DNA from: Primula veris
Lineage: Eukaryota; Streptophyta; Magnoliopsida; Ericales; Primulaceae
Direction: 5' to 3'
DNA length: 64,000 bases
NCBI GenBank assembly: GCA_963682055.1
Contig: OY821745.1
Location: 30,997,342-31,061,341 of the forward strand
The notes beneath the pieces were generated by a model. The model worked only from the letters and a program-made list of their open reading frames with translations, made no database searches and was not told the DNA's origin. Below, piece by piece: positions 1 to 64,000 of the stretch (positions are counted from its first letter, which is position 1; the number at the start of each line of letters is the position of its first letter). Both the position numbers and the translations under genes were made by a program.

Positions 1-1614
1 AAAGTATATCTAATACTCTTAAACAAACATTCATAGATGAGGAAAGGAAGCAGTTGAAGTAAAGCTACGAACATAGTACTAAAACTTCCAAATAGCTTGT
101 ACAGACTTGGAATTATTCCAAAACCCCTCCACTCAAATCACCTTAATTGCCTCGTTTTAGATTAAAAAAAAACACAACTTAACTGCAAGTCTTCAACTAT
201 TAGATTAAAACATTGATAAATTACAAATGACCCATGAAAACTATGGATGTTTGCACATTATATGGACATAATTTGGTTTCTAGCAATTAAATAAACTCTA
301 TAAATTGCAAGCGGCTCCCACATCAAACTTTGAAATAACAATGTACGTTTTACAAAAATAGTTTTTCTATTCCTTTTGAGATATCATGTACTATTATAAT
401 AAGCAAAGTTAACATTTGTGAGGTTGTCCTGTGAAATTTTATTAATTTTTTTTTAAAAATACTCCTAAACTTATTTATTAATTACCGTATTGCCTACTTT
501 AAAGAAAATAGAAAAAATAAAAATTAATAACACTTGTTCTCCCTTTTTAACCCCACAAAATTCTTTTCAAGTATTATCATTTTATATTCTATTTTTTTAT
601 TTTATTCTACACGTATCATCACCACACTTAAAATATTCTTTATGTTTATCGCACTACACGACGTACACGCAATGCATGAACACGATTACTAGTATACACA
701 GAAAATAGCAAGCAGAATGCATTAAGACCGACATTATTTTCTTTTAAATGAGTGTGGTTTTCTACTTTTAAGACAGTGTTCTCATCTAACAATTTCGAAA
801 TAGTAGTATTTTTTTTTTTTATCTTAGAGGCGTACATAGTTATAAAATATACTATTATTCGTTTAAACCGAACCTGTCTAGAAAAGAGTCATTGAACTCA
901 AAAATATCTCATTTCTAAATTCTACACGGTGTGTTCCGCTCCATTATTATATAGAAACCCGTAACTATACAAGAAACAAATTCGTGAAACATGATAAAAA
1001 CATAAAAGAAAAACAAAAGTTTTACGTGTAAAACAACATGAAGCGGAAAACAGAAAAATTGTTTTTCAAAAATGAATCGAGTTCGTCGTTAACTATTTTC
1101 ACTTCTGTAAAAATTAAAATACAATGTAGAATTTAATTTGGTACGAGTTGCTAGTAACCAAATATTATAAGGGTGTACTAGAAAAGCAGTCATAGTTAAT
1201 GAGTTTTTTTTTTTTTTTGCAATTTATAAACAAAACATAATAAGACAAAACAATGAATACCGTACGTGATTAACTTATGTTGTCAAAAAAACAACATAAA
1301 TAGCAAAAAGTAACCCAATCTTAAAAGATATTGGTATAAAAACAAAATAAAAATTCCCATGTTCCCTTTTTATGAACTTGGAAAATAGCCATAGTTTATG
1401 ATATTTATCCTTTTATTTATAAATTTTGGACAAAATATGTACCAAAAAGAAAACATAAAGACAAAACAATAAAGACATCTTTGATACCGTACGTGACTTA
1501 CTTAGGTTGTAAGAAAAAAACAACATAAATAGAAAACAAAAAACTCCCATTTTCCATTTTATATCTCTCTCTTAAAATCTCAACAATTAAAACCCTAATT
1601 TCACAATAGCCCAA
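1..1614. other. Intergenic, upstream of the IRE1 gene
   Basis: AT-rich DNA without a convincing gene; the short ORFs here have no recognisable motif. It should hold the promoter and 5' UTR of the downstream gene. A telo-box-like AAAACCCTAA lies at about 1589-1597, roughly 20 bases before the start codon, next to a CT-rich stretch. An imperfect direct repeat is listed separately. Confidence 0.7.
1221..1540. repeat. Imperfect direct repeat in the IRE1 upstream region
   Basis: Two related blocks, about 1221-1305 and 1415-1535, share AAGACAAAACAAT, ACCGTACGTGA and an AACAACATAAATAG core in the same order and orientation. The second copy has small insertions. The repeated ACCGTACGTGA carries an ACGT core that could bind bZIP factors, but this is inference only. 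Confidence 0.6.
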
Positions 1615-4600
1615 ATGATTTACAAATTAATCCGGCAAATATGCGTTTTGATTATAATATTTGTTGTTTTTCATTTATCTTTATCTACCAGCGATGTTGA
1701 TCAATTATCACCGGATTTTCTACGCGAAGATATTAATTTCCTGACCCGACCCGTTACTGGGAGAAACTTGTTGTCTTACAAGTCAGTATATTATCACATC
1801 TTTTATTATTATTTATATGATTTTTAAGATTTCTGTGGTGGGTTTTTGATGTTTTCACTAATTTTAATGTAATTGCAGCTCTAAGTTTAAGATTTAGGCC
1901 GATAGTTTATTAATTTGATTTATTTAGAAGAAAAAAATACTGATTTTTTGTTTAGGAGTTATAAGCCTATGAACTCATTGCTGAATGCCAAATAAGCTTA
2001 TTTATATGATTATTTAGTTGTTTTCTATGATTTAAGTGATGGGTTTTTTGTTTTTTTTTTTAATAATTTTGATGTAATTTTGAAGCTCTAAGTTTAGGAC
2101 TTAGGCTTATCTCATTGATAAATGTGCCAATAATTTGGTTTATTTGAATTTATCAGAAAAAAAGACTTATTGTTGTTTAGCAGTTTAGCTTTAGCCGATA
2201 AACTCATTGCTAAAATGTGCCAAATAAGTTTACTCATGTATTTATTTAGTTCTTTTCTGCGATTTAAGTGATGGGTTTTTGATCTTTTACTAATTTTAAT
2301 GTATTTTTAACGCTAAGTATGATAATGGTTAGGCATTAGGCTTTATTCAGAAAAATGATTGTTCTTTTTCTTAAGAGTTAAGCTTTAGCTTATTATCTCA
2401 TTGCTGAAATGTGTTAAATAAGTTAAACATGTATTTATATTGTTTTTTTTTTCTAAGATTTAAGTGATGGTTTTGTTTTTGTTTTTTTAGTAATCTTAAT
2501 GTAATTGCAGCTCTTAGTATGATCATGGCTAGGGATTAGACTTTATTCAAGAAAAAAACTATTTTTTGTTTAGAAGTTCAGCTTTAGCCTATAAACTCAT
2601 TGCTGAAATGTGCCAATAAATTTATTTATGTATTTATTTAGTTTTTTTCCCAAGATTTGAGAGAGTTTTTTTTTGTTTTGTTTTTTACTACTTTTAATGT
2701 ATTTGCAGCTGTAAGTATGATCATGGTTAGGAATTAGGCATATCTCATTGCTAAATTGTGGCCAATAGTTTCTTGATTTGATAAAATTGTGTGCCACATG
2801 CAAGTTAAACAGCTTTTGTTTGGATCAATTGATTAGTTTTCTGTATTTGGATTCATGATGTCCCCATCCAAATAAATGCAGATCCATTTTCAAGAATATT
2901 TAATCAATAAATTCCAGTTCTCCATTTAGTATTTTATGTGGTTTTTAAAATGTACAAGAGGAGTTCTAATCGTTTCGAAGCTTATAATATCATTGAAAGA
3001 AATACAAAAGCCTTTTTAATTAGTTTGTTTAGGTTAATATTGAGCGGATCCTTTATATTTTTAGTCTTTAGGTATTCAATTCATTATTGTGTTTTGACTT
3101 TCTGATAAGGGAAATGATGACAGAATTCTTATGTCCTATTAGTACTGTTAATTGTAATATTTTCATTTTGCCTATAATCCAGAAAAAATGAACATGAAAC
3201 TGCTTTGGTCGCTACCCTGGATGGTAAAATCCATTTGGTGGAGCCTAATTCTAGGGAAGTATTCTGGTCGTTTGCATCTGGACCGTCAATTTATTCCTCA
3301 TATCAGGCCCCTGCCGAGCATGATAATGATAATGAAAATTCTTCACGTATAGGCAGCTTTTTTATAGACTGTGGTGATGACTGGGCATTGTATATGCACG
3401 ATGAGTTTGGTAAGAGGGTATGTCTTAAACATTATCTTATGTTTAAGAAAAAATAACTAGAGTACAATTTTACTCGTACTGTACAAATGGAGTCTAACTT
3501 TTTCCCCATACATGCTTACTTCATAAGCTAATATAGTTTCAGATAATTAACATGTGTGGGAAAGACTAAAAGACAATTAAGTGATGAAACTCAACGCACA
3601 GTTTTAGTGATTGTTATCTTTCAATTATTTCAAAATAAGGTCTATGCATTTTCATTATAACACACAAAGTCGATTAGTTCATCTTTGGATACAATTCTGT
3701 GCGTTCATAAATCAATGTAGTTTCTAAATTCTAAAAATTAAAACTTCAAATGGAAGACAAACAGGCAACAAAATGATCAATTACTGGACGTTTAGGTTTA
3801 CTGATTACTCATGGGCCTGTTAACCAGAAAAAAAGTTTTATTGATTACTTGTTCAGTACTTTTCAGAACTACTAAACATTGTAGGACCCGTTTCGAGAAG
3901 CATGATATACATTCACTTTTATTTCTAACTACACAAATTTAATTACTTCAAGTTTGCATATTATTCTTCATGTCTAAAGGTTAAGTTTTAAACTTGACTT
4001 AAGACTGTTATAGAAAGATATAAAGTTGTTAGTCCTCATAAGTGTTTATACCTTAAAACTGCTATTAAAGAAATCTAAATTGTGACTTTCTGAATGTTTG
4101 TAAATAATCGCTTGCACAGAAACTTAAAGAAAGTGTTGAAGATTTTATCAGTAACACTCCGCTGATAGCCGAAGATGGAGGAGTTGTTCTGGGGTCAAAG
4201 AAAACAACCGTTTTTCTAGTTGACGCAAAGACCGGAAGATTAATATATACGTATGGCCTGTCTGATGCTTCTCCCAATTCACAACATAATGGTGAAAGTA
4301 ATGTGTTAGATCCTGTGAACCTTTTACCTGAGGAGCTACCTCTTTACATAACGAGAACCGACTATTCACTGAAATCATATGTTCTAAATACCAATAAGGA
4401 ACTATGGAACTTGACGGTTTCTGAAATAGGGGCTGCTTTTTTATGCCAAGACATTGAAAATTCATTTAACGACGCTCTCTTAGAGAGAGAATATGATCTT
4501 CCTTCTAAAGCTGGTCTTCCTTTCAATATGCCGTTGCCATGTCAATCAAAAGCCGTCGTTTATCGTTTTCAAAACCCTACTATGCTTCTAGACTCAAACA

Positions 4601-7600
4601 ATGCAAACATGTTAACTGGACCTAAACGTACGTACTTGATGCTTCCCGCGTCCGGTAATAGCGGTGCGAGTTTTACTTCGGAACCAGAAGTTGACAAATC
4701 AGATTTTTCTAATAAAAATAAGGGGCTTCTCATGCCTGCTTCAAACCCATTTCCGCCTTTTCTACCAAACATAGACCAATTATCAGACACCCATCAAAGC
4801 AAGAACATTGACTTAGTCCCCGCTCTTATTCAAACAAATGAAAATTTAGAGCCTTCTGGTGTGCAAGACGCGGCAACACGTACTTATATTCTTCTTGGTA
4901 TTATTTTTGTGGGTATTATGGTCTTCCTGTCTTTAAGGGTTAGAGAAAACGTCGATAATAATAATCAGGCCAGTAGTTTAAACGGAAATGCAAAAAAGAA
5001 GAAATCTCGAAAGTCAAGAAAGAACATTGTAAAGGAGACTACTACATCATCAGATAGTGGTAACGAATCATATGACAATAACAAACCATGGTTGAAGTTA
5101 AACCAATCAATGGTTGATTACAATGGTGGGAGAACAATTGGGAAATTATTTGTCTCGAATAAAGAAATTGCAAAGGGCAGCAACGGCACTATTGTTCTCG
5201 AGGGAATTTATGAAGGTCGTTCGGTAGCTGTAAAACGCCTCGTGAAGGCTCATCATGATGTTGCTTTTAAAGAAATACAGAATTTAATAGCATCCGATAG
5301 ACATCCGAATGTTGTTCGTTGGTATGGGGTTGAATCCGATCAGGATTTTGTTTATTTATCTTTAGAGCGGTGCTCTTGTAGTTTGGGCGATCTCATAGAG
5401 ATGTGCTCGGGCAGTGAAAACACGTCTAATGTCGAATATAAAGTTCAGTTGGATTCGTTTAGGGATACCGTACAGGATGTCAAATTATGGAAAGAAAATG
5501 GATATCCGTCACCTTTGTTACTGAAACTGATGAAGTAAGTATCAAGTCTCTTCGTTTTTTGTATCTGTCACCGTTTTAGTGTATTGTTTTTTTTCCTGTG
5601 TTCCTGTTTTCGACATCTAATCAAATATAGAAAAAAGGTTCTTTGCGGGTTTTGAAAGATTTCTAGGCTTGCTAATCAAAATAAGAGATGTTTTAAAAAT
5701 AGCAATTGTTTAGTGTCCATATTTGAACTTATTTCTCCTATGATATCTATGTAAGAATGTGAGATGAACTTCGCGCAATTTCATGAAAGAAATTTGATTC
5801 CTAATGATGAATATTAGTAATTAAAATTTAAGATATTAATAAAAGGGAAATTTATGTCTTGGTGCTGGCTATTTGTGCTCTTTTCGACAGCCACAAAGTG
5901 CTTTTAAACAAAGATTATCACTAAAAAAAAAATCCGTATATAATTTTGGTTACTTACAGTATATTTAGAAAACTACCAACCTCTGAAGAGTTGGTTAACT
6001 TAATTTCACTTCCTTTTTAGTTTTTATAACATTTTTATAAGGTATGGTAATCACATTTTCTTTCACCCTCTGACCTCTGTTCTACTTATCTAATATGACA
6101 GATCTTAAACTTCATGTTTACTAACACAGGGATGTAGTTTCTGGAGTGATGCATTTGCACGAGCTGGGAATTGTTCATCGAGACCTGAAGCCCCAAAATG
6201 TTTTAATTATAAAAGAAAAATCTTTATGTGCAAAGCTTTCTGATATGGGTATCAGCAAGCTCCTCGCTGCAAATATGTCATCCTTGGGCCTTCATGCAAC
6301 TGGTAAGTATTATAATAATATATGTGAACCACATTTGTCCTTCAAGCTTCTTCTCTAAAAAAGAGTTTAATTCATCCTTCTACAAGACATATGGTTTTTC
6401 CCGGGTTAAATATTCACTCATTTTAAGATTCAAATGAACTTCTCTTCTTATAGTCAACTGTTGTGCCTTTTCACTTTTCAGCCTTGTAGCATATAACTTT
6501 CTTGTGAGTTTGTAAACCGTTAACCTTTAGGTGTTCTACTGAGCTGAAAGATAAACATTTTTTCCAATTACTCTTGATGTGTGCCACCTAGCTAAGATGT
6601 CTTTGCTACCGGTTGCGACCATCTCCAGACTTTGTTCTCAGGAATCATGCATACTTAACTTCTTAATCATATTTATAGAATTTACCACAAAAAATAATAA
6701 ACAAGATGGTTTCTCATTTTCTCTCTCTCTCTCTTCCTTTCTGAACTAACCTCAACGATTACCCAGATGAAATGATTGGATTGTCTGAATAATCAATTTT
6801 GTAGACTTTATTTCGCTTTTATGAAAGTTAATTGGAATTATACATCTCTTAGATGTAGTTCAGTGAATGATAAGAAAGAATCTTGGAATTACACTTTTTC
6901 TTTCTCCCATTTGCTCTCTAGATTTTGTAAATTATAAGAGAGAATACTTCTTTCATTTTCTTTATGTTTTAAAGGTAAACCAATTGTGAGTCCTAGATTT
7001 GCTGAGGTCCTGCTTGTAGATCCTAAGTATGGATTATTTGGGTAGATTAAAGTCTGGAGGTGATATCACCCCTTTTTTAAAATGAGATCTGTTTTTTGTT
7101 CTTTTTCCTGAAGTTATACTACTTGTTACACACAGGTTATGGTAGTTCTGGTTGGCAAGCACCTGAACAGCTACTGCATGAGCGCCAAACACGGGCAGTT
7201 GACATATTCAGCTTAGGTTGTGTATTATTTTATTGCCTTACCGGTGGCAAACATCCCTTTGGGGATCATCTTGAAAGAGATATCAACGTCGTAAAGAACA
7301 AAACAGATCTTTTCTTAGTGGAGTGTATACCAGAAGCTATGGATCTCTTCACTTGTTTACTTGATCCCAATTGCGATGTCAGGTAATAAGAGAATTTGCT
7401 TCTTTTTTATCACATGGAAATGGTTTATTTAAGTGGACTTTTGACCTCTTGTAAATTCTTCTCTTTGGACAGAGTGAGGGGTGCTTTTAGACTGTTATTT
7501 TTGTCTTTTAGATTGAATAAAATTATCTTATACCAGCTCATAGTTAGAGTTATGAGATGAATAAGAACTGCTCGCTATGAGTTCATAAAGACTTCGTTCT

Positions 7601-9525
7601 ATCAGACAAATTAATTTCAGTGGCTACATGAATTTGGGAATTGAAACGGATGTAATGTTCAGAAACTATGGCTGGGCTATTTAAGAACCGCATCAGGTCA
7701 CAGGTGTGCTTACACACAACGGACACTTTTTATTATGATGGAAGGGTAGTTGGTTTGTTTTGCTCTACTAGAAAAGTTTTGAGAAATTTTATTTTGCGAA
7801 CTTTTGTCTAAACTATACTGGAGGTCAATTTGAAATATCTTAGGGGCTCAATTAGAAATCAACGTGATCTTCTTTTATGCTCTAGATGAGCAAGATGTTT
7901 AAGAACCTTTATCATGCAAACTATTGTCTGATTAATACTGGATGCAATTTAACATATCTTAGGGGTTCAATATGAAATCGATGTGATCTTCTCTTTTACA
8001 TGACCAAGAAGGATTTTAAATCTAGATCTACTTAACTGAAGAAATATATAGTTGTTTAGCGTGCAACTGTTTATTTAAAATAATGAACTGAACATGGTAG
8101 TTATAGTTTACAAGAAAGTCTACTACTAAATGCCAGCTCAAACTTCCAACAGATGCTGATTTTTAAAGATCAAATTGTTATTTTCTTTGGTAATTTATAA
8201 ATATAGCTTAAACTATTTGGGTGCTTAATTATTGGTTCTTTTAGCATTTATAGTAATGTTATCTTGCTATCTGGTTGAGTAGGCTCTTGTAGATCAACAA
8301 TCGGAGTCGTGTGTTAAATAGGTTGGTTGAGTGTTATTGCTGGCAGATCAAAAGGACTGAGGTGCTTTAGATATTTAATAACCTAAGAAATTCTGTGGAT
8401 AGATCGATTTTTGTCATCTATATTTTGATTACTCTTTATTGAGGATATGCATCTGTCGAATAGATTCTGATTGGCATATTGATGTCGATTATAAGACTTA
8501 AATTGACCTCGAAAATGGCGGGTATTGACCTGATTAGTGATTATTACCAAATTCTTACATCGCTTTTGTTTGTATGGATTACAAGTCCCACAAGCCTCTG
8601 ACATCGTAACCTACATTTTGCGCTTCTCTGTGTAGATTTTTTTTCTTTTGGCTTGATAATTTCATTTTCCAGGTGGTATTAGCACCGCAGGTGTTGTTTG
8701 AGACCTTTCATTATTTTTGTTATTTTAGACCTTTCATTATTTTTGGTGACCTAATTGGATCTTATTTTTTGATAAGACATTATTTTGAGGTTGTTTGTGT
8801 ACTCCTTTGTAATTGCAATTGTAAGCTATAAAAGTTTATGCTGGGGGATAAATACTTTTTACACTAATGTAAATTCTTAGTTTTGCATATTTCGATTGAA
8901 ATTGGTGTTATCCTCCCAATTCTGGTTTATTTTGTTATTTTATTTTTGCAGGCCAAAGGCATCAGAGGTGTTTAATCACCCTTTGTTTTGGGACTCGGAA
9001 TTAAGATTATCATTTCTCCGTGATACGAGTGATAGGGTTGAGTTAGAAGATAGGGAAGCTTGCTCAGATCTTTTAAATGATTTAGAAAGTACTGGTCCAT
9101 TGGCTTTAGTAACAAAATGGGACGAAAAAATGGAACTGGCTTTCCTCAATAATATTGGTCGGTACAGGCGTTATAAATTCAATAGCGTCCGTGACCTACT
9201 GCGGGTCATTCGAAACAAGTTGAATCACTATCGAGAACTTCCTCTTGAAATTCAGGTAAATTCTCATTTTCTACTTTTCTATATTAGATTGACTAAGCGC
9301 AATACCGATGTCCTAAGAAAAAACGGAATAGATACATATGGTATTTATATAATTCGATTTATAAATGTGTTTCAGGAAATTCTCGGATCTGTACCTGAAG
9401 GGTTTGATGGCTATTTTGCTAGTCGATTTCCTAAATTATTGATTGAAGTATATAAAGTGATATACAAACATTGCAAGGAAGAAGAAACCTTTTGCAAGTA
9501 CTTCAAAGGAAATAGTGGAGTATAA
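1615..9525 (+). CDS. IRE1: IRE1-like ER stress sensor kinase/endoribonuclease
   Basis: Seven exons: 1615-1781, 3183-3417, 4120-5534, 6130-6302, 7136-7382, 8952-9255, 9376-9525. They join in frame into about 896 residues, close to known plant IRE1. Residues 1-26 look like a signal peptide, followed by the lumenal sensor (motif REVFWSFASGPSIYSSYQ). A membrane segment lies at about 389-408 (TYILLGIIFVGIMVFLSLRV). The cytosolic kinase has a KGSNGT loop, Lys506 in VAVKRL, HRDLKPQN with Asp624, and DMG at 644-646. The C-terminal KEN RNase domain (about 760-896) keeps the RNKLNHY core with Arg833, Asn834 and His838. In plants this family splices bZIP60 mRNA during the unfolded protein response. All catalytic residues I could check are present, so the gene looks functional. 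Orthology to IRE1A or IRE1B was not resolved. Confidence 0.95.
1827..2780. repeat. Tandem repeats filling IRE1 intron 1
   Basis: About five degenerate units of roughly 190-235 bases fill most of the first intron. Landmarks recur in order: GATTTAAGTGATGG (near 2030, 2262, 2458), CATTGCTGAAATGTGCCAA or close variants (near 1978, 2210, 2400, 2600), and AGCTCTAAGT or AGTATGATCATGG (near 1879, 2085, 2511, 2708). No coding content was seen. Confidence 0.75.
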
Positions 9526-10132
9526 CCGGCAGTTCTCGAAGTGAAGGCTTCGAGAGGAGCCTAACAATAGAAAATGTCATAAACTGTACTGAAATTTATA
9601 GCATTTGAAGGACAGTATCTATAGCTGAAAAAACAAAAGTTTCACAAGACAAACATGTTGTAAAGATGACATTATTATTGTGTTGTAAATATAGCTGAAC
9701 CAGATAATATATGAACTGTTTGTATTTAATCAATCACCTTCCGGAATTTGTAAAGAAATGGCCTATTTTCTTGCCTTTGTATGTATAACGTATATCACTA
9801 TATATTGTTTAATATTAGCAGGTTGGACTTTATCAGCTGCATAAAACGCCCTATTTTAAATGTATGACTTACCACTGTTTTCATTTGGCTCTAAAACTAT
9901 TAATATTTTTGTAGTGAACCAGACACTTTGAGCTTTAAATTGGTCAATTTAATGATAAATTGAATGTATCACAAGATTCACAACCTTTTTTGTTCTAACA
10001 TGTAGACTAGTATTATAGAGCATAAAAGTGAAAAGCCGAAATGTATTAAGAAGAGAGCCAAATCGGAAGGCTTCTGAAAATCTGAGAGTAGCCAAACCAA
10101 TATAATACTAAAATGAGCTTTCGTTCAGTTTT
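9526..10132. other. 3' flank of the IRE1 gene
   Basis: AT-rich DNA holding the 3' UTR and polyadenylation region of the preceding gene. No clear AATAAA hexamer was pinned and no other gene was seen. Confidence 0.6.
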
Positions 10133-10549
10133 TGTAACGATCCGGTCCTCCGACCAGACCACCACCATCTGCTTATTACCACCAATATTGTCAGTTTTGG
10201 CTCAATTTCGTCCTCGTTTCTTGGACCGTACGGTTTTAAAAGGTCTTGTGACTCCCAAATTAGGTCAGAGATGTTACATCAATTGGTATCAGAGCCGTTA
10301 TCTAGTCGATGTGAGCACTGACAACCCCGGAAAGACGGCGTGCCCGACGAAGACGTCGTGCCTGAAGTGGGAAAGGTGTAAGAACCCGGATTTTCATAGG
10401 AAAATACCGTGGTAAAGAGAAATGAATTATCACAAAGGTTTTTTAAAATCGTGCGGCCCGAGAAGCGAGGAGGAAATCGGCTCAAAGCGGACAGTATTGG
10501 TGGTAGGAAGCAGATGGTGGCGGTTTGGTCGGAGAATCGGGTCGTTACA
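10133..10549. mobile_element. Two small LTR-like arms in inverted orientation (TRIM-like remnant)
   Basis: The left arm (10133-10278) begins TGTAACGATCCGG and ends TTACA. Five bases later comes TGGTATCAGAGCC (10284-10296), the classic initiator tRNA-Met primer site. The right arm (10377-10549), read on the minus strand, begins TGTAACGACCCG and ends GGGTTCTTACA. It matches the left arm over its first roughly 130 bases and matches the fragment at 30891-31115 over its whole length. Small LTRs plus a primer site with no coding sequence suggest a TRIM or other short non-autonomous LTR element. The inverted arrangement is unusual and may reflect nested insertion or rearrangement. The ORFs crossing it are not genes. 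Confidence 0.6.
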
Positions 10550-12080
10550 GTTTTAATAGAAAGAATGGGAAACTCGATACGGTTTACACTCTAATCGGAA
10601 TTTCATGCTCTACTGAGCACAAACTGCCAACGAGTGGAATAGTGAAATAGACAGGAATCTATGCTAGCTCGGTTGGCTAGGTCGATGGTACGACTCGTGC
10701 TAGCTCCCTTTTTTATGAATATCCTTTTTTTTTTTGTTACTTTACTCATATAGTCATATATCAATCATTGCACAATGAATATAATAATTTTGGTTCAGGT
10801 TTCTTTAATTAACTTTATTAACTAATATAAATTAATAATACCACTATTTTTAAATACTCAAAATCTAATATATTTTCTTTGGTCAAATCAAATTCATACA
10901 TTGTTTTTGAAATGAAATCTCGCTTTAATTTTCTTTACTCGATATTAGTTTTGAAATGAGGAATATAGATTCTAAATAATATTCCTTATATCATGTTTAC
11001 TTGTTATTATACTAAAAGCTCTCTACTTTCATAAGTTATAGACAATAAAATAAATATTATTAGATGGAGGTTACACCTAAATAAAGGTTATTATAAAATT
11101 TAATATTGTTAGATGGAGGTTACATGTAAACGTTTATGTAATAAGCACAATTTAGTTGGGTTAATTATACTTCAGTATCATAAATTGCAATCTCATCGGT
11201 TTTATACCATTAACTATCAAAATTTATTTTTAATACCATCAAGTTTATGTTATATTAGCATTTAATACAAAACCCTATCATGTAATAAGCACAGATATTT
11301 TTAAATTATGTGCAGTTTTACCGGCTGATAACTTGTATAAAAAATTGTCGATTGAAATAATTTTTAAATTTTTTTTAATCATATAACTTTAACTTCCGAA
11401 ATATATAATTAACTTTTAAAAAATTCATTTCGGTAATCTTAATATAAATTATGGTCGGTTAAAATTATAAATACTTGCATAGTGGACAATTAATTAGAAA
11501 AAGAGGGGATAATATAATTATTATGAGTAATTCTCATTTTCGCCCATAAAAGACGGCAAGTAACAAAAATAACATCCAGTGGTGTAGAGAAAAATAACAA
11601 CTTCTGTAATTTTCTTTTTGAATCAGGTAATTATATCAATTTTTTTCAGAATAATTTGTACATCGTTGGACAAGAATGGATGGAGGAATGTACGATCATT
11701 AGGTTTGTTCTTGCTTTTCTCTGACATTATTCATTAACAAATGTTGATACGTACTTTATTCTCCTATTTTCCAACATTCTCGGTCGGTTCGGAAGGCCCC
11801 GGAATTTTTATTTTAACAAAATAATGCATATATGCAACTTTTTATATAAATATATAAACATTTCGGTTGATTACAAAAAATATATATATAAACATTTCGG
11901 TGCATGAATCATTACACTCGCACACTTTGCGCAGCCGAAAGTTACGTCATTCTCTACCATTAGGTCTTTGCTTCGAACCGCTTCTACATTTGTTTTCTTT
12001 TTGCTAATTAAACTTAAATTTCAAAAAATTCTTATCAACCAACATGGGTAGAAGTAGAACTCAAGACCTACGACTCAAAC
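10550..12080. other. Intergenic AT-rich stretch with MITE-like debris
   Basis: No gene seen. A block near 11040-11130 repeats TAGATGGAGGTTACA twice in tandem. The stretch 11315-11375 shares ACCGGCT and AACTT.TATAAAAA with the MITE at 44699-44852 and may be a relative. The 5' target duplication of the gypsy element (CAAAC) is at 12076-12080. Confidence 0.6.
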
Positions 12081-12649
12081 TGATAAAGCCATAACTTTGG
12101 TCGGTCGCGTTAGGCTTTTCAATAATGATATAATGATAAATCAACCGTGAATAAATGATACTTCCTGATCTTTATTATTGCTCGGATTATTGTTCTTGTT
12201 CGGACTATTACATTTGCTCAGATTAGTATTTCGGTTCTACAATTATGCTCGATATAACTATTTGATCTCTCGTCTTGATCTTTCTCCTCTCTTATTCGGT
12301 GCTCGGCTGTCTTTTCTCGGTTTATTTCTCGAAGTGATATGCTTTGGTTAGTTTCTCTCTTTTCTTAACTTCTCTCTATAATTTTTGGATAGATTTTCCG
12401 GTCCTTTTCTAGGAGGGGTAGCTGGCTATTTATAGGCAACTGCGCCTTCTAGGATATTGACAAATGTCTTCATCCCAGGGGTTTTTCAGACAAGGGTCCC
12501 CCTTTGATTGGGCTTGGGCTTTTGGGTAGTAGCACCTCAATTCCTATAAAAAGTATGAGATGACCCATTTAAGCGTTGGATACCCAGTTATAAAGTGGGC
12601 TGATTATGACCCGAATAAGATATTCGGGTCTAATTTTTATGTTCTATCA
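12081..12649 (-). repeat. LTR (3' LTR of the minus-strand gypsy element)
   Basis: Matches 28754-29322 at all positions I compared except one C/T in the ATTTTCYGGTCC segment. The + strand edges read TGATAAAGCC...TTCTATCA. On the element's sense strand a TATA box (CTATAAATAG) lies at about 12427-12436. The plus strand also has TATAAAAAG near 12544, which could drive transcription rightwards into the antisense ORFs; that is inference. Confidence 0.95.
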
Positions 12650-12832
12650 AGTGCTCCCTGACTTCCTCGGCGTGGTTTCCATGTCGGGGGAGTCATGTTC
12701 GGTTTGTCGAGAACGTTACTTCGGTCTTGTTTTTCCCAATGCTTCATCGAGAAACGCAATAGACTCGTGACGGTTCCCAGGGGGGCACATTTAATGTTTC
12801 ACATCCTAATATCTTTCTTCGAGAAAAACTCC

Positions 12833-13298
12833 TATAAAGGGGTGTGCTCCCTCCATAATTAGGCATTTTACTACTAATTTGCCCGTGACATAATGGCTTC
12901 TTCTGGTTCTACTGGTGAGAGCTCCTTTAATTATATTTCATATTTAGAAACGGAAATCAAGAAATCTCGCACCGCGAATAAGAAACTCGTGGCCAAGGTT
13001 TCAAACTACAAGAAAAGGTTGTCTGCCATGGATTCTGATCATCATGTGACGATGGCCGATCGGGATTGGGCCTATGAGCATATAAAGAAGCTCGAGGCTA
13101 ATCTGGCTAAGCAGAAGGCAGCAAAAAGGGCCTATAAGCTTGCCTTCAAGGAGTTGCATGCTCGGTCCAAACCGAGTTCGGATGACGATGAAGAAGGCTC
13201 TTCCTCGAAATAATTAGTCTTTTGTAATTTCTGTCGTAATTTCTCTTGAATGGGGAGTCTTCTCCTCAGTTGTAATCGAAGTTTTTGGAATTAATAAA
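12833..13298 (+). CDS. Antisense mini-gene A: 106-aa coiled-coil protein
   Basis: The ORF (ATG 12893 to stop 13213) encodes MASSGSTGESSFNYISYLE... with a long charged helix and an acidic-serine tail (SSDDDEEGSSSK). A TATA box (TATAAAGG, 12833) is 60 bases upstream and AATAAA (13293-13298) 80 bases downstream, so this looks like a self-contained transcription unit. It lies on the strand opposite to the retrotransposon genes, directly inside the left LTR. The C-terminal KRAYKLAFKELHARSK is shared with mini-gene B. No function is recognised; a coiled-coil oligomer is inferred. Confidence 0.65.
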
Positions 13299-13460
13299 AT
13301 ATTTTCCTTTCCTTGTTCTTGTCTGTTTATCTTCTTGATGTCTTTTTGGATGACTTTAATTGGATTTGGGAACTGTGGTTAATTCGCCTTTAATGCTCTT
13401 GGGAAGTTCAAGAGGTTGTATTTATTCGAGATGACCTTTGACCTACTCCTTGTTTCTTCT

Positions 13461-13923
13461 TATAAAAGGGGACTGTCCCAGTATTTTTTATGCAGTTCAT
13501 TCTTTATTAGCGAACAAATGGCTTCTCCTCTCGAAAAGTATGGTGACAACCTTCCTGAATACGTTGCCCGTCTGGAAGAGGAAGTTCAGAAGGTGCGTTA
13601 TCTCGAGAAGAGGGTTGCCCGGCTGTCGGTGGAAGCTCGTCGGGCCGCCGAACTAGACGAGCGATTGGATGCCCTAGAGAAGGAGCACCAGAGGTCTTTG
13701 CTCGACAGTATTCGTGCTCGTGCCCGGATCAAAGAGCTCGAGGCCTCCAGAGATAGGCAGCTTGCTTCCAAGAGGGCTTACAAATTGGCCCTTAAGGAAG
13801 TGTATGCTCGGTCGAAAAGGAAACCGAATGACGAAGCGGGCCCTTCTATGAAATGATTTTATTGTATTCATTGTATTTCCTCTTTGTGCTTCTTCTGTAA
13901 CGAAGTATCAACCAATCAATAAA
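13461..13923 (+). CDS. Antisense mini-gene B: 112-aa coiled-coil protein, paralogue of A
   Basis: The ORF runs from ATG 13518 (MASPLEKYGDNLPEYVARLE) to stop 13856. TATAAAAG at 13461 is 57 bases upstream and AATAAA is at 13918-13923. I prefer the 13518 start because the longer frame begins upstream of the TATA box. Heptad-rich helices (LEEEVQKVRYLEKRVARL) fill the protein. The tail KRAYKLALKEVYARSK matches gene A, showing local duplication. Function unknown. Confidence 0.65.
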
Positions 13924-14398
13924 GATTTCTTTTTCTTGTTTATACCTGAATTACTTTCCCAATGCAATTTATTTTGACTGCGCACGCTTGTGGCCTCATT
14001 AATGCTTTTCTTGGGCCTGGCGTTTGATCTTATCCATTGGACCTTCTTATTCTTTATATCTAGGGATTAATAGGATTTCTTGAGCCTTGTACATATAAAA
14101 TCCTATTCACCAGAGTTTTCTTGAGCCTTGCGCAAAAGATCTGGGATATTTATTTGAACCGCTGCTCTTCCCAAAAACGACGCGTGTTTCAATGCCATTA
14201 TTACTTACTCCCTTTAAATATTGGTAAGAATCCAAACGTTTCTTGAACAGGAGTGGCTTTTAATTACTCACGCTCTTTAGAGTCTTTTGGGAATCCAAAC
14301 GTTTTTCTTGAACAGTCACCTCTTTTGAGTGCCATCGCTTCTGAATACCCATTGGCGAATGGTTGCGACTCTCAATCCCAGCCCTCATCTAATTGATC

Positions 14399-14784
14399 TA
14401 TAAATACCTGCTTACAGCATGGTTACATCCACACTTCTCATCATATTATTTTCCCCCATATATAGACCCTCATCTTATAATTTCCCTAAGATGTCTGGTC
14501 CTTTCACCCAATCAGCATTAGCTTTGCAAGTGGAGGCCTTTAAAGCCTCCTATAACCATGTACAAAGGCTGTTGAGGGATGCCGAGGAGGAATTGAAGGT
14601 GATGCGTTATCACCATACCGAGATGGTTCGGGAATTAACTTGGCTAAGATCCGAACTGGCTTACTGCCGACGTGCTCGTCAGGCTCTAGTCGAAGAGAAT
14701 GAGATGCTAAGGGGGAACCCGACACTGAGGGACAGGGATGTCTCTGCCGGGCCCTCTCATCGATACCGATCGACTTTCCCCTAA
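14399..14784 (+). CDS. Antisense mini-gene C: 97-aa coiled-coil protein
   Basis: TATAAATA at 14399 precedes ATG 14491 (MSGPFTQSALALQVEAF); the stop is at 14784. An in-frame ATG at 14419 lies only 20 bases from the TATA box, so the later start is preferred. The protein is one long amphipathic helix (LLRDAEEELKVMRYHHTEMV) with a basic end. Length and start pattern (MSG) resemble mini-gene D. No AATAAA follows; instead a 500 bp pyrimidine-rich tract begins. Confidence 0.6.
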
Positions 14785-15300
14785 CCTTCCCCCTTCTTTT
14801 TTTCTTTTTATCTACTCTTTCCCCATCTTTTCCCATCTCTTCCTTTTTTTTTTTTTTTTTTTTTATTTCTCCGTTTCCATCATTTCTTCCTCTTCCTCTT
14901 TTGTGTTTTTTTTTTATACTCTGTTTTCTCGTACTTTTTATTCTTTTCTTTTTCCGTTTCTTTTTTGTTTCATTGACTTCCTTTTTAGTTGTCGGTCTCC
15001 TTCGTCTCTTTATCTTCTTCTCATCTGTTTTTCTTCTGTGCCTCCTCTTTCTTTTTCTTCATCTTCTCTCCCATCACTCTTTTTCTTTTCTTTTTTATGC
15101 ACCACTACGATGTAACAATCAGCCCTGTGATCCAAAGGGTTTTGTGTTACATTTAGGGTTGGTCATTTTTCTTTTTGACTCTTCTTTCTTATCCCTTCCT
15201 TCTTTTCTTGCACTCTTCTTCTTTTCCTCTTCTTGCTTTTCCTTTCTCTTTCTTCTTACTTTTTCTTTTTGGCGTCTCCTGCTCACTTGGTCAGCTGATA
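14785..15300. repeat. Pyrimidine-rich tract
   Basis: About 500 bases almost entirely of T and C on the plus strand, purine-rich on the element's own sense strand. ORFs across it (Phe/Ser/Leu-rich) are low complexity and rejected as genes. Confidence 0.8.
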
Positions 15301-15337
15301 TAGTTGATCCTTTGCCTGATCTTCTGTACTAGCTCTT

Positions 15338-15480
15338 CTCGGATGTAATAGGTTTTATCTCGGATGTAATAGGATCTCTTTTCGGATGTAATAGGTTTTA
15401 TCTCGGATGTAATAGGATCTCTTTTCGGATGTAATAGGTTTTTATCTCGGATGTAATAGACCTTGATGTAACAGACCTCG
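15338..15480. repeat. Minisatellite built on CGGATGTAATAGG
   Basis: TCTCGGATGTAATAGG and TTTCGGATGTAATAGG alternate about six times, then decay into GATGTAATAGACC and GATGTAACAGACC. The array lies between mini-genes C and D. Confidence 0.8.
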
Positions 15481-15685
15481 ATGTAATATTGTCTATTGAT
15501 GTAATGAACAATGATGTATTCCATCTTCATTAATGAAAAGTATTTTTGCCCTTTTCTTTTTGCATTTCTTTTTATATTGTACCTGTGGTTTGTTGTTTGT
15601 CTGGAATCTAGATCTTTGAATATCTCGTCTTTATTTCTTCTGCACTGTAGTCTCAGATGTCAGTAGATGTCCCCATCACTGTCAA

Positions 15686-15785
15686 ACATATGTGCATGCT
15701 CCCTAGTAGGTCAGGAAATGTGCATGCTCCCTAGTAGGTCAGGAAATGTGCATGCCCCCCCCCCCCCCAGCATGTCAGGAAATAT
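15686..15785. repeat. 31-bp tandem repeat with a C homopolymer
   Basis: ATGTGCATGC followed by CCCTAGTAGGTCAGGAA is repeated about three times. The last copy has a run of about 14 C in place of the CCCTAGTAGG part. Confidence 0.75.
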
Positions 15786-15828
15786 GCAATTTCCCAAGCA
15801 AGGTCATAAAATATCATACTCTCCGTTC

Positions 15829-16411
15829 TATAAGTACTAATCTTTTCTTTGGTAGTTTATCATCTCTTTTTTCTTTTTGCTTCTCTCTTCCTTAGCCCTT
15901 TATTTTCTTCCGTACTAAACAATTTCCCAGAATGTCTGGACTTGTGGTGAGATATCATGCTCAGATGAAGGGCTTGGACTCTGAGGTATCTCGGGTCCGC
16001 CGTCGGATGGCAAGGCTTGAGAAAGAGTATGGCGTTTTGGCCTTGAGCTTGTTCGGCTCTTATCCCGAAGAGACGGTGAAGTGGACCGAGATCTCGGCAC
16101 TGAGTCGCCAGCTCGATCACTTGTTGCTGCAGAGAAACCATCTGGCCAACTCCTGGTATGATGCCGAGGAAATTTGGGACCATTCTCAAGATGAGTTTGA
16201 CAACTCTCCTCAAGGCCTAGCTAGCATAATGGTAAAGAATGCTCGGCTCGTGGAGCGCGTCAGGGTTCTTACTACGGAAAACAACAGGCTCTCCTCAGAG
16301 AATGACGATTTGGTCGCCATGAACGATTCCTACCAAGCTCGGTTGAATTGTTCTGCTCGTTTTGCTTTCTCTCGGTCTGGCAGTTCGGTTTTTCCACCCA
16401 TTGATCCTTAG
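15829..16411 (+). CDS. Antisense mini-gene D: 159-aa coiled-coil protein
   Basis: A TATA-like TATAAGTA at 15829 precedes ATG 15932 (MSGLVVRYHAQMKGLDSE); the stop is at 16411. Two helical segments (SEVSRVRRRMARLEKEYG and VERVRVLTTENNRLSSEND) suggest coiled coils, with an aromatic stretch between them (NSWYDAEEIWDHSQDEFD). Function unknown. Base composition and codon choice resemble the neighbouring antisense ORFs, not the minus-strand pol. Confidence 0.6.
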
Positions 16412-16557
16412 ATTGGGCTGGTTTTCTTTTGTATTTCCCCTTTTGTCATTTGTGTTTTATCTTCTGTACTTGACGAATCAGTTGTATCTTTTCGTATTAT
16501 CTCGTGCCTGTCTTATGAACCATTGTAACGCTTCGTATTTTGTGCCTTTTGATTCTC

Positions 16558-17058
16558 TATAAATGCTCCCTATTGCCTGTATCTCATTATCAATTTCTAC
16601 CTCTCTCTTGTTTTATAATTTGCTTTTGCGTGAGATGGCTCCCATCACTAGGTCTGCCTCTAAAAAGAAAGCCCTTATAGAAGAGGAGCCTACCTTTTTG
16701 CTACCTCGTCCCCCTGGCTTTGGGGAGGAGGATTTGACTCCCCTTCAACTAAAAGAAATTGAGATGTCATGGCTGAAACATGATCTCATGTGTGCTCGGA
16801 CGGAAGCGAAGAGGTTTAAACAATATTGGGACGAGGAGGGCACTGCTCGTTTCAAGGCCGAGCAAAAATGCGAGTCTCAGTCTTACGCCTTGAAACAGGC
16901 TGAGATGGCGATTTCTCGTTTGGTTAGGGAGAAGGAGCGTCTGGAGGAACTTTTGGCGAAGAGGGATGTTGCTATGGGGGATAGTTCGAAAAAGTAGGAT
17001 GGGTGTATTTTCTTTTTCTGTTGTATTGTTTGTGTTTCCCCCTTTGTGGATGAATAAA
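16558..17058 (+). CDS. Antisense mini-gene E: 120-aa coiled-coil protein
   Basis: TATAAATG at 16558 precedes ATG 16635 (MAPITRSASKKKALIEEE); the stop is at 16997 and AATAAA at 17053-17058. The N-terminus is basic, followed by a proline stretch (LLPRPPGFGEEDLTP) and a C-terminal helix (REKERLEELLAKRD). The start MAPITRSASKKK could be a nuclear targeting patch (inference). It completes a run of five spaced units with the same design. Confidence 0.6.
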
Positions 17059-17697
17059 ACTTGTCTTGCATTTGATTCTGTCCTATTTTATTTCCTGTTT
17101 GCTTCTCTTTTATGTTTCTGAGCATACACCGAACAATATGCCCGGTTATCCCCCCGGAGAGCGTTGTTAGACTTGATGCTCCCTGGCATCAAGCTAGTAA
17201 CGGTCTTCGTCCACCTTGGTCGGTGTGCCCTCTTGGTAAGGGTTGGGTGGGAGTCGAGGAACTTTAATCGGGGGATATTCTTGGTGTGATAGTAGTGGTA
17301 GCGTATGTGAGAAGCTTTTCGTGGTAGGGTCCACTGGCCGTTTATTTAGGTCTAATGATGTGAACTGCCTTGGGTAGTGGGATACGCGCTGACGTGGCGA
17401 AATCTGGAGCGTTTAGATGTTAAAAATAGCAGCGGTTGTTGACTTTTGTATGGTTGGAAAAAGGTAAACCTCTGTTACACGAAAGGACGGTTATTATTTT
17501 ATTCCTTTTGTGACTCCACTCCTTTTTATTGTGCCAAGTAATCCTGTTTATTTTTATCATAGAATTCGCTGAAGAAAATATCGTTCTCTCTCTAAAGCAT
17601 ATTCTTCCCGCCAAAAAGGAAAAGAGTTCGGCCGCTTGATCTAGGGTTTCGTGGTTGTGTTGGAAGACTTGCTGCTGTTCGCGCTTGCTTGCTCATA

Positions 17698-20138
17698 ATG
17701 ATTACTGTAAGTGATTTTTTGTGCTCCCCCCTTCCCTCTTTTAGGAGTTGTATTTGATTTGTCGTTGTGGTCATAGGTGTGTCGTTGGTATATGGTTCAG
17801 GTTATCTATATATGTCTGATGATTCTGATGTAATGTGCGTGGGGGGGGGGGTGGCTCTCGTTCTATTGATGTGGTTCTGGTTTGTGTATTTGGTTAGTAT
17901 ATTGATGGACTTTTGATGATCTTTGTATAGGAAATTTTAACCCAAAGTGTGGCCCAAGTTGGCAAATTCGTGGAGAAGGATTTTAAAGAACTCGCCGGAA
18001 TACCTGACAACATACATATCCGGCTTCCTATTTCTGACGAGGAGGTGCTGGGATTTGTACCTGCCGGCGAGGTGGCCGTGCGTTCTTCGGCATTCTTCAC
18101 TGGGGGTCTTCGACTGCCCTTTACAAACTGGGTGGCTTCGTTCTTTGAGGCCGTCCAAATTGCTCCGGCCCAACTGGCCCTAAATGGTTACCGTACTCTG
18201 AATGGTATCCAAAGGCTATCGGAGTTGTCCGGAATACCGATTGAACTGAAGGACGTCTTTGGAGTCTATAGTCTGAGCTTTGAACGTCGCAGCTCGTATT
18301 TGAAGACTCTGCGTGCCTTTTGCCGGCTCGTTATCGGTTTGCCGGATACCAATAAAGAGCGTAATCTTGGTATTGTAATTGCTTCCGGTGCATGGGGTTG
18401 TGCGGGACACCAGATTCCTGGACCGGCGACCAATGCTCCCATCATGCCAGACCTCGGCGCCCCCAATGTAGAGGCTCTGTTAGCTCTTTGGAAATGGTGG
18501 GGGCCTGGACCTACGCCGGATCCTGCGAGTCGTACGGCTCCCATGTTGCTCGGTTACCCTATGGGGTCGATGACCAGGGGAAATCCTGCACCCGAGATCC
18601 CCAAAGAGCCCGAGGAGGAATTCTTAAAGGTGGTCCAGGCTCGATGTGCTACTCGGCTTGGGAAAAAAGCCGTTCGTTCTAAGCGTCGTGCAGCTGACCC
18701 TGTCGTTGAAACAACGAAGAGGGCTAGGGGAACCGATACATCGGTTACCGAGGAAGATGCTAACGTTGGCTCGGGCGAGGGGGTGTGTGCCGCTGCTCAA
18801 GGGGATACCGCCGAGGATGCCTCTGCTCCGGGCGAGGTATGTGTATATGTATTATGATTTTCTTGTCTTTTGGTTGTTTGTCATTTGGTTCGCTAGTGCT
18901 TTGCTTTATTAGTCATCTTGTTTCAGCTACTGACTTCTCCATTGGTTACCCTCGCTCTTGCCCGGTCTATGGGTATTATTGTGTTTCAGGGGTCGGTCGA
19001 CGATGTATTCGGATATATGAACCTCTTGACGAACATGAGAGAGGGTACGATGACTTTGCCGGTCATCTCGCCTATCCCCACCGAGGGTCCGATAGATTTG
19101 TCCGTGTGCTCGCCCCTCCGTAATGAGGAAGAGATCGAGCATAGGGCCCCTGAGATCGAGCAGTTGGAGGAGGACGTGGGGGTGGAGATGGAAGGCAGCG
19201 AAGAGAATGCCGGGGATGTTGTGACGGGTGTCGAGGATGAGGCTCTCGACGGATCCGAGAAAGGGTTGGTTGACGGGGTTGCAATGACCCGGTACATTGA
19301 CCGATGTAGGGGTGAACTGCTGGATCAACCGAGAACACTGAAGATGGGGTATACGGCTCTGAAACCCCTTGTGTTCAAGAATGCAGAAAAACTATCTGCC
19401 CAACCTACAATGTCAGTTATAGAGCAGGCCCACGCGGATGCGCTGAGGGTACGTGGGGCTCGTATTGCACTATATAGGTTTGGTACTTGTATTTTATTTG
19501 GAAACTAATGTGTTAAAGTGCAGATTGCTGTGAGTGCCGTGGCGCTACGGGATCAGCTGGGAGCTCTAGAGGGTGAGAAAGAGAAGCTGGTGACCGAGAA
19601 GGATAATCTGGTGGCCGAGAAGGAGAAATTGGTCGCCGAGAAGAAAACCCTGGGCGAGAATTATGACAAACTGTCGGTGGACTTCCTGCACCTGACCGAG
19701 GATGTCGAGAAATTGAGGGTGGAAAAAGAGAGCATGGCCGCTAAGTACGGCGAATTAGAGGAGGAGAACTTGCTCCTGGCTGAGGACGTGGAAGCCGAAA
19801 AGGCTAAGGTGTCTGCCCTGAAAACGGCACAGGCGGAGGAGCGGAAAAAGTTAGCGATGATGGCCAACTTTTCTGTATACTGCGCTCATGTGCGGGCGCT
19901 CAATTTCGCGAATGTTCCTCTGTCGGATAGGGCGTGGTCGGAGTTGGTGTATCCGTGTCCGCATGGTGCACCGCCGAAACCCTTGGACTGGGCGAATCTT
20001 CGTGAAGAAGAGCTTCCTCGGCTACCGGGGCAGACAATTTCGACAGCGCTGCGTCCCCACTCTATGTCGGCCACGTCCACTCCTCGACCGGATGCTACTG
20101 TTGTGCCCCCACCAGTATCTTCTCAGGTGGAACCTTGA
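17698..20138 (+). CDS. Antisense spliced gene resembling Transposase_28 ('putative gypsy type transposon')
   Basis: Proposed exons 17698-17706 (only Met-Ile-Thr), 17931-18836, 18927-19448 and 19524-20138, joined in frame to about 683 residues. Donors GTAAGT, GTATGT and GTACGT and acceptors TATAG, TTCAG and TGCAG fit consensus. A later acceptor at 18990 is an in-frame alternative for exon 3. The N-terminal third has SAFFTGGLRLPFTNWVAS, then APAQLALNGYRTLNGIQ, then SSYLKTLRAFCRLVIG, the pattern of the plant domain annotated as putative gypsy-type transposon. An acidic middle and a Glu/Lys coiled coil follow (EKDNLVAEKEKLVAEKK). Related antisense extra ORFs are known from Tat-lineage elements, with unknown function. 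Confidence 0.7.
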
Positions 20139-20364
20139 CTATCTTTCTAGCAGTATGTATATATTTTTTTTTTTTTTTATTATTTTTTTTTATTTTTTTT
20201 TTTTGGCCTTGTGTATCTAGAAACAGATTCTTTTGGTGAAGTGATAACATAGGTGCTGTGTTTTATTTCTGTTGGGCTTTCTTGGGTTAATTTCTTTTGA
20301 TGGTCGTCATATTTTGAAGGATGTGAAAACAAAATATTGTCAGGTACCAAATAACCCCCTTGCC

Positions 20365-20937
20365 ATGGTGGTCTGGACCTCGCCTAGTCGTAGTGTAGGT
20401 GACATAATAGAAGATTTGGAAAGATCTAAGGCGTCCCTTACCACGAAATTGACTCGTGCTTATCAGGAAATCGAGGGTCTGAATATTCATATTTCCAACT
20501 TGGCGATTCGGTTACGTGATTTGGGAGAGAAATTTAGTAAAAAGACCGCCCATTATACGGCAAATAAGGGTAAAGCAAAGGAACTTCTCAGTGCCCTACG
20601 ACGTTCTCGTGATGAAGCCCGAGGTCGTGTGACGAGCTTGAGCTTGGTCCTTGGGGCTGTTTTCGAGGACGCGGATCTGCTGCTATCCTTTGCCAAAGCC
20701 TATTGGGCCCGAGCTCGCGCCTTAGAGGTGCTGGAGCATATAAAAGGAATGAGTGGTGTGTCCCGGGCAGAGCGCATGGTGGATGCGAAGGCCGGGGTAA
20801 CTGAAACCACTGTTGCCTTGAACCGAATTGAGGCGATCATTCGTGAGCGTTTGGGGACGCAAATTAATTCATTGCGAGATATTCATTTTGCCGATGTAGT
20901 AGAGACTTCGGCGTCAGTTGAGGGGTTGTCGGATTAA
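20365..20937 (+). CDS. Antisense ORF F: 190-aa helical protein
   Basis: The first in-frame ATG is 20365 (MVVWTSPSRSVGDIIEDLE); the stop at 20935-20937 overlaps an AATAAA. The protein is mostly helical (SKASLTTKLTRAYQEIEGL, RRSRDEARGRVTSLSLVLG). No TATA box is obvious. A CAGGTACC lies 24 bases before the ATG, so it may be a terminal exon of the upstream gene instead of a separate gene. Function unknown. Confidence 0.5.
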   Translation: MVVWTSPSRSVGDIIEDLERSKASLTTKLTRAYQEIEGLNIHISNLAIRLRDLGEKFSKKTAHYTANKGKAKELLSALRRSRDEARGRVTSLSLVLGAVFEDADLLLSFAKAYWARARALEVLEHIKGMSGVSRAERMVDAKAGVTETTVALNRIEAIIRERLGTQINSLRDIHFADVVETSASVEGLSD

Positions 20938-21126
20938 TAAAATAGCTTGTTTTGTCGTTTTCTTTGTAGCTTGTATAAAAAATTCTCTCTCTTTTTTTTT
21001 TTGTTGTTGTTGTTTTTTTTTTTGTTTTTTTTTTGTTTTTTTTTTTTTTGTAGCTTCCTTTTTTTTATATTCATCTCTTCTCGTTCGTCTCCCCCCCTCT
21101 TTTTTTTTTTATAGGCACATGCTACT

Positions 21127-21765
21127 ATGTCGCACCAGGCTGGTTCTCCATGCCTAGTTAACCCGGGGTTAGGACCTACTGGTGCTGCCCGGGACGAGGT
21201 CTCAACTGGTGCGGCTAGTGAGGTGCCTGACAGGTGGCCCTACATTGTTTTGATGAGCAAAAATGTCAAATTGACCGACCAATGTGCTCAACTGCGGACC
21301 AAGCTGAAAACCCAGGCGGCCTCTTTTCGAGAATACGTTCGCCGTGCCGAGCATGCTGTTGAGGTTCAGGAGCGTCGTTTGGATCGATATTTGCGTGCAA
21401 AGGGCGAGTACTTCGGCAAATTAAAGTTGCTTGTGACCAAGGCCAACGTGTTGGTGAAGTATTTCCGTTTGTCCCGCGCCAGATACGATGCTTCCGCAGC
21501 TGTGATTGAAGCTCGCCGTGACCTCTCCTTTGACGATGATCGCCGTAAAGCGGCCTCGGATGCTCACGAGTCCGCCAAAGAAGCCGAGTTCAACGCGCGG
21601 CTTCAAACGCTGACTTGTGTGGGGGCTCATACGACCAATTTTGATGCCCTCATTTCTGAGGAGCGTTTTGATGGTGATGAGTCTGATGGGTACACAACGA
21701 CTGATGACGAAGAGATTGAGCTCGGTCAATTACCGTCGTGCTCCTCCTGCAGTAGTTCTTCTTAA
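21127..21765 (+). CDS. Antisense ORF G: 212-aa helical protein with acidic tail
   Basis: The ORF starts at ATG 21127 (MSHQAGSPCLVNPGLG) and ends at 21765. It follows a long T-rich tract ending in TTTTTTATAG, a good 3' splice site at about 21112, so it may be an internal or last exon. Helical core (KLTDQCAQLRTKLKTQAASF), then an acidic, serine-rich tail (GYTTTDDEEIELGQLPS). It is the antisense ORF nearest the 134-bp array and integrase. Function unknown. Confidence 0.5.
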   Translation: MSHQAGSPCLVNPGLGPTGAARDEVSTGAASEVPDRWPYIVLMSKNVKLTDQCAQLRTKLKTQAASFREYVRRAEHAVEVQERRLDRYLRAKGEYFGKLKLLVTKANVLVKYFRLSRARYDASAAVIEARRDLSFDDDRRKAASDAHESAKEAEFNARLQTLTCVGAHTTNFDALISEERFDGDESDGYTTTDDEEIELGQLPSCSSCSSSS

Positions 21766-22046
21766 ATGAATCTCTTTAGTGTCGTTGATCTTCTTGTTGC
21801 CTCCGTAATGCGGGCGAGGACTATATATGTGATTTCTTTATTCCTGTTTTGTACCTTTCCATTGCCGTATTGCTATTTAATTGATTGGATCGATTTTTCC
21901 TTGCCAAATCATTTGTTATTTCGTTATTCCTGTTTTGAAGATGCTTCTTGTTGATATTTTGTTGTTTAGATTGATTCTCCTTCATTGTTTTAGCCAATTT
22001 ATATTGCATCGCCGTCATAAAGTGGACCTGAATAATACCCTGCATT

Positions 22047-22650
22047 GTACCTGCATATAAATTTCATAGTATTCCTAGGCGTTCCTTCGGTAACACGCCA
22101 TGTTGGGAATTTCATAGTATTCCTAGGCACTTCGGCCATGTTGGGAATTTCATAGTATCCCTAGACGTTCCTTCGGTAACACGCCATTTACGGGATTTCA
22201 TAGTATGCCTAGACGTTCCTTTGGTAACACGCCATTTACGGACTTTCATTGTATTCCTAGGCACTTCGGCCATGCTGGGAATTTCATAGTATCCCTAGAC
22301 GTTCCTTCGGTAACACGCCATTTACGGGATTTCATAGTATGCCTAGACGTTCCTTTGGTAACACGCCATTTACGGACTTTCATCGTATTCCTAGGCACTT
22401 CGGCCATGCTGGGAATTTCATAGTATCCCTAGACGTTCCTTCGGTAACACGCTATTTTCGGGATTTCATAGTATGCCTAGACGTTCCTTTGGTAACACGC
22501 CATTTACGGACTTTCATTGTATTCCTAGGCACTTCGGCCATGCTGGGAATTTCATAGTATCCCTAGACGTTCCTTCGGTAACACGCCATTTACGGGATTT
22601 CATAGTATTTCTAGGCACTTCGGCCATGTTGAGAATCTCATGGTATTAGT
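22047..22650. repeat. 134-bp tandem repeat downstream of gypsy integrase
   Basis: Units spaced 134 bases apart (matching points 22205, 22339, 22473) are built from shorter sub-units around CCTAG.CGTTCCTT.GGTAAC and GCACTTCGGCCATG. About four and a half units are present. Tandem arrays in the 3' untranslated part of Tat/Ogre elements are known as seeds of satellite DNA. ORFs across the array translate the repeat and are not genes. Confidence 0.9.
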
Positions 22651-22756
22651 AGATAGCATAATAATATATTTTATTTATTCAAAAGAAGAAAGATAATGCC
22701 ATTAAGCAAGAAGGGTAAGGTAGCACCTGTACTTGTACTTGTATTCGGAGCATTGC

Positions 22757-23701
22757 CTATACGTAGTACTTCTTTAAGTTAGCCACATTCCAAGAATTCT
22801 TTTCCCCTCGGCTGTTGGCGAACAGGACGCTTTTGATTTTGTAAGAGACTGGACTTGTTCGCTTGACGATTTCGTATGGGCCTTCCCAGGTAGGGCTCAG
22901 TTTGCCATGTATTTCGTTGCGGGTATAGACCGTCACTCGTCGCAGCACCAGTTCTCCTACCATGAATTCTTTAGATCCTTTTACTCTCTTGTCATAGGTT
23001 TGCTTTACGCTTTGTTGGTATTTAGCTAAGGTAAGGGCCGCTATCTCTCGTTTCTCGTCTATCATGTCGAGCTCTTCTCTCATTCTTTGTTCATTATTTC
23101 CCTGCTCGACCAACGTTGTTCGGAGCGTAGGTAGCCCGATCTCTGTCGGTATGACGGCCTCAACACCGTATGCTAAGCTAAACGGGGTTTCCTTGGTGCC
23201 CGTCTTGGGTGTAGTTCGGCACGACCATAAAACGTTGAGTAGCCGCTCGGGCCACCTCCCCTTTGCTTGTTCAAGGGTGGTCTTGATGCCGTCTAATATG
23301 GTTCGGTTTGACACTTCGGCTTGCCCGTTCCCTTGTGGGTATGTCGGCGTCGAATAGAATTTTCGGATACCGAGTTCCTCGTACCACAGCTGTAAATTGG
23401 CATCTTTGAACTGGGTTCCGTTGTCGGCGACTATAGCGTACGGTATTCCGAACCTAGTTATGATGTATTCCCAAATGAATTGTTTGACGTTGCTGGCTTT
23501 GATTTCTCGGAGGGGTTTAGCTTCGACCCATTTGGTGAAATAATCAGTCGCAACGATCAGATATTCCACATTCCCAGGTGCTCTTGGGAGTTTACCGACC
23601 AAATCGATTGCCCATTGAGCGAACGGCCATGGTGCTGATACCGGGGTCATCATAGATGAAGGGAGCCGTGGTATCTTGGCGAATCGTTGGCACTTGTCGC
23701 A
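22757..23701 (-). CDS. Gypsy integrase, continuing after the TGA
   Basis: In the same frame as RT, just after TGA 23702-23704, the sequence reads CDKCQRFAKIPRLP, completing the zinc-binding motif. The catalytic core has WAIDLVGKLP (first Asp), VADNGTQF (second Asp) and GNGQAEVSNRT (Glu), so D,D-E is intact. A C-terminal DNA-binding region ends NLKKYYV. It would insert the element's cDNA in the nucleus. In this copy it could only be made by read-through of the TGA. Confidence 0.88.
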   Translation of the reverse strand, partial: CDKCQRFAKIPRLPSSMMTPVSAPWPFAQWAIDLVGKLPRAPGNVEYLIVATDYFTKWVEAKPLREIKASNVKQFIWEYIITRFGIPYAIVADNGTQFKDANLQLWYEELGIRKFYSTPTYPQGNGQAEVSNRTILDGIKTTLEQAKGRWPERLLNVLWSCRTTPKTGTKETPFSLAYGVEAVIPTEIGLPTLRTTLVEQGNNEQRMREELDMIDEKREIAALTLAKYQQSVKQTYDKRVKGSKEFMVGELVLRRVTVYTRNEIHGKLSPTWEGPYEIVKRTSPVSYKIKSVLFANSRGEKNSWNVANLKKYYV

Positions 23702-26065
23702 TCATTGGACGTATGCATCGGCGTCTCGCTTGATATAGGGCCACCAATATCCTTGGGTCACTGCCTTGTTTGCAAGGGATCGCCCTTTGATGTGTGCTCC
23801 GCAAGATCCTTCGTGGATTTCTTCCAAGACCGGCAGTTGTAGCTCGGTCGGGACGCACAGTAGATGTGGTCCCTGGTAACTGGATTTGTATAGTTTATCA
23901 TCCTCGGATAGCCAGAAGCGAGGAGCTTTTCTTGTAATTTTCAGCGCTTTTATCTTGTCGACCGGAAGCGTTCCATTTCGCAGATAATGGGTCATGTCCT
24001 CCATCCATCCTAGTTCGTACTGTATCGATGTCACCCGGTTTACCCTTTTTATTATGCTCGGGGTCGGCAGTAGTTCCACTGTGATCGACCGGGTGTCGGT
24101 CAATGTTAGTGTCGAGGCTAGGGTGGCCAATGCATCGGCATGTGCATTCTCGGTGCGATTGATTCTTACTAACTCGCACTGTTCGAATGTGGCCATCAAG
24201 CTTTGGACTTTTTCTTGGTAGAGGATCATTCTATCGTCTTTCGCTTGGTACTCGCCGATGGTTTGATTGACGATGAGCATGGAGTCTGAGCTTGCAATTA
24301 AGTGGGAGCATCCGAGGGACCGGGCAATAAGCATGCCATTTATCATGGCCTCGTACTCTGCCTCATTGTTGGTAGCTCGGAAGCCCAGTTTTATGCTTTT
24401 CTCGATGATTGCTCCCTCTCTAGACTTTAGGACGATCCCTGCTCCTGATCCGTCCTTGGTGGCTGATCCGTCGACATGTATCTGCCAGTGTGATTGGGGA
24501 GAGAGTGCCAAAGGCTCGTCATAGCCTTCGGTGAATTCTGCGACGAAATCGGCCAGGACTTGTCCCTTTATGGCATGGCGGGGTGCGAACTCGATATGAA
24601 ATTGGGATAGCTCGACCCCCCAGGCGGCAACTCGGCCGCTAATGTCCGTCCGTCGAAGTGACTCTTTAATATGAAACTTTGTATATACCCGGACCTGATG
24701 AGCTATGAAATAGTGTGGCAACTTCCTGGTTGCGACGACCAATGCCAGGCACAGCTTTTCCAAGGGTAGATAACGTGTTTCGGCTTCGACCAGAGTCTTG
24801 CTGACGAAGTAGATCGGAAATTGTTCGCGACCTTCTTCTCTTAGGATGACCGTGCTCACAGCTGTAGCGGAGACTGCTAGGTAGCATGCCAGAATGTCTC
24901 CTCTGTTCGGCCTTACTAGCAGTGGCAATGTCCTCAAGTACTCTTTGAGATTGTTGAACGAAGCTTCACATTCCGGGTCCCAGACGAATTTTCTATCCTT
25001 CTTGAGTGATTCGAAAAATGGCCTTCCCTTATCTGCGGATCGGCTAATGAACCTGCTCAGCGCTGCCATCATTCCCGTGAGCTCTTGTACCTGTTTCTTA
25101 TTCTTGGGCGCTGCCAGGTTTCGTAGAGCCGTTATTTGATCGGGATTAGCCTCTATTCCTCGTCGACTAACCATATGTCCCAAGAATTTCCCTTTGCTGA
25201 TGCCAAATGCACACTTGCTCGCATTGAGCTTCAGTTTGTGCTTGCCCAGCGTTCGGAAAACGTCCCTGATATCTTGAAGGTGGGATGTGGCTCTTTCGCT
25301 TTTGACGACCATGTCGTCTATGTATACCTCCATTGTTTTCCCTATATGATCTCGACATACCCTTGTTATCATCCTTTGGTATGTTGCTCCTGCATTGCGT
25401 AGGCCAAACGGCATTACCGTATAGCAATAATTTCCCAAAGGTGAGATAAACGAAGTCTTTTCTTGATCTTCGCGGGCGAGGGGAATTTGATGGTATCCTG
25501 AGTACGCGTCAAGGAAGGTCATCCGTTCTGCTCCCGCTGTTGCGTCCACCAGTTGATCGATCCTTGGAAGGGGAAAGTGGTCCCTCGGGCAGGCTTTGTT
25601 GAGGTTGGTGAAGTCTATACAGACTCTCTCCTTCCCGTTCTTCTTAGGGACGACGACCGGGTTGGACAACCATTTTGGATAGTAAACCTCCCTTATGGCT
25701 CCAGCCTCCAATAGCTTTTGTACTTCAGCGATTATAGCTGCTCTGTGCTGTACAGAGACTTTTCTGCTCCTCTGTGCTATTGGCTTGTACTCGGCGTTCA
25801 CACTTAGGTGGTGGCATGCTGTATTGGGGTCTAGGCCCGGCATGTCTTTAGGACTCCAGGCGAATTTATCAGTGTTGTTGAGGAGGAATGCTTTCAACTC
25901 CTCGGATTCCTGTTTTGGAAGGTTGTCGCCGAGGAGGAAGTAATGCTCCTCGTCCATATCAGGGATATACACCTTCCTGAGTGTCTCTCCTACTTGTTCT
26001 TCGACAACCCTTTCGGCTTTGGATATTTGGCTGATCAGCTTCTTTGTGCTGGTGGGTTGTTCCAC
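23702..26065 (-). CDS. pol: Gypsy reverse transcriptase with two RNase H modules, start of integrase
   Basis: A 787-codon open stretch on the minus strand. The RT core shows FTNLNKACPRDHFPLPRID, FLDAYSGYHQIPL, MPFGLRNAGATYQRM and the catalytic YIDDM. A degenerate retroviral-type RNase H/connection follows (EAETRYLPLEKLCLALV). Then comes a second RNase H of archaeal type with HVDGSATKDGSGAG, NNEAEYEA, SSDSMLIVNQ and NAHADALA, a hallmark of the Tat lineage. The stretch ends inside the integrase zinc-binding domain (CGAHIKGRSLANKAVTQGYW) at an in-frame TGA (23702-23704). The downstream integrase is in the same frame. Confidence 0.9.
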   Translation of the reverse strand: MEQPTSTKKLISQISKAERVVEEQVGETLRKVYIPDMDEEHYFLLGDNLPKQESEELKAFLLNNTDKFAWSPKDMPGLDPNTACHHLSVNAEYKPIAQRSRKVSVQHRAAIIAEVQKLLEAGAIREVYYPKWLSNPVVVPKKNGKERVCIDFTNLNKACPRDHFPLPRIDQLVDATAGAERMTFLDAYSGYHQIPLAREDQEKTSFISPLGNYCYTVMPFGLRNAGATYQRMITRVCRDHIGKTMEVYIDDMVVKSERATSHLQDIRDVFRTLGKHKLKLNASKCAFGISKGKFLGHMVSRRGIEANPDQITALRNLAAPKNKKQVQELTGMMAALSRFISRSADKGRPFFESLKKDRKFVWDPECEASFNNLKEYLRTLPLLVRPNRGDILACYLAVSATAVSTVILREEGREQFPIYFVSKTLVEAETRYLPLEKLCLALVVATRKLPHYFIAHQVRVYTKFHIKESLRRTDISGRVAAWGVELSQFHIEFAPRHAIKGQVLADFVAEFTEGYDEPLALSPQSHWQIHVDGSATKDGSGAGIVLKSREGAIIEKSIKLGFRATNNEAEYEAMINGMLIARSLGCSHLIASSDSMLIVNQTIGEYQAKDDRMILYQEKVQSLMATFEQCELVRINRTENAHADALATLASTLTLTDTRSITVELLPTPSIIKRVNRVTSIQYELGWMEDMTHYLRNGTLPVDKIKALKITRKAPRFWLSEDDKLYKSSYQGPHLLCVPTELQLPVLEEIHEGSCGAHIKGRSLANKAVTQGYWWPYIKRDADAYVQ

Positions 26066-26640
26066 AGTGCTTCGTTGTTGTTGGAGAGTCGCGGTGATGT
26101 CCTCGCAGCGTCTTGAATCTTCTTGACATCCTCTGGCTGTCTCGATCGCCCCCTATCATTCGGGTATTTGACCTTTTGGTGATAGGTCGAGGGTATGGCC
26201 TTCATGGCATGTAACCATGGTCGGCCCAATATTGCGTTGTGCCCGGAGTGGTCGTCGACCACTAAGAACTCCACGGGAACCGACATGGACCCTGTTGTGA
26301 CACTGAGGACGATCTTACCCAAAGGTTTGGTCGTTTCGGAGATGAATCCGATCAATGTGACATCGGTAGGCTGAAGATCTTGCAGCTTGAGTTCCATCTT
26401 GTCGAAGAGCTCCTTGTACATGATGTCACAAGAGGCTCCTTGGTCGACAAGTACCCTGCTGACTGTGTCTAGGCCGATTTGAACACGGAGGTTAATGGCG
26501 TCTCCGTGGGGGTAAATCACCCCTTCTTCGTCAAGATCCGAGAAAGAAATGGGCGGATGTCGTCGTGGAGTGCATTGTCGTTTAGAGGGCGATGCCTGTG
26601 ATGTCTTGGCTACTTGGCCAAAGTGGGCCAGCTGCCGCTG
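26035..26640 (-). pseudogene. Gypsy protease region
   Basis: The minus-strand frame continues from gag. The open stretch carries VLVDQGASCDIMY, a retropepsin-type active site (D-x-G-[AS]), followed by ILGRPWLHAM, the ILG motif of aspartic proteases. It would cut the gag-pol polyprotein. The conserved flap-side sequence ends near KYPNDRG (about 26150). There the protein similarity moves into the RT frame across a G/C homopolymer, which suggests a one-base slip rather than a natural gene boundary. Confidence 0.8.
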
Positions 26641-27003
26641 TCATGATCGTTCCCCGCCTGGGCCCTTGGGTCGTGACATATGAACGACGTTGATCGTTTT
26701 GCCTTGCCGGTTGTCAGATCCCTCGATGGCCAGTTGCTTGCCTTTATTCCCAGCTCCTTTGATGAACTTGGCTAGGTATCCTGCATCGCCCCACTGGTTC
26801 ATTCTCCATCGTAGGTTACGGCAATGCTCAGTGAGATGGCCGTGATCCTCGTGATATGCGCAGAAGAGCTTGGAATCTCTCTGACTGGGGGGCGAGATGA
26901 TCGGTTGTGGTCGGGAATACCAACTTTCCCTGCATATATCCTTGAGGATATCTTCAGCAGACAGGTTGAAAGTGTATCGCAGCTCGACCGGTCCGAAAGT
27001 GTT

Positions 27004-28674
27004 TCAGTGTTCCCTCTCTTGGGGCCGAACCTGTTGAAATGGCTTGGGTGGCATCGGGTAGGCGAGCTGGAGCGGTTTATGTTCGTTGGTCGGTGGTGGG
27101 TATGCGATCTGGAGCGGTTTGGGCTCTCGTGCTCGTGGTCGCTCTCCCCTGCTATGGACCTCGGGCTCTTTGCCCTTTCTGGTCGGTTGGAATGCTTCTC
27201 CCTGGTTATTCCTAACTCTTTTGCGACCCACCTGTGCCTCGCGGACCGACTCTCTTCTCGGTAGAGTCCGGTTGAGGAAACGCAATTCGTCGTTTTTATC
27301 GGTGAGGTGGGTACAATAGGCTAGCAGGGAATCAGTGGTTGGAAAGTTTTTGCCTATGAACTTCCTTCTCGCCCAATAGCCATTAGGGATGGAATTGATA
27401 AAGTTTTGGATGGCTATATTATTGGCATATCGTGGAATCTGGTTTGCTACGTCGATAAAACGTATGCAGTAATCGTTGAGCCTTTCATTTGGCATCATCG
27501 TCATTTTAAGAAGGGTTTCGATGCTAACCTTCTTTTTCCGATGAGCAGCGTATCGGGTGGAGTACGCTCTTAGCAGTTCTGCCCAGTTTCTAATGGAGCC
27601 CCGTGGTAAGTTATGATACCATGACGAAGCCTCTTGACCCAAGCTGTTTTTGAAAAATTTGCACATCAGTGCATGGTCATCACTCCACAGTTCCATCTTC
27701 GTCTTGTAGTGCCTCAGATGGTCGATAGGGCAACTCTTCCCGTCATAGAGCCTGAATTCGGGGATGACGAATCCCATAGGATTGCGGTACCGCGTGATCT
27801 GTTCAGCACACGGGGTTTCTTGGCATACATTCCAAGCCTGTTGGAACACGTCATCCGTGACTTGGTAGGGGGGAGGGTATCCTCCATGATGTGGTGGTGG
27901 GCCATATCCCTCCCCGATCCTGTATTCGGGATATCTATCGTCCTTCGTGTTTGTGTGGACACGTTCCATATGAGTGTTCGGATGGACGATAGTTATTGGG
28001 ACATTGCCCCCTTGGTGGGGGACTCTTGTATCGGGTCGCCGACCCGCTGCCTCCAGGGCGGCCCTATAGGCAGAATCTTCCACTTCATGGCGTGGGTCTT
28101 TGTCGGGTTGGATAACTGGCAATACGATGCCGGCCGCTGTCATGGCCGTCATGCATGCCGCCAGCTGAGCTTGTAGCTGGGTGTAGTTCCTTTCATCGGC
28201 TAATGGAACGACATGTTGTACCTCCACTGTGGGTGGTGTAATCATCCTCGGAGAATTAGTCGGCAGTCGGGGCGACTGTCCGAGTACATGATCCTCGGGC
28301 ATACCAAACTGACGGGCCTCGTCCGTTTGTAAACGAGCACCGGAGTTGACCGAGGCCGTAGGCAATGGGACTCTTGAGCTCGGCCCTGCTTGGGACCCGG
28401 TTAAGCGTCTTCGTGCACGCCTTAATACGGGCACGTCTTGTTCGTCCTCCGAGGACGAAAGGTGTTCGTCGACAATCCCTTCGATGAAATGTCAGGGTGG
28501 TTCGACCGGTTGTTCTTGGTTGACGTAGGAGGTTGTTGGTTGGTTTCCGGATTGGATTGCTTCATATCTGTCGCGGATAGCGAGTAGATCGTCGAGGTCT
28601 TGTTGGCTAATTTGCGTGTTTTGGTTATTGGTTTCTACTATCTCGGGATGGGTTTCCTCTACATTGGTAACCAT
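27004..28674 (-). pseudogene. gag: Gypsy gag (capsid), interrupted by TGA codons
   Basis: Reading on the minus strand from ATG at 28674, the frame holds MVTNVEETHPEIVE, an in-frame TGA at 28492-28494, then a 476-codon open stretch (28434-27004) with the retrotransposon gag core (ELWSDDHALMCKFF, then SSWYHNLPRGSIRNW). A second TGA at 27004-27006 is followed in the same frame by a zinc-knuckle-like CAYHEDHGHLTEHC (C-x2-H-x4-H-x4-C), typical of Tat-type gags. A third TGA is at 26641-26643. The frame on both sides is otherwise open, so these are point nonsense changes. All are TGA, as expected from CGA-to-TGA decay at methylated CpG. Gag would form the cytoplasmic particle that packages the element's RNA. 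Confidence 0.85.
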
Positions 28675-28731
28675 TGTCGCTCGTCTGGCAGAGTATTGGT
28701 ATTCGAATTCTAAACTAGTTGGGAACTAGAT

Positions 28732-28751
28732 GATTCCCGGAGACGGCGCCA
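28732..28751 (-). promoter_or_regulatory. Primer binding site, tRNA-Asp-like
   Basis: Two bases inside the 5' LTR the minus strand reads TGGCGCCGTCTCCGGG, which fits the complement of a plant tRNA-Asp(GUC) 3' end in about 17 of 20 positions (compared from memory). This fixes the element's orientation and agrees with use of tRNA-Asp by some plant gypsy elements. Confidence 0.8.
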
Positions 28752-28753
28752 TT

Positions 28754-29322
28754 TGATAAAGCCATAACTTTGGTCGGTCGCGTTAGGCTTTTCAATAATG
28801 ATATAATGATAAATCAACCGTGAATAAATGATACTTCCTGATCTTTATTATTGCTCGGATTATTGTTCTTGTTCGGACTATTACATTTGCTCAGATTAGT
28901 ATTTCGGTTCTACAATTATGCTCGATATAACTATTTGATCTCTCGTCTTGATCTTTCTCCTCTCTTATTCGGTGCTCGGCTGTCTTTTCTCGGTTTATTT
29001 CTCGAAGTGATATGCTTTGGTTAGTTTCTCTCTTTTCTTAACTTCTCTCTATAATTTTTGGATAGATTTTCTGGTCCTTTTCTAGGAGGGGTAGCTGGCT
29101 ATTTATAGGCAACTGCGCCTTCTAGGATATTGACAAATGTCTTCATCCCAGGGGTTTTTCAGACAAGGGTCCCCCTTTGATTGGGCTTGGGCTTTTGGGT
29201 AGTAGCACCTCAATTCCTATAAAAAGTATGAGATGACCCATTTAAGCGTTGGATACCCAGTTATAAAGTGGGCTGATTATGACCCGAATAAGATATTCGG
29301 GTCTAATTTTTATGTTCTATCA
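28754..29322 (-). repeat. LTR (5' LTR of the minus-strand gypsy element)
   Basis: A 569 bp copy of the left LTR, followed on the + strand by the CAAAC target duplication. The minus-strand TATA box (near 29099-29108) is placed to start the genomic transcript towards gag. Confidence 0.95.
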
Positions 29323-29327
29323 CAAAC

Positions 29328-29486
29328 AATGCAGCTTAACCAACTGAACTAATGCATTACATGTGTAATTGTAGATGATTAATAAATTGACTTATATTTG
29401 ACAGTTAGTAACATTTTCATAGTAAAAGGACTTCTTTTAGGGGGGGGAAATTAATCGGGCTTAGGTGCCCAAATGATAGGGCCGGC
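29328..29486. other. Short gap between the gypsy element and the quinone reductase pseudogene
   Basis: Presumed original 5' flank of the pseudogene, ending in a G-run (GGGGGGG near 29440). No feature recognised. Confidence 0.5.
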
Positions 29487-31329
29487 CGTGAAGGCAATGG
29501 TTGTGTCCCAAGCAAACAACAACCGACCTCACCTAACGCCGTTAACCTTACCAGCGCCGTTACAACTCCAGAAAGTGACACTTTCACTCGAAAACTGATA
29601 AAGCTCTTGATAGTGTTCTACTCCGTGTACGGAAACGTGGAGGGCTTAGCGAGGCGGATGAAGAGAGGGGTTGAAGCAGTGGAGGTCTTAGCGAGGCGGA
29701 TGAAAAAACACTATGACTCTTTAGTTATTGTTATATTGCAAATTTACCAGCATGTCAGGATAGAAAGCATGCTCTAAATTGTTAAAAAAATGTTTTAGTA
29801 GACATGAACCATAACTCTTTACTAGCTCAGATACTTATATATGAGAAAATATGTTGCCATGAACATTGATTAATTGTTAAGTTATTGGACAAGTTTTGAA
29901 TGCAACTTTCGTCTTAAATCGAATGCCTTGGCCACATTATATCCCATAATGTTTTGTATGTGTGAATGCTTTTCTTTCTGCAAATAAAAAATGGTTTCCT
30001 GCGTCGAATATTCTTCTGTAAATGCTATTGTCAGCAGGGTAAGACTGAAGAAACCAGTACTAGAACCGAATATGATTCTTAACTTGCTATTATTGGTTTG
30101 AATCAGTTGCTCATTGAGTTCACTTTAGTGACTAGGTTAACCCCCCCACCCCCCTTTGATATGTGTATTCAGTAACCTTTTCTCTGTTTCAATTTTGAGA
30201 GTTCGAGTTAAAGAGCTTCCTTCGGAGTAAACATGCTTCACTTATCCCCGCCTGCCCATTGGATTGATGAGTGTGATCTGTCTACAAAGTCTGGTACTTT
30301 CGGTAGAGGTACAATGTCAAGAGGCAAAAGATCGAATCATCTGATGTGCTAGTACCTCACATATAAAAGCTTATGCTGTTAGAAACATAAGAATTACACT
30401 GTTAATTTTTAATACGTCCCCTCGCTTGGGACATATCTGTTAAAATTGTCTTTCCTTTTTAAAATCCGATAGCGGATAGGCTTGACCCATGGCATATGTG
30501 TACGTTTATTCTATCGATCCTTACCATCTAACAAAAAAAGTTTACGTTGTTATAAATAGATGTATTACATTTTTAGTCTTCAACAAGAAAATGAAAACGC
30601 TTATAGTAGACTATTTGTTACGTGGTATTATAATGATGTAGGCTCCCATTTTGTTGTGCTATGAAACTACGATAAGCCATCAAAGGTCGCAAAAACATAA
30701 CTCAGATTATGTTTTACATTTTTGTCTAATTCTCGTTTAATATAATATATTTCTGGCTGTGTTGTTTACTGAATGCATTTCTTGTCTAGTCTCTTTTACT
30801 CATTACTAGAAACCAACATAAAAAAGAAGCACGCGACTAATGAATTGCTTTTATTGCAGTTGGACAGCAATAACACAACTGGTTCATCATAACCCGATCC
30901 TCCGACCAGACCGCTACCATTTGCTTACTACCACTAATACTGTCTGTTTTGCCCCGATTTATCGCTTCTCGGGCCGCACGACTTTAAAAAGTCTTGGTTA
31001 TAGTAAAAAGAGTTTCATTAGCTTATATATCATATAAGTACTCACATATCTAGGCGATGTGGGACAATACTTTCTCTTTACACCGACATTTTCCTACGAA
31101 AATCCGAGTTCTTACGGTATACAGTATATGCTATATGTACCAATCGGATATACATTTGGAGCAGTTATGTTTAAGATGGATTCTATACGTGGTGGTTCTC
31201 CTTATGGAGCTGGAGTATTTGTCGGTAATGGAACGAGAGAAGCAACGGAGCCTGAGATGGCACTTGCAAAGATCAAGGCAAGTATATGGCTGCCTGGCTG
31301 GTATTGTCAAGAAGCTGGCTCAAACTTGA
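29487..31329 (+). pseudogene. FQR1-like NAD(P)H:quinone reductase pseudogene
   Basis: The first exon remnant (29487-29703) reads GNGCVPSKQQPTSPNAV and KLIKLLIVFYSVYGNVEGLA, the N-terminal extension and flavodoxin-like FMN-binding start of the FQR1-like family. It is broken by a 24-base direct repeat (29638-29661 and 29680-29703) and has no start codon in frame. The middle exons are missing or unrecognisable. A late exon begins after TTTATTGCAG (30859) with WTAITQLVHH, is interrupted by an LTR fragment (30891-31115), then continues MLYVPIGYTFGA, FKMDSIRGGSPYGAGVF and, after a frameshift, GIVKKLAQT and a stop at 31329. The family reduces quinones with NAD(P)H. This copy is dead. Confidence 0.85.
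30891..31115 (+). mobile_element. LTR fragment inserted in the quinone reductase exon
   Basis: About 225 bases running from AACCCGATCCTCCGACC to CCGAGTTCTTAC, the same family as the inverted arms at 10133-10549 and including the segment missing from those arms (GATGTGGGACAATAC). It splits the codons for HH and GML of the quinone reductase. The 5' end has lost the usual TGTA. It is probably a solo LTR or a truncated short LTR element. Confidence 0.75.
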
Positions 31330-34150
31330 AAAATGCAATTTATAAATTTTAGTTTTTTTTTCTGGTCATGTCGCCTTTTGCTATGGCAGTATTTTTGTAA
31401 ATTCCATTTTGATGGTCATGGTGTTGGATTTCACTGTTTTTTGTGTTCTTCTGTGCTTCTGTATTTGTTGTGTACCTTAGTACCTAGCTAATTTGTAAAT
31501 GGATTTTAGACTTCTATTCTTCAACATGATTATAATGTTCGTAGTAATGAAAATAGTTGTGTTTCTTTTGTGAATTATTCCAGTGAAAGTTGACAGGTAT
31601 GTTTCTTTTGTTTATGTTTCAATTCTTTTGTATTTACAATCCGGTTACAGATTCCGAGTAACTCCGTGCAATGTACTAAAATAACCGGTTCAAGAAAATA
31701 TTATTCAATTCATTCAATGGTCGACAATTTGTTTCCTTATGTCGTAAAAAGAATTTACTTGTTCTCGAATGTTTAAAGTGTAGAAGTTTGACTGGTTTGA
31801 GACTTCCGGTGTATATTTTTTATTTTATTTTAAAATTTTTTTAAGGTTGATTGTGCAATTTTTGGAAAATCATATTCTAAAAAGAAAATTTAAGAATCAT
31901 CACGAACACAACTCAACCCAACATGAAGTCAACCGATTCAAATGTGTTTGGTGCAGCTAGGCTGTGATTTAAATTGTAACGAGCTGAAATAAGTTGAGAT
32001 CGTCTCACGGTCTACAATCGTGTTATAGAAACAATTGTTGCATTTAAAAATTTACACTCACTATTTACCCTCCCTGTATCAATTTTCTATTGGTTGTATA
32101 TGATTATTAATACAATTGATTAAAAAATTAACAAAAATGTAAAACTTGGGTGTGTTTGGAACATGTAAAATGAGTGGGAATGAAAATGATTTTCCGACAA
32201 AACATTTTCTTGTGTTTACCTAAAATCAATAAAAAAGAAAACAAAATAATATGAGAGAAAACTTTATGGGTAGAATGAACCAAATCTTTTTATTTCCAAA
32301 ACTGCGAGTCAAATGAAAACAAATAATAAAAACGAGGCTACCTACAACTCTCTCCCATTTTATTTTTTAATGTTTTATTGATTTCCCATCATTCTAAACA
32401 CATGACCGGAAAAGTTATGAGAAAATGATAATTTAGTACATATTTAGAAACTTATTTACAAAAAACATGGTTATTTTGAACTTGATGACTATTTTACAAA
32501 AAAAATACATATTTTATAAACTTATTTATAAATAGGTACATAAGTCATTAAAAATCCAAAAAAATATTTAAAAATTAAAAATCAAAATTTTTAAAAATAC
32601 ATTTTTTATACAAAAAATATGTGTGATCCCGTTCAATCATATGTGTCTAATCCTGTTTGATCATATTCAATCATATGCAATATGTCCGATCTTGTATGTA
32701 TAATCTTGTTTAATCATATATAATCATGTCTAATTATGTTGATACTATGTACATTTTTTTTTTTTGATTTTTTTTTTGTATATTTTGTTATTTTTTACAA
32801 CATATGTACCTAATTGTAAATAAATATATGTATCTTGCATAAGTAAATTTTTTGTAATTAAATTCATTGGTACGCATGTATTTCTAAATTTCCCAAAAAT
32901 AATTTTACTTTATTTTTCTTTTCTTTTGTTTTTCCGTAATAATTTTCAGATTTTAAACCCACCTTAATTTATCAAATAGAAATTGTAAATATATTACAGT
33001 ACTTATTTTATGAAATACTTATTATTATTACGGGTGACATTTTTATACCGATTTGTATTAACCGACCGCTTTTTGAATCGAACCAATCAAGTCGGTACCA
33101 AAAGTTTGGTATACCGAAATTACGGTACGTACAACCGAACCAATCTTTGAAAGTCGGTTCGGTTTCGGTATTCGTTTTGTGAGTTCGGTATGGTACCGAT
33201 TCAAACCGAAATATTAAAATATACTATATAGACAAATAAACTAAAAGACTTATATACACTTAATTATTAACATTGTTATAATATACTTATATTACATTTT
33301 CTAATGAATACTTATACCATTTTATTTTATTTATAATTTTTACTATAAAAGTTTAGTAGTGTTTATTTTTTTATTCAAAGAAACAGTAAATATAACAATA
33401 ATATAAATAAATATATATTTTAATATGCTACTTTTAAAACTTTATACTATATTTATTTATTTTTAATACGCACCATTTTTCTATCATCACTTGTAAAATC
33501 TAAAGTTTGGTATAAAAACGAAAGCGAACCGAACCAACCGAATAGGTTGGTATACCGAATTTTTTGGTTCGGTAATGGTATAAAAATTATCAAAGCAAAC
33601 TAGTTTGGTATGATACAATAATGTTGTTATCTCTATTGTTAACTAAAAAAGTTAGCTAGCAATGTAATTTTATCTCCACATTAATTGTATTAAATTGTGT
33701 GTTAATTTTATAGATGTTAAAAATATTATTAAAGATAACAATATTTTTAATTGTTATTACTTAATGAAATGGCAAAAAAGTCTATACAAATGTTGTTAAG
33801 TAAAAATGTTACGTAACAATACAATTTTATCTCTTCATTAGTTGCGTTAAATTATGTGTTAACTTTATAAATGTTAAAAACATTGTTAAAAATAACAATT
33901 TTTTTAATTGTTATAAGTTGATGATATAGTAAAAAAACGTAACCCATGCTATTTATCATCCATATAATTAATTTTCAGTTAAAATAGATATTAAATTTAA
34001 AACATCTGATTCATGTGTGTAATTTAATTTAATAGCTTTTTAATACCTTAATATATCTGTGTGTCATCATCTGTGTATCTCATTGTCTTCTCCAAAAAAA
34101 ACTAATTTCTCTCTCTATTTCTATTTCTATTTCTATTTCTCTCTCTAGAG
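31330..34150. other. Intergenic, upstream of APP1
   Basis: AT-rich, with no gene seen. It contains degenerate AATCATGT-type repeats (about 32620-32750), a foldback element (33030-33600) and a roughly 160-bp tandem duplication (about 33630-33780 and 33790-33945) sharing GTTAA.TTTATA.ATGTTAAAAA. A CTATTT/CTCTCT microsatellite at 34107-34147 forms the probable 5' UTR of the next gene. Confidence 0.65.
33030..33600. repeat. Foldback element rich in CGGTTCGGT / CCGAACCGA
   Basis: The left end reads GACATTTTTATACCGA and the right end carries GGTATAAAAATTA, roughly inverted. Both halves are studded with CGGTTCGGT or its complement and GTTTGGTATACCG. About 250 bases of plain AT-rich DNA lie between. 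It is likely a MITE-like or other non-autonomous foldback repeat; no target duplication was fixed. A similar CCGAACC-rich patch lies at 62960-63220. Confidence 0.5.
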
Positions 34151-37100
34151 ATGGCAGAAACCTTATCAGCTCTGAGATCATTAATGTCTTCTCACTCCCC
34201 ATCTCTTTATGCCTTAGTTGTTCCCTCTGAGGATTATCATCAGGTTCCCCTCTCTCTCTCTCTCTATATATATATATCTATATATATATAAGTATATGTA
34301 TATCATTGTATGTACATATAAGTAATCGTGCGTTATTGTATCTCAATTTAATACTATTTAACTAATCAATTTGATTTTTTTTTTGCATGTTGATTATAAT
34401 CTGGTAAAGCGAGTATGTAACCGAAAGGGATAACAGGCGGCAATTTCTCTGTATATGTATATGCTGATACATTAGATATATATGTATATGTATATGTGTA
34501 TGTGTATGTGTATATGAGTGATCATGGGTTATTGGCTAAAGTGATTTTAGCTCAATTTAATTATTTATTTGTTTTGAGTATGTATCTGAAAGGGACAAAA
34601 GGCGGCAATTTCTCTGTATATGTGATGTGATCATCTGTTACTAAAACAAGTTTCTGTATCTCTGTATATGTAGATATATAATATGTATAATGTATATGTG
34701 TATATGAGTGATCATGCGTTGTTGGCTAAAGTGTTTTTATCTCAATTTAATAAATTTGATGTTTTTTTGCATGTTGATTATAATCTGGCAGAGTGAGTAA
34801 AAGGCGGTAATTTCTCTGTATATGTATATGTAGAGTTATGGATATATGATTTGATCATCTGTAACTGGGACAATATCTCAAATTCCGATTACTATATGAT
34901 TTTGATGATATATGGATATATAATTTGATCATCTGTTACTGAAACAAGTGTTTGTATCTCTATTTCAAATTATTGTATGACTTTGATGATTTTTACGTAT
35001 TGGGTATAATTGTTATCTAAGTTGATCATCAATTATTCGAGTAAGTGTTTTTATCTAAGTTTTATTTTATTAAATATTTCTGATGATTTTTACTTGTTGG
35101 GTATAATTATATGTAAGTTGATCATCCATAACTGGAAAAAGTGTTTATATCTCAGTTTCATATTATTTCATAACTTAGGTGATTTTTACTTGTTGATTTT
35201 AATCATGTATATGTTGATCATCCATTACTGGAACAAGTGTCCGTAACTAGATTTTTTATTTAATTTTGTAATCTTGATGATTTTGCATGTTGGCTATTAT
35301 CTGGCAGAGTGAGTATGTATCTGATAGGGACAAAAGGCGGCAATTTGTTTCTGGGTTCTCAGGAAGTGCCGGTTTGTTCTTTTTCTCCTTTTATTTTTGA
35401 AAATATAATAATTAATAATAAATTGTTGGGCTAGTTTTTGTTATGGGTTGAGGTGAAGAAAATGTTTGTGACTTGTGGGTATATTTGCATTTTAGTTTTT
35501 TGTCGGAATTATTTCTCCAATTAAATTAAATGGTCAAGAGATTATGGGCCTGTTTGGCTAAAACAACTCAAATTAGTCTGCATTTTTTACGCCAAACAAA
35601 AAGAAGTGATCATCAGTCTAGAACTTCTAGTTTTTTCCAGACAGAAAACTAAAAACTCTGCTTACAAACACAAACCTTTGTGAGCCAACCCAAAGAAATG
35701 CCGTTTCTAAGCAAAAGCGGTGAGCTTAAAAGTTTCGAAAAAACAACCCAAATATAGCTGATTTAGTACACTTGATTTAAATGGTATCCTAAGGTCACTA
35801 AGATTTTGATATTTGTATTTGTTAAATGATATAAATAGGTTTAGCACTGGTGACACTGGATAAGGCACTCTTATGGACGGACGGGAGGTACTTTTTGCAG
35901 GCGACTCAAGAGTTAAGTAATGAGTGGACGCTTATGCGAATGGGCGAGGACCCGCCTGTCGATACGTGGATGGCAGATGTGAGTTTGATTTTGCATTTAT
36001 TTTTCAAGAGCATTTTATATGATCTATATAAATTTCGTGCTTATATGGTGGGTTTGTTTATTTATAGGCTCTATTGCCACTTTCTTTTTACCATTTTTTA
36101 AGTTTAATTTCTGCGTCATCACCTATACTGTTAGTTGATATAATTTGCGTTTACTGTTTAGGATGTTTACTTCTTCCCCTTTCATATTTTGTCTATATCC
36201 TTTGCTCTGAAAAGTAAATGGCTGTTCAGATTCTTCAATTTTTAAGGAATATAAGGTGGTTTACCATAAGGTGAGACTTCTTCAGTTCTCTTTCTGATTT
36301 GTATCTATCCTTTTAGAAAGTGTTTGGCTACTTTGAATGCCAAGTTTAAATCACATGGTATCTGTTTCTGCATATTTGGTGATGTCTAAATAATGGCTTT
36401 AGTGAAAACGACGAGGTCTTACTTGAGCACATGAGTTGAGTCTGTACCATGTTCTTTACTTGTATTAGGGAAAAATGATTATTTGGATTAAATTCTCAGG
36501 AATTTTAAAAAAAATACTCTATTTTCCATGTAAGTGCTGCTCATGTTGTATGTTATTTCATAATATAATTGGCAACTTTAACTCACGGGTCAGGGAAAAA
36601 GCTGTGCTGCTAATGGCCTTTTTTGTCAACACTTGGAAAAAGTGATCTAAGTTTTGCTCTTTCATGTACTTAGTTGTATGAATGCTAATTAGAATTTACC
36701 TTATACTCTGTCAGAATTTGCCAAAAAATGCGGCTGTTGGTATCGATCCATGGTGTGTATCAGTAGACACTGCACAGAAATGGGAGCAAGCTTTTTCCAA
36801 AAAACAGCAAAAGCTGGTACAAACATCCACAAACTTGGTCGATCAAGTTTGGACAACCCAACCACCAGTTAAAACTAATCCCGTAAATGTTCAACCCTTG
36901 GAGTTTGCTGGCCGTTCTGTTGCAGATAAGTTGAAAGATCTCAGAGCAAAGTTCGACGAACAAAACGCTCGTGCTATCATCATCACTACACTTGACGAGG
37001 TGAGTCAAATCATTTGAAGTCCACGTCATAAGTCTTTCGTTGTGAAAATCAGGGGATAGTAACAGTTGGGCAGACTAACATATCATTCGGTGAGTACACC

Positions 37101-40100
37101 AATTTACATAAAAAAAATTGATGAGTACACTAAGGTGTCTCCTTTGCAGTGCAAGAGGGGTACATTATTATTTTTACCATGGGATTCACTTTATACTCTG
37201 TTTCAATGTGTTTTTGACTAGGGGTATTACATGTGATTATAGTACTAAATATACCTATAACCAAGAAATACTCGGTGGTGATATGAGTTATAAGGCAAAT
37301 AATACCTAGTTACAGTTATATGCTCTTGTATAATCCTGCCAAGTGCAAACAAACTTGGCCTTGGTGTACCAAGATGGAAAAATTATAGGTTGGGCCTTAG
37401 GGTACTAAGTAATAAAAATACAAAAAAAATTTGAACTGTTCTATCATGTTTATTTCCTGTAGCTTTTTTGCACAATTCTATTCTATTTTTCCTACTAGAG
37501 TCCCCAAACCATCGGTTTTTATTTTACTATGTAGCGTACATAAGGGAAAAGATATTAGGTTGGAGTACTAATTACTAACTTTTTGTAGGTTGGTGTACAA
37601 AACGAAATCTGATGATACACTAGGATATAGAGTTCTTATTGACCCGAGAATTCAGTGTTGCTGTTTCTATTACTCACGTTCTTACCCTATTTCCTAATAA
37701 TTGTCTATATGCAGGTTGCATGGTTGTATAATGTCCGTGGGAGTGATGTTTCTTACTGCCCAGTTGTTCATGCTTTTGCCATAGTAACGTCTCAATCCGC
37801 ATACTTTTATGTAGACAAGAGAAAGTTGTCTTCAGAGGTCAGATTCCTGCATAGTATTGCATTCATTGTTTTTTTTTTTGTTTCCTGAATAATGTGGTAG
37901 TTATTTTTGTCTGATTTTTAGTCACAAATTATCTTTTTGTATTTTTTTATTCTAAAGGGTTGCATGTGTTTCAAAGCTTGTGTCTTTACAATGTTTGTGT
38001 CTTTTAAGATTTTAACAGTTGTTTTTTAGGGTTGTATGCGTTTCAAAGCTTGCCTCTTTTTTTATATATATAAAAAAAATGTTTGTTTTATAACTCAACT
38101 CGAGGTTGATTTCAGTAATTTATATCAGATCTGTGCTTGTGGTTTGGTATCCTACATCACCTTTACTTGTCTGTTTTAATCATTTTTATATGAAATTGTT
38201 AACTTGAGAAAGCTTTGTGCTAGCAGGTAGAATCCCATATGGGGAAAAATGGAATTGAGATACGTGACTATGAATTAGTGAGTTCAGATGTGGTATTGCT
38301 TGCATCAGATAAGCTTTCTCCATCTTCACACATGGAAACTGGAAATGGAAAGAGCCCCAGCTTAATCTGGATTGACTCTGGCTCTTGTTGTTTCGCTTTG
38401 TATTCAAAATTGGGTGCTGATCAGGTTCTCTTGAAACAGTCACCCCTGTCCCTTGCAAAAGCTCTTAAGGCATGTTTTAAAAATTTTCTATAAAGATTAT
38501 TTATATGCTTTTAGTTTCATACTTTTTTGCTTACGGTTTTTTTGTTTGGTCATTGATTCATTGAGTTTCCATTGACTTTACATATGTGGGTGCTTGTGGG
38601 AATCTGTCACAGTTCACGTTCCATTTTGCGTGTGTGACTATATAGAAATTTACATGGAATCTTTTGATCGTTTAACTTTTATTTTATGGTTTTAGCTTTT
38701 AACTGTAGCAGAGTATCAAACGTCTAGAAAATTTTAAGTACATTTTTAGATTCTCTTTAACAAAGTAAATGAATTTACTCTACAAACTTTTCATCTTTAA
38801 TTGGAGTTATGGATTGAGATGTCTTGTTATTTGTGTGGACTACGTGAACAAGATGAGAGTCTCGTTGTAACTAAGTATTCCAAAAAAGAAACATATCTTT
38901 TTCGAAAATCACGACGTATATGCTAGGAAGGCGAGAAACTTCCTTGATATGGTCATTCCATGCATTATTTTATTTCTTGCAATTGTGTTGCTCATTAACA
39001 ACGTGGTCGACTGTTCGTATGTCTAGAATCCTGCTGAGTTGGATGGGTTGAAAAACTGCCACATTAGGGACGGTGCAGCTGTTGTGCAATATCTTGTCTG
39101 GCTGGATAAACAGGTAACGTTTGGACTTTGGATGATGACTTTTTTATGCATAACAAAAGAGGATAGAAAAGCATATTGTGATGGTATAAAAGTGCTAATA
39201 GTAGAGAGTCGGGATCTTCTGTATAATTAATCAGCATCTAAAATCCTATTTTGAGCCTGAAGTTTTGTTTCACGAGTAACATACATCAGTTTCTTTTTAT
39301 ATTTGCAGATGCAAGAAAATTACGGTGCATCTGGTTATTTCACAGAAGCGGATAGTTCAAGCAAGAGAAAGAAGCCGTAAGTTTTTTCCCTTTGATAAAA
39401 CGGATCTAGTTGATTAAAACACATAATTATTCTTCGGCTTTACTACAAACTTGTGCTTTTTTGCTTTGTTACTATCGTTTGTGTAAGCCAACATCTTGTA
39501 CCCGACTAATTGCAGGGATTCACTGAAGCTAACAGAAGTGTCTGCAAGTGATAAATTAGAGAGTTTCCGAGCATCAAAAAAGGTAACCTCATAAATCGGA
39601 GTGTTATTTATGCTTAAGCCTAACTTCATCAAAAGATGGATTTACTGAAGCTTATAATCTTTACACGCTTCGTGGGCGCTTTTTGTGCTTCAAGACGTAA
39701 AAAAAATTAAGCTGTACTTTTATTTTAAAAATGTAGGCATTTAATTATTACTTTTTTGTTCAAAATGGCAAATTCATGATATCCTAAAGTTTCCTAATGA
39801 TTGTTGATAGTTGCTTTGGCTGTTTAAGGTCATTATAAACTCAAAAAGTTGTTTATATTTGTACAATGATGTAAATTAGGTGCTTTATTGCTTCGAGTTT
39901 TAGGTCATCAACCTAATGAATATGCATTATGTAATGTCCTATTAGCCAGTTATAGTTTTTTTATGCCTATAAATATATTTATACGTAAAAATTATGCTTT
40001 ATGAGTTGATGTGTAATTGCTTACGCTTTAGTGAAACTCTTATAAAAACATTGTAGCTATGCTTCCGCGATTGAAAACGTCCTTAAACCTAAGATTAGAT

Positions 40101-43100
40101 GGTTTATTACATTCTTTTCCAACTCATAAAAGAGATGGATCACCCTCTCCATTCCACACTTCAGTAGTATTCTTAGTTTAAAAGTTACTGTTTCACTTAC
40201 ATTTCTTTACATATATATTGCCGGTTAGATCCCATATGACACCTTTAGGCAGATATAAATTGTTAAATTCATGTGTATGCTTTTTTTAAAGTGCATTTTT
40301 AATATATAAAGTATATCTTGTGGTTTCTGTATTAGTCTTTGATGTGTTGTGTGTGGAAGCATCAACCTTTTCCCACGGTCATGTTCTAATTTGGCATTGC
40401 TATTTTTGCAGCATTTCAAGGGGCTGAGTTTTCCCACAATTTCATCAGTTGGGCCAAATGCTGCTATAATCCATTACTCACCAGAAGCTAATACTTGTTC
40501 AGAACTTGATGCTGATAGTATCTATTTATTTGATTCAGGAGCACAGGTTTATCAGCTATCAAAGTAGTCTAGGATCTAAGACGTATCATTCTTTAAAGGG
40601 TTAATTATAATATTAAATATTGATACAAAATTTGTCACCATAAATTGTTTTTGTAGACAACCTAAAAAAATTACCAACTAGTAGTACACTAGCATTACAG
40701 TCCTTGGTGATTTACTACGCTCTGTTGACGAATTGAAAAAATTGAAATAGGTTGGGGTACTAATTAGTTAAAAAAATTGTATATTTTATACACTGTTCTA
40801 GCACAATTTTACGTTTTGTACACTCATTCTCACGTTGGATCTATTTTTGTCACCAATCTATTCTCACGTTGGATCTATTTTCGTCACCAATCTATGATTC
40901 TTTTTTGTTAACGTGTTTATATCATCAGAACGAAGTTTTAAGATGGTGTACTGCTTGCTAATTTTTTTGTATGTTAGTGTACAAAATCTATATATCACAT
41001 GACACGAACCGAAAATAGCCGTTTTATAATATAAGGATAAGGAAACTTCCTTATGCTATGATGGTTTCATGTTTCCGTTAATACATTTGTTTTTGTTTCT
41101 TGAAGTATCAAGATGGAACAACGGACATTACCAGAACCGTTCATTTTGGAAAACCTTCGGCGCATGAAAAAAAATGTTACACTGCGGTATGCACATTTTT
41201 TTTTTTTTTTTTCTTTTTCTATTCTTTTCTTTTCATGGTGTATCTTTTACTTTATTGAATTTTACAGCCGACTACTGTTGTGTAAAGATTAATCTGTCAT
41301 TAAACCACGACTAATTTTTTGAAGCCTTGGGACTATTGCTAGTTGCCACGTATAATGTGCTTGGATTAATAAACATACACTCCATCTGCTACGAAAGCAA
41401 AGTTAAATACTTTATGAACTTCACATTTATCGTTATGCAAACTTTCAATTGTTCAGTTCCGAAGTTCCTAAACTCCTCTCTACCTACAAATGTTGCAAAC
41501 TACGTCATTCGAAGAATTGACAGTTTATTTTGACTTTGTTCAGGTTCTCAAGGGTCATATAGCACTGGGTAATGCCCACTTTCCAAATGGAACCAATGGT
41601 ATTCGAAATTATCTTTTACTTCTTTTTCTGTTGATAAGCCTTTCTTCCTATGTTCTTTTTTTCATTATTTATCTAAGTGTACATTTTCTATCTATAGGGC
41701 ATGCTCTTGATATTCTTGCTCGGGTTCCTTTATGGAAGTATGGCCTTGATTATCGCCATGGTACAGGCCATGGTATTGGGTCTTACTTAAATGTTCACGA
41801 GGGTGAGTGATATGTTTTCGGAGGAATTCGAATTACATGTGGAATAACCAAATAAGTATATTTCATACATATATAAAGTGGACTAACAATGATATATTAC
41901 TATGTATCAGGACCTCATTTAATTAGTTTCAGACCACATGCTAAAAATGTTCCGATACAAGCTTCAATGACTGTAACAGATGGTGAGTGTCTTCTTTTTA
42001 CTCTCTCAGTTTAATAAGCGCCACGAGCTAATGTTTCCAGATCCCTGATGAGCTCAATAACACATTCATATCTTAAATTATAAGGCTATTTCTAAAATCA
42101 CGGAGTGATATATCCTTCTCATATTTTCTCATTTTACTTTCACATGTTAGGGCAAATTTGTCGTAGAGTTTGTCTAATAAAAGCTGTGCTAGTGAAACTT
42201 ATTTGACGTGTCGTTCTATTATTTTCTCATATTACGTAAGAGCAAATTTGTTGACGAGTTTGTCTGATAAAATCTGTGCAAGTGAATCTGCTGATGAACC
42301 TGATTTGTTTCTAGTTTTCTCCATTTTTTTTCCAGAATCTGTCTCTTATACTTTATGTCATCTCTGAGGAGGGCACTTAAAACTATTTTGTCTAAAATAG
42401 ACCCATATGAACATTAGTCTCCCTATTTTCTTCCACTTTCAGAACCCGGCTATTACGAGGATGGGAACTTTGGGATACGTTTAGAGAACGTGCTAGTTGT
42501 GAATAAAGCTAATACAGAATTCAATTTTGGTGACAAAGGTTACTTATCTTTCGAGCACATAACATGGGTATGTTTCTTATAGTTTTCAACTTCTTAATTT
42601 CTTCTTTAGGTAAACTGATAATAACCCCCGTGTGCTTTTGTTAGTTGCACTAACTGACCTCCATCCTTAACTTTGTTCCGCTATTACTTTTGTGCCCGAT
42701 GTTCGTTTTGTATTGACATCTATATACCTCCTGGACACCATTTTTTTTTTGTAAAAAGAGCGTATTCTTCTGCTTCATTATTTCAATTTTGCTTAAAATT
42801 TATCTGAATGAATTTTCTTTTGTTTAATGCTATCAAAGCAACAATCATCTAAAACGGATGACTGAACACAAAGTAAAGCTACTTTCAAATTAATCCAAGG
42901 GGTTGTTTGCAAATGTTAGTTAGTACGTGGGGGTTGCATTTCGAGTAACAGGAATCTATTAGGTTAATTTGCAAAACACCCAGAGTATATGGGGGTTATT
43001 TGCATTTTACCCTTGTTTTATTCACACTTGTACTGTAGACTTGTAGTTCACCACCTTAAAAGCTAAAATTGTTGTTTTATAAATTAAGTTGGTCACCCCC

Positions 43101-43551
43101 TTTGAGATTTTGTTAACTTAGCCAAAAAGTAGTAGGAACTGTAAAATCAAATTTGTTTTTGAGTAGACCTTGTACCAGCTTTTTTTAATACATGTAATTG
43201 AACTCTGAACAACCGTAGTACAATGTGCCATTGTGCTAAGCCTGTTAGAGAGCCTATTCTTAAGAGAAAAGATCGACAAGCAGTTAATTGCTTATAGAAC
43301 TGTTGCAATAAAGCGAGTTCAAGTACGTAATTTACATAATGATCTATTTTTCTTTTTAATTACATCAAACTCGTGATAATGATGTTCAGGCACCATACCA
43401 AACAAAGTTGATCAATGTTAAGCTTTTGACTCCCGAAGAAGTAGAATGGTTGAATACGTACCATAGCAAATGCAGGGAAGTGCTCTCCTCGTACTTGAGT
43501 GAGTCTGAAATGTCATGGTTGAATAGAGCTACCGAACCGATAAGTGCTTGA
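34151..43551 (+). CDS. APP1: Xaa-Pro aminopeptidase P1 (M24B)
   Basis: Sixteen exons: 34151-34243, 35308-35371, 35839-35978, 36715-36999, 37715-37837, 38227-38469, 39027-39113, 39309-39376, 39516-39582, 40412-40546, 41106-41186, 41544-41598, 41698-41802, 41911-41982, 42443-42567, 43390-43551. They join in frame to about 634 residues, near the usual length of plant APP1. The creatinase-like N-terminal part ([20 protein letters not shown]) leads to the pita-bread metallopeptidase domain. Its five metal ligands are intact: Asp431 (FDSGAQ), Asp442 (DGTTDITRT), His505 (GTGHGIGS), Glu540 (DEPGYYEDG) and Glu554 (GIRLEN). The enzyme removes an N-terminal residue preceding proline, using a dinuclear metal centre. 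No signal peptide is seen, so it is probably cytosolic. Intron 6 appears to use a GC donor. Confidence 0.95.
34381..34825 (+). repeat. Decayed copies of APP1 exon 2 inside intron 1
   Basis: Exon 2 (35308-35371) with its preceding intron end (TTTTGCATGTTG..TAT.ATCTGG) recurs upstream. Copy 1 is at about 34381-34452 (GAGTATGTAACCGAAAGGG, acceptor destroyed). Copy 2 is at about 34574-34612 (GAGTATGTATCTGAAAGGG, no acceptor). Copy 3 is at about 34761-34825 (acceptor GGCAG kept, but the reading frame meets TAA at once after an internal deletion). Each is followed by the same CTCTGTATATG microsatellite instead of TTTCTGGG. Confidence 0.8.
38470..38471 (+). promoter_or_regulatory. GC splice donor of APP1 intron 6
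   Basis: Exon 6 ends CTTAAG at 38469 and the intron begins GCATGT. The next exon starts after GTCTAG at 39027 and keeps the frame (LAKALK to NPAELDG). No GT in the vicinity restores the frame, so this is most simply a GC-AG intron, a known minor class. Confidence 0.75.
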
Positions 43552-46142
43552 GAAGTAAATTCTGTTAACTGGGAGTAAAGGGTAAACGGAAAATAAAAGA
43601 GAAGTATGCAAGTATTGTTTACCCTACTGCTCCAAAATCTGCATCTTCATTCTTCAGGCTCTAGACATAAGTTAGCTTGGAGCTTATTTGTTTCATGTTT
43701 TCATAGCGAAGGTGTTTCATTTTTTTACTTATCCTTTTCATTCCTTTGTGTGTGATGTTAAAAGAAGATTTCTTTGTGAATTGGTTTGAATATTTTCTCT
43801 AACACCACAAAATGCATTTCGATCAAGCATGTTTTTCGAAATAGAAAGGTATGCCAAGGAAATGAACTTGGTGGAAATGTTAAGAGTAGGAAACAAAGTT
43901 TGAAAGTCAATCTTCTGTTGTCTAAAAAGTCTCCAAGTGGGCGAGACGGGGATGGGGCTTTATAGCGCCCGGCATGGGCAAAGTGATGAACCATATTTTA
44001 TGTTTTGGATTTCAACACAATAGGGACGTTATTTTGCTGACTTAATTATAAAAGATATACACATTGTGAAAATTAACAAGTGATTCAACTTTTTTGATCT
44101 CGATCAACACTCAGAATGTTTCCCCACTTCAGTATAAGCATCACTTTTTGCTTAAAATGATGATTATAGATGATCGGACCAATTGTCATCGAATATATTT
44201 GGGTTGATTTTTATTTTAGTTGTGCTCATCCATCGAAAAGCAAGTTGTAAGACTGGAAGCGTGCGACTCTTAGACTTGTGTGGTAACCCATCTCCTCTTT
44301 TACCGTTTACGGATGTAAACGAATGAAATCTTCACGAGAAACCTTGTGGTTAGCTCGTTTATGGCTCGTTACATGTTTGCTTCTGTATAAACGAGCCAAT
44401 CATTGAACAAAACCCGGTGTTTAAAACTAGTGCATCAAGGAGTTAAAATTAATGAACAATATCCTAAATTGTGTTAGATTTCAGTTGATTGAATTGACAT
44501 TATCTTACACTTGCATAAAATTAAATTTCATAAATTTTCAATAGTGTTAGTATTTAGGCAAAGTCGTCATTTAAAAGCACGTGGAGCAAAACAAAATTAT
44601 TTTATTTTGTCATCTATATTTATAATCGAACGAACTATCACGGTGCGTGTTCTGCTTTTTTAAGTTCCAGATACGTGTTCATCTTAAACAATACTTTATC
44701 CGTTCTTATTTAATTGTCCATTACGAAATTACATGTAATTTTGACCGGCTTATAACTTATATAAAAATTGTTGAAATGATTTTTTTTTAAATTTAATTAT
44801 AAAATTTAACATTTAAACTATATTATACATAATTAAATAAGAACATATGGAGTAACAAATCAACGTGAATAAATTTCTTCACTGTTAAAGACCATCCATT
44901 ATTTATTTGATTGTTGGAAAATTGAATAAATAAATGCATGTACCTTAAATACTTCCCATTGTGACACTGTTACGCTGCCTGATACAGTTTTTTATAAACC
45001 AACAAATTTTAGTGATTAGTATCGGGTCATAAATCAAAGTCACAAATTCACGTGCTCAATAACTTCACAAAAAACATAGCACGTGGGGTGGGACCCACTT
45101 TGACATATTGTTATCACACGCTTGTTTGGTCCACTATGCAACAAACCATTACAAAACATCGTGCGAATGGTGGCAAATGGATATATTATTAAGTGATTAA
45201 CTATCGTTTTCATTTTATCTTTTACCTTTTTTTTTAATAATTTAGCTATAAGTACATGGATAAGAGACGGGGAAGGGCCTGCTAGAGAAAAGTGTTCAAT
45301 TATTTAAACGAAGATATAATTAGAAAAAGGAATTGTCTTGATTTCCTAAAAACAAAACACGTGTTATAGAGTCAAGCCTAAAAATTTGATCCAGATTACA
45401 TGGAGTAGCAGGAAAGTTGTCAATATTCATTTGCTACCCTTGACAACTTGGTCTAACAAACGATAGAAAAAGCAACAGATATACAAAAACTGCTTTTTAT
45501 CATTGTTGAATTTGCTTGTAAAAACTTGTTAAAAAGATAGGTTAACACATTCAAATAGGACTCTGATAAAATTAGCCAACTAGTCATTGCGAAAACAATG
45601 AAACTGATAAAATTTTGTATCAATTCGAAACAATAGAATAAAACTAGAATACACATTGCAAAGATAAAATCCACACACTGATGGTGACCGACTGATCAAT
45701 TTCCCTTCCGAGTATTAGTATGTTATTTAGACATGTTAACGTTATCGGACCCCTAGATCGGTATCGATACTTGTTCACCATTCCACAATCCACACCTCCA
45801 CGCCATTCTAAATAAAATTTAAACAGATTCATATAACCAGTTATACATTTTAAAAGGAGCAACAATCCCTCAATGAACAGAAGGGAATATAATTTAATAC
45901 AGATCAATCATCACCTATGTAAAATCGAAGGCCCTTGTACAATGGCGAAAATCCCGAGTTATGCCACAAAACTACAATGATTTTGGTACATTTTTCACTC
46001 ACCCCTTATTTAGTAAATATCTCTTGATACTTCTCATAATGAGGGTGCAAATGATTGTTTTCTACACGAATACATTTAATTCTCATACAACATTCTTACA
46101 TAGAATAATACAAATAACCTAAAGATTTGAAACACCAGACCA
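43552..46142. other. Intergenic between convergent APP1 and BES1/BZR1-like genes
   Basis: Holds the 3' UTRs of both genes. One Stowaway-like MITE is annotated separately. No other gene was seen, and the short ORFs near 43758 and 45453-45907 have no recognisable motif. Confidence 0.65.
44699..44852. mobile_element. Stowaway-like MITE
   Basis: A 154-bp AT-rich element flanked by TA dinucleotides (44697-44698 and 44853-44854). The left end TCCGTTCTTATTTAATT and the right end AATTAAATAAGAACATATGGA are inverted repeats, similar to the CTCC.TCCGT ends of Stowaway elements mobilised by mariner transposases. A mariner-like fragment lies at 63703, but no direct link is implied. Confidence 0.65.
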
Positions 46143-49100
46143 TCAAGCGCGAGCTTTTCCACTACCAAGTGTGAGCTCAAGATCATCCATTCCGACTTCA
46201 TGTATTCTCTCACCCTCCCACGCCATCACAGAGCAACTTCCGAACGCAAACTCATCCCTACTGTCCATCCCGTCCCCATTCAAACTCATCCTAGCCGTCG
46301 GTTTCACAAGATTAAAAGTAGGTGACGAAGGGACGCCCGAGTTTTGAAAATTCACCCATTTAGCCGAATCGACTGTCGATGAATCTGATTCATCGCACTC
46401 AGGGATGGTTGCTGGTGCCATGTGGCGGTGTCGACGCGGACTAACAGGGGCTGAGGCGGCAAAGAAGGCATTTTGGTAAAAAGATTCCATCGAGGCATTG
46501 GCGAATAACTCGTTGCTGGCTTTGCGTTTGGACCCTCTAGGGGAAGAGAGAGGAGGGGTTACAGGGGCGCTGTTAGAGATACGTAAGCGAGGGAGAGAGG
46601 AAGGAATCGAGACTAGGTTTTCGAGGTAAGGGAGGATGTAAGATGAAGGGTTGAGATCGAATCTGGTGGGACTAGGGTACGAGGACGATGTGGGGCTTGC
46701 TTGGTATGAGGGTATAGGACTTGGGTAGTACGAGGACGTTGGACTCGGTTGGATAGATGAGCATGTGCTTATGTTGTTTGGTGTATTCGCCACCTCACTT
46801 GTTGGGCTCCGAGGTGGTCTTGATCCCTGAATTGACATGTAATAAAAGACATGTTTTAAAAGTTAAGATCGAAGTGAAATGGAGCCAGTGAAAAAGTTTC
46901 TTTCTTGCAAATTCAATATAACAAAACAAGTCCGAATAAAGGGAAATGCGGTTTTAAAGTTCATACTCCTTGAACAATTTCTCACCCAAATCTAGATATA
47001 TGCCAGAACAAGAGAAGCATGCAATCAATAGGTAGATGTTTAACGAAATGTTCTGCCGACAGTGCAGCTAATGTGAGAAGGAAAATTTTCACAGAAAAGC
47101 TATCAAAGATTTCACCTTATTCAATGGCGAGAAAGACATATTCAGTAAGAACTTGCCTGACATCAAGGATTTACAAATCAATCCACTGAATCAACCAAGT
47201 AAACAGCTGAGAACCCATCGATATACAAAATGCAAAGGAGACAAGTTTCTTTTTTGGTAGTAAATCAAGCTAATACTCATAAAAACCCAGATATTGATGC
47301 ACAAGCATGCACTACTATCCTACTATGAACACTATTTTTGAGCCTTTTACTCGTATAAGATAGAAGGCATAGCTAGCCAGAATAAAGATCGAGTTTCTTC
47401 ATCCGCGGTCCTGAGAAATCTAAAACTGAAAAATCACATGTGTTTGTTTGGTGGCATCTTTAAGCAAAAAAGAACCTACCTTTCCGACACTAAAGTAATA
47501 AATCAGCCAAGGGTTAAAGCAATCCAGCTTATTACTTCAATCTCAAACTCAAGTGAGCTTAATTTGTCAAAAAACCTCTTGGTGAAAACAAGAAAATTAA
47601 ATTGATCCATATTCCCACATCAGAAAGAGAGTCAAAATATTAACTTATTTCTCAAACACAAACAAACCAGCTTATTGCACAAAACCTGGAGCAAACAATG
47701 CCCAAAATCACACTTAAAAATCCAGGATCAATTGAAGGAAATCCAATAGATCCATTACCCCACATACCAAAAAATGGGGCAATTTTTCTAACAAACACAT
47801 CATATGCATCAATTGATGATTCTCAGCTCAAAAAAGCCAACTTCTTTGGTATAATACTGCTACAAAACAAGCCAAATAATCAAATCAAAACAAACAAGTT
47901 ATTTCCACAAACAAAATAAACAGCAACTACACTAGACAAAAATTAAAAGAAGGGAGGCAAACAAAACCTTTGATCAGACTCAAGTAAGTCTAGCAAATCT
48001 TTTTATTTAAAACCCAAATAATAGAAGAAAGCCCAATAGTATACAGATTTATAACTCAAAAACACATCATACATATCCATTCAACTAGACATATAAAATA
48101 TAAATTTCCTATAAAACTCAATTTTAATAGAGAACAAATCCCAATAGATCTATGAACTCACAAAAAAGGTGAAAATATCCAGAGGCATCTTCATAAACAC
48201 CCATCAAATCAACTAAATAACAAATAAAGAAGATTTAACAAATTCCTATAAAACCCATTTTTGATAGAACAAAGCCCAATAGATTTATAAACTCGGAAAA
48301 AAAAGGTGAAATTTCTCACAGAAACATTTTCACAAACACCCATCAAACCAACTAAATAAGCAAAAAGGCACAAAAAAAAAAGATTTAAAAAAAAATTTGC
48401 AACTCAAAAACCCATTTTTTTAGAACTTTCCTATGAATCCCAATTTTAATAGAACAAAATCCAATAAATCTATGAACTCAGAAAACTACCCTCCAAAGAA
48501 GAAACAGAAAACAGAAAACAAAAAAAAGGGTGAAATTTTCCACAGAGGCATTTTCACAAATACTTATCAAACCAACTAAAAAAGCAAAAACCCCAAAAAA
48601 AACTAATAAAAAAACTTTCTATAACTAAAAAACCATTTATAGAATTTTCCTATAAAACTCATTTTTAAATAAAACAAAACCCAATATATCTATGAACTCA
48701 GAAAACCTAAAAAGGTGAAAATTTTCACATAGGCATCTTCACAAACACCTCATACCTATCAAATTAACTAAATAATAAAAATAATAATAACCTTAGTACC
48801 ATCATCTTCAACAACCCAACCAACTAAAAAACAAAATGAAAATAAAAAAACCAATAAAACCCAATTTTAATATAACAAAACCCAATAGATCTATGAACTC
48901 AGAAAATTAAAAAGGCATAAATTTCTAACAAGAAACATTTTTCCAAACACCCATCAAACCAACTAAAAAAAGATTAAATAATAATAATAACAACCTTTCT
49001 GTAAGTGGTACCAACTAAAAAAAAATATTTAAAATTTTCTAAAAAACCCAATTTTAATAGAACAATCCCCAGTAGATCTATGAACTCGAAAGGGTTCATT

Positions 49101-49557
49101 TTTCCATACAGGATTCTCACAAACACCCATCAAATCAACTAAAAATGCAAAAAAAAAAAGGAGAAAATTTTTCATAGAATTTCCTATAAAACCCATTTCT
49201 AATAGAACAAAACCCAATAGATCTACGAACTCACAAAAACAAAAAAGATGAAATTTCCATTCAGGCATTTTCTCAAACACCTTATTCTCATCAAATTAAC
49301 TAAAAAAAAAAAACAACCTTTCTATAAGTGGTACCATCATCTTCAACAACCCAACCAGCTTGAGAACAAAGTGCTTTCAAAACTTCATTATTATCACAAT
49401 GTTTAGGTAGTTTAAAATTAGCTTGTGATCTTAATCCACTGAATATCTTAGCTGCTATTGCTCTTCTCCTTCTCTCTCTTCTTTTGTTGTTCTCTCTCTC
49501 CTTCCATGTCGGTAACCGACCCGATCCTGACCCAGACCCAGATCCAGATCCCGTCAT
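46143..49557 (-). CDS. BES1/BZR1-like brassinosteroid transcription factor
   Basis: Two exons on the minus strand, 49557-49318 and 46826-46143, join as TYRK-GSRPP to give about 307 residues, in the size range of BES1/BZR1 homologues. After a Gly-Ser repeat (about residues 2-13) comes the family's DNA-binding domain ([20 protein letters not shown], then [15 protein letters not shown]). The middle is rich in Ser-Pro sites of the kind phosphorylated by BIN2-type GSK3 kinases. A C-terminal LELTLG fits an EAR repression motif. The protein binds E-box or BRRE promoter sites in the nucleus when dephosphorylated after brassinosteroid signalling. Which homologue it is was not resolved. The 2.49 kb intron contains tandem repeats. 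Confidence 0.94.
48020..49310. repeat. Tandem repeats in the BES1/BZR1-like intron, including exon 1-end copies
   Basis: CCCAATAGATCTATGAACTC or close variants recur eight times (near 48042, 48141, 48268, 48462, 48681, 48881, 49068, 49212), with CACAAACACCCATCAAATCA-like text between. Two units also carry pieces of the exon 1 end with its donor: TAGTACCATCATCTTCAACA near 48795, and AACCTTTCTGTAAGTGGTACC near 48992 (true exon at 49314-49373). Confidence 0.85.
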
Positions 49558-50369
49558 TATATATATATCTATATCTATATGTGTTGTATATCTCTGGGTT
49601 TCTTTTTTCTATTTCTATTTCTCTCTCTAGCTGAACTTATAAAAGTTATTAACTACTGTTTTGTTTTTGTTGGGATATAATAAAATTTGATTATTGTTTT
49701 TCTTATTGTGAAATGGTCAATTTACTAATAATTGTTTTCTTTTGGAATTTTATTTAGATCAAATTTATAAAAGTTGAGACTATGCGGAAAATAGCTAAAA
49801 AAAAATTAAAAAAAATTCGGCTCACAGGTGGTGAGTCATTTTTTAATATTAATATTTTTGTTTATAGATCACTAATTTCATAATATTTTTAAGTCTAAAT
49901 CATCTTAATAATTCAAAAAACAGGTTTTAAGCAGTTTTTTACACTTTAATATTTTTTTTACTTAATAATTCAAACAAACAGTAAAACAAATAAAAAGCTA
50001 AAAAACAGCTTTTAAGTTGTTGTTTTTTTACACTTTAATATATTTCAAAAAGAGATTACATATCTTTTTTTATCTAAAAAACAACTTTTAAGATTTTTTT
50101 TATATTTTAATATATTTTAAAAAGAGATGATAAGTTATTTTTTAAGCTCAAAAATAGCTTTTAAGCTCTTTCTTTGGGTCGAATGACTAGAACTTTAAAA
50201 AAAATAGACCGATAATATTCACTCAAAAAATCTTATGAAATGTAACTTGTATGTAATTATTATTAATTTTTTGGGAAGTGGAAAATAGTTGAACTAATAT
50301 ATCATTTTTGGTGGGATTATAAGAAAATGCAAATTCTTTTATGAAATGGTCAATTGGTAATAGTTTGTG
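49558..50369. other. Upstream region of the BES1/BZR1-like gene
   Basis: AT-rich. A TATATATATCTATATCTATA stretch and a CTATTTCTATTTCTCTCTC microsatellite lie at 49558-49630 and probably span the promoter and 5' UTR of the minus-strand gene. No other gene seen. Confidence 0.6.
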
Positions 50370-50970
50370 TGTATTTTTGTTGCTCGGGAGCGGAAGAAAA
50401 AGAAGGCCACAGACAAAAAGCGATGCCAACATTTAAAAAAAAAAAAAAAACTATACGAATTTTATTTTCTCAATCATTTTCAACTTATGTTTACTTTTTT
50501 TTAAACCGAAATTTTTGTTATGCCTATTGTCAATGATGGTATTGAAAAAATACTAACAAAAAATAAACAATTTTTTTAATTTGCCTTGATTTGTTCCGAT
50601 CAAAGCAACAACAATCATCAATTCACTCGGTTTTATATCAGTTTTGAAGCTCATTTTACATGTCTTCAATTAGATTAAAAAATATATATAATGATATTGT
50701 TTCTTTAGGATTTGAATACAGGGAAAATTATAGCCAGGACTAACAGTGCATTAATCATAAAAGCAGGACCCATTCCCCTCACTTTCAAAAAATAGGTCCC
50801 TCTTAAATTTGTAATTAAACTGAAGGACCCACTTACACTTTTTTAAGCTATAGGGGCCAACAAGTATATATATAAAAAATACATCTTCATGTTCTTTACC
50901 TACAACAATTTTTATTTACCCCAATCTCAACTCAACCCCTTAGGACCCATTCTTAACAAAAATGAAACTA
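50370..50970. repeat. Duplicated segment, copy 1 (uninterrupted)
   Basis: From TTTTTGTTGCTCGGGA (about 50375) to CCCATTCTTAACA (about 50965) this matches copy 2, which is split as 52923-53071, 61157-61565 and 62671-62680. Shared landmarks include GTCAATGATGGTATTG, AACAACAATCATCAA and AAAAAATAGGTCC. It is the reference for the empty insertion sites of the copia and TIR elements. Its own identity is unknown. Confidence 0.8.
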
Positions 50971-52202
50971 CTAAAATATTATAAAAATAAAAAATAAACC
51001 ACCAAAATGGACCAGAAATTGAGTGTGTATATTTAATATGTGTATTGGGGTTATATATATATATATATGTTAAATGGTTTATCATTTTATGAGGAATTAC
51101 TACGGAACATGAATTACTACGAAACAGTCAGCCTATATGACCCGTTCGTATAAAAAAGTGTCAAATGGATTAAAAAAAAATTGATTAAGTTTTGGGTAGG
51201 CCCCCCTAGGTTTATATATTTTTATTTGAGTTTTTAGTGTGTTGTACAATTTGTTTTTAATTTATCAAATTCTAATTTGTTGAAAATAGAAAAAATATAT
51301 TAGTTAATGAAAAATATCATCTAACCATAAATTTTCTAATTTAACGGTTTGTACTATAAATAGTCAAATAAGTTGACTGTTCTCAAGAGACACTCATTTT
51401 ATGTATATATATCATAATATATATAAATCAACCCAATAAAAAATAAAACTGTCAAATTTTAGCCATTTTTTCCAAAAATACATTTACTATTTTTTATTAA
51501 TTACTCATTTACATTTATTCAATTCACAATATAAAAAACACATAAAAATCATTATCTTTTCAAAACAATTATAATCCTATACCAAACAAAATCGTTTTAC
51601 GTGTATTTTGTATAATAAAAATATTATATTATTCATAATTTCTAATTTAATATATTCATTCAATCAGTATATTTTTTTAAAATTTATTTACCCGGATCAT
51701 ATATATATATCACGCGTCGCACATGTAACGATTACTAGTGTGTGTGTATATATATATATGTAGACTATGAAAGAAAGAAACGGAAAAAGAAAGAAGAAAG
51801 AAACAGAGAAAGAAAGAAGAAAGAATGAGATAGATGATTTTTTTATTTTTTTTTACTTAAATTATTATAAAATGACTAAAATACACCTTTATTTAACGGA
51901 AAAAGATGAGAAGAAGATGTGGAATTGATACGACAAAAATCTCGATGGGTAAAAGAGCCTAATATAATGTGTAAATCAGGAAATTTCTAAGTACAGTGTA
52001 TCTACCGATTTTTAAAAACTCATAATACAATCTCCATGATTGAAATATAAAGAGTTGTTGATAAAAAACGTAAAATACGTGAATCTGGAAAAATCATAAA
52101 TTATAATTAACAAATATCATTTAATAGGAGAAAACGCAACTCCCCTCACCTTTGTATATAAACACCCCAAAAATGACTAATATCTACAAACAAATCCCTC
52201 CG
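50971..52202. other. Intergenic AT-rich DNA
   Basis: No gene seen. TA microsatellites lie near 51050 and 51740, and a purine run of GAAA/GAAG units at 51770-51830. Confidence 0.6.
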
Positions 52203-52340
52203 ATGCCTAAGAAAATTAAGTGAAGGCAAAAGATTGAGTTGACAAAGCTTCTAGTGGTTTTCTCGAAGGGTCATCATGTCCTTTTCAAAAAGCCAACGAT
52301 ATCTGTATTTTATGTCGGATCAAGATTGATATTATTTAAT
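52203..52340 (+). pseudogene. Type I MADS-box fragment 1 (AGL62-like)
   Basis: From ATG 52203 the frame reads MPKKIK, then a TGA where the family has glycine, then RQKIELTKLLVVFSKGHHVL and FKKPTISVFYVGSRLILF. This is the M-alpha MADS-box pattern (RQKIE, VTFSKRR.GLFKKA.EL) with a small internal deletion and lost basic residues. Functional relatives are nuclear regulators, often in endosperm. This copy has a stop and no K/C region. Confidence 0.75.
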
Positions 52341-52406
52341 ATGAAAGACCAAACACCCCACTAGAATCGCTAGTATATACCTTTCAAACTAATCTCTCTA
52401 TATCTA

Positions 52407-52550
52407 ATGGCTAACAAAAGTATGAAAAGACGAAAAATTGAGATGAAGGAAATGTTAAAAAAGATTAACCTTCTCATGACATTTTCAAAGCATCGTTCTG
52501 GACTTTTCAAGCTGGAGGTGGAAAGGAAGAGAGGAGAGAAGATTAGCTAA
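52407..52550 (+). pseudogene. Type I MADS-box fragment 2 (AGL62-like)
   Basis: A 47-codon ORF starting MANKSMKRRKIEMKEMLKK with NLLMTFSKHRSGLFK, clearly the first half of a type I MADS box. After GLFK the similarity stops and a TAA follows at 52548. It lies only about 70 bases from fragment 1, so the two are a decayed tandem pair. Too short to be functional. Confidence 0.8.
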
Positions 52551-53071
52551 TTATGTTTATGTTTTTTTTTTCTTTTGAAATTTATCTGTTTGCGACTTGA
52601 TGTAAGAAATCTTTATTTGGATGTTGTTTGTGAAATATAGTAATTAACACACAAAAAGTTAGTATTAAATCTAGAATAGATGTTTGATGGGAATTTTATT
52701 TTTGTTTAGAATTCAATCATCGTTATGATATCAGGGTCCTTGATTTCAATATAAACAATATTGGACATTAATAAATAGTGGAACACACATTCACAGACCT
52801 CACGTGAAATATATGATAAATTCAACATCCTACATTCAATATTTTCAGAAAGAATATTCATCGTTTAATTTAAGAAAAAGTATGTATAATGTAATTGTAT
52901 GTGTTTTAGGCCCGGTGTTGAGATTTTTGTTGCTCGGGACGGAAGAAAAAGAAGTCCCAAACAAAAAGCAATACCAACATTTTTCTAAAAAATATATACG
53001 AATTTTATTTTCTTAACCGTTTCAAACTCTTGTCTACTTTTTTTTTTAAAATAAATTTTACAAAAACTTTT

Positions 53072-54471
53072 TGTTGGAAAAAGGTAGAAAAACATGTATT
53101 TTATACATGGTTGTTCCAAGTGGTCAGGGACCCTCTTTGAGTCAATTTTCAATGCGACTCCTCAATTTTTCTGAGGCCATACTCAATGCGGTTGAGTAGC
53201 TCGTGTGACTAGCTTCGCAACGGTATATCGCATGACCTATTCGGAGGAAAGGTGTGAATGATAATTGGACTCGAATGTTGGTACTCGAAAGAGGGAAAAA
53301 ACCGAAATCTGGAAAATGGAGTAGAGAGTGTGAATAAACCATGAGGGTTATCCCACATTGGAAAATCAAGGGAGATTTTTACTCTATATATAAAAGTCCA
53401 TCACATATAGTTGATAAACTAATTAAGTCCACATACCCATGAGTGGGTTCGTGTGTACCACACACGCGCTCGCTCGGGTCTCGGGTCTCAGCACTCGGGA
53501 CGCGGGACGCGGGACGTGGGATTTGAGATTTGGGATTTGGGATTTGGGATTTGGGATTTGGGATTTGGGATTTGGGATTTGGGATTTGGGGAATGTCTTG
53601 GGTCTTGTCTTGGGTCTTGTACTAATCTGAAAAAGGACTTTTGCATATTTACAAGAGAGAAGGTTTGAAACTCCAGCAGTAGGCGGATTCTGGGGATGTA
53701 ACTCCCAGAAGTAAATGACCACATTTAATTCTGCGGTTTCAGAATCCTCTATAAAGAGGCAGTCATCCCCTCACATTCTAACATATATTTTTTTAGTCAT
53801 AGCACTTAGAAACCAGAGAGAACCACCCACTAAAAGCTCGACTTAGACTCGTCGCCAGTTTTCGGCGAGTCTTCCGAGAGACGTTGTACCTTGGGATCGA
53901 AGCGCCAACGCAACCAGAAACCTTAAGGTGGTTGGGCGAATATCGGTTAAGGGCATACTGTTAACAGTAGCCTCGTCCATATTTATTTACATTCTGTCCG
54001 GTTTTATTTTTCCGCATTTAAATTCAGTTTTTACATTCTGTCCTTTCAATTCAGTATTTTAATTCAATATTTTAATATTCTGTCCTTAGCTGTAGCTTTT
54101 ATATTCTGTATTTACATTTCTGTAATTAGTTTAAAGTACTGTTTCTATTCTGTAATTTCATTTCTGTAATTAGATTCTGTAATTAGATTAGTTTCAATTC
54201 AGTCCTGTATTTTAAATTCATAACAGAACAATCCGGCTGTTAAGTTTATACTTTTCAGTCCGGCAGTTTCTTCTAATTGCAAAACAGTACATCAGATTAT
54301 TAATTAATAATAATCTGATAACGTTTGTTTTATTTACTTTTCAGTACCTACATGTTGTAATCAATTTATTGTATTCCATTTGGAAATTAATAAAGATTAC
54401 ACTGGTTTTATTTAATTACTGTTTAGTCCTTTAATTCTTGTTAATTGTTATTTCGTACACGGAAACCAACA
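53072..54471 (+). repeat. Left (5') LTR of the copia element
   Basis: Two TATA-like sites: TATATATAAAAG at 53385 and TATAAAG at 53750. AATAAA at 54389-54394 lies about 80 bases before the end. If the second TATA is used, R spans about 53780-54410. A G-rich heptamer array (53515-53592) lies between the two TATA sites. Positions 53916-53951 are perfectly complementary to 54474-54509. Confidence 0.93.
53515..53592. repeat. TTTGGGA heptamer array in the copia LTR
   Basis: About ten tandem TTTGGGA units follow CGGGACG repeats. The right LTR has about five (60170-60208). The strand is rich in GGG runs and could form G-quadruplexes. It is not the telomeric TTTAGGG. ORFs here (GIWDLGF repeats) are translations of the array. 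Confidence 0.85.
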
Positions 54472-54473
54472 AT

Positions 54474-54509
54474 CTTAACCGATATTCGCCCAACCACCTT
54501 AAGGTTTCT
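54474..54509 (+). promoter_or_regulatory. Candidate self-primer binding site of the copia element
   Basis: Two bases after the left LTR, where a tRNA primer site is expected, the sequence starts CTTAACCGATATTCGCCC. It has no TGG start and so does not fit any tRNA 3' end. All 36 bases are complementary to 53916-53951 in the same LTR. The position and polarity fit priming by the element's own RNA. Confidence 0.6.
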
Positions 54510-54634
54510 TTCGTGTATTGAATAATACAATTATTTATTTTTTATAAGGAATAATGATTTCTTGTTTTCAATTCTAAATTATATTAGAAATTGAATTACA
54601 AAGAATAAATTCCAAACAGTTTTTATTTTTTATT

Positions 54635-54718
54635 TTCTTGTTGATACCAACCGTATTGGTATTCAATAAGAATCGTTTTAATCCTTTTAATATCAACCGT
54701 ATTGATATTCAAAAGGAT
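54635..54718 (+). other. Twin hairpins in the copia leader
   Basis: Two 38-base hairpins (54635-54672 and 54681-54718) share the same loop CCGTA but have different stems: ATACCAA with TTGGTAT, and ATATCAA with TTGATAT. Outer stems extend each (for the second, ATCCTTTT with AAAAGGAT). They lie in the RNA leader between the LTR and gag. Confidence 0.65.
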
Positions 54719-54834
54719 AAAGAGTTTATTTTATTTTGTTTGATAATTCTTTTACAAACCCAAATATCAGTTTTGGTGTTTGTTTATAGAATTTATTGTA
54801 CGCGTATCTCATACGTCTTGTGTTGTCGTTTCAG

Positions 54835-55927
54835 ATGACAAACACGCCGCCTATTGAGTTGCCTATCGGGGGTGAGCATGACCCAGTGGTTGGTGGGCCT
54901 GTCCATAACACTGGGGGCGATGCGAATGTGGTGGCTAACGCCGATGACGTGGCTGCAGCGGCTGAGGCCGCCGCGGCTGCGGCCATGGCGGATGCTACGG
55001 CCAAAGCTGAGGCTGCGGCCGAAGCAGCGGCCACGGCCAAGGCCGCAGCTAAGGCTGCGGCAAGAGCCAAGGCTGCGGCCAAGGGCAAGGCACCGATGTA
55101 TTCGGTTGTGCCTACTTTGCCGACTTCTCATCTGGAGAAACCGGAAAAATTCAGGGTAGACAACTTTAAACGTTGGCAGCAAAAGATGCTGTTTTATCTT
55201 ACGACCCTGAATCTGACCAGGTTTCTTAAGGAGACTGCTCCCGTCCTAAGCGAGAACGATCTGGACGAGCAGTCGTTCTCTGCGGTTGAGGCATGGAGAC
55301 ATGCTGACTACCTATGCAAGAACTATATCCTGTGTACTCTAGATGACACGTTATTCAGTGTTTTCGAGCTCAAAGCTACTGCAAAGGAGCTGTGAGAGAC
55401 TCTCGAAAATAAGTACAAGGTGAATAACGCTGGCACAAAGAGATTTGTTGTCACGGACTTTCACGAGTACCGTATGACTGACAGCAGGGGTGTCATGGAG
55501 CAAGTTGAGGAGCTCCAACTGATTTATCACCGCCTTGAGGCTGAGGGGCTAGTTATTAATGAGCCTTTCCAGGTGGCACTCATGATTGAGAAATTGCCAC
55601 CGTCTTGGAAAGACTTTCAAAACTACCTGAAGCATAAGCGGAAGGAAATGAGGTTGGAGGGGCTCATTGAGAAGCTCAATATCGAGGTGAGCAACCGTCG
55701 CTCCGTGAGGAGAGTCGGTGGTGCTGTCATCCCGATGGCAAAGGCCAATGTGGTCGAAAGCTCCAACGTCAAACGGAAATGTTTTGACACCGGAGGCAGT
55801 GCTGTTGTCGCAAAGAAATTTGCGGGAACCTGCTTTGTGTGTAACAGGACCGGCCATCGTGCCGCGGACTGTTATGACAATAAAGGCGCTGCTAAGCCTA
55901 AGCACCCCCCCCCCCCCCCCCCCCCCC
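54835..55927 (+). pseudogene. gag: Copia gag, with nonsense codon and poly-C break
   Basis: ATG 54835 (MTNTPPIELPIGGEHDP) leads into an Ala-rich repeat, then the copia gag core (KPEKFRVDNFKRWQQKML). A TGA at 55393-55395 sits where the pattern expects Trp (AKEL-stop-ETLENKYK). The same frame continues to a CCHC zinc knuckle, CFVCNRTGHRAADC. At 55905-55927 a run of 23 C follows, after which the coding continues in another frame. Gag would assemble the virus-like particle in the cytoplasm. Confidence 0.87.
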
Positions 55928-57335
55928 GAGGAACTTTAAGGGCAAGGGAAAGAGGAAAGCTCCAGCTCAGGCACATCTGGCCGAGGGAGGACGAGATGAC
56001 GACCACTTTACTGTTGTGGTCTCTGAGGTCAATCTCGTGGGGAGCAACCCCAAAGAGTGGTGGCTGGATACTGGCGCCACAAGCCACATCTGCTCAACAA
56101 GGTGGGTGTTTAAGACCTACGAAGCGGTAGAGGGAGAAAGCTGCTTCATGGGAAATTCTGCTACTTTCAAGGTGGAAGGAAAAGGAATGGTCGTGATGAA
56201 GATGACCTCGGAAAAAGAGCTGAGGTTGAAAAATGTGCTTCATGTTCCGGATATCCGCAAGAATCTGGTATCAGGATCGGTGATGGTGAAAAACGGGTTT
56301 AAACTAGTTTTAGAATCCGATAAAATTGTAATCACCAAAAATGGTGTCTATGTAGGCCGTGGCTATATGACCAACGACATGTTTAAGTTGAACGTAGGGA
56401 CACCTGCTCCCAATAAAGGTGTTAAAGCTGAGGCTAGCACAAGTACTGTAATGACTGTTGCCCAAGAGGCCAATAAAAATTCTGAGTTTAATTATTTATT
56501 TGAGTCATTTCATTTGTGGCATGGTAGATTAGGTCACGTGAATTATAATTCTTTAAAGAAATTAATTTCACTAAAACTAATACCAAATTTCGTTTTTGAT
56601 AAGCAACACAAATGTGAGATTTGTGTAGAAGCAAAGTTAACGAAATCATCGTTTCAACATGTTGAACGAGAAAGTGAACCTCTCGGTCTAATACACATGG
56701 ATGTATGCGACTTAAAGTTTATACAAACGCGAGGAGGGAAAAATTACTTTATCACCTTTATAGATGATTGTACTAGATACTGTTACATTTACTTAATGAG
56801 AAGTAAAGACGAAGCAGTAGAGAAATTCACTCTTTATAAGACCGAAGTTGAAAATCAACTCAAAAGGAAAATTAAAACATTGAGAAGTGATAGAGGCGGT
56901 GAATATGAATCACCGTTTGAGCAAATATGCGCTGAAAGCGGCATTATACATCAAACCACAGCCCCATACACTCCCGAGCAAAATGGGGTTGCTGAGCATA
57001 AAAATAGAACGCTAAAGGAAATGATGAATGATATGCTAATCAGTTCTGGGTTACCCCAGAACATGTGGGGGGAAGCGATACTTTCTGCTAACTATGTTTT
57101 AAACAAATTACCACATAAGAAGCGAGAAAAGACTCCATATGAATTATGGAAAGGTCATCAACCCAGTTATAAGAACCTGCGGGTTTGGGGTTGTCTCGCA
57201 AAGGTCCTAGTTTCCACTCCTAAGAGGATGAGAATTGGTCCTAAGACGGTGGACTGTGTGTTCATCGGATATGCACAGAATAGTAGTGCATATCGTTTCT
57301 CGTGCACAAGTCGGACAATCCCGATGTGCACGTAG
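55928..57335 (+). CDS. pol: Copia protease and integrase
   Basis: An open frame after the poly-C run. The protease active site is WWLDTGATSHICS. The integrase zinc-binding part has LWHGRLGHVNYNSL and CEICVEAK. The catalytic core has an Asp in MDVCDLKF, a second in LRSDRGGEY and a Glu in NGVAEHKNRT (D,D-E complete). Near 57290 the frame is lost (AYRF, then unrelated residues to a stop at 57335) and the polyprotein continues in the frame starting at 57302. Confidence 0.88.
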
Positions 57336-59104
57336 ATACGTATATGGAAAGCCGAGAGGCCTCTTTCTTTGAAGATATCTTTCCTCGGAAATTACCTACA
57401 ATTGTAGCAACTGAAGAGTTGAACAGTGAAGGAAATGTGGGGGCAAGTGAACCGACAGAGGAAGAGGAAGAGGAAGAGCCTCGGCGCAGCAAACGGGCAA
57501 GGAAGGAAACTTCCTTTGGACCTGATTTCATAACCTTCATGATTGAAGGCGAACCGGTGACATATAAACAAGCTATGTCAACATCGGATTCCCAATATTG
57601 GGAAGAAGCTATTCAAAATGAAATTGAATCAATTATGCAAAACCACACTTGGGAACTAGTGGATCTTCCGAAAGGATGCAAGCCCCTAGGTCACAAGTGG
57701 ATCTTCAAGAGGAAGTTAAAGTTTGACGGCACGATTGAGAAATACAAGGCGAGACTTGTAGTAAAAGGATTCAGGCAAACGGAAGGTGTTGATTATTTTG
57801 ACACGTATGCCCCTGTCTCCAGGAAAACGTCTATCCGAATTGTCATTGTTCTCGCAGCTTTGTTTGATATGGAAATACATCAAATGGATGTAAAGACGGC
57901 ATTTCTGAATGGAGAACTGGAAGAAGAGATTTACATGGAACAACCGGAAGGGTTTGTAGTTCCTGGTAAAGAGCACCAAGTGTGCAAACTTGTAAAGTCT
58001 CTATATGGACTCAAACAAGCGCCAAAGCAATGGCACGAGAAGTTTGATAGAATTATGCTATCAAACGGTTTTCACATTAATGAGTGTGATAAATGTGTCT
58101 ACTCTAAAGGAAGTGGAAGAGACTGTGTTGTAGTCTGTCTATATGTGGATGACATGATCATAATTGGGAGTAATGATAGAATCAGCTCCACAAAGAAAAT
58201 GTTATCACAACACTTCGATATGAAGGACCTGGGTATAGCTGATGTAATACTTGGTATGAAGATTACCAAAACATCAGAAGGGTATGCCTTGTCCCAAAGT
58301 CACTATGTTAAACAAGTTTTAGACAAGTTTGACAAGGACAGTAAAGCTATGTCAAGAACCCCGATTGAGTTCAACTGTAACCTGAAAAAGAATTTCGGTA
58401 AAAGTGTGAATTAATTAGAGTTCTCTCGAGTCATAGGCAGTCTCATGTATATAATGAATTGCACTAGACCAGACATAGCAAACTCAGTGAGTAGACTGAG
58501 CAGGTACACCAGTAATCCAAATGAGGAACACTGGAAGGCCATAATGAAACTTCTCAGGTATATGAGGTTTTCAGCCGATTACGGGCTGCACTATACCAGA
58601 TATCCAGCGGTACTGGAAGGGTATTCAGATGCCAACTGGATATCAGACTCCAATAGCACAAGGTCCACGAGTGGATATGTGTTTATAATGGGAGGAGCTG
58701 CTGTGTCTTGGAGATCCTCCAAACAAACATGTATTGCAAGGTCAACTATGGAATCTGAATTCATAGCGTTGGACCTAGCAACCGAAGAGGCAGACTGGCT
58801 GAGAAGTCTATTGGAAGGAATTCCAATGTGGCCGAAACCTGTTCCCGCAATAAGCATGCATTGCGATAGTCAATCAGCTATTGCGCGGGCTCAGGATCAT
58901 ATGTATAATGGAAAGTCTCGACATATACGTCGGAGACATAAATCCGTAAGGGAATTGTTATCCAACGGTGTGGTATCCTTAGATTTTGTGAGATCAAAGG
59001 AAAACATAGCGGATCTATTAACAAAAGGCTTGACTCAAGTGGGAGTTGAGACGTCATCGAACGGAATGGGATTAAAGCCCATTAAATTGGTGGCCCCCCC
59101 ATAG
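57302..59104 (+). pseudogene. Copia reverse transcriptase and RNase H, one nonsense codon
   Basis: RT motifs include HKWIFKRKLKFDGTIEKYKA, MDVKTAFLNGELEEEIYMEQ, YGLKQAPKQWHEKF and catalytic YVDDM. TAA at 58412-58414 interrupts the frame after GKSVN, and the same frame then continues ([20 protein letters not shown]). RNase H follows with [19 protein letters not shown], and HCDSQSAIA, ending near LTKGLTQVG. The end at 59104 follows a C-run and may differ slightly from the original. Confidence 0.88.
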
Positions 59105-59661
59105 ACAACCCAACCTAAACGGAATCTTTCCTGATAGGTTCAAAGGGAAACTGAACTGTGGGGGCAACCGAACAAAGCACTCGGGAACCTGGAGTTCCCA
59201 GCCCATTTCCGCGATGACAGAGTGATAGATATGTACCATTGTAAGGGTGAGCTAGAGGCTCTTAATGATCCAAGTAACTCGACAGTCGAGTAAAGTGAGT
59301 CAGGACACTTTCGACTTGGAACACCTATAACGAGTGTGTAAGGCCGGTACCATGTGATGAGCTTGGGCTAATTCACTAGAGCACTCAGTTGAAGTTGCCA
59401 AGGCAGTCCAGGCCAAATATGGACAACAACTAAAGGGCCTAGTACGTGGGTAGAGAGGGCACTGTGCGGGTGCTATTCTGGGATACACAAAGCTTGATGG
59501 TTCAAAGATTTACAGCTACCTAATAGCAGTATTCTGGGTGGTATTCCGCTACGGCAGGTTCAAGGCGCGCGCTACCTGACCTTAGGCAGTGAACTTTTGC
59601 GGTTCTCTTGATTTGCATTTAGGACATGTTCTTTCGAGCCAATTGCATTCATGTGGGGGAT
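59105..59661 (+). other. Copia 3' untranslated region with polypurine tract
   Basis: Non-coding DNA between RNase H and the right LTR, ending in the purine tract GTGGGGGA at 59653-59660. No additional ORF of note. Confidence 0.75.
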
Positions 59662-61151
59662 TGTTGGAAAAAGGTAGGAAAACATGTATTTTATACATGG
59701 TTGTTCCAAGTGGTCAGGGACCATCTTTGAGTCAATTTTCAATGCGACTCCTCAATTTTCTAAGGCCATACTCAATGCGGTTGAGTAGCTCGTGTGACTA
59801 GCTTCGCAACGGTATATCGCATGACCTATTCGGAGGAAAGGTGTGGATGATAATTGGACTCGAATGTTGGTACTCGAAAGAGGGAAAAAACCGAAATCTG
59901 GAAAATGGAGTAGAGAGTGGGAATAAACCATGAGGGTTATCCCACATTGGAAAATCAAGGGAGATTTTTACTCTATATATACAATTCCATCCCATGTAGT
60001 GGATAAACTAATTAAGTCCACATACCCATGAGTGGGTTAGTGTGTACCACACACGCGCGCGCTCGCTCGGGTCTCGGGACTCGGGACTCGGGACTCGGGC
60101 CTCGGGTCACGGGCCGCGGGCCGCAGGACGCGGGCCGCGGGCCGCGGGCCGCGGGATGCGGGATGCGGGATTTGGGATTTGGGATTTGGGATTTGGGATT
60201 TGGGATTTGTCTCGGGTCTTGGGTCTTGGGTCTTGTACTAATCTGAAAAGGGACTTTTGCATATTTGCAAGAGCAGTCCCTAGAGTTCCAGAAGGTTTGA
60301 AACTCCAGCAGTAATTGGAGGCGGATTCTGGAGATGTAACTCGCAGAAGTAAATGACCACATTTAATTCTGCGGTTTCAGAATCCTCTATAAAGAGGCAG
60401 CCATCCCCTCACATTCTAACACACATGAAATCAGTATCTTCTCTCTAACAATAAAAAAGTTGCATATATTTTTTAGTCATAGCACTTAGAAACCAGAGAG
60501 AACCACCCACTAAAAGCTCGACTTAGACTCGTCGCCAGTTTCCGGCGAGTCTTCCGAGAGACGTTGTACATTGGGATCGAAGCGCCAACGCAACCAGAAA
60601 CCTTAAGGTGGTTGGACGAATATCGGTTAAGGGCATACTGTTAACAGTAGCCTCGTCCATATTTATTTACATTCTGTCCGGTTTTATTTTTCCGCATTTA
60701 AATTCAGTTTTTACATTCTGTCCTTTCAATTCAGTATTTTAATTCAGTATTTTAATATTCTGTCCTTAGCTGTAGCTTTTATATTCTGTATTTACATTTC
60801 TGTAATTAGTTTAAAATACTGTTTCTATTCTGTAATTTCATTTCTGTAATTAGATTCTGCAATTAGATTAGTTTCAATTCAGTCCTGTATTTTAAATTCA
60901 TAACAGAACAATCCGGCTGTTAAATTTATACTTTCCAGTCCGGCAGTTTCTTCTAATGGCAAAACAGTACATCAGATTATTAATTAATAATAATCTGATA
61001 ACGTTTGTTTTATTTACTTTTCAGTACCTACATGTTGTAATCAATTTATTGTATTCCATTTGGAAATTAATAAAGATTACACTGATTTTATTTAATTACT
61101 GTTTAGTCCTTTAATTCTTGTTAATTGTTATTTCGTACACGGAAACCAACA
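59662..61151 (+). repeat. Right (3') LTR of the copia element
   Basis: A copy of the left LTR, 90 bases longer. The differences include a more GC-rich CGGGCCGCGGG-type array before the heptamer repeat, and an additional stretch near 60420-60470 absent on the left. It is preceded by a purine tract GTGGGGGA (59653-59660), the plus-strand primer. Confidence 0.93.
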
Positions 61152-61565
61152 CTTTTGTCATGCCCATCGTCAATGATGGTATTGGAAAAGTAATAGCAAG
61201 GAATAAGCAAATTTTAATTTGAATTGATTTATTCTGATCAAAACAACAACAATCATCAAGGCACTCGATTCTAATATCAGTTTTGAACGTCATTTTACAT
61301 GTCTTCAACTAGATTATATTGTTTCTTTAGGACTTAACACGCGAAAAATTCTATCGAGGACTAAAAGTGCATTAATCTTACAAGCAGGAACCATTCCCGT
61401 CACTTTTCAAAAAATAGGTCCTCTTAAATTTTTAATCAAACTGAATGGAGTCACTTAAACTTTTTAAACTATAGGGGTCAACCAAGTAAATAATAATAAT
61501 AAAAAAAATCATGTGTGTCTTTTGCCACAACTTTTATTTAATCCAATCTCAACCTCCATAGACCC

Positions 61566-62661
61566 GAGTAATTATATGCACACGGGTTGTGCACTCCGAT
61601 CACAATAATACAGTTAGTAAGCTGATGTGGCATGTACTCTTTACAATTAATATAAACTTCAAAACTGTAGTAGCATTTTGTTAAAAAAACATAAATTCAA
61701 GCCTATTTCTCTCTCTCTTTTTTGTATCTCTTTAACGCATAATATGACTATATCTCTCTCTATGTGGCATGTGTATGTGAATGTGTTACGAATATCTGAT
61801 CAAATTTGCCAGAATTTTAGTTGGTCAGTGAATTATTTTCTCGATCCCTTTATTATTTATGTATGTATCGAAATTCAATTGATGATTTTGAAAATTTATA
61901 TATCTTATAATACGAATTTCTAACTTAAAGTTTTGATTTGGGCTTTTATAATTTAGAGTTCTTATGATACGGTTTTTACTTGGTTTATCTTTCGTGTTGC
62001 ATATACGTGATTGTTATAAGAAGAAGAAAATGATGTATAGTTGTATTTTAGAATTCTTATAATTCGGGTTTTTTTATTTAGGTTTTATTTTACAAATTTG
62101 TGTAAAAATCCTCATAAAACATATCGTCTTTTATTCAATTTAGTTGTATATTGCCTTATACCCTTAAAATTGGGACTTTTGATGTACATGTAGTTGGGAA
62201 TTTTGGTACCTTTGGGTTTGAAATTCAGTCTTCTACATTAGTTTCAAAAGCTAACAAACCAAGTACTTAAAAAAAATCACTCATTTAAGTTTTTTGTTAT
62301 TATTTGCTTTTTAGCTATTATGATAGGTGCTCTTGTATTAGTCAGCTTTTAAGCTCGAAAGTTTACATTTTTGGTTTAAAAATCCTAAAACATTTAAGCT
62401 TGCTTCATTGAGTTTTTTTTTTATCCTACTCTGAATTAAACTATTTTAGTTAAGTATACAACTATTTTGACCGTACAATTTTTATAAAACAACCATAAAA
62501 CCCATGAAATATGAGTGTTTGACAGAGAAGAGAGAGATAAATGGGTTGAATTTTATGTTTTTTTTAAGAAAATGTCACTATAGTTTTGAAGTTTATGTTA
62601 ATTGCAGAGAGATTCTGCCACATCAGCTTGCTGACTGTATTATTATGGCCGGGAGTGCGCC
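61566..62661. mobile_element. TIR element, Mutator-like non-autonomous candidate, 1.1 kb
   Basis: Inverted ends share AATAATACAGT, AGCTGATGTGGCA and GCACTCC (left arm 61584-61632, right arm 62616-62663). Flanking 9-mers CATAGACCC (61557-61565) and CATAAACCC (62662-62670) differ at one base. The duplicate segment at about 50945-50960 shows the site without the insert. The 9-bp duplication suggests a Mutator-type element. The left end extends about 20 bases beyond the matching part of the right end. No transposase ORF is present. Confidence 0.6.
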
Positions 62662-63702
62662 CATAAACCCATTCTTAACAATTTTGTCTAAGTTCTTCTA
62701 AATTAGTGTATCTAATTGCAATATAGACTCGTAAATCTCAAATTGAATTAATTCCCATGCAAAATAATTTTTTCTAAATAAAATAAAAAATTGATGCCTC
62801 TTTTCCGGTGAGGCACGGAGCGGTCGTCCTCCTTGCCCCTAGCCAAGACCGCATCTGTTGACTCCTTCTAGAACATGCATGATGTATATTTTAATGAGTT
62901 ATTATTTTAATCAAGTTTACACGTGTTGTGTAAGAGGATTTAATATAGCATATTAGCGCCAGACGTAAAACCGGAAAAATCAAACTGTACCGATAATCGA
63001 ACCGAAAAAGACCGAAACAAAAAAATCGAAAAAATTTCGGGTCCGTTTTGGTTTTCAATAAAACCGAACCAAAAAAAAACCGAAAAAACCAAAACTGGAC
63101 CGAAAAAACCCGGTCCGGTTCGGTCCAAAAAATAAAAAGACCGAAACCGAAAAAAACCAAACTGGAAAATATGTTCGGTTTTGCTAAAAACCGAATCGAA
63201 CCGGACCGAACTCAACCCTATAACATATCTTGAGAAAATTGCAACATAAATTTTGTCTACATTCTTGCAATTACATATGAAGCTTTAAATCAAAAACATG
63301 TTTTTTTTATATATATTATTTGTTATTAAGATAACGTGAAAACACAAAAAAATGAGTATGATGGTTGGATGAAAAAGACATAGTCGCTAACTAAACTACA
63401 TATCAACAAAAAATAGTTGTTAGGGAATAGGTCTAGAGACAACAATAGACACACTTGGTTTTGTGTCATACTACAGTCAAAAAAAATTTCGTGGGTTAAA
63501 TTTGGTTTTGTGGGTCTACATAAAAACAACAAAATTCGGAGCCAAAGTTAAAACTTTCAATACTTTTCCACTTTCATCTCCCATTAAAAACCATATCTCA
63601 TTTCCCCTTTCCTTTTTTATCTCCCCTGCAAAACCATGTCATTCCCCTTTCCTTGTTTTATTCATTTTATTTTTTTACTTTTTCTATTAAACACTAATCA
63701 AC
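62662..63702. other. Intergenic AT-rich DNA with a CCGAACCGAA-rich patch
   Basis: 62960-63220 is dense in ACCGAA and CCGGTTCGGT, resembling the foldback at 33030-33600. ORFs across it on both strands (Phe-rich or Lys-rich) are low complexity. No gene seen. Confidence 0.6.
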
Positions 63703-63900
63703 ATGGAGACTGTAGAACAAGCTGCTACAAGTTCTAGAGGAAACAAAAATCTAACCAATCAACAACGTCGTGACATTACCCATTTTTTGTTTCAAAACAG
63801 TCACAATCAAAAATTAAAAATGGGTTATAAAAGAGGCTGCTCAAAAGTTCGCAACATCAAGTTCTTAACAATGTGTAATTGTATATTTGACTGTTATCGC
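63703..63900 (+). pseudogene. Plant mariner-like transposase N-terminal fragment
   Basis: The ORF reads METVEQAATSSRGNKNLTNQ, then QRRDITHFLFQNSHNQKLKM, matching the start of plant mariner (Soymar-type) transposases: LTNQQR, a helix, then K.L..G. After KMG the similarity moves to another frame (VIKEAAQKFATSSS) that soon ends, showing a frameshift. No DDD/E catalytic part is seen before the window ends. Confidence 0.65.
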
Positions 63901-64000
63901 CATTTTCATCTGTAGTAATGCGATTCAATGAAAATTTTGCTTTTGCAAATTATTTTGCTATGGTATTTAAATGATTTTATAGTTGGTAACAACAAGCTTA

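Follow-up and report, generated by a model that had tools for sequence, protein, structure and literature searches.

Antisense genes kept by purifying selection in a Retand-type LTR retrotransposon of Primula veris

The window, by which we mean the whole 64,000-nucleotide stretch of Primula veris DNA that was analysed, contains a young LTR retrotransposon of the Retand type (Tat clade), 17,242 bp long. Between its pol region and 3' LTR it carries, antisense to gag-pol, five small ORFs (A–E) and a spliced gene with a Transposase_28-like (TRP28) domain, and purifying selection maintains the proteins that A–E and the TRP28 exons 2–4, F and G encode. We consider it probable that the region is an accessory-gene array, in which A–E are separate genes, TRP28 forms a further unit and the products have a trans-acting role in the nucleus.

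The element reads on the minus strand and is flanked by a 5-bp target duplication, CAAAC. Its main parts are as follows.

12081..12649, minus strand: 3' LTR, 569 bp, one mismatch against the 5' LTR, with the CAAAC duplication outside
22061..22646, no strand assigned: tandem repeats that separate the antisense array from integrase, motifs in 20/21 siblings
22757..28434, minus strand: gag, protease, RT, two RNase H domains and integrase, in four ORFs
28754..29322, minus strand: 5' LTR, 569 bp, one mismatch against the 3' LTR

The domains follow the gypsy order of protease, RT, RNase H and integrase, together with gag, and the RT ORF holds two RNase H domains (RT_RNaseH at 397–489 and RVT_3 at 531–649). 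A second RNase H domain is a mark of the Tat clade. As in Retand elements, an antisense TRP28 (PF04195) ORF is located between pol and the 3' LTR. On the basis of the LTRs, target duplication, domain order, second RNase H domain and antisense TRP28, we assign the element to the Retand type. The region from pol to the 3' LTR, which holds the antisense genes, spans 10,107 bp and falls outside the published 2.9–6.6 kb, a range that is typical rather than defining. The original prediction of an antisense gene cluster within a Tat-type retrotransposon is borne out subject to the corrections on F, G and E given below, with the LTRs, CAAAC, minus-strand gag-pol and plus-strand A–G all found. An insertion of the element inside an IRE1-like gene was rejected, the recognised IRE1-like exons stopping at 9525.

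The five small ORFs occupy the part of the array closest to the 3' LTR.

12893..13213, plus strand: ORF A, 106 aa, paralog of B; intact in 19/19 siblings, pooled pN/pS 0.39
13518..13856, plus strand: ORF B, 112 aa; intact in 19/19 siblings, pN/pS 0.34 over three relatives
14491..14784, plus strand: ORF C, 97 aa; intact in 17/19 siblings, pN/pS 0.24
15932..16411, plus strand: ORF D, 159 aa, three predicted helices; intact in 19/19 siblings, pN/pS 0.27
16635..16997, plus strand: ORF E, 120 aa; intact in 18/19 siblings, pN/pS 0.20

The 19 siblings are the next-best genome matches and not a random sample, and the four diverged relatives from the same genome (L032–L035, 73–86% DNA identity), which with the window make up the five families counted below, were chosen, also non-randomly, from 150 listed matches by differing frame length. 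Conservation among siblings and dN/dS, two of the checks proposed with the original prediction, did not refute it. A–G are intact in 16–19 of the 18–19 aligned siblings, with no gap columns in A, B, D, E, F or G and two in C (18 siblings for F, which is missing from sibling L028), and pairwise dN/dS against the diverged relatives is well below 1 (0.09–0.43). Among the 150 best-scored genome matches, 149 for A and 144 for D are free of stops. Gene order is the same in the diverged relatives, with B missing from L032. In these relatives the predicted frame has a pooled pN/pS of 0.20–0.47 and 0–1 stop codons, compared with 0.76–1.87 and 17–87 stops in the other two plus frames; this control uses the best stretch per ORF only (for F of L033, one of two pieces) and leaves out the L032 row of B, where the match is the paralog A, a row that the pooled B value of the dN/dS comparison includes. 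Synonymous variants are in excess among siblings (P 4.5e-7 for A–E, P 4.9e-10 for A–G), and taken singly A (P 0.073) and B (P 0.18) are not significant. In an unsupervised 300-bp frame scan across 21 siblings, exon 2 stands out strongly, D and G do so moderately, and A, B, C and F do not; for E the scan favours a minus frame, in which three stops occur.

Sibling intactness, dN/dS, the frame control and the synonymous excess together reject the view that these are chance ORFs, and intact ORFs with dN/dS well below 1 support the original suggestion of accessory proteins. According to the discussion in PMC7264820, siRNAs can be made from antisense transcripts, but the codon-level selection in the predicted frame strongly disfavours an antisense RNA that is itself functional, through dsRNA or silencing control, with the ORFs as by-products. 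Equally improbable to us are recently captured host genes that hitchhike with the element, since the presence of the array under selection in diverged families marks it as old and kept. Capture of host sequence, also raised originally, finds no support: the protein collection returned one match each for exon 2 (T2) and G and two for D, all near-identical or from the same family, and with so few close matches per query this collection leaves room for a plant relative. In a distant TRP28 copy and its upstream 5 kb (L031 and L036) no A–E array was found, the sole array-like match being 27 aa to A (E 0.004), and the TRP28 exon of this copy carries a stop.

A and B arose by duplication and share 40% identity (E 4e-19). 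The coiled-coil design originally ascribed to all seven ORFs holds strongly for A and B, whose heptad power is reached by none of 1000 shuffles, and to a lesser degree for C, D, F and G (15–41 shuffles), and fails for E, whose signal is not significant (427 of 1000). An AF2 model of D consists of three long helices (pLDDT 74.8, pTM 0.42). D also gives a weak zipper match to bZIP_1 (E 0.0023, 18.4 bits, under the cut-off of 27.6), and no bZIP domain passes.

Each of A–E has a TATA box 57–103 nt upstream of its ATG that is kept in all 21 siblings and in every aligned diverged relative, whereas a TATA box stands at that distance for only 9.7% of positions. Downstream of A, B and E we note AATAAA signals.

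12833..12838, plus strand: TATA box of A, 60 nt before the ATG; TATAAA in 21/21 siblings and, counting the window, 5/5 families
13293..13298, plus strand: AATAAA downstream of A; 20/21 siblings
13461..13466, plus strand: TATA box of B, 57 nt before the ATG; 21/21 siblings, 3/3 families with an aligned B start
13918..13923, plus strand: AATAAA downstream of B; 21/21 siblings
14399..14404, plus strand: TATA box of C, 92 nt before the ATG; 21/21 siblings, 5/5 families
15829..15834, plus strand: TATA box of D, TATAAG, 103 nt before the ATG; TATAAG in 20 and TATAAA in 1 of 21 siblings
16558..16563, plus strand: TATA box of E, 77 nt before the ATG; 21/21 siblings, 5/5 families
17053..17058, plus strand: AATAAA downstream of E; 21/21 siblings

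In the four diverged relatives the D box reads TATAAA. A–E fit five small separate genes, each of which would be transcribed singly from its own promoter. Two further ideas did not stand: the AATAAA of F as a conserved terminator was rejected, since it is retained by 3 of the 20 siblings in which the site could be located, and antisense orientation as a means to spare the genomic RNA poly(A) signals is unsupported, sense-strand AATAAA being in excess (20 against 8.2 expected).

Beyond E, the array continues into the TRP28 gene.

17297..17509, plus strand: conserved noncoding stretch ahead of the TRP28 gene, a candidate regulatory region; 86% in L033, 83% in L035
17698..17706, plus strand: predicted TRP28 exon 1, start codon and two codons; downstream donor GTAAGT in 5/5 families
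17931..18836, plus strand: TRP28 exon 2, Transposase_28-like domain and NLS-like basic stretch; pN/pS 0.23
18990..19448, plus strand: TRP28 exon 3, from splice sites; pN/pS 0.47
19524..20138, plus strand: TRP28 exon 4, from splice sites, heptad-like repeats by eye, stop at 20136–20138; pN/pS 0.32
20344..20937, plus strand: F, probable terminal exon, ATG at 20365; intact in 16/18 siblings, pN/pS 0.27
21115..21765, plus strand: G, probably a terminal exon, with a non-conserved ATG at 21127; intact in 19/19 siblings, pN/pS 0.36

Exon 2 matches PF04195 at E 0.013 and 16.2 bits, below the Pfam cut-off of 26.2, and the L033 exon, 74% identical to it, lies above that cut-off at 27.4 bits. An AF2 model of exon 2 shows no fold (mean pLDDT 31.8), and a sequence search of the PDB with it found no match. 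The spliced Transposase_28-like gene of the original prediction is backed by splice sites conserved across siblings and families: the hexamers at five tested sites are identical in 21/21 siblings, and acceptor 3 reads TGCAG in 19 siblings and TGTAG in 2 and is shifted in relative L034. The sibling probe for the exon 1 start was set one base late (TGA, 21/21), and that for donor 1 lacked the first G. An apparent premature TAG in many exon 2 (T2) copies was set aside, since the query extended into intron 2 by six codons, and the two copies checked (L022 and L023) have their TAG in the intron 2 tail. Private stops in exon 2 of L013 and L014 are genuine.

Rather than being separate genes, F and G probably serve as terminal exons of TRP28, in phase 0, because their splice acceptors are conserved (F in 5/5 families and 19/21 siblings, G in 21/21 siblings and 5/5 families) and G is without a conserved start codon, its ATG being missing from L032, L033 and L035. 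We would read TRP28 as one unit of transcription whose introns are in phase 0 and whose last exon varies between exon 4, F and G. Of the seven separate small ORFs first proposed, all are coding, but probably only A–E are genes of their own. That F and G are independent genes, with G starting at a methionine about 44 codons in, appears rather unlikely. The F ATG is kept in 5/5 families, the later G methionine is common to the window and the four relatives, the first 44 codons of G are under weaker constraint (pN/pS 0.52), TATAAA occurs at 20974 between F and G, and L032 and L033 have TATA-like sites upstream of G; yet all five families retain the acceptor-like TGTCAG|G and TAG|GCAC, the aligned G frame extends back to its acceptor, and no TATA-type match occurs within 120 nt before F in any of the five families.

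In the array that we favour, A–E would be transcribed one by one and the TRP28 transcript would end in exon 4, F or G. As the gene is antisense to the genomic RNA, its introns would not be removed from that RNA and would survive retrotransposition. By analogy with known systems, the products are most likely trans-acting nuclear accessory proteins: TRP28, a predicted DNA binder (PMC11963269) with an NLS-like stretch, may form a complex with helical partners that regulates or protects transcription of the element, perhaps by binding its family-specific tandem repeats, as VANC does for VANDAL transposons. The repeat motifs of 22061–22646 were not found in the examined portions of L032–L035, and therefore binding to one fixed motif is not conserved. 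An extended proposal, which we hold to be possible though on balance doubtful, is a 'complex' plant retrotransposon, the antisense counterpart of a complex retrovirus. It would have at least six antisense units, five of them single genes with their own TATA promoter, and a tiny TRP28 start exon that, since all TRP28 exons are in phase 0, could be joined by splicing to exon 4, F or G as interchangeable end modules, and its trans-acting nuclear anti-silencing or transcription complex would co-evolve with the family-specific tandem repeats. In a less likely reading, the products would be structural or assembly factors, small helical scaffolds of the particle, the pre-integration complex or cell-to-cell movement, rather than transcription regulators. 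The proteins are small and mostly basic or helix-rich, D is predicted as a three-helix protein and the whole array is co-conserved, but separate promoters and antisense orientation would uncouple such products from gag-pol, and Grande GENE23, the one studied antisense product, is nuclear (PMC7264820).

Antisense ORFs are a known feature of plant LTR retrotransposons; in this family they clearly correspond to proteins under purifying selection, and are numerous. Short antisense genes may be missed elsewhere, because the main survey, as described in its text (Vicient 2025, PMC11963269), counted ORFs of at least 600 bp and shorter ones only if TRP28. With TATA boxes, splice sites and repeats that are conserved, the hypotheses on transcription and binding can be put to a direct test. 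Should the proteins counter silencing, this would help explain the continued amplification of very large elements in plant genomes.

The design was first thought to go beyond what is described, which holds in part: the antisense TRP28 ORF is a published Retand hallmark (Vicient 2025, PMC11963269), whereas the literature searched yielded no array in which several short genes each have a core promoter of their own and are under purifying selection, and the words intron, purifying and coiled are absent from the text of PMC11963269 covered by a term search. Retand elements, as that text describes them, share with the window element a long region between pol and the 3' LTR, an antisense TRP28 gene and tandem repeats adjoining pol, and some clusters have Smc-like coiled-coil ORFs, a further likeness; the window element differs in its 10.1 kb from pol to the 3' LTR, against 2.9–6.6 kb in the survey, and in five additional short antisense ORFs, each preceded by a TATA box of its own. 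Gene23 of maize Grande (Gomez-Orte 2013, as described in PMC7264820 and PMC11963269) is likewise antisense and between pol and the 3' LTR, with its own promoter, where A–E have conserved TATA boxes, and its product is nuclear; Grande has one antisense gene rather than an array, and the likeness drawn here is one of layout. HTLV-1 HBZ is also an antisense-coded zipper-type protein of an LTR element, although D gives only a weak bZIP_1 match, and HBZ starts in the 3' LTR, whereas the TATA boxes of A–E lie inside the element. VANC proteins, which bind tandem repeats (PMC12844716), are anti-silencing factors, a type marked by binding to the repeats of its own element and by removal of methylation. 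They resemble the products described here as extra proteins encoded by an element with tandem repeats; VANDAL is a DNA transposon, unlike the window element, and here too the likeness drawn is one of layout.

The antisense ORFs lie within a Retand-type (Tat clade) LTR retrotransposon, which is flanked by a 5-bp duplication, CAAAC, and carries two LTRs of 569 bp each that differ at 1 position. On the minus strand, four ORFs of the window copy encode gag, protease, RT, two successive RNase H domains and integrase, the second RNase H being a mark of the Tat clade. Between integrase and the 3' LTR, the plus strand carries the short ORFs A-E, a spliced Transposase_28-like (PF04195) gene, termed TRP28, and the further ORFs F and G.

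Features of the element and its surroundings (window coordinates)
4303-9525, upstream of the element: pieces of an IRE1-like kinase/RNase gene, in which a Ribonuc_2-5A domain is clear and the kinase match weak; the last recognised exon ends at 9525
12081-29322: the element, 17,242 bp
12650-22756: integrase-to-3' LTR stretch, 10,107 bp
17698-17706, plus: TRP28 exon 1, start codon and two codons
17931-18836, plus: TRP28 exon 2
18990-19448, plus: TRP28 exon 3
19524-20138, plus: TRP28 exon 4
22061-22646: 86/134-bp tandem repeats next to integrase
46143-46838, minus: one ORF, similar in appearance to an exon of a BES1/BZR1-type transcription factor
54796-59104, plus: four ORFs suggestive of a Ty1/copia element

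The check originally proposed, for conservation of A-G in sibling copies, finds the ORFs mostly intact, and we regard the coding status of the array as nearly certain. Siblings were sought in the 436.5 Mb genome, which its genes mark as that of a plant; 19 copies (L010-L028) were chosen as next best by TRP28-exon similarity, which skews this sample towards young copies, and two more diverged siblings (L029 and L030) were reached through a search with ORF D. Among the 19, intact ORFs number 19/19 for A, B, D and G, 17/19 for C, 18/19 for E and 16/18 for F, and the sibling alignment is free of gap columns throughout A-G except for 2 in C, compared with 1-58 in six noncoding stretches of the same siblings. 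Relative to the window copy, pooled sibling variants comprise 79 synonymous (48.1 expected), 93 changing and 2 stop in A-E (P 4.5e-7), and 151 synonymous (97.3 expected), 190 changing and 4 stop in A-G (P 4.9e-10), these P values treating variants as independent; singly, the synonymous excess falls below significance for A (P 0.073) and B (P 0.18). When the siblings were scanned for coding frames without supervision, in windows of 300 bp, exon 2 was detected (best P 2.8e-8), and D, G and the final part of exon 3 gave weaker signals, with A, B, C and F undetected; over E, the scan favoured a minus frame that contains 3 stops and has the wobble position in common. Genome-wide, 149/150 scored matches to A and, counted by eye, 144/150 to D lack stops, counts that are biased upward because the 150 scored were the best among 2643 (A) and 1707 (D) first-look candidates. 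In L029 and L030, dS of the TRP28 exon (homolog of window 17949-18857) reaches 0.24 and 0.15 versus the window, compared with 0.01-0.11 for the other ORFs, which suggests recombination between element lineages.

Judged by comparison with four diverged relatives (L032-L035), single old copies chosen for unlike frame lengths from a PF04195 search of the genome (150 scored rows), the antisense array is old. The order and orientation of A, C, D, E, exons 2-4, F and G (the last at least in part) are alike in 4/4, and B is found in three, L032 being without it, at 73-86% DNA identity to the window by stretch and 42-91% amino-acid identity by ORF. Pooled pN/pS in the annotated frame is 0.39 for A, 0.34 for B (three rows), 0.24 for C, 0.27 for D, 0.20 for E, 0.23, 0.47 and 0.32 for exons 2, 3 and 4, 0.27 for F and 0.36 for G. 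The two other plus frames reach 0.76-1.87 and contain 17-87 stops, and the one minus frame with a common wobble position gives 0.24-0.73, but with 9-42 stops. The dN/dS check proposed for these ORFs likewise returned values well under 1, namely 0.23 and 0.30 pooled versus the window for L029 and L030 (1 stop, in F of L029) and 0.09-0.43 pairwise in the diverged relatives (L032 paralog row excluded). Decay is visible in L033 (D and exons 3 and 4 interrupted by stops; F broken), L034 (two stops in exon 4, G shortened, E start lost) and L035 (B codons 1-21 without a match; stops in F and G).

Each of A-E is preceded by a TATA box, located 60, 57, 92, 103 and 77 nt, respectively, from the ATG in the window copy. 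Plus-strand TATAAA occurs 8 times within 12650-22000 (1.7 expected), a count reached by 0/500 shuffles. The boxes are kept in 21/21 siblings, that of D as TATAAG in 20 and TATAAA in 1, and in all aligned families, including the window copy: A 5/5 (60-62 nt), B 3/3 (57-58), C 5/5 (92-93), D 5/5 (86-110) and E 5/5 (74-96, the E start in L034 being positioned by estimate). A site of this kind lies 50-110 nt upstream of just 9.7% of positions in the stretch, which puts the chance of five out of five at ~1e-5. The hexamer AATAAA is present in the 80 nt downstream of A, B and E in 20/21, 21/21 and 21/21 siblings, respectively. We infer that these TATA boxes may act as working promoters, and separate promoters for A-E are likely. 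AATAAA is also over-represented on the minus, or sense (genomic RNA), strand of 12650-22000 (20 versus 8.2 expected).

The TRP28 introns are all phase 0, giving a predicted product of 662 residues. The probed splice-site hexamers are the same in 21/21 siblings except at acceptor 3 (TGCAG in 19, TGTAG in 2), and intron GT and AG are retained in the diverged relatives save acceptor 3, altered in L034. The window exon-2 protein matches PF04195 weakly (E 0.013); the L033 exon, 74% identical to window exon 2, exceeds the curated cut-off (27.4 vs 26.2 bits), and a more distant copy above the cut-off (L031) matches the exon-2 protein with 27% identity over 218 columns (E 1e-13). Of the seven separate ORFs and one spliced gene originally proposed, A-E and the spliced gene stand, whereas F and G are most likely alternative terminal exons, since both start at acceptors retained in 5/5 families and the G frame, which has no ATG at its start region in L032, L033 and L035, extends back to the acceptor (1 stop in L035). 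The conserved CAG|GTGGA at the end of exon 4 can be read as coding up to the stop or as a donor. A noncoding block, 17297-17509, shows 86% identity in L033 and 83% in L035, exceeding much of the coding DNA there.

The coiled-coil design ascribed to A-G finds support in A and B, where heptad power is matched by 0 of 1000 shuffles, and in C, D, F and G (15-41), but not in E (427); exon 4 gives 370. The A and B proteins are paralogous, sharing 40% identity (E 4e-19). AlphaFold2 models D, which has numerous invariant positions between families, as three long helices (pLDDT 74.8, pTM 0.42) and yields no fold for exon 2 (pLDDT 31.8), which contains a basic stretch that we take to be an NLS-like motif.

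Four motifs from the window tandem repeats are present in 20/21 siblings, the exception being L024, and were not found in the L032-L035 stretches compared, which may stop before, or be without, the repeat place. By eye, L032 and L033 have other repeated stretches beyond G, and the C-D spacer (15333-15488) contains short tandem repeats around GATGTAATAG. The available text of a Retand survey describes such repeats as family-specific, places antisense TRP28 ORFs in 97% of Retand clusters, predicts DNA binding by TRP28 and gives 2.9-6.6 kb for the integrase-to-3' LTR stretch, compared with 10,107 bp here (PMC11963269).

We suggest that A-E would be transcribed separately, that the TRP28 gene would use alternative last exons and that the array products could act in trans in the nucleus. 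The proposal that the ORFs encode accessory proteins gains from coding under selection in an old array, with the nuclear trans role drawn by analogy: this step, which we put forward tentatively, is modelled on Grande gene23, the predicted DNA binding of TRP28 and the VANC proteins, described in the portion of the source available as binding tandem repeats in the transposon that encodes them (PMC12844716). The blend of coding array, separate promoters and nuclear regulation is, on balance, modestly favoured. A search of one protein collection returned 1-2 close matches per query, on contigs of 693-2309 bases, and neither an array of five more short genes having their own TATA boxes nor selection tests on such ORFs came up in the literature listings searched, which include few subscription papers. 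As far as the accessible part of the source describes it, Grande carries a single antisense gene, gene23, with its own promoter and a nuclear product (PMC7264820), whereas the window element carries five further short genes with TATA boxes.
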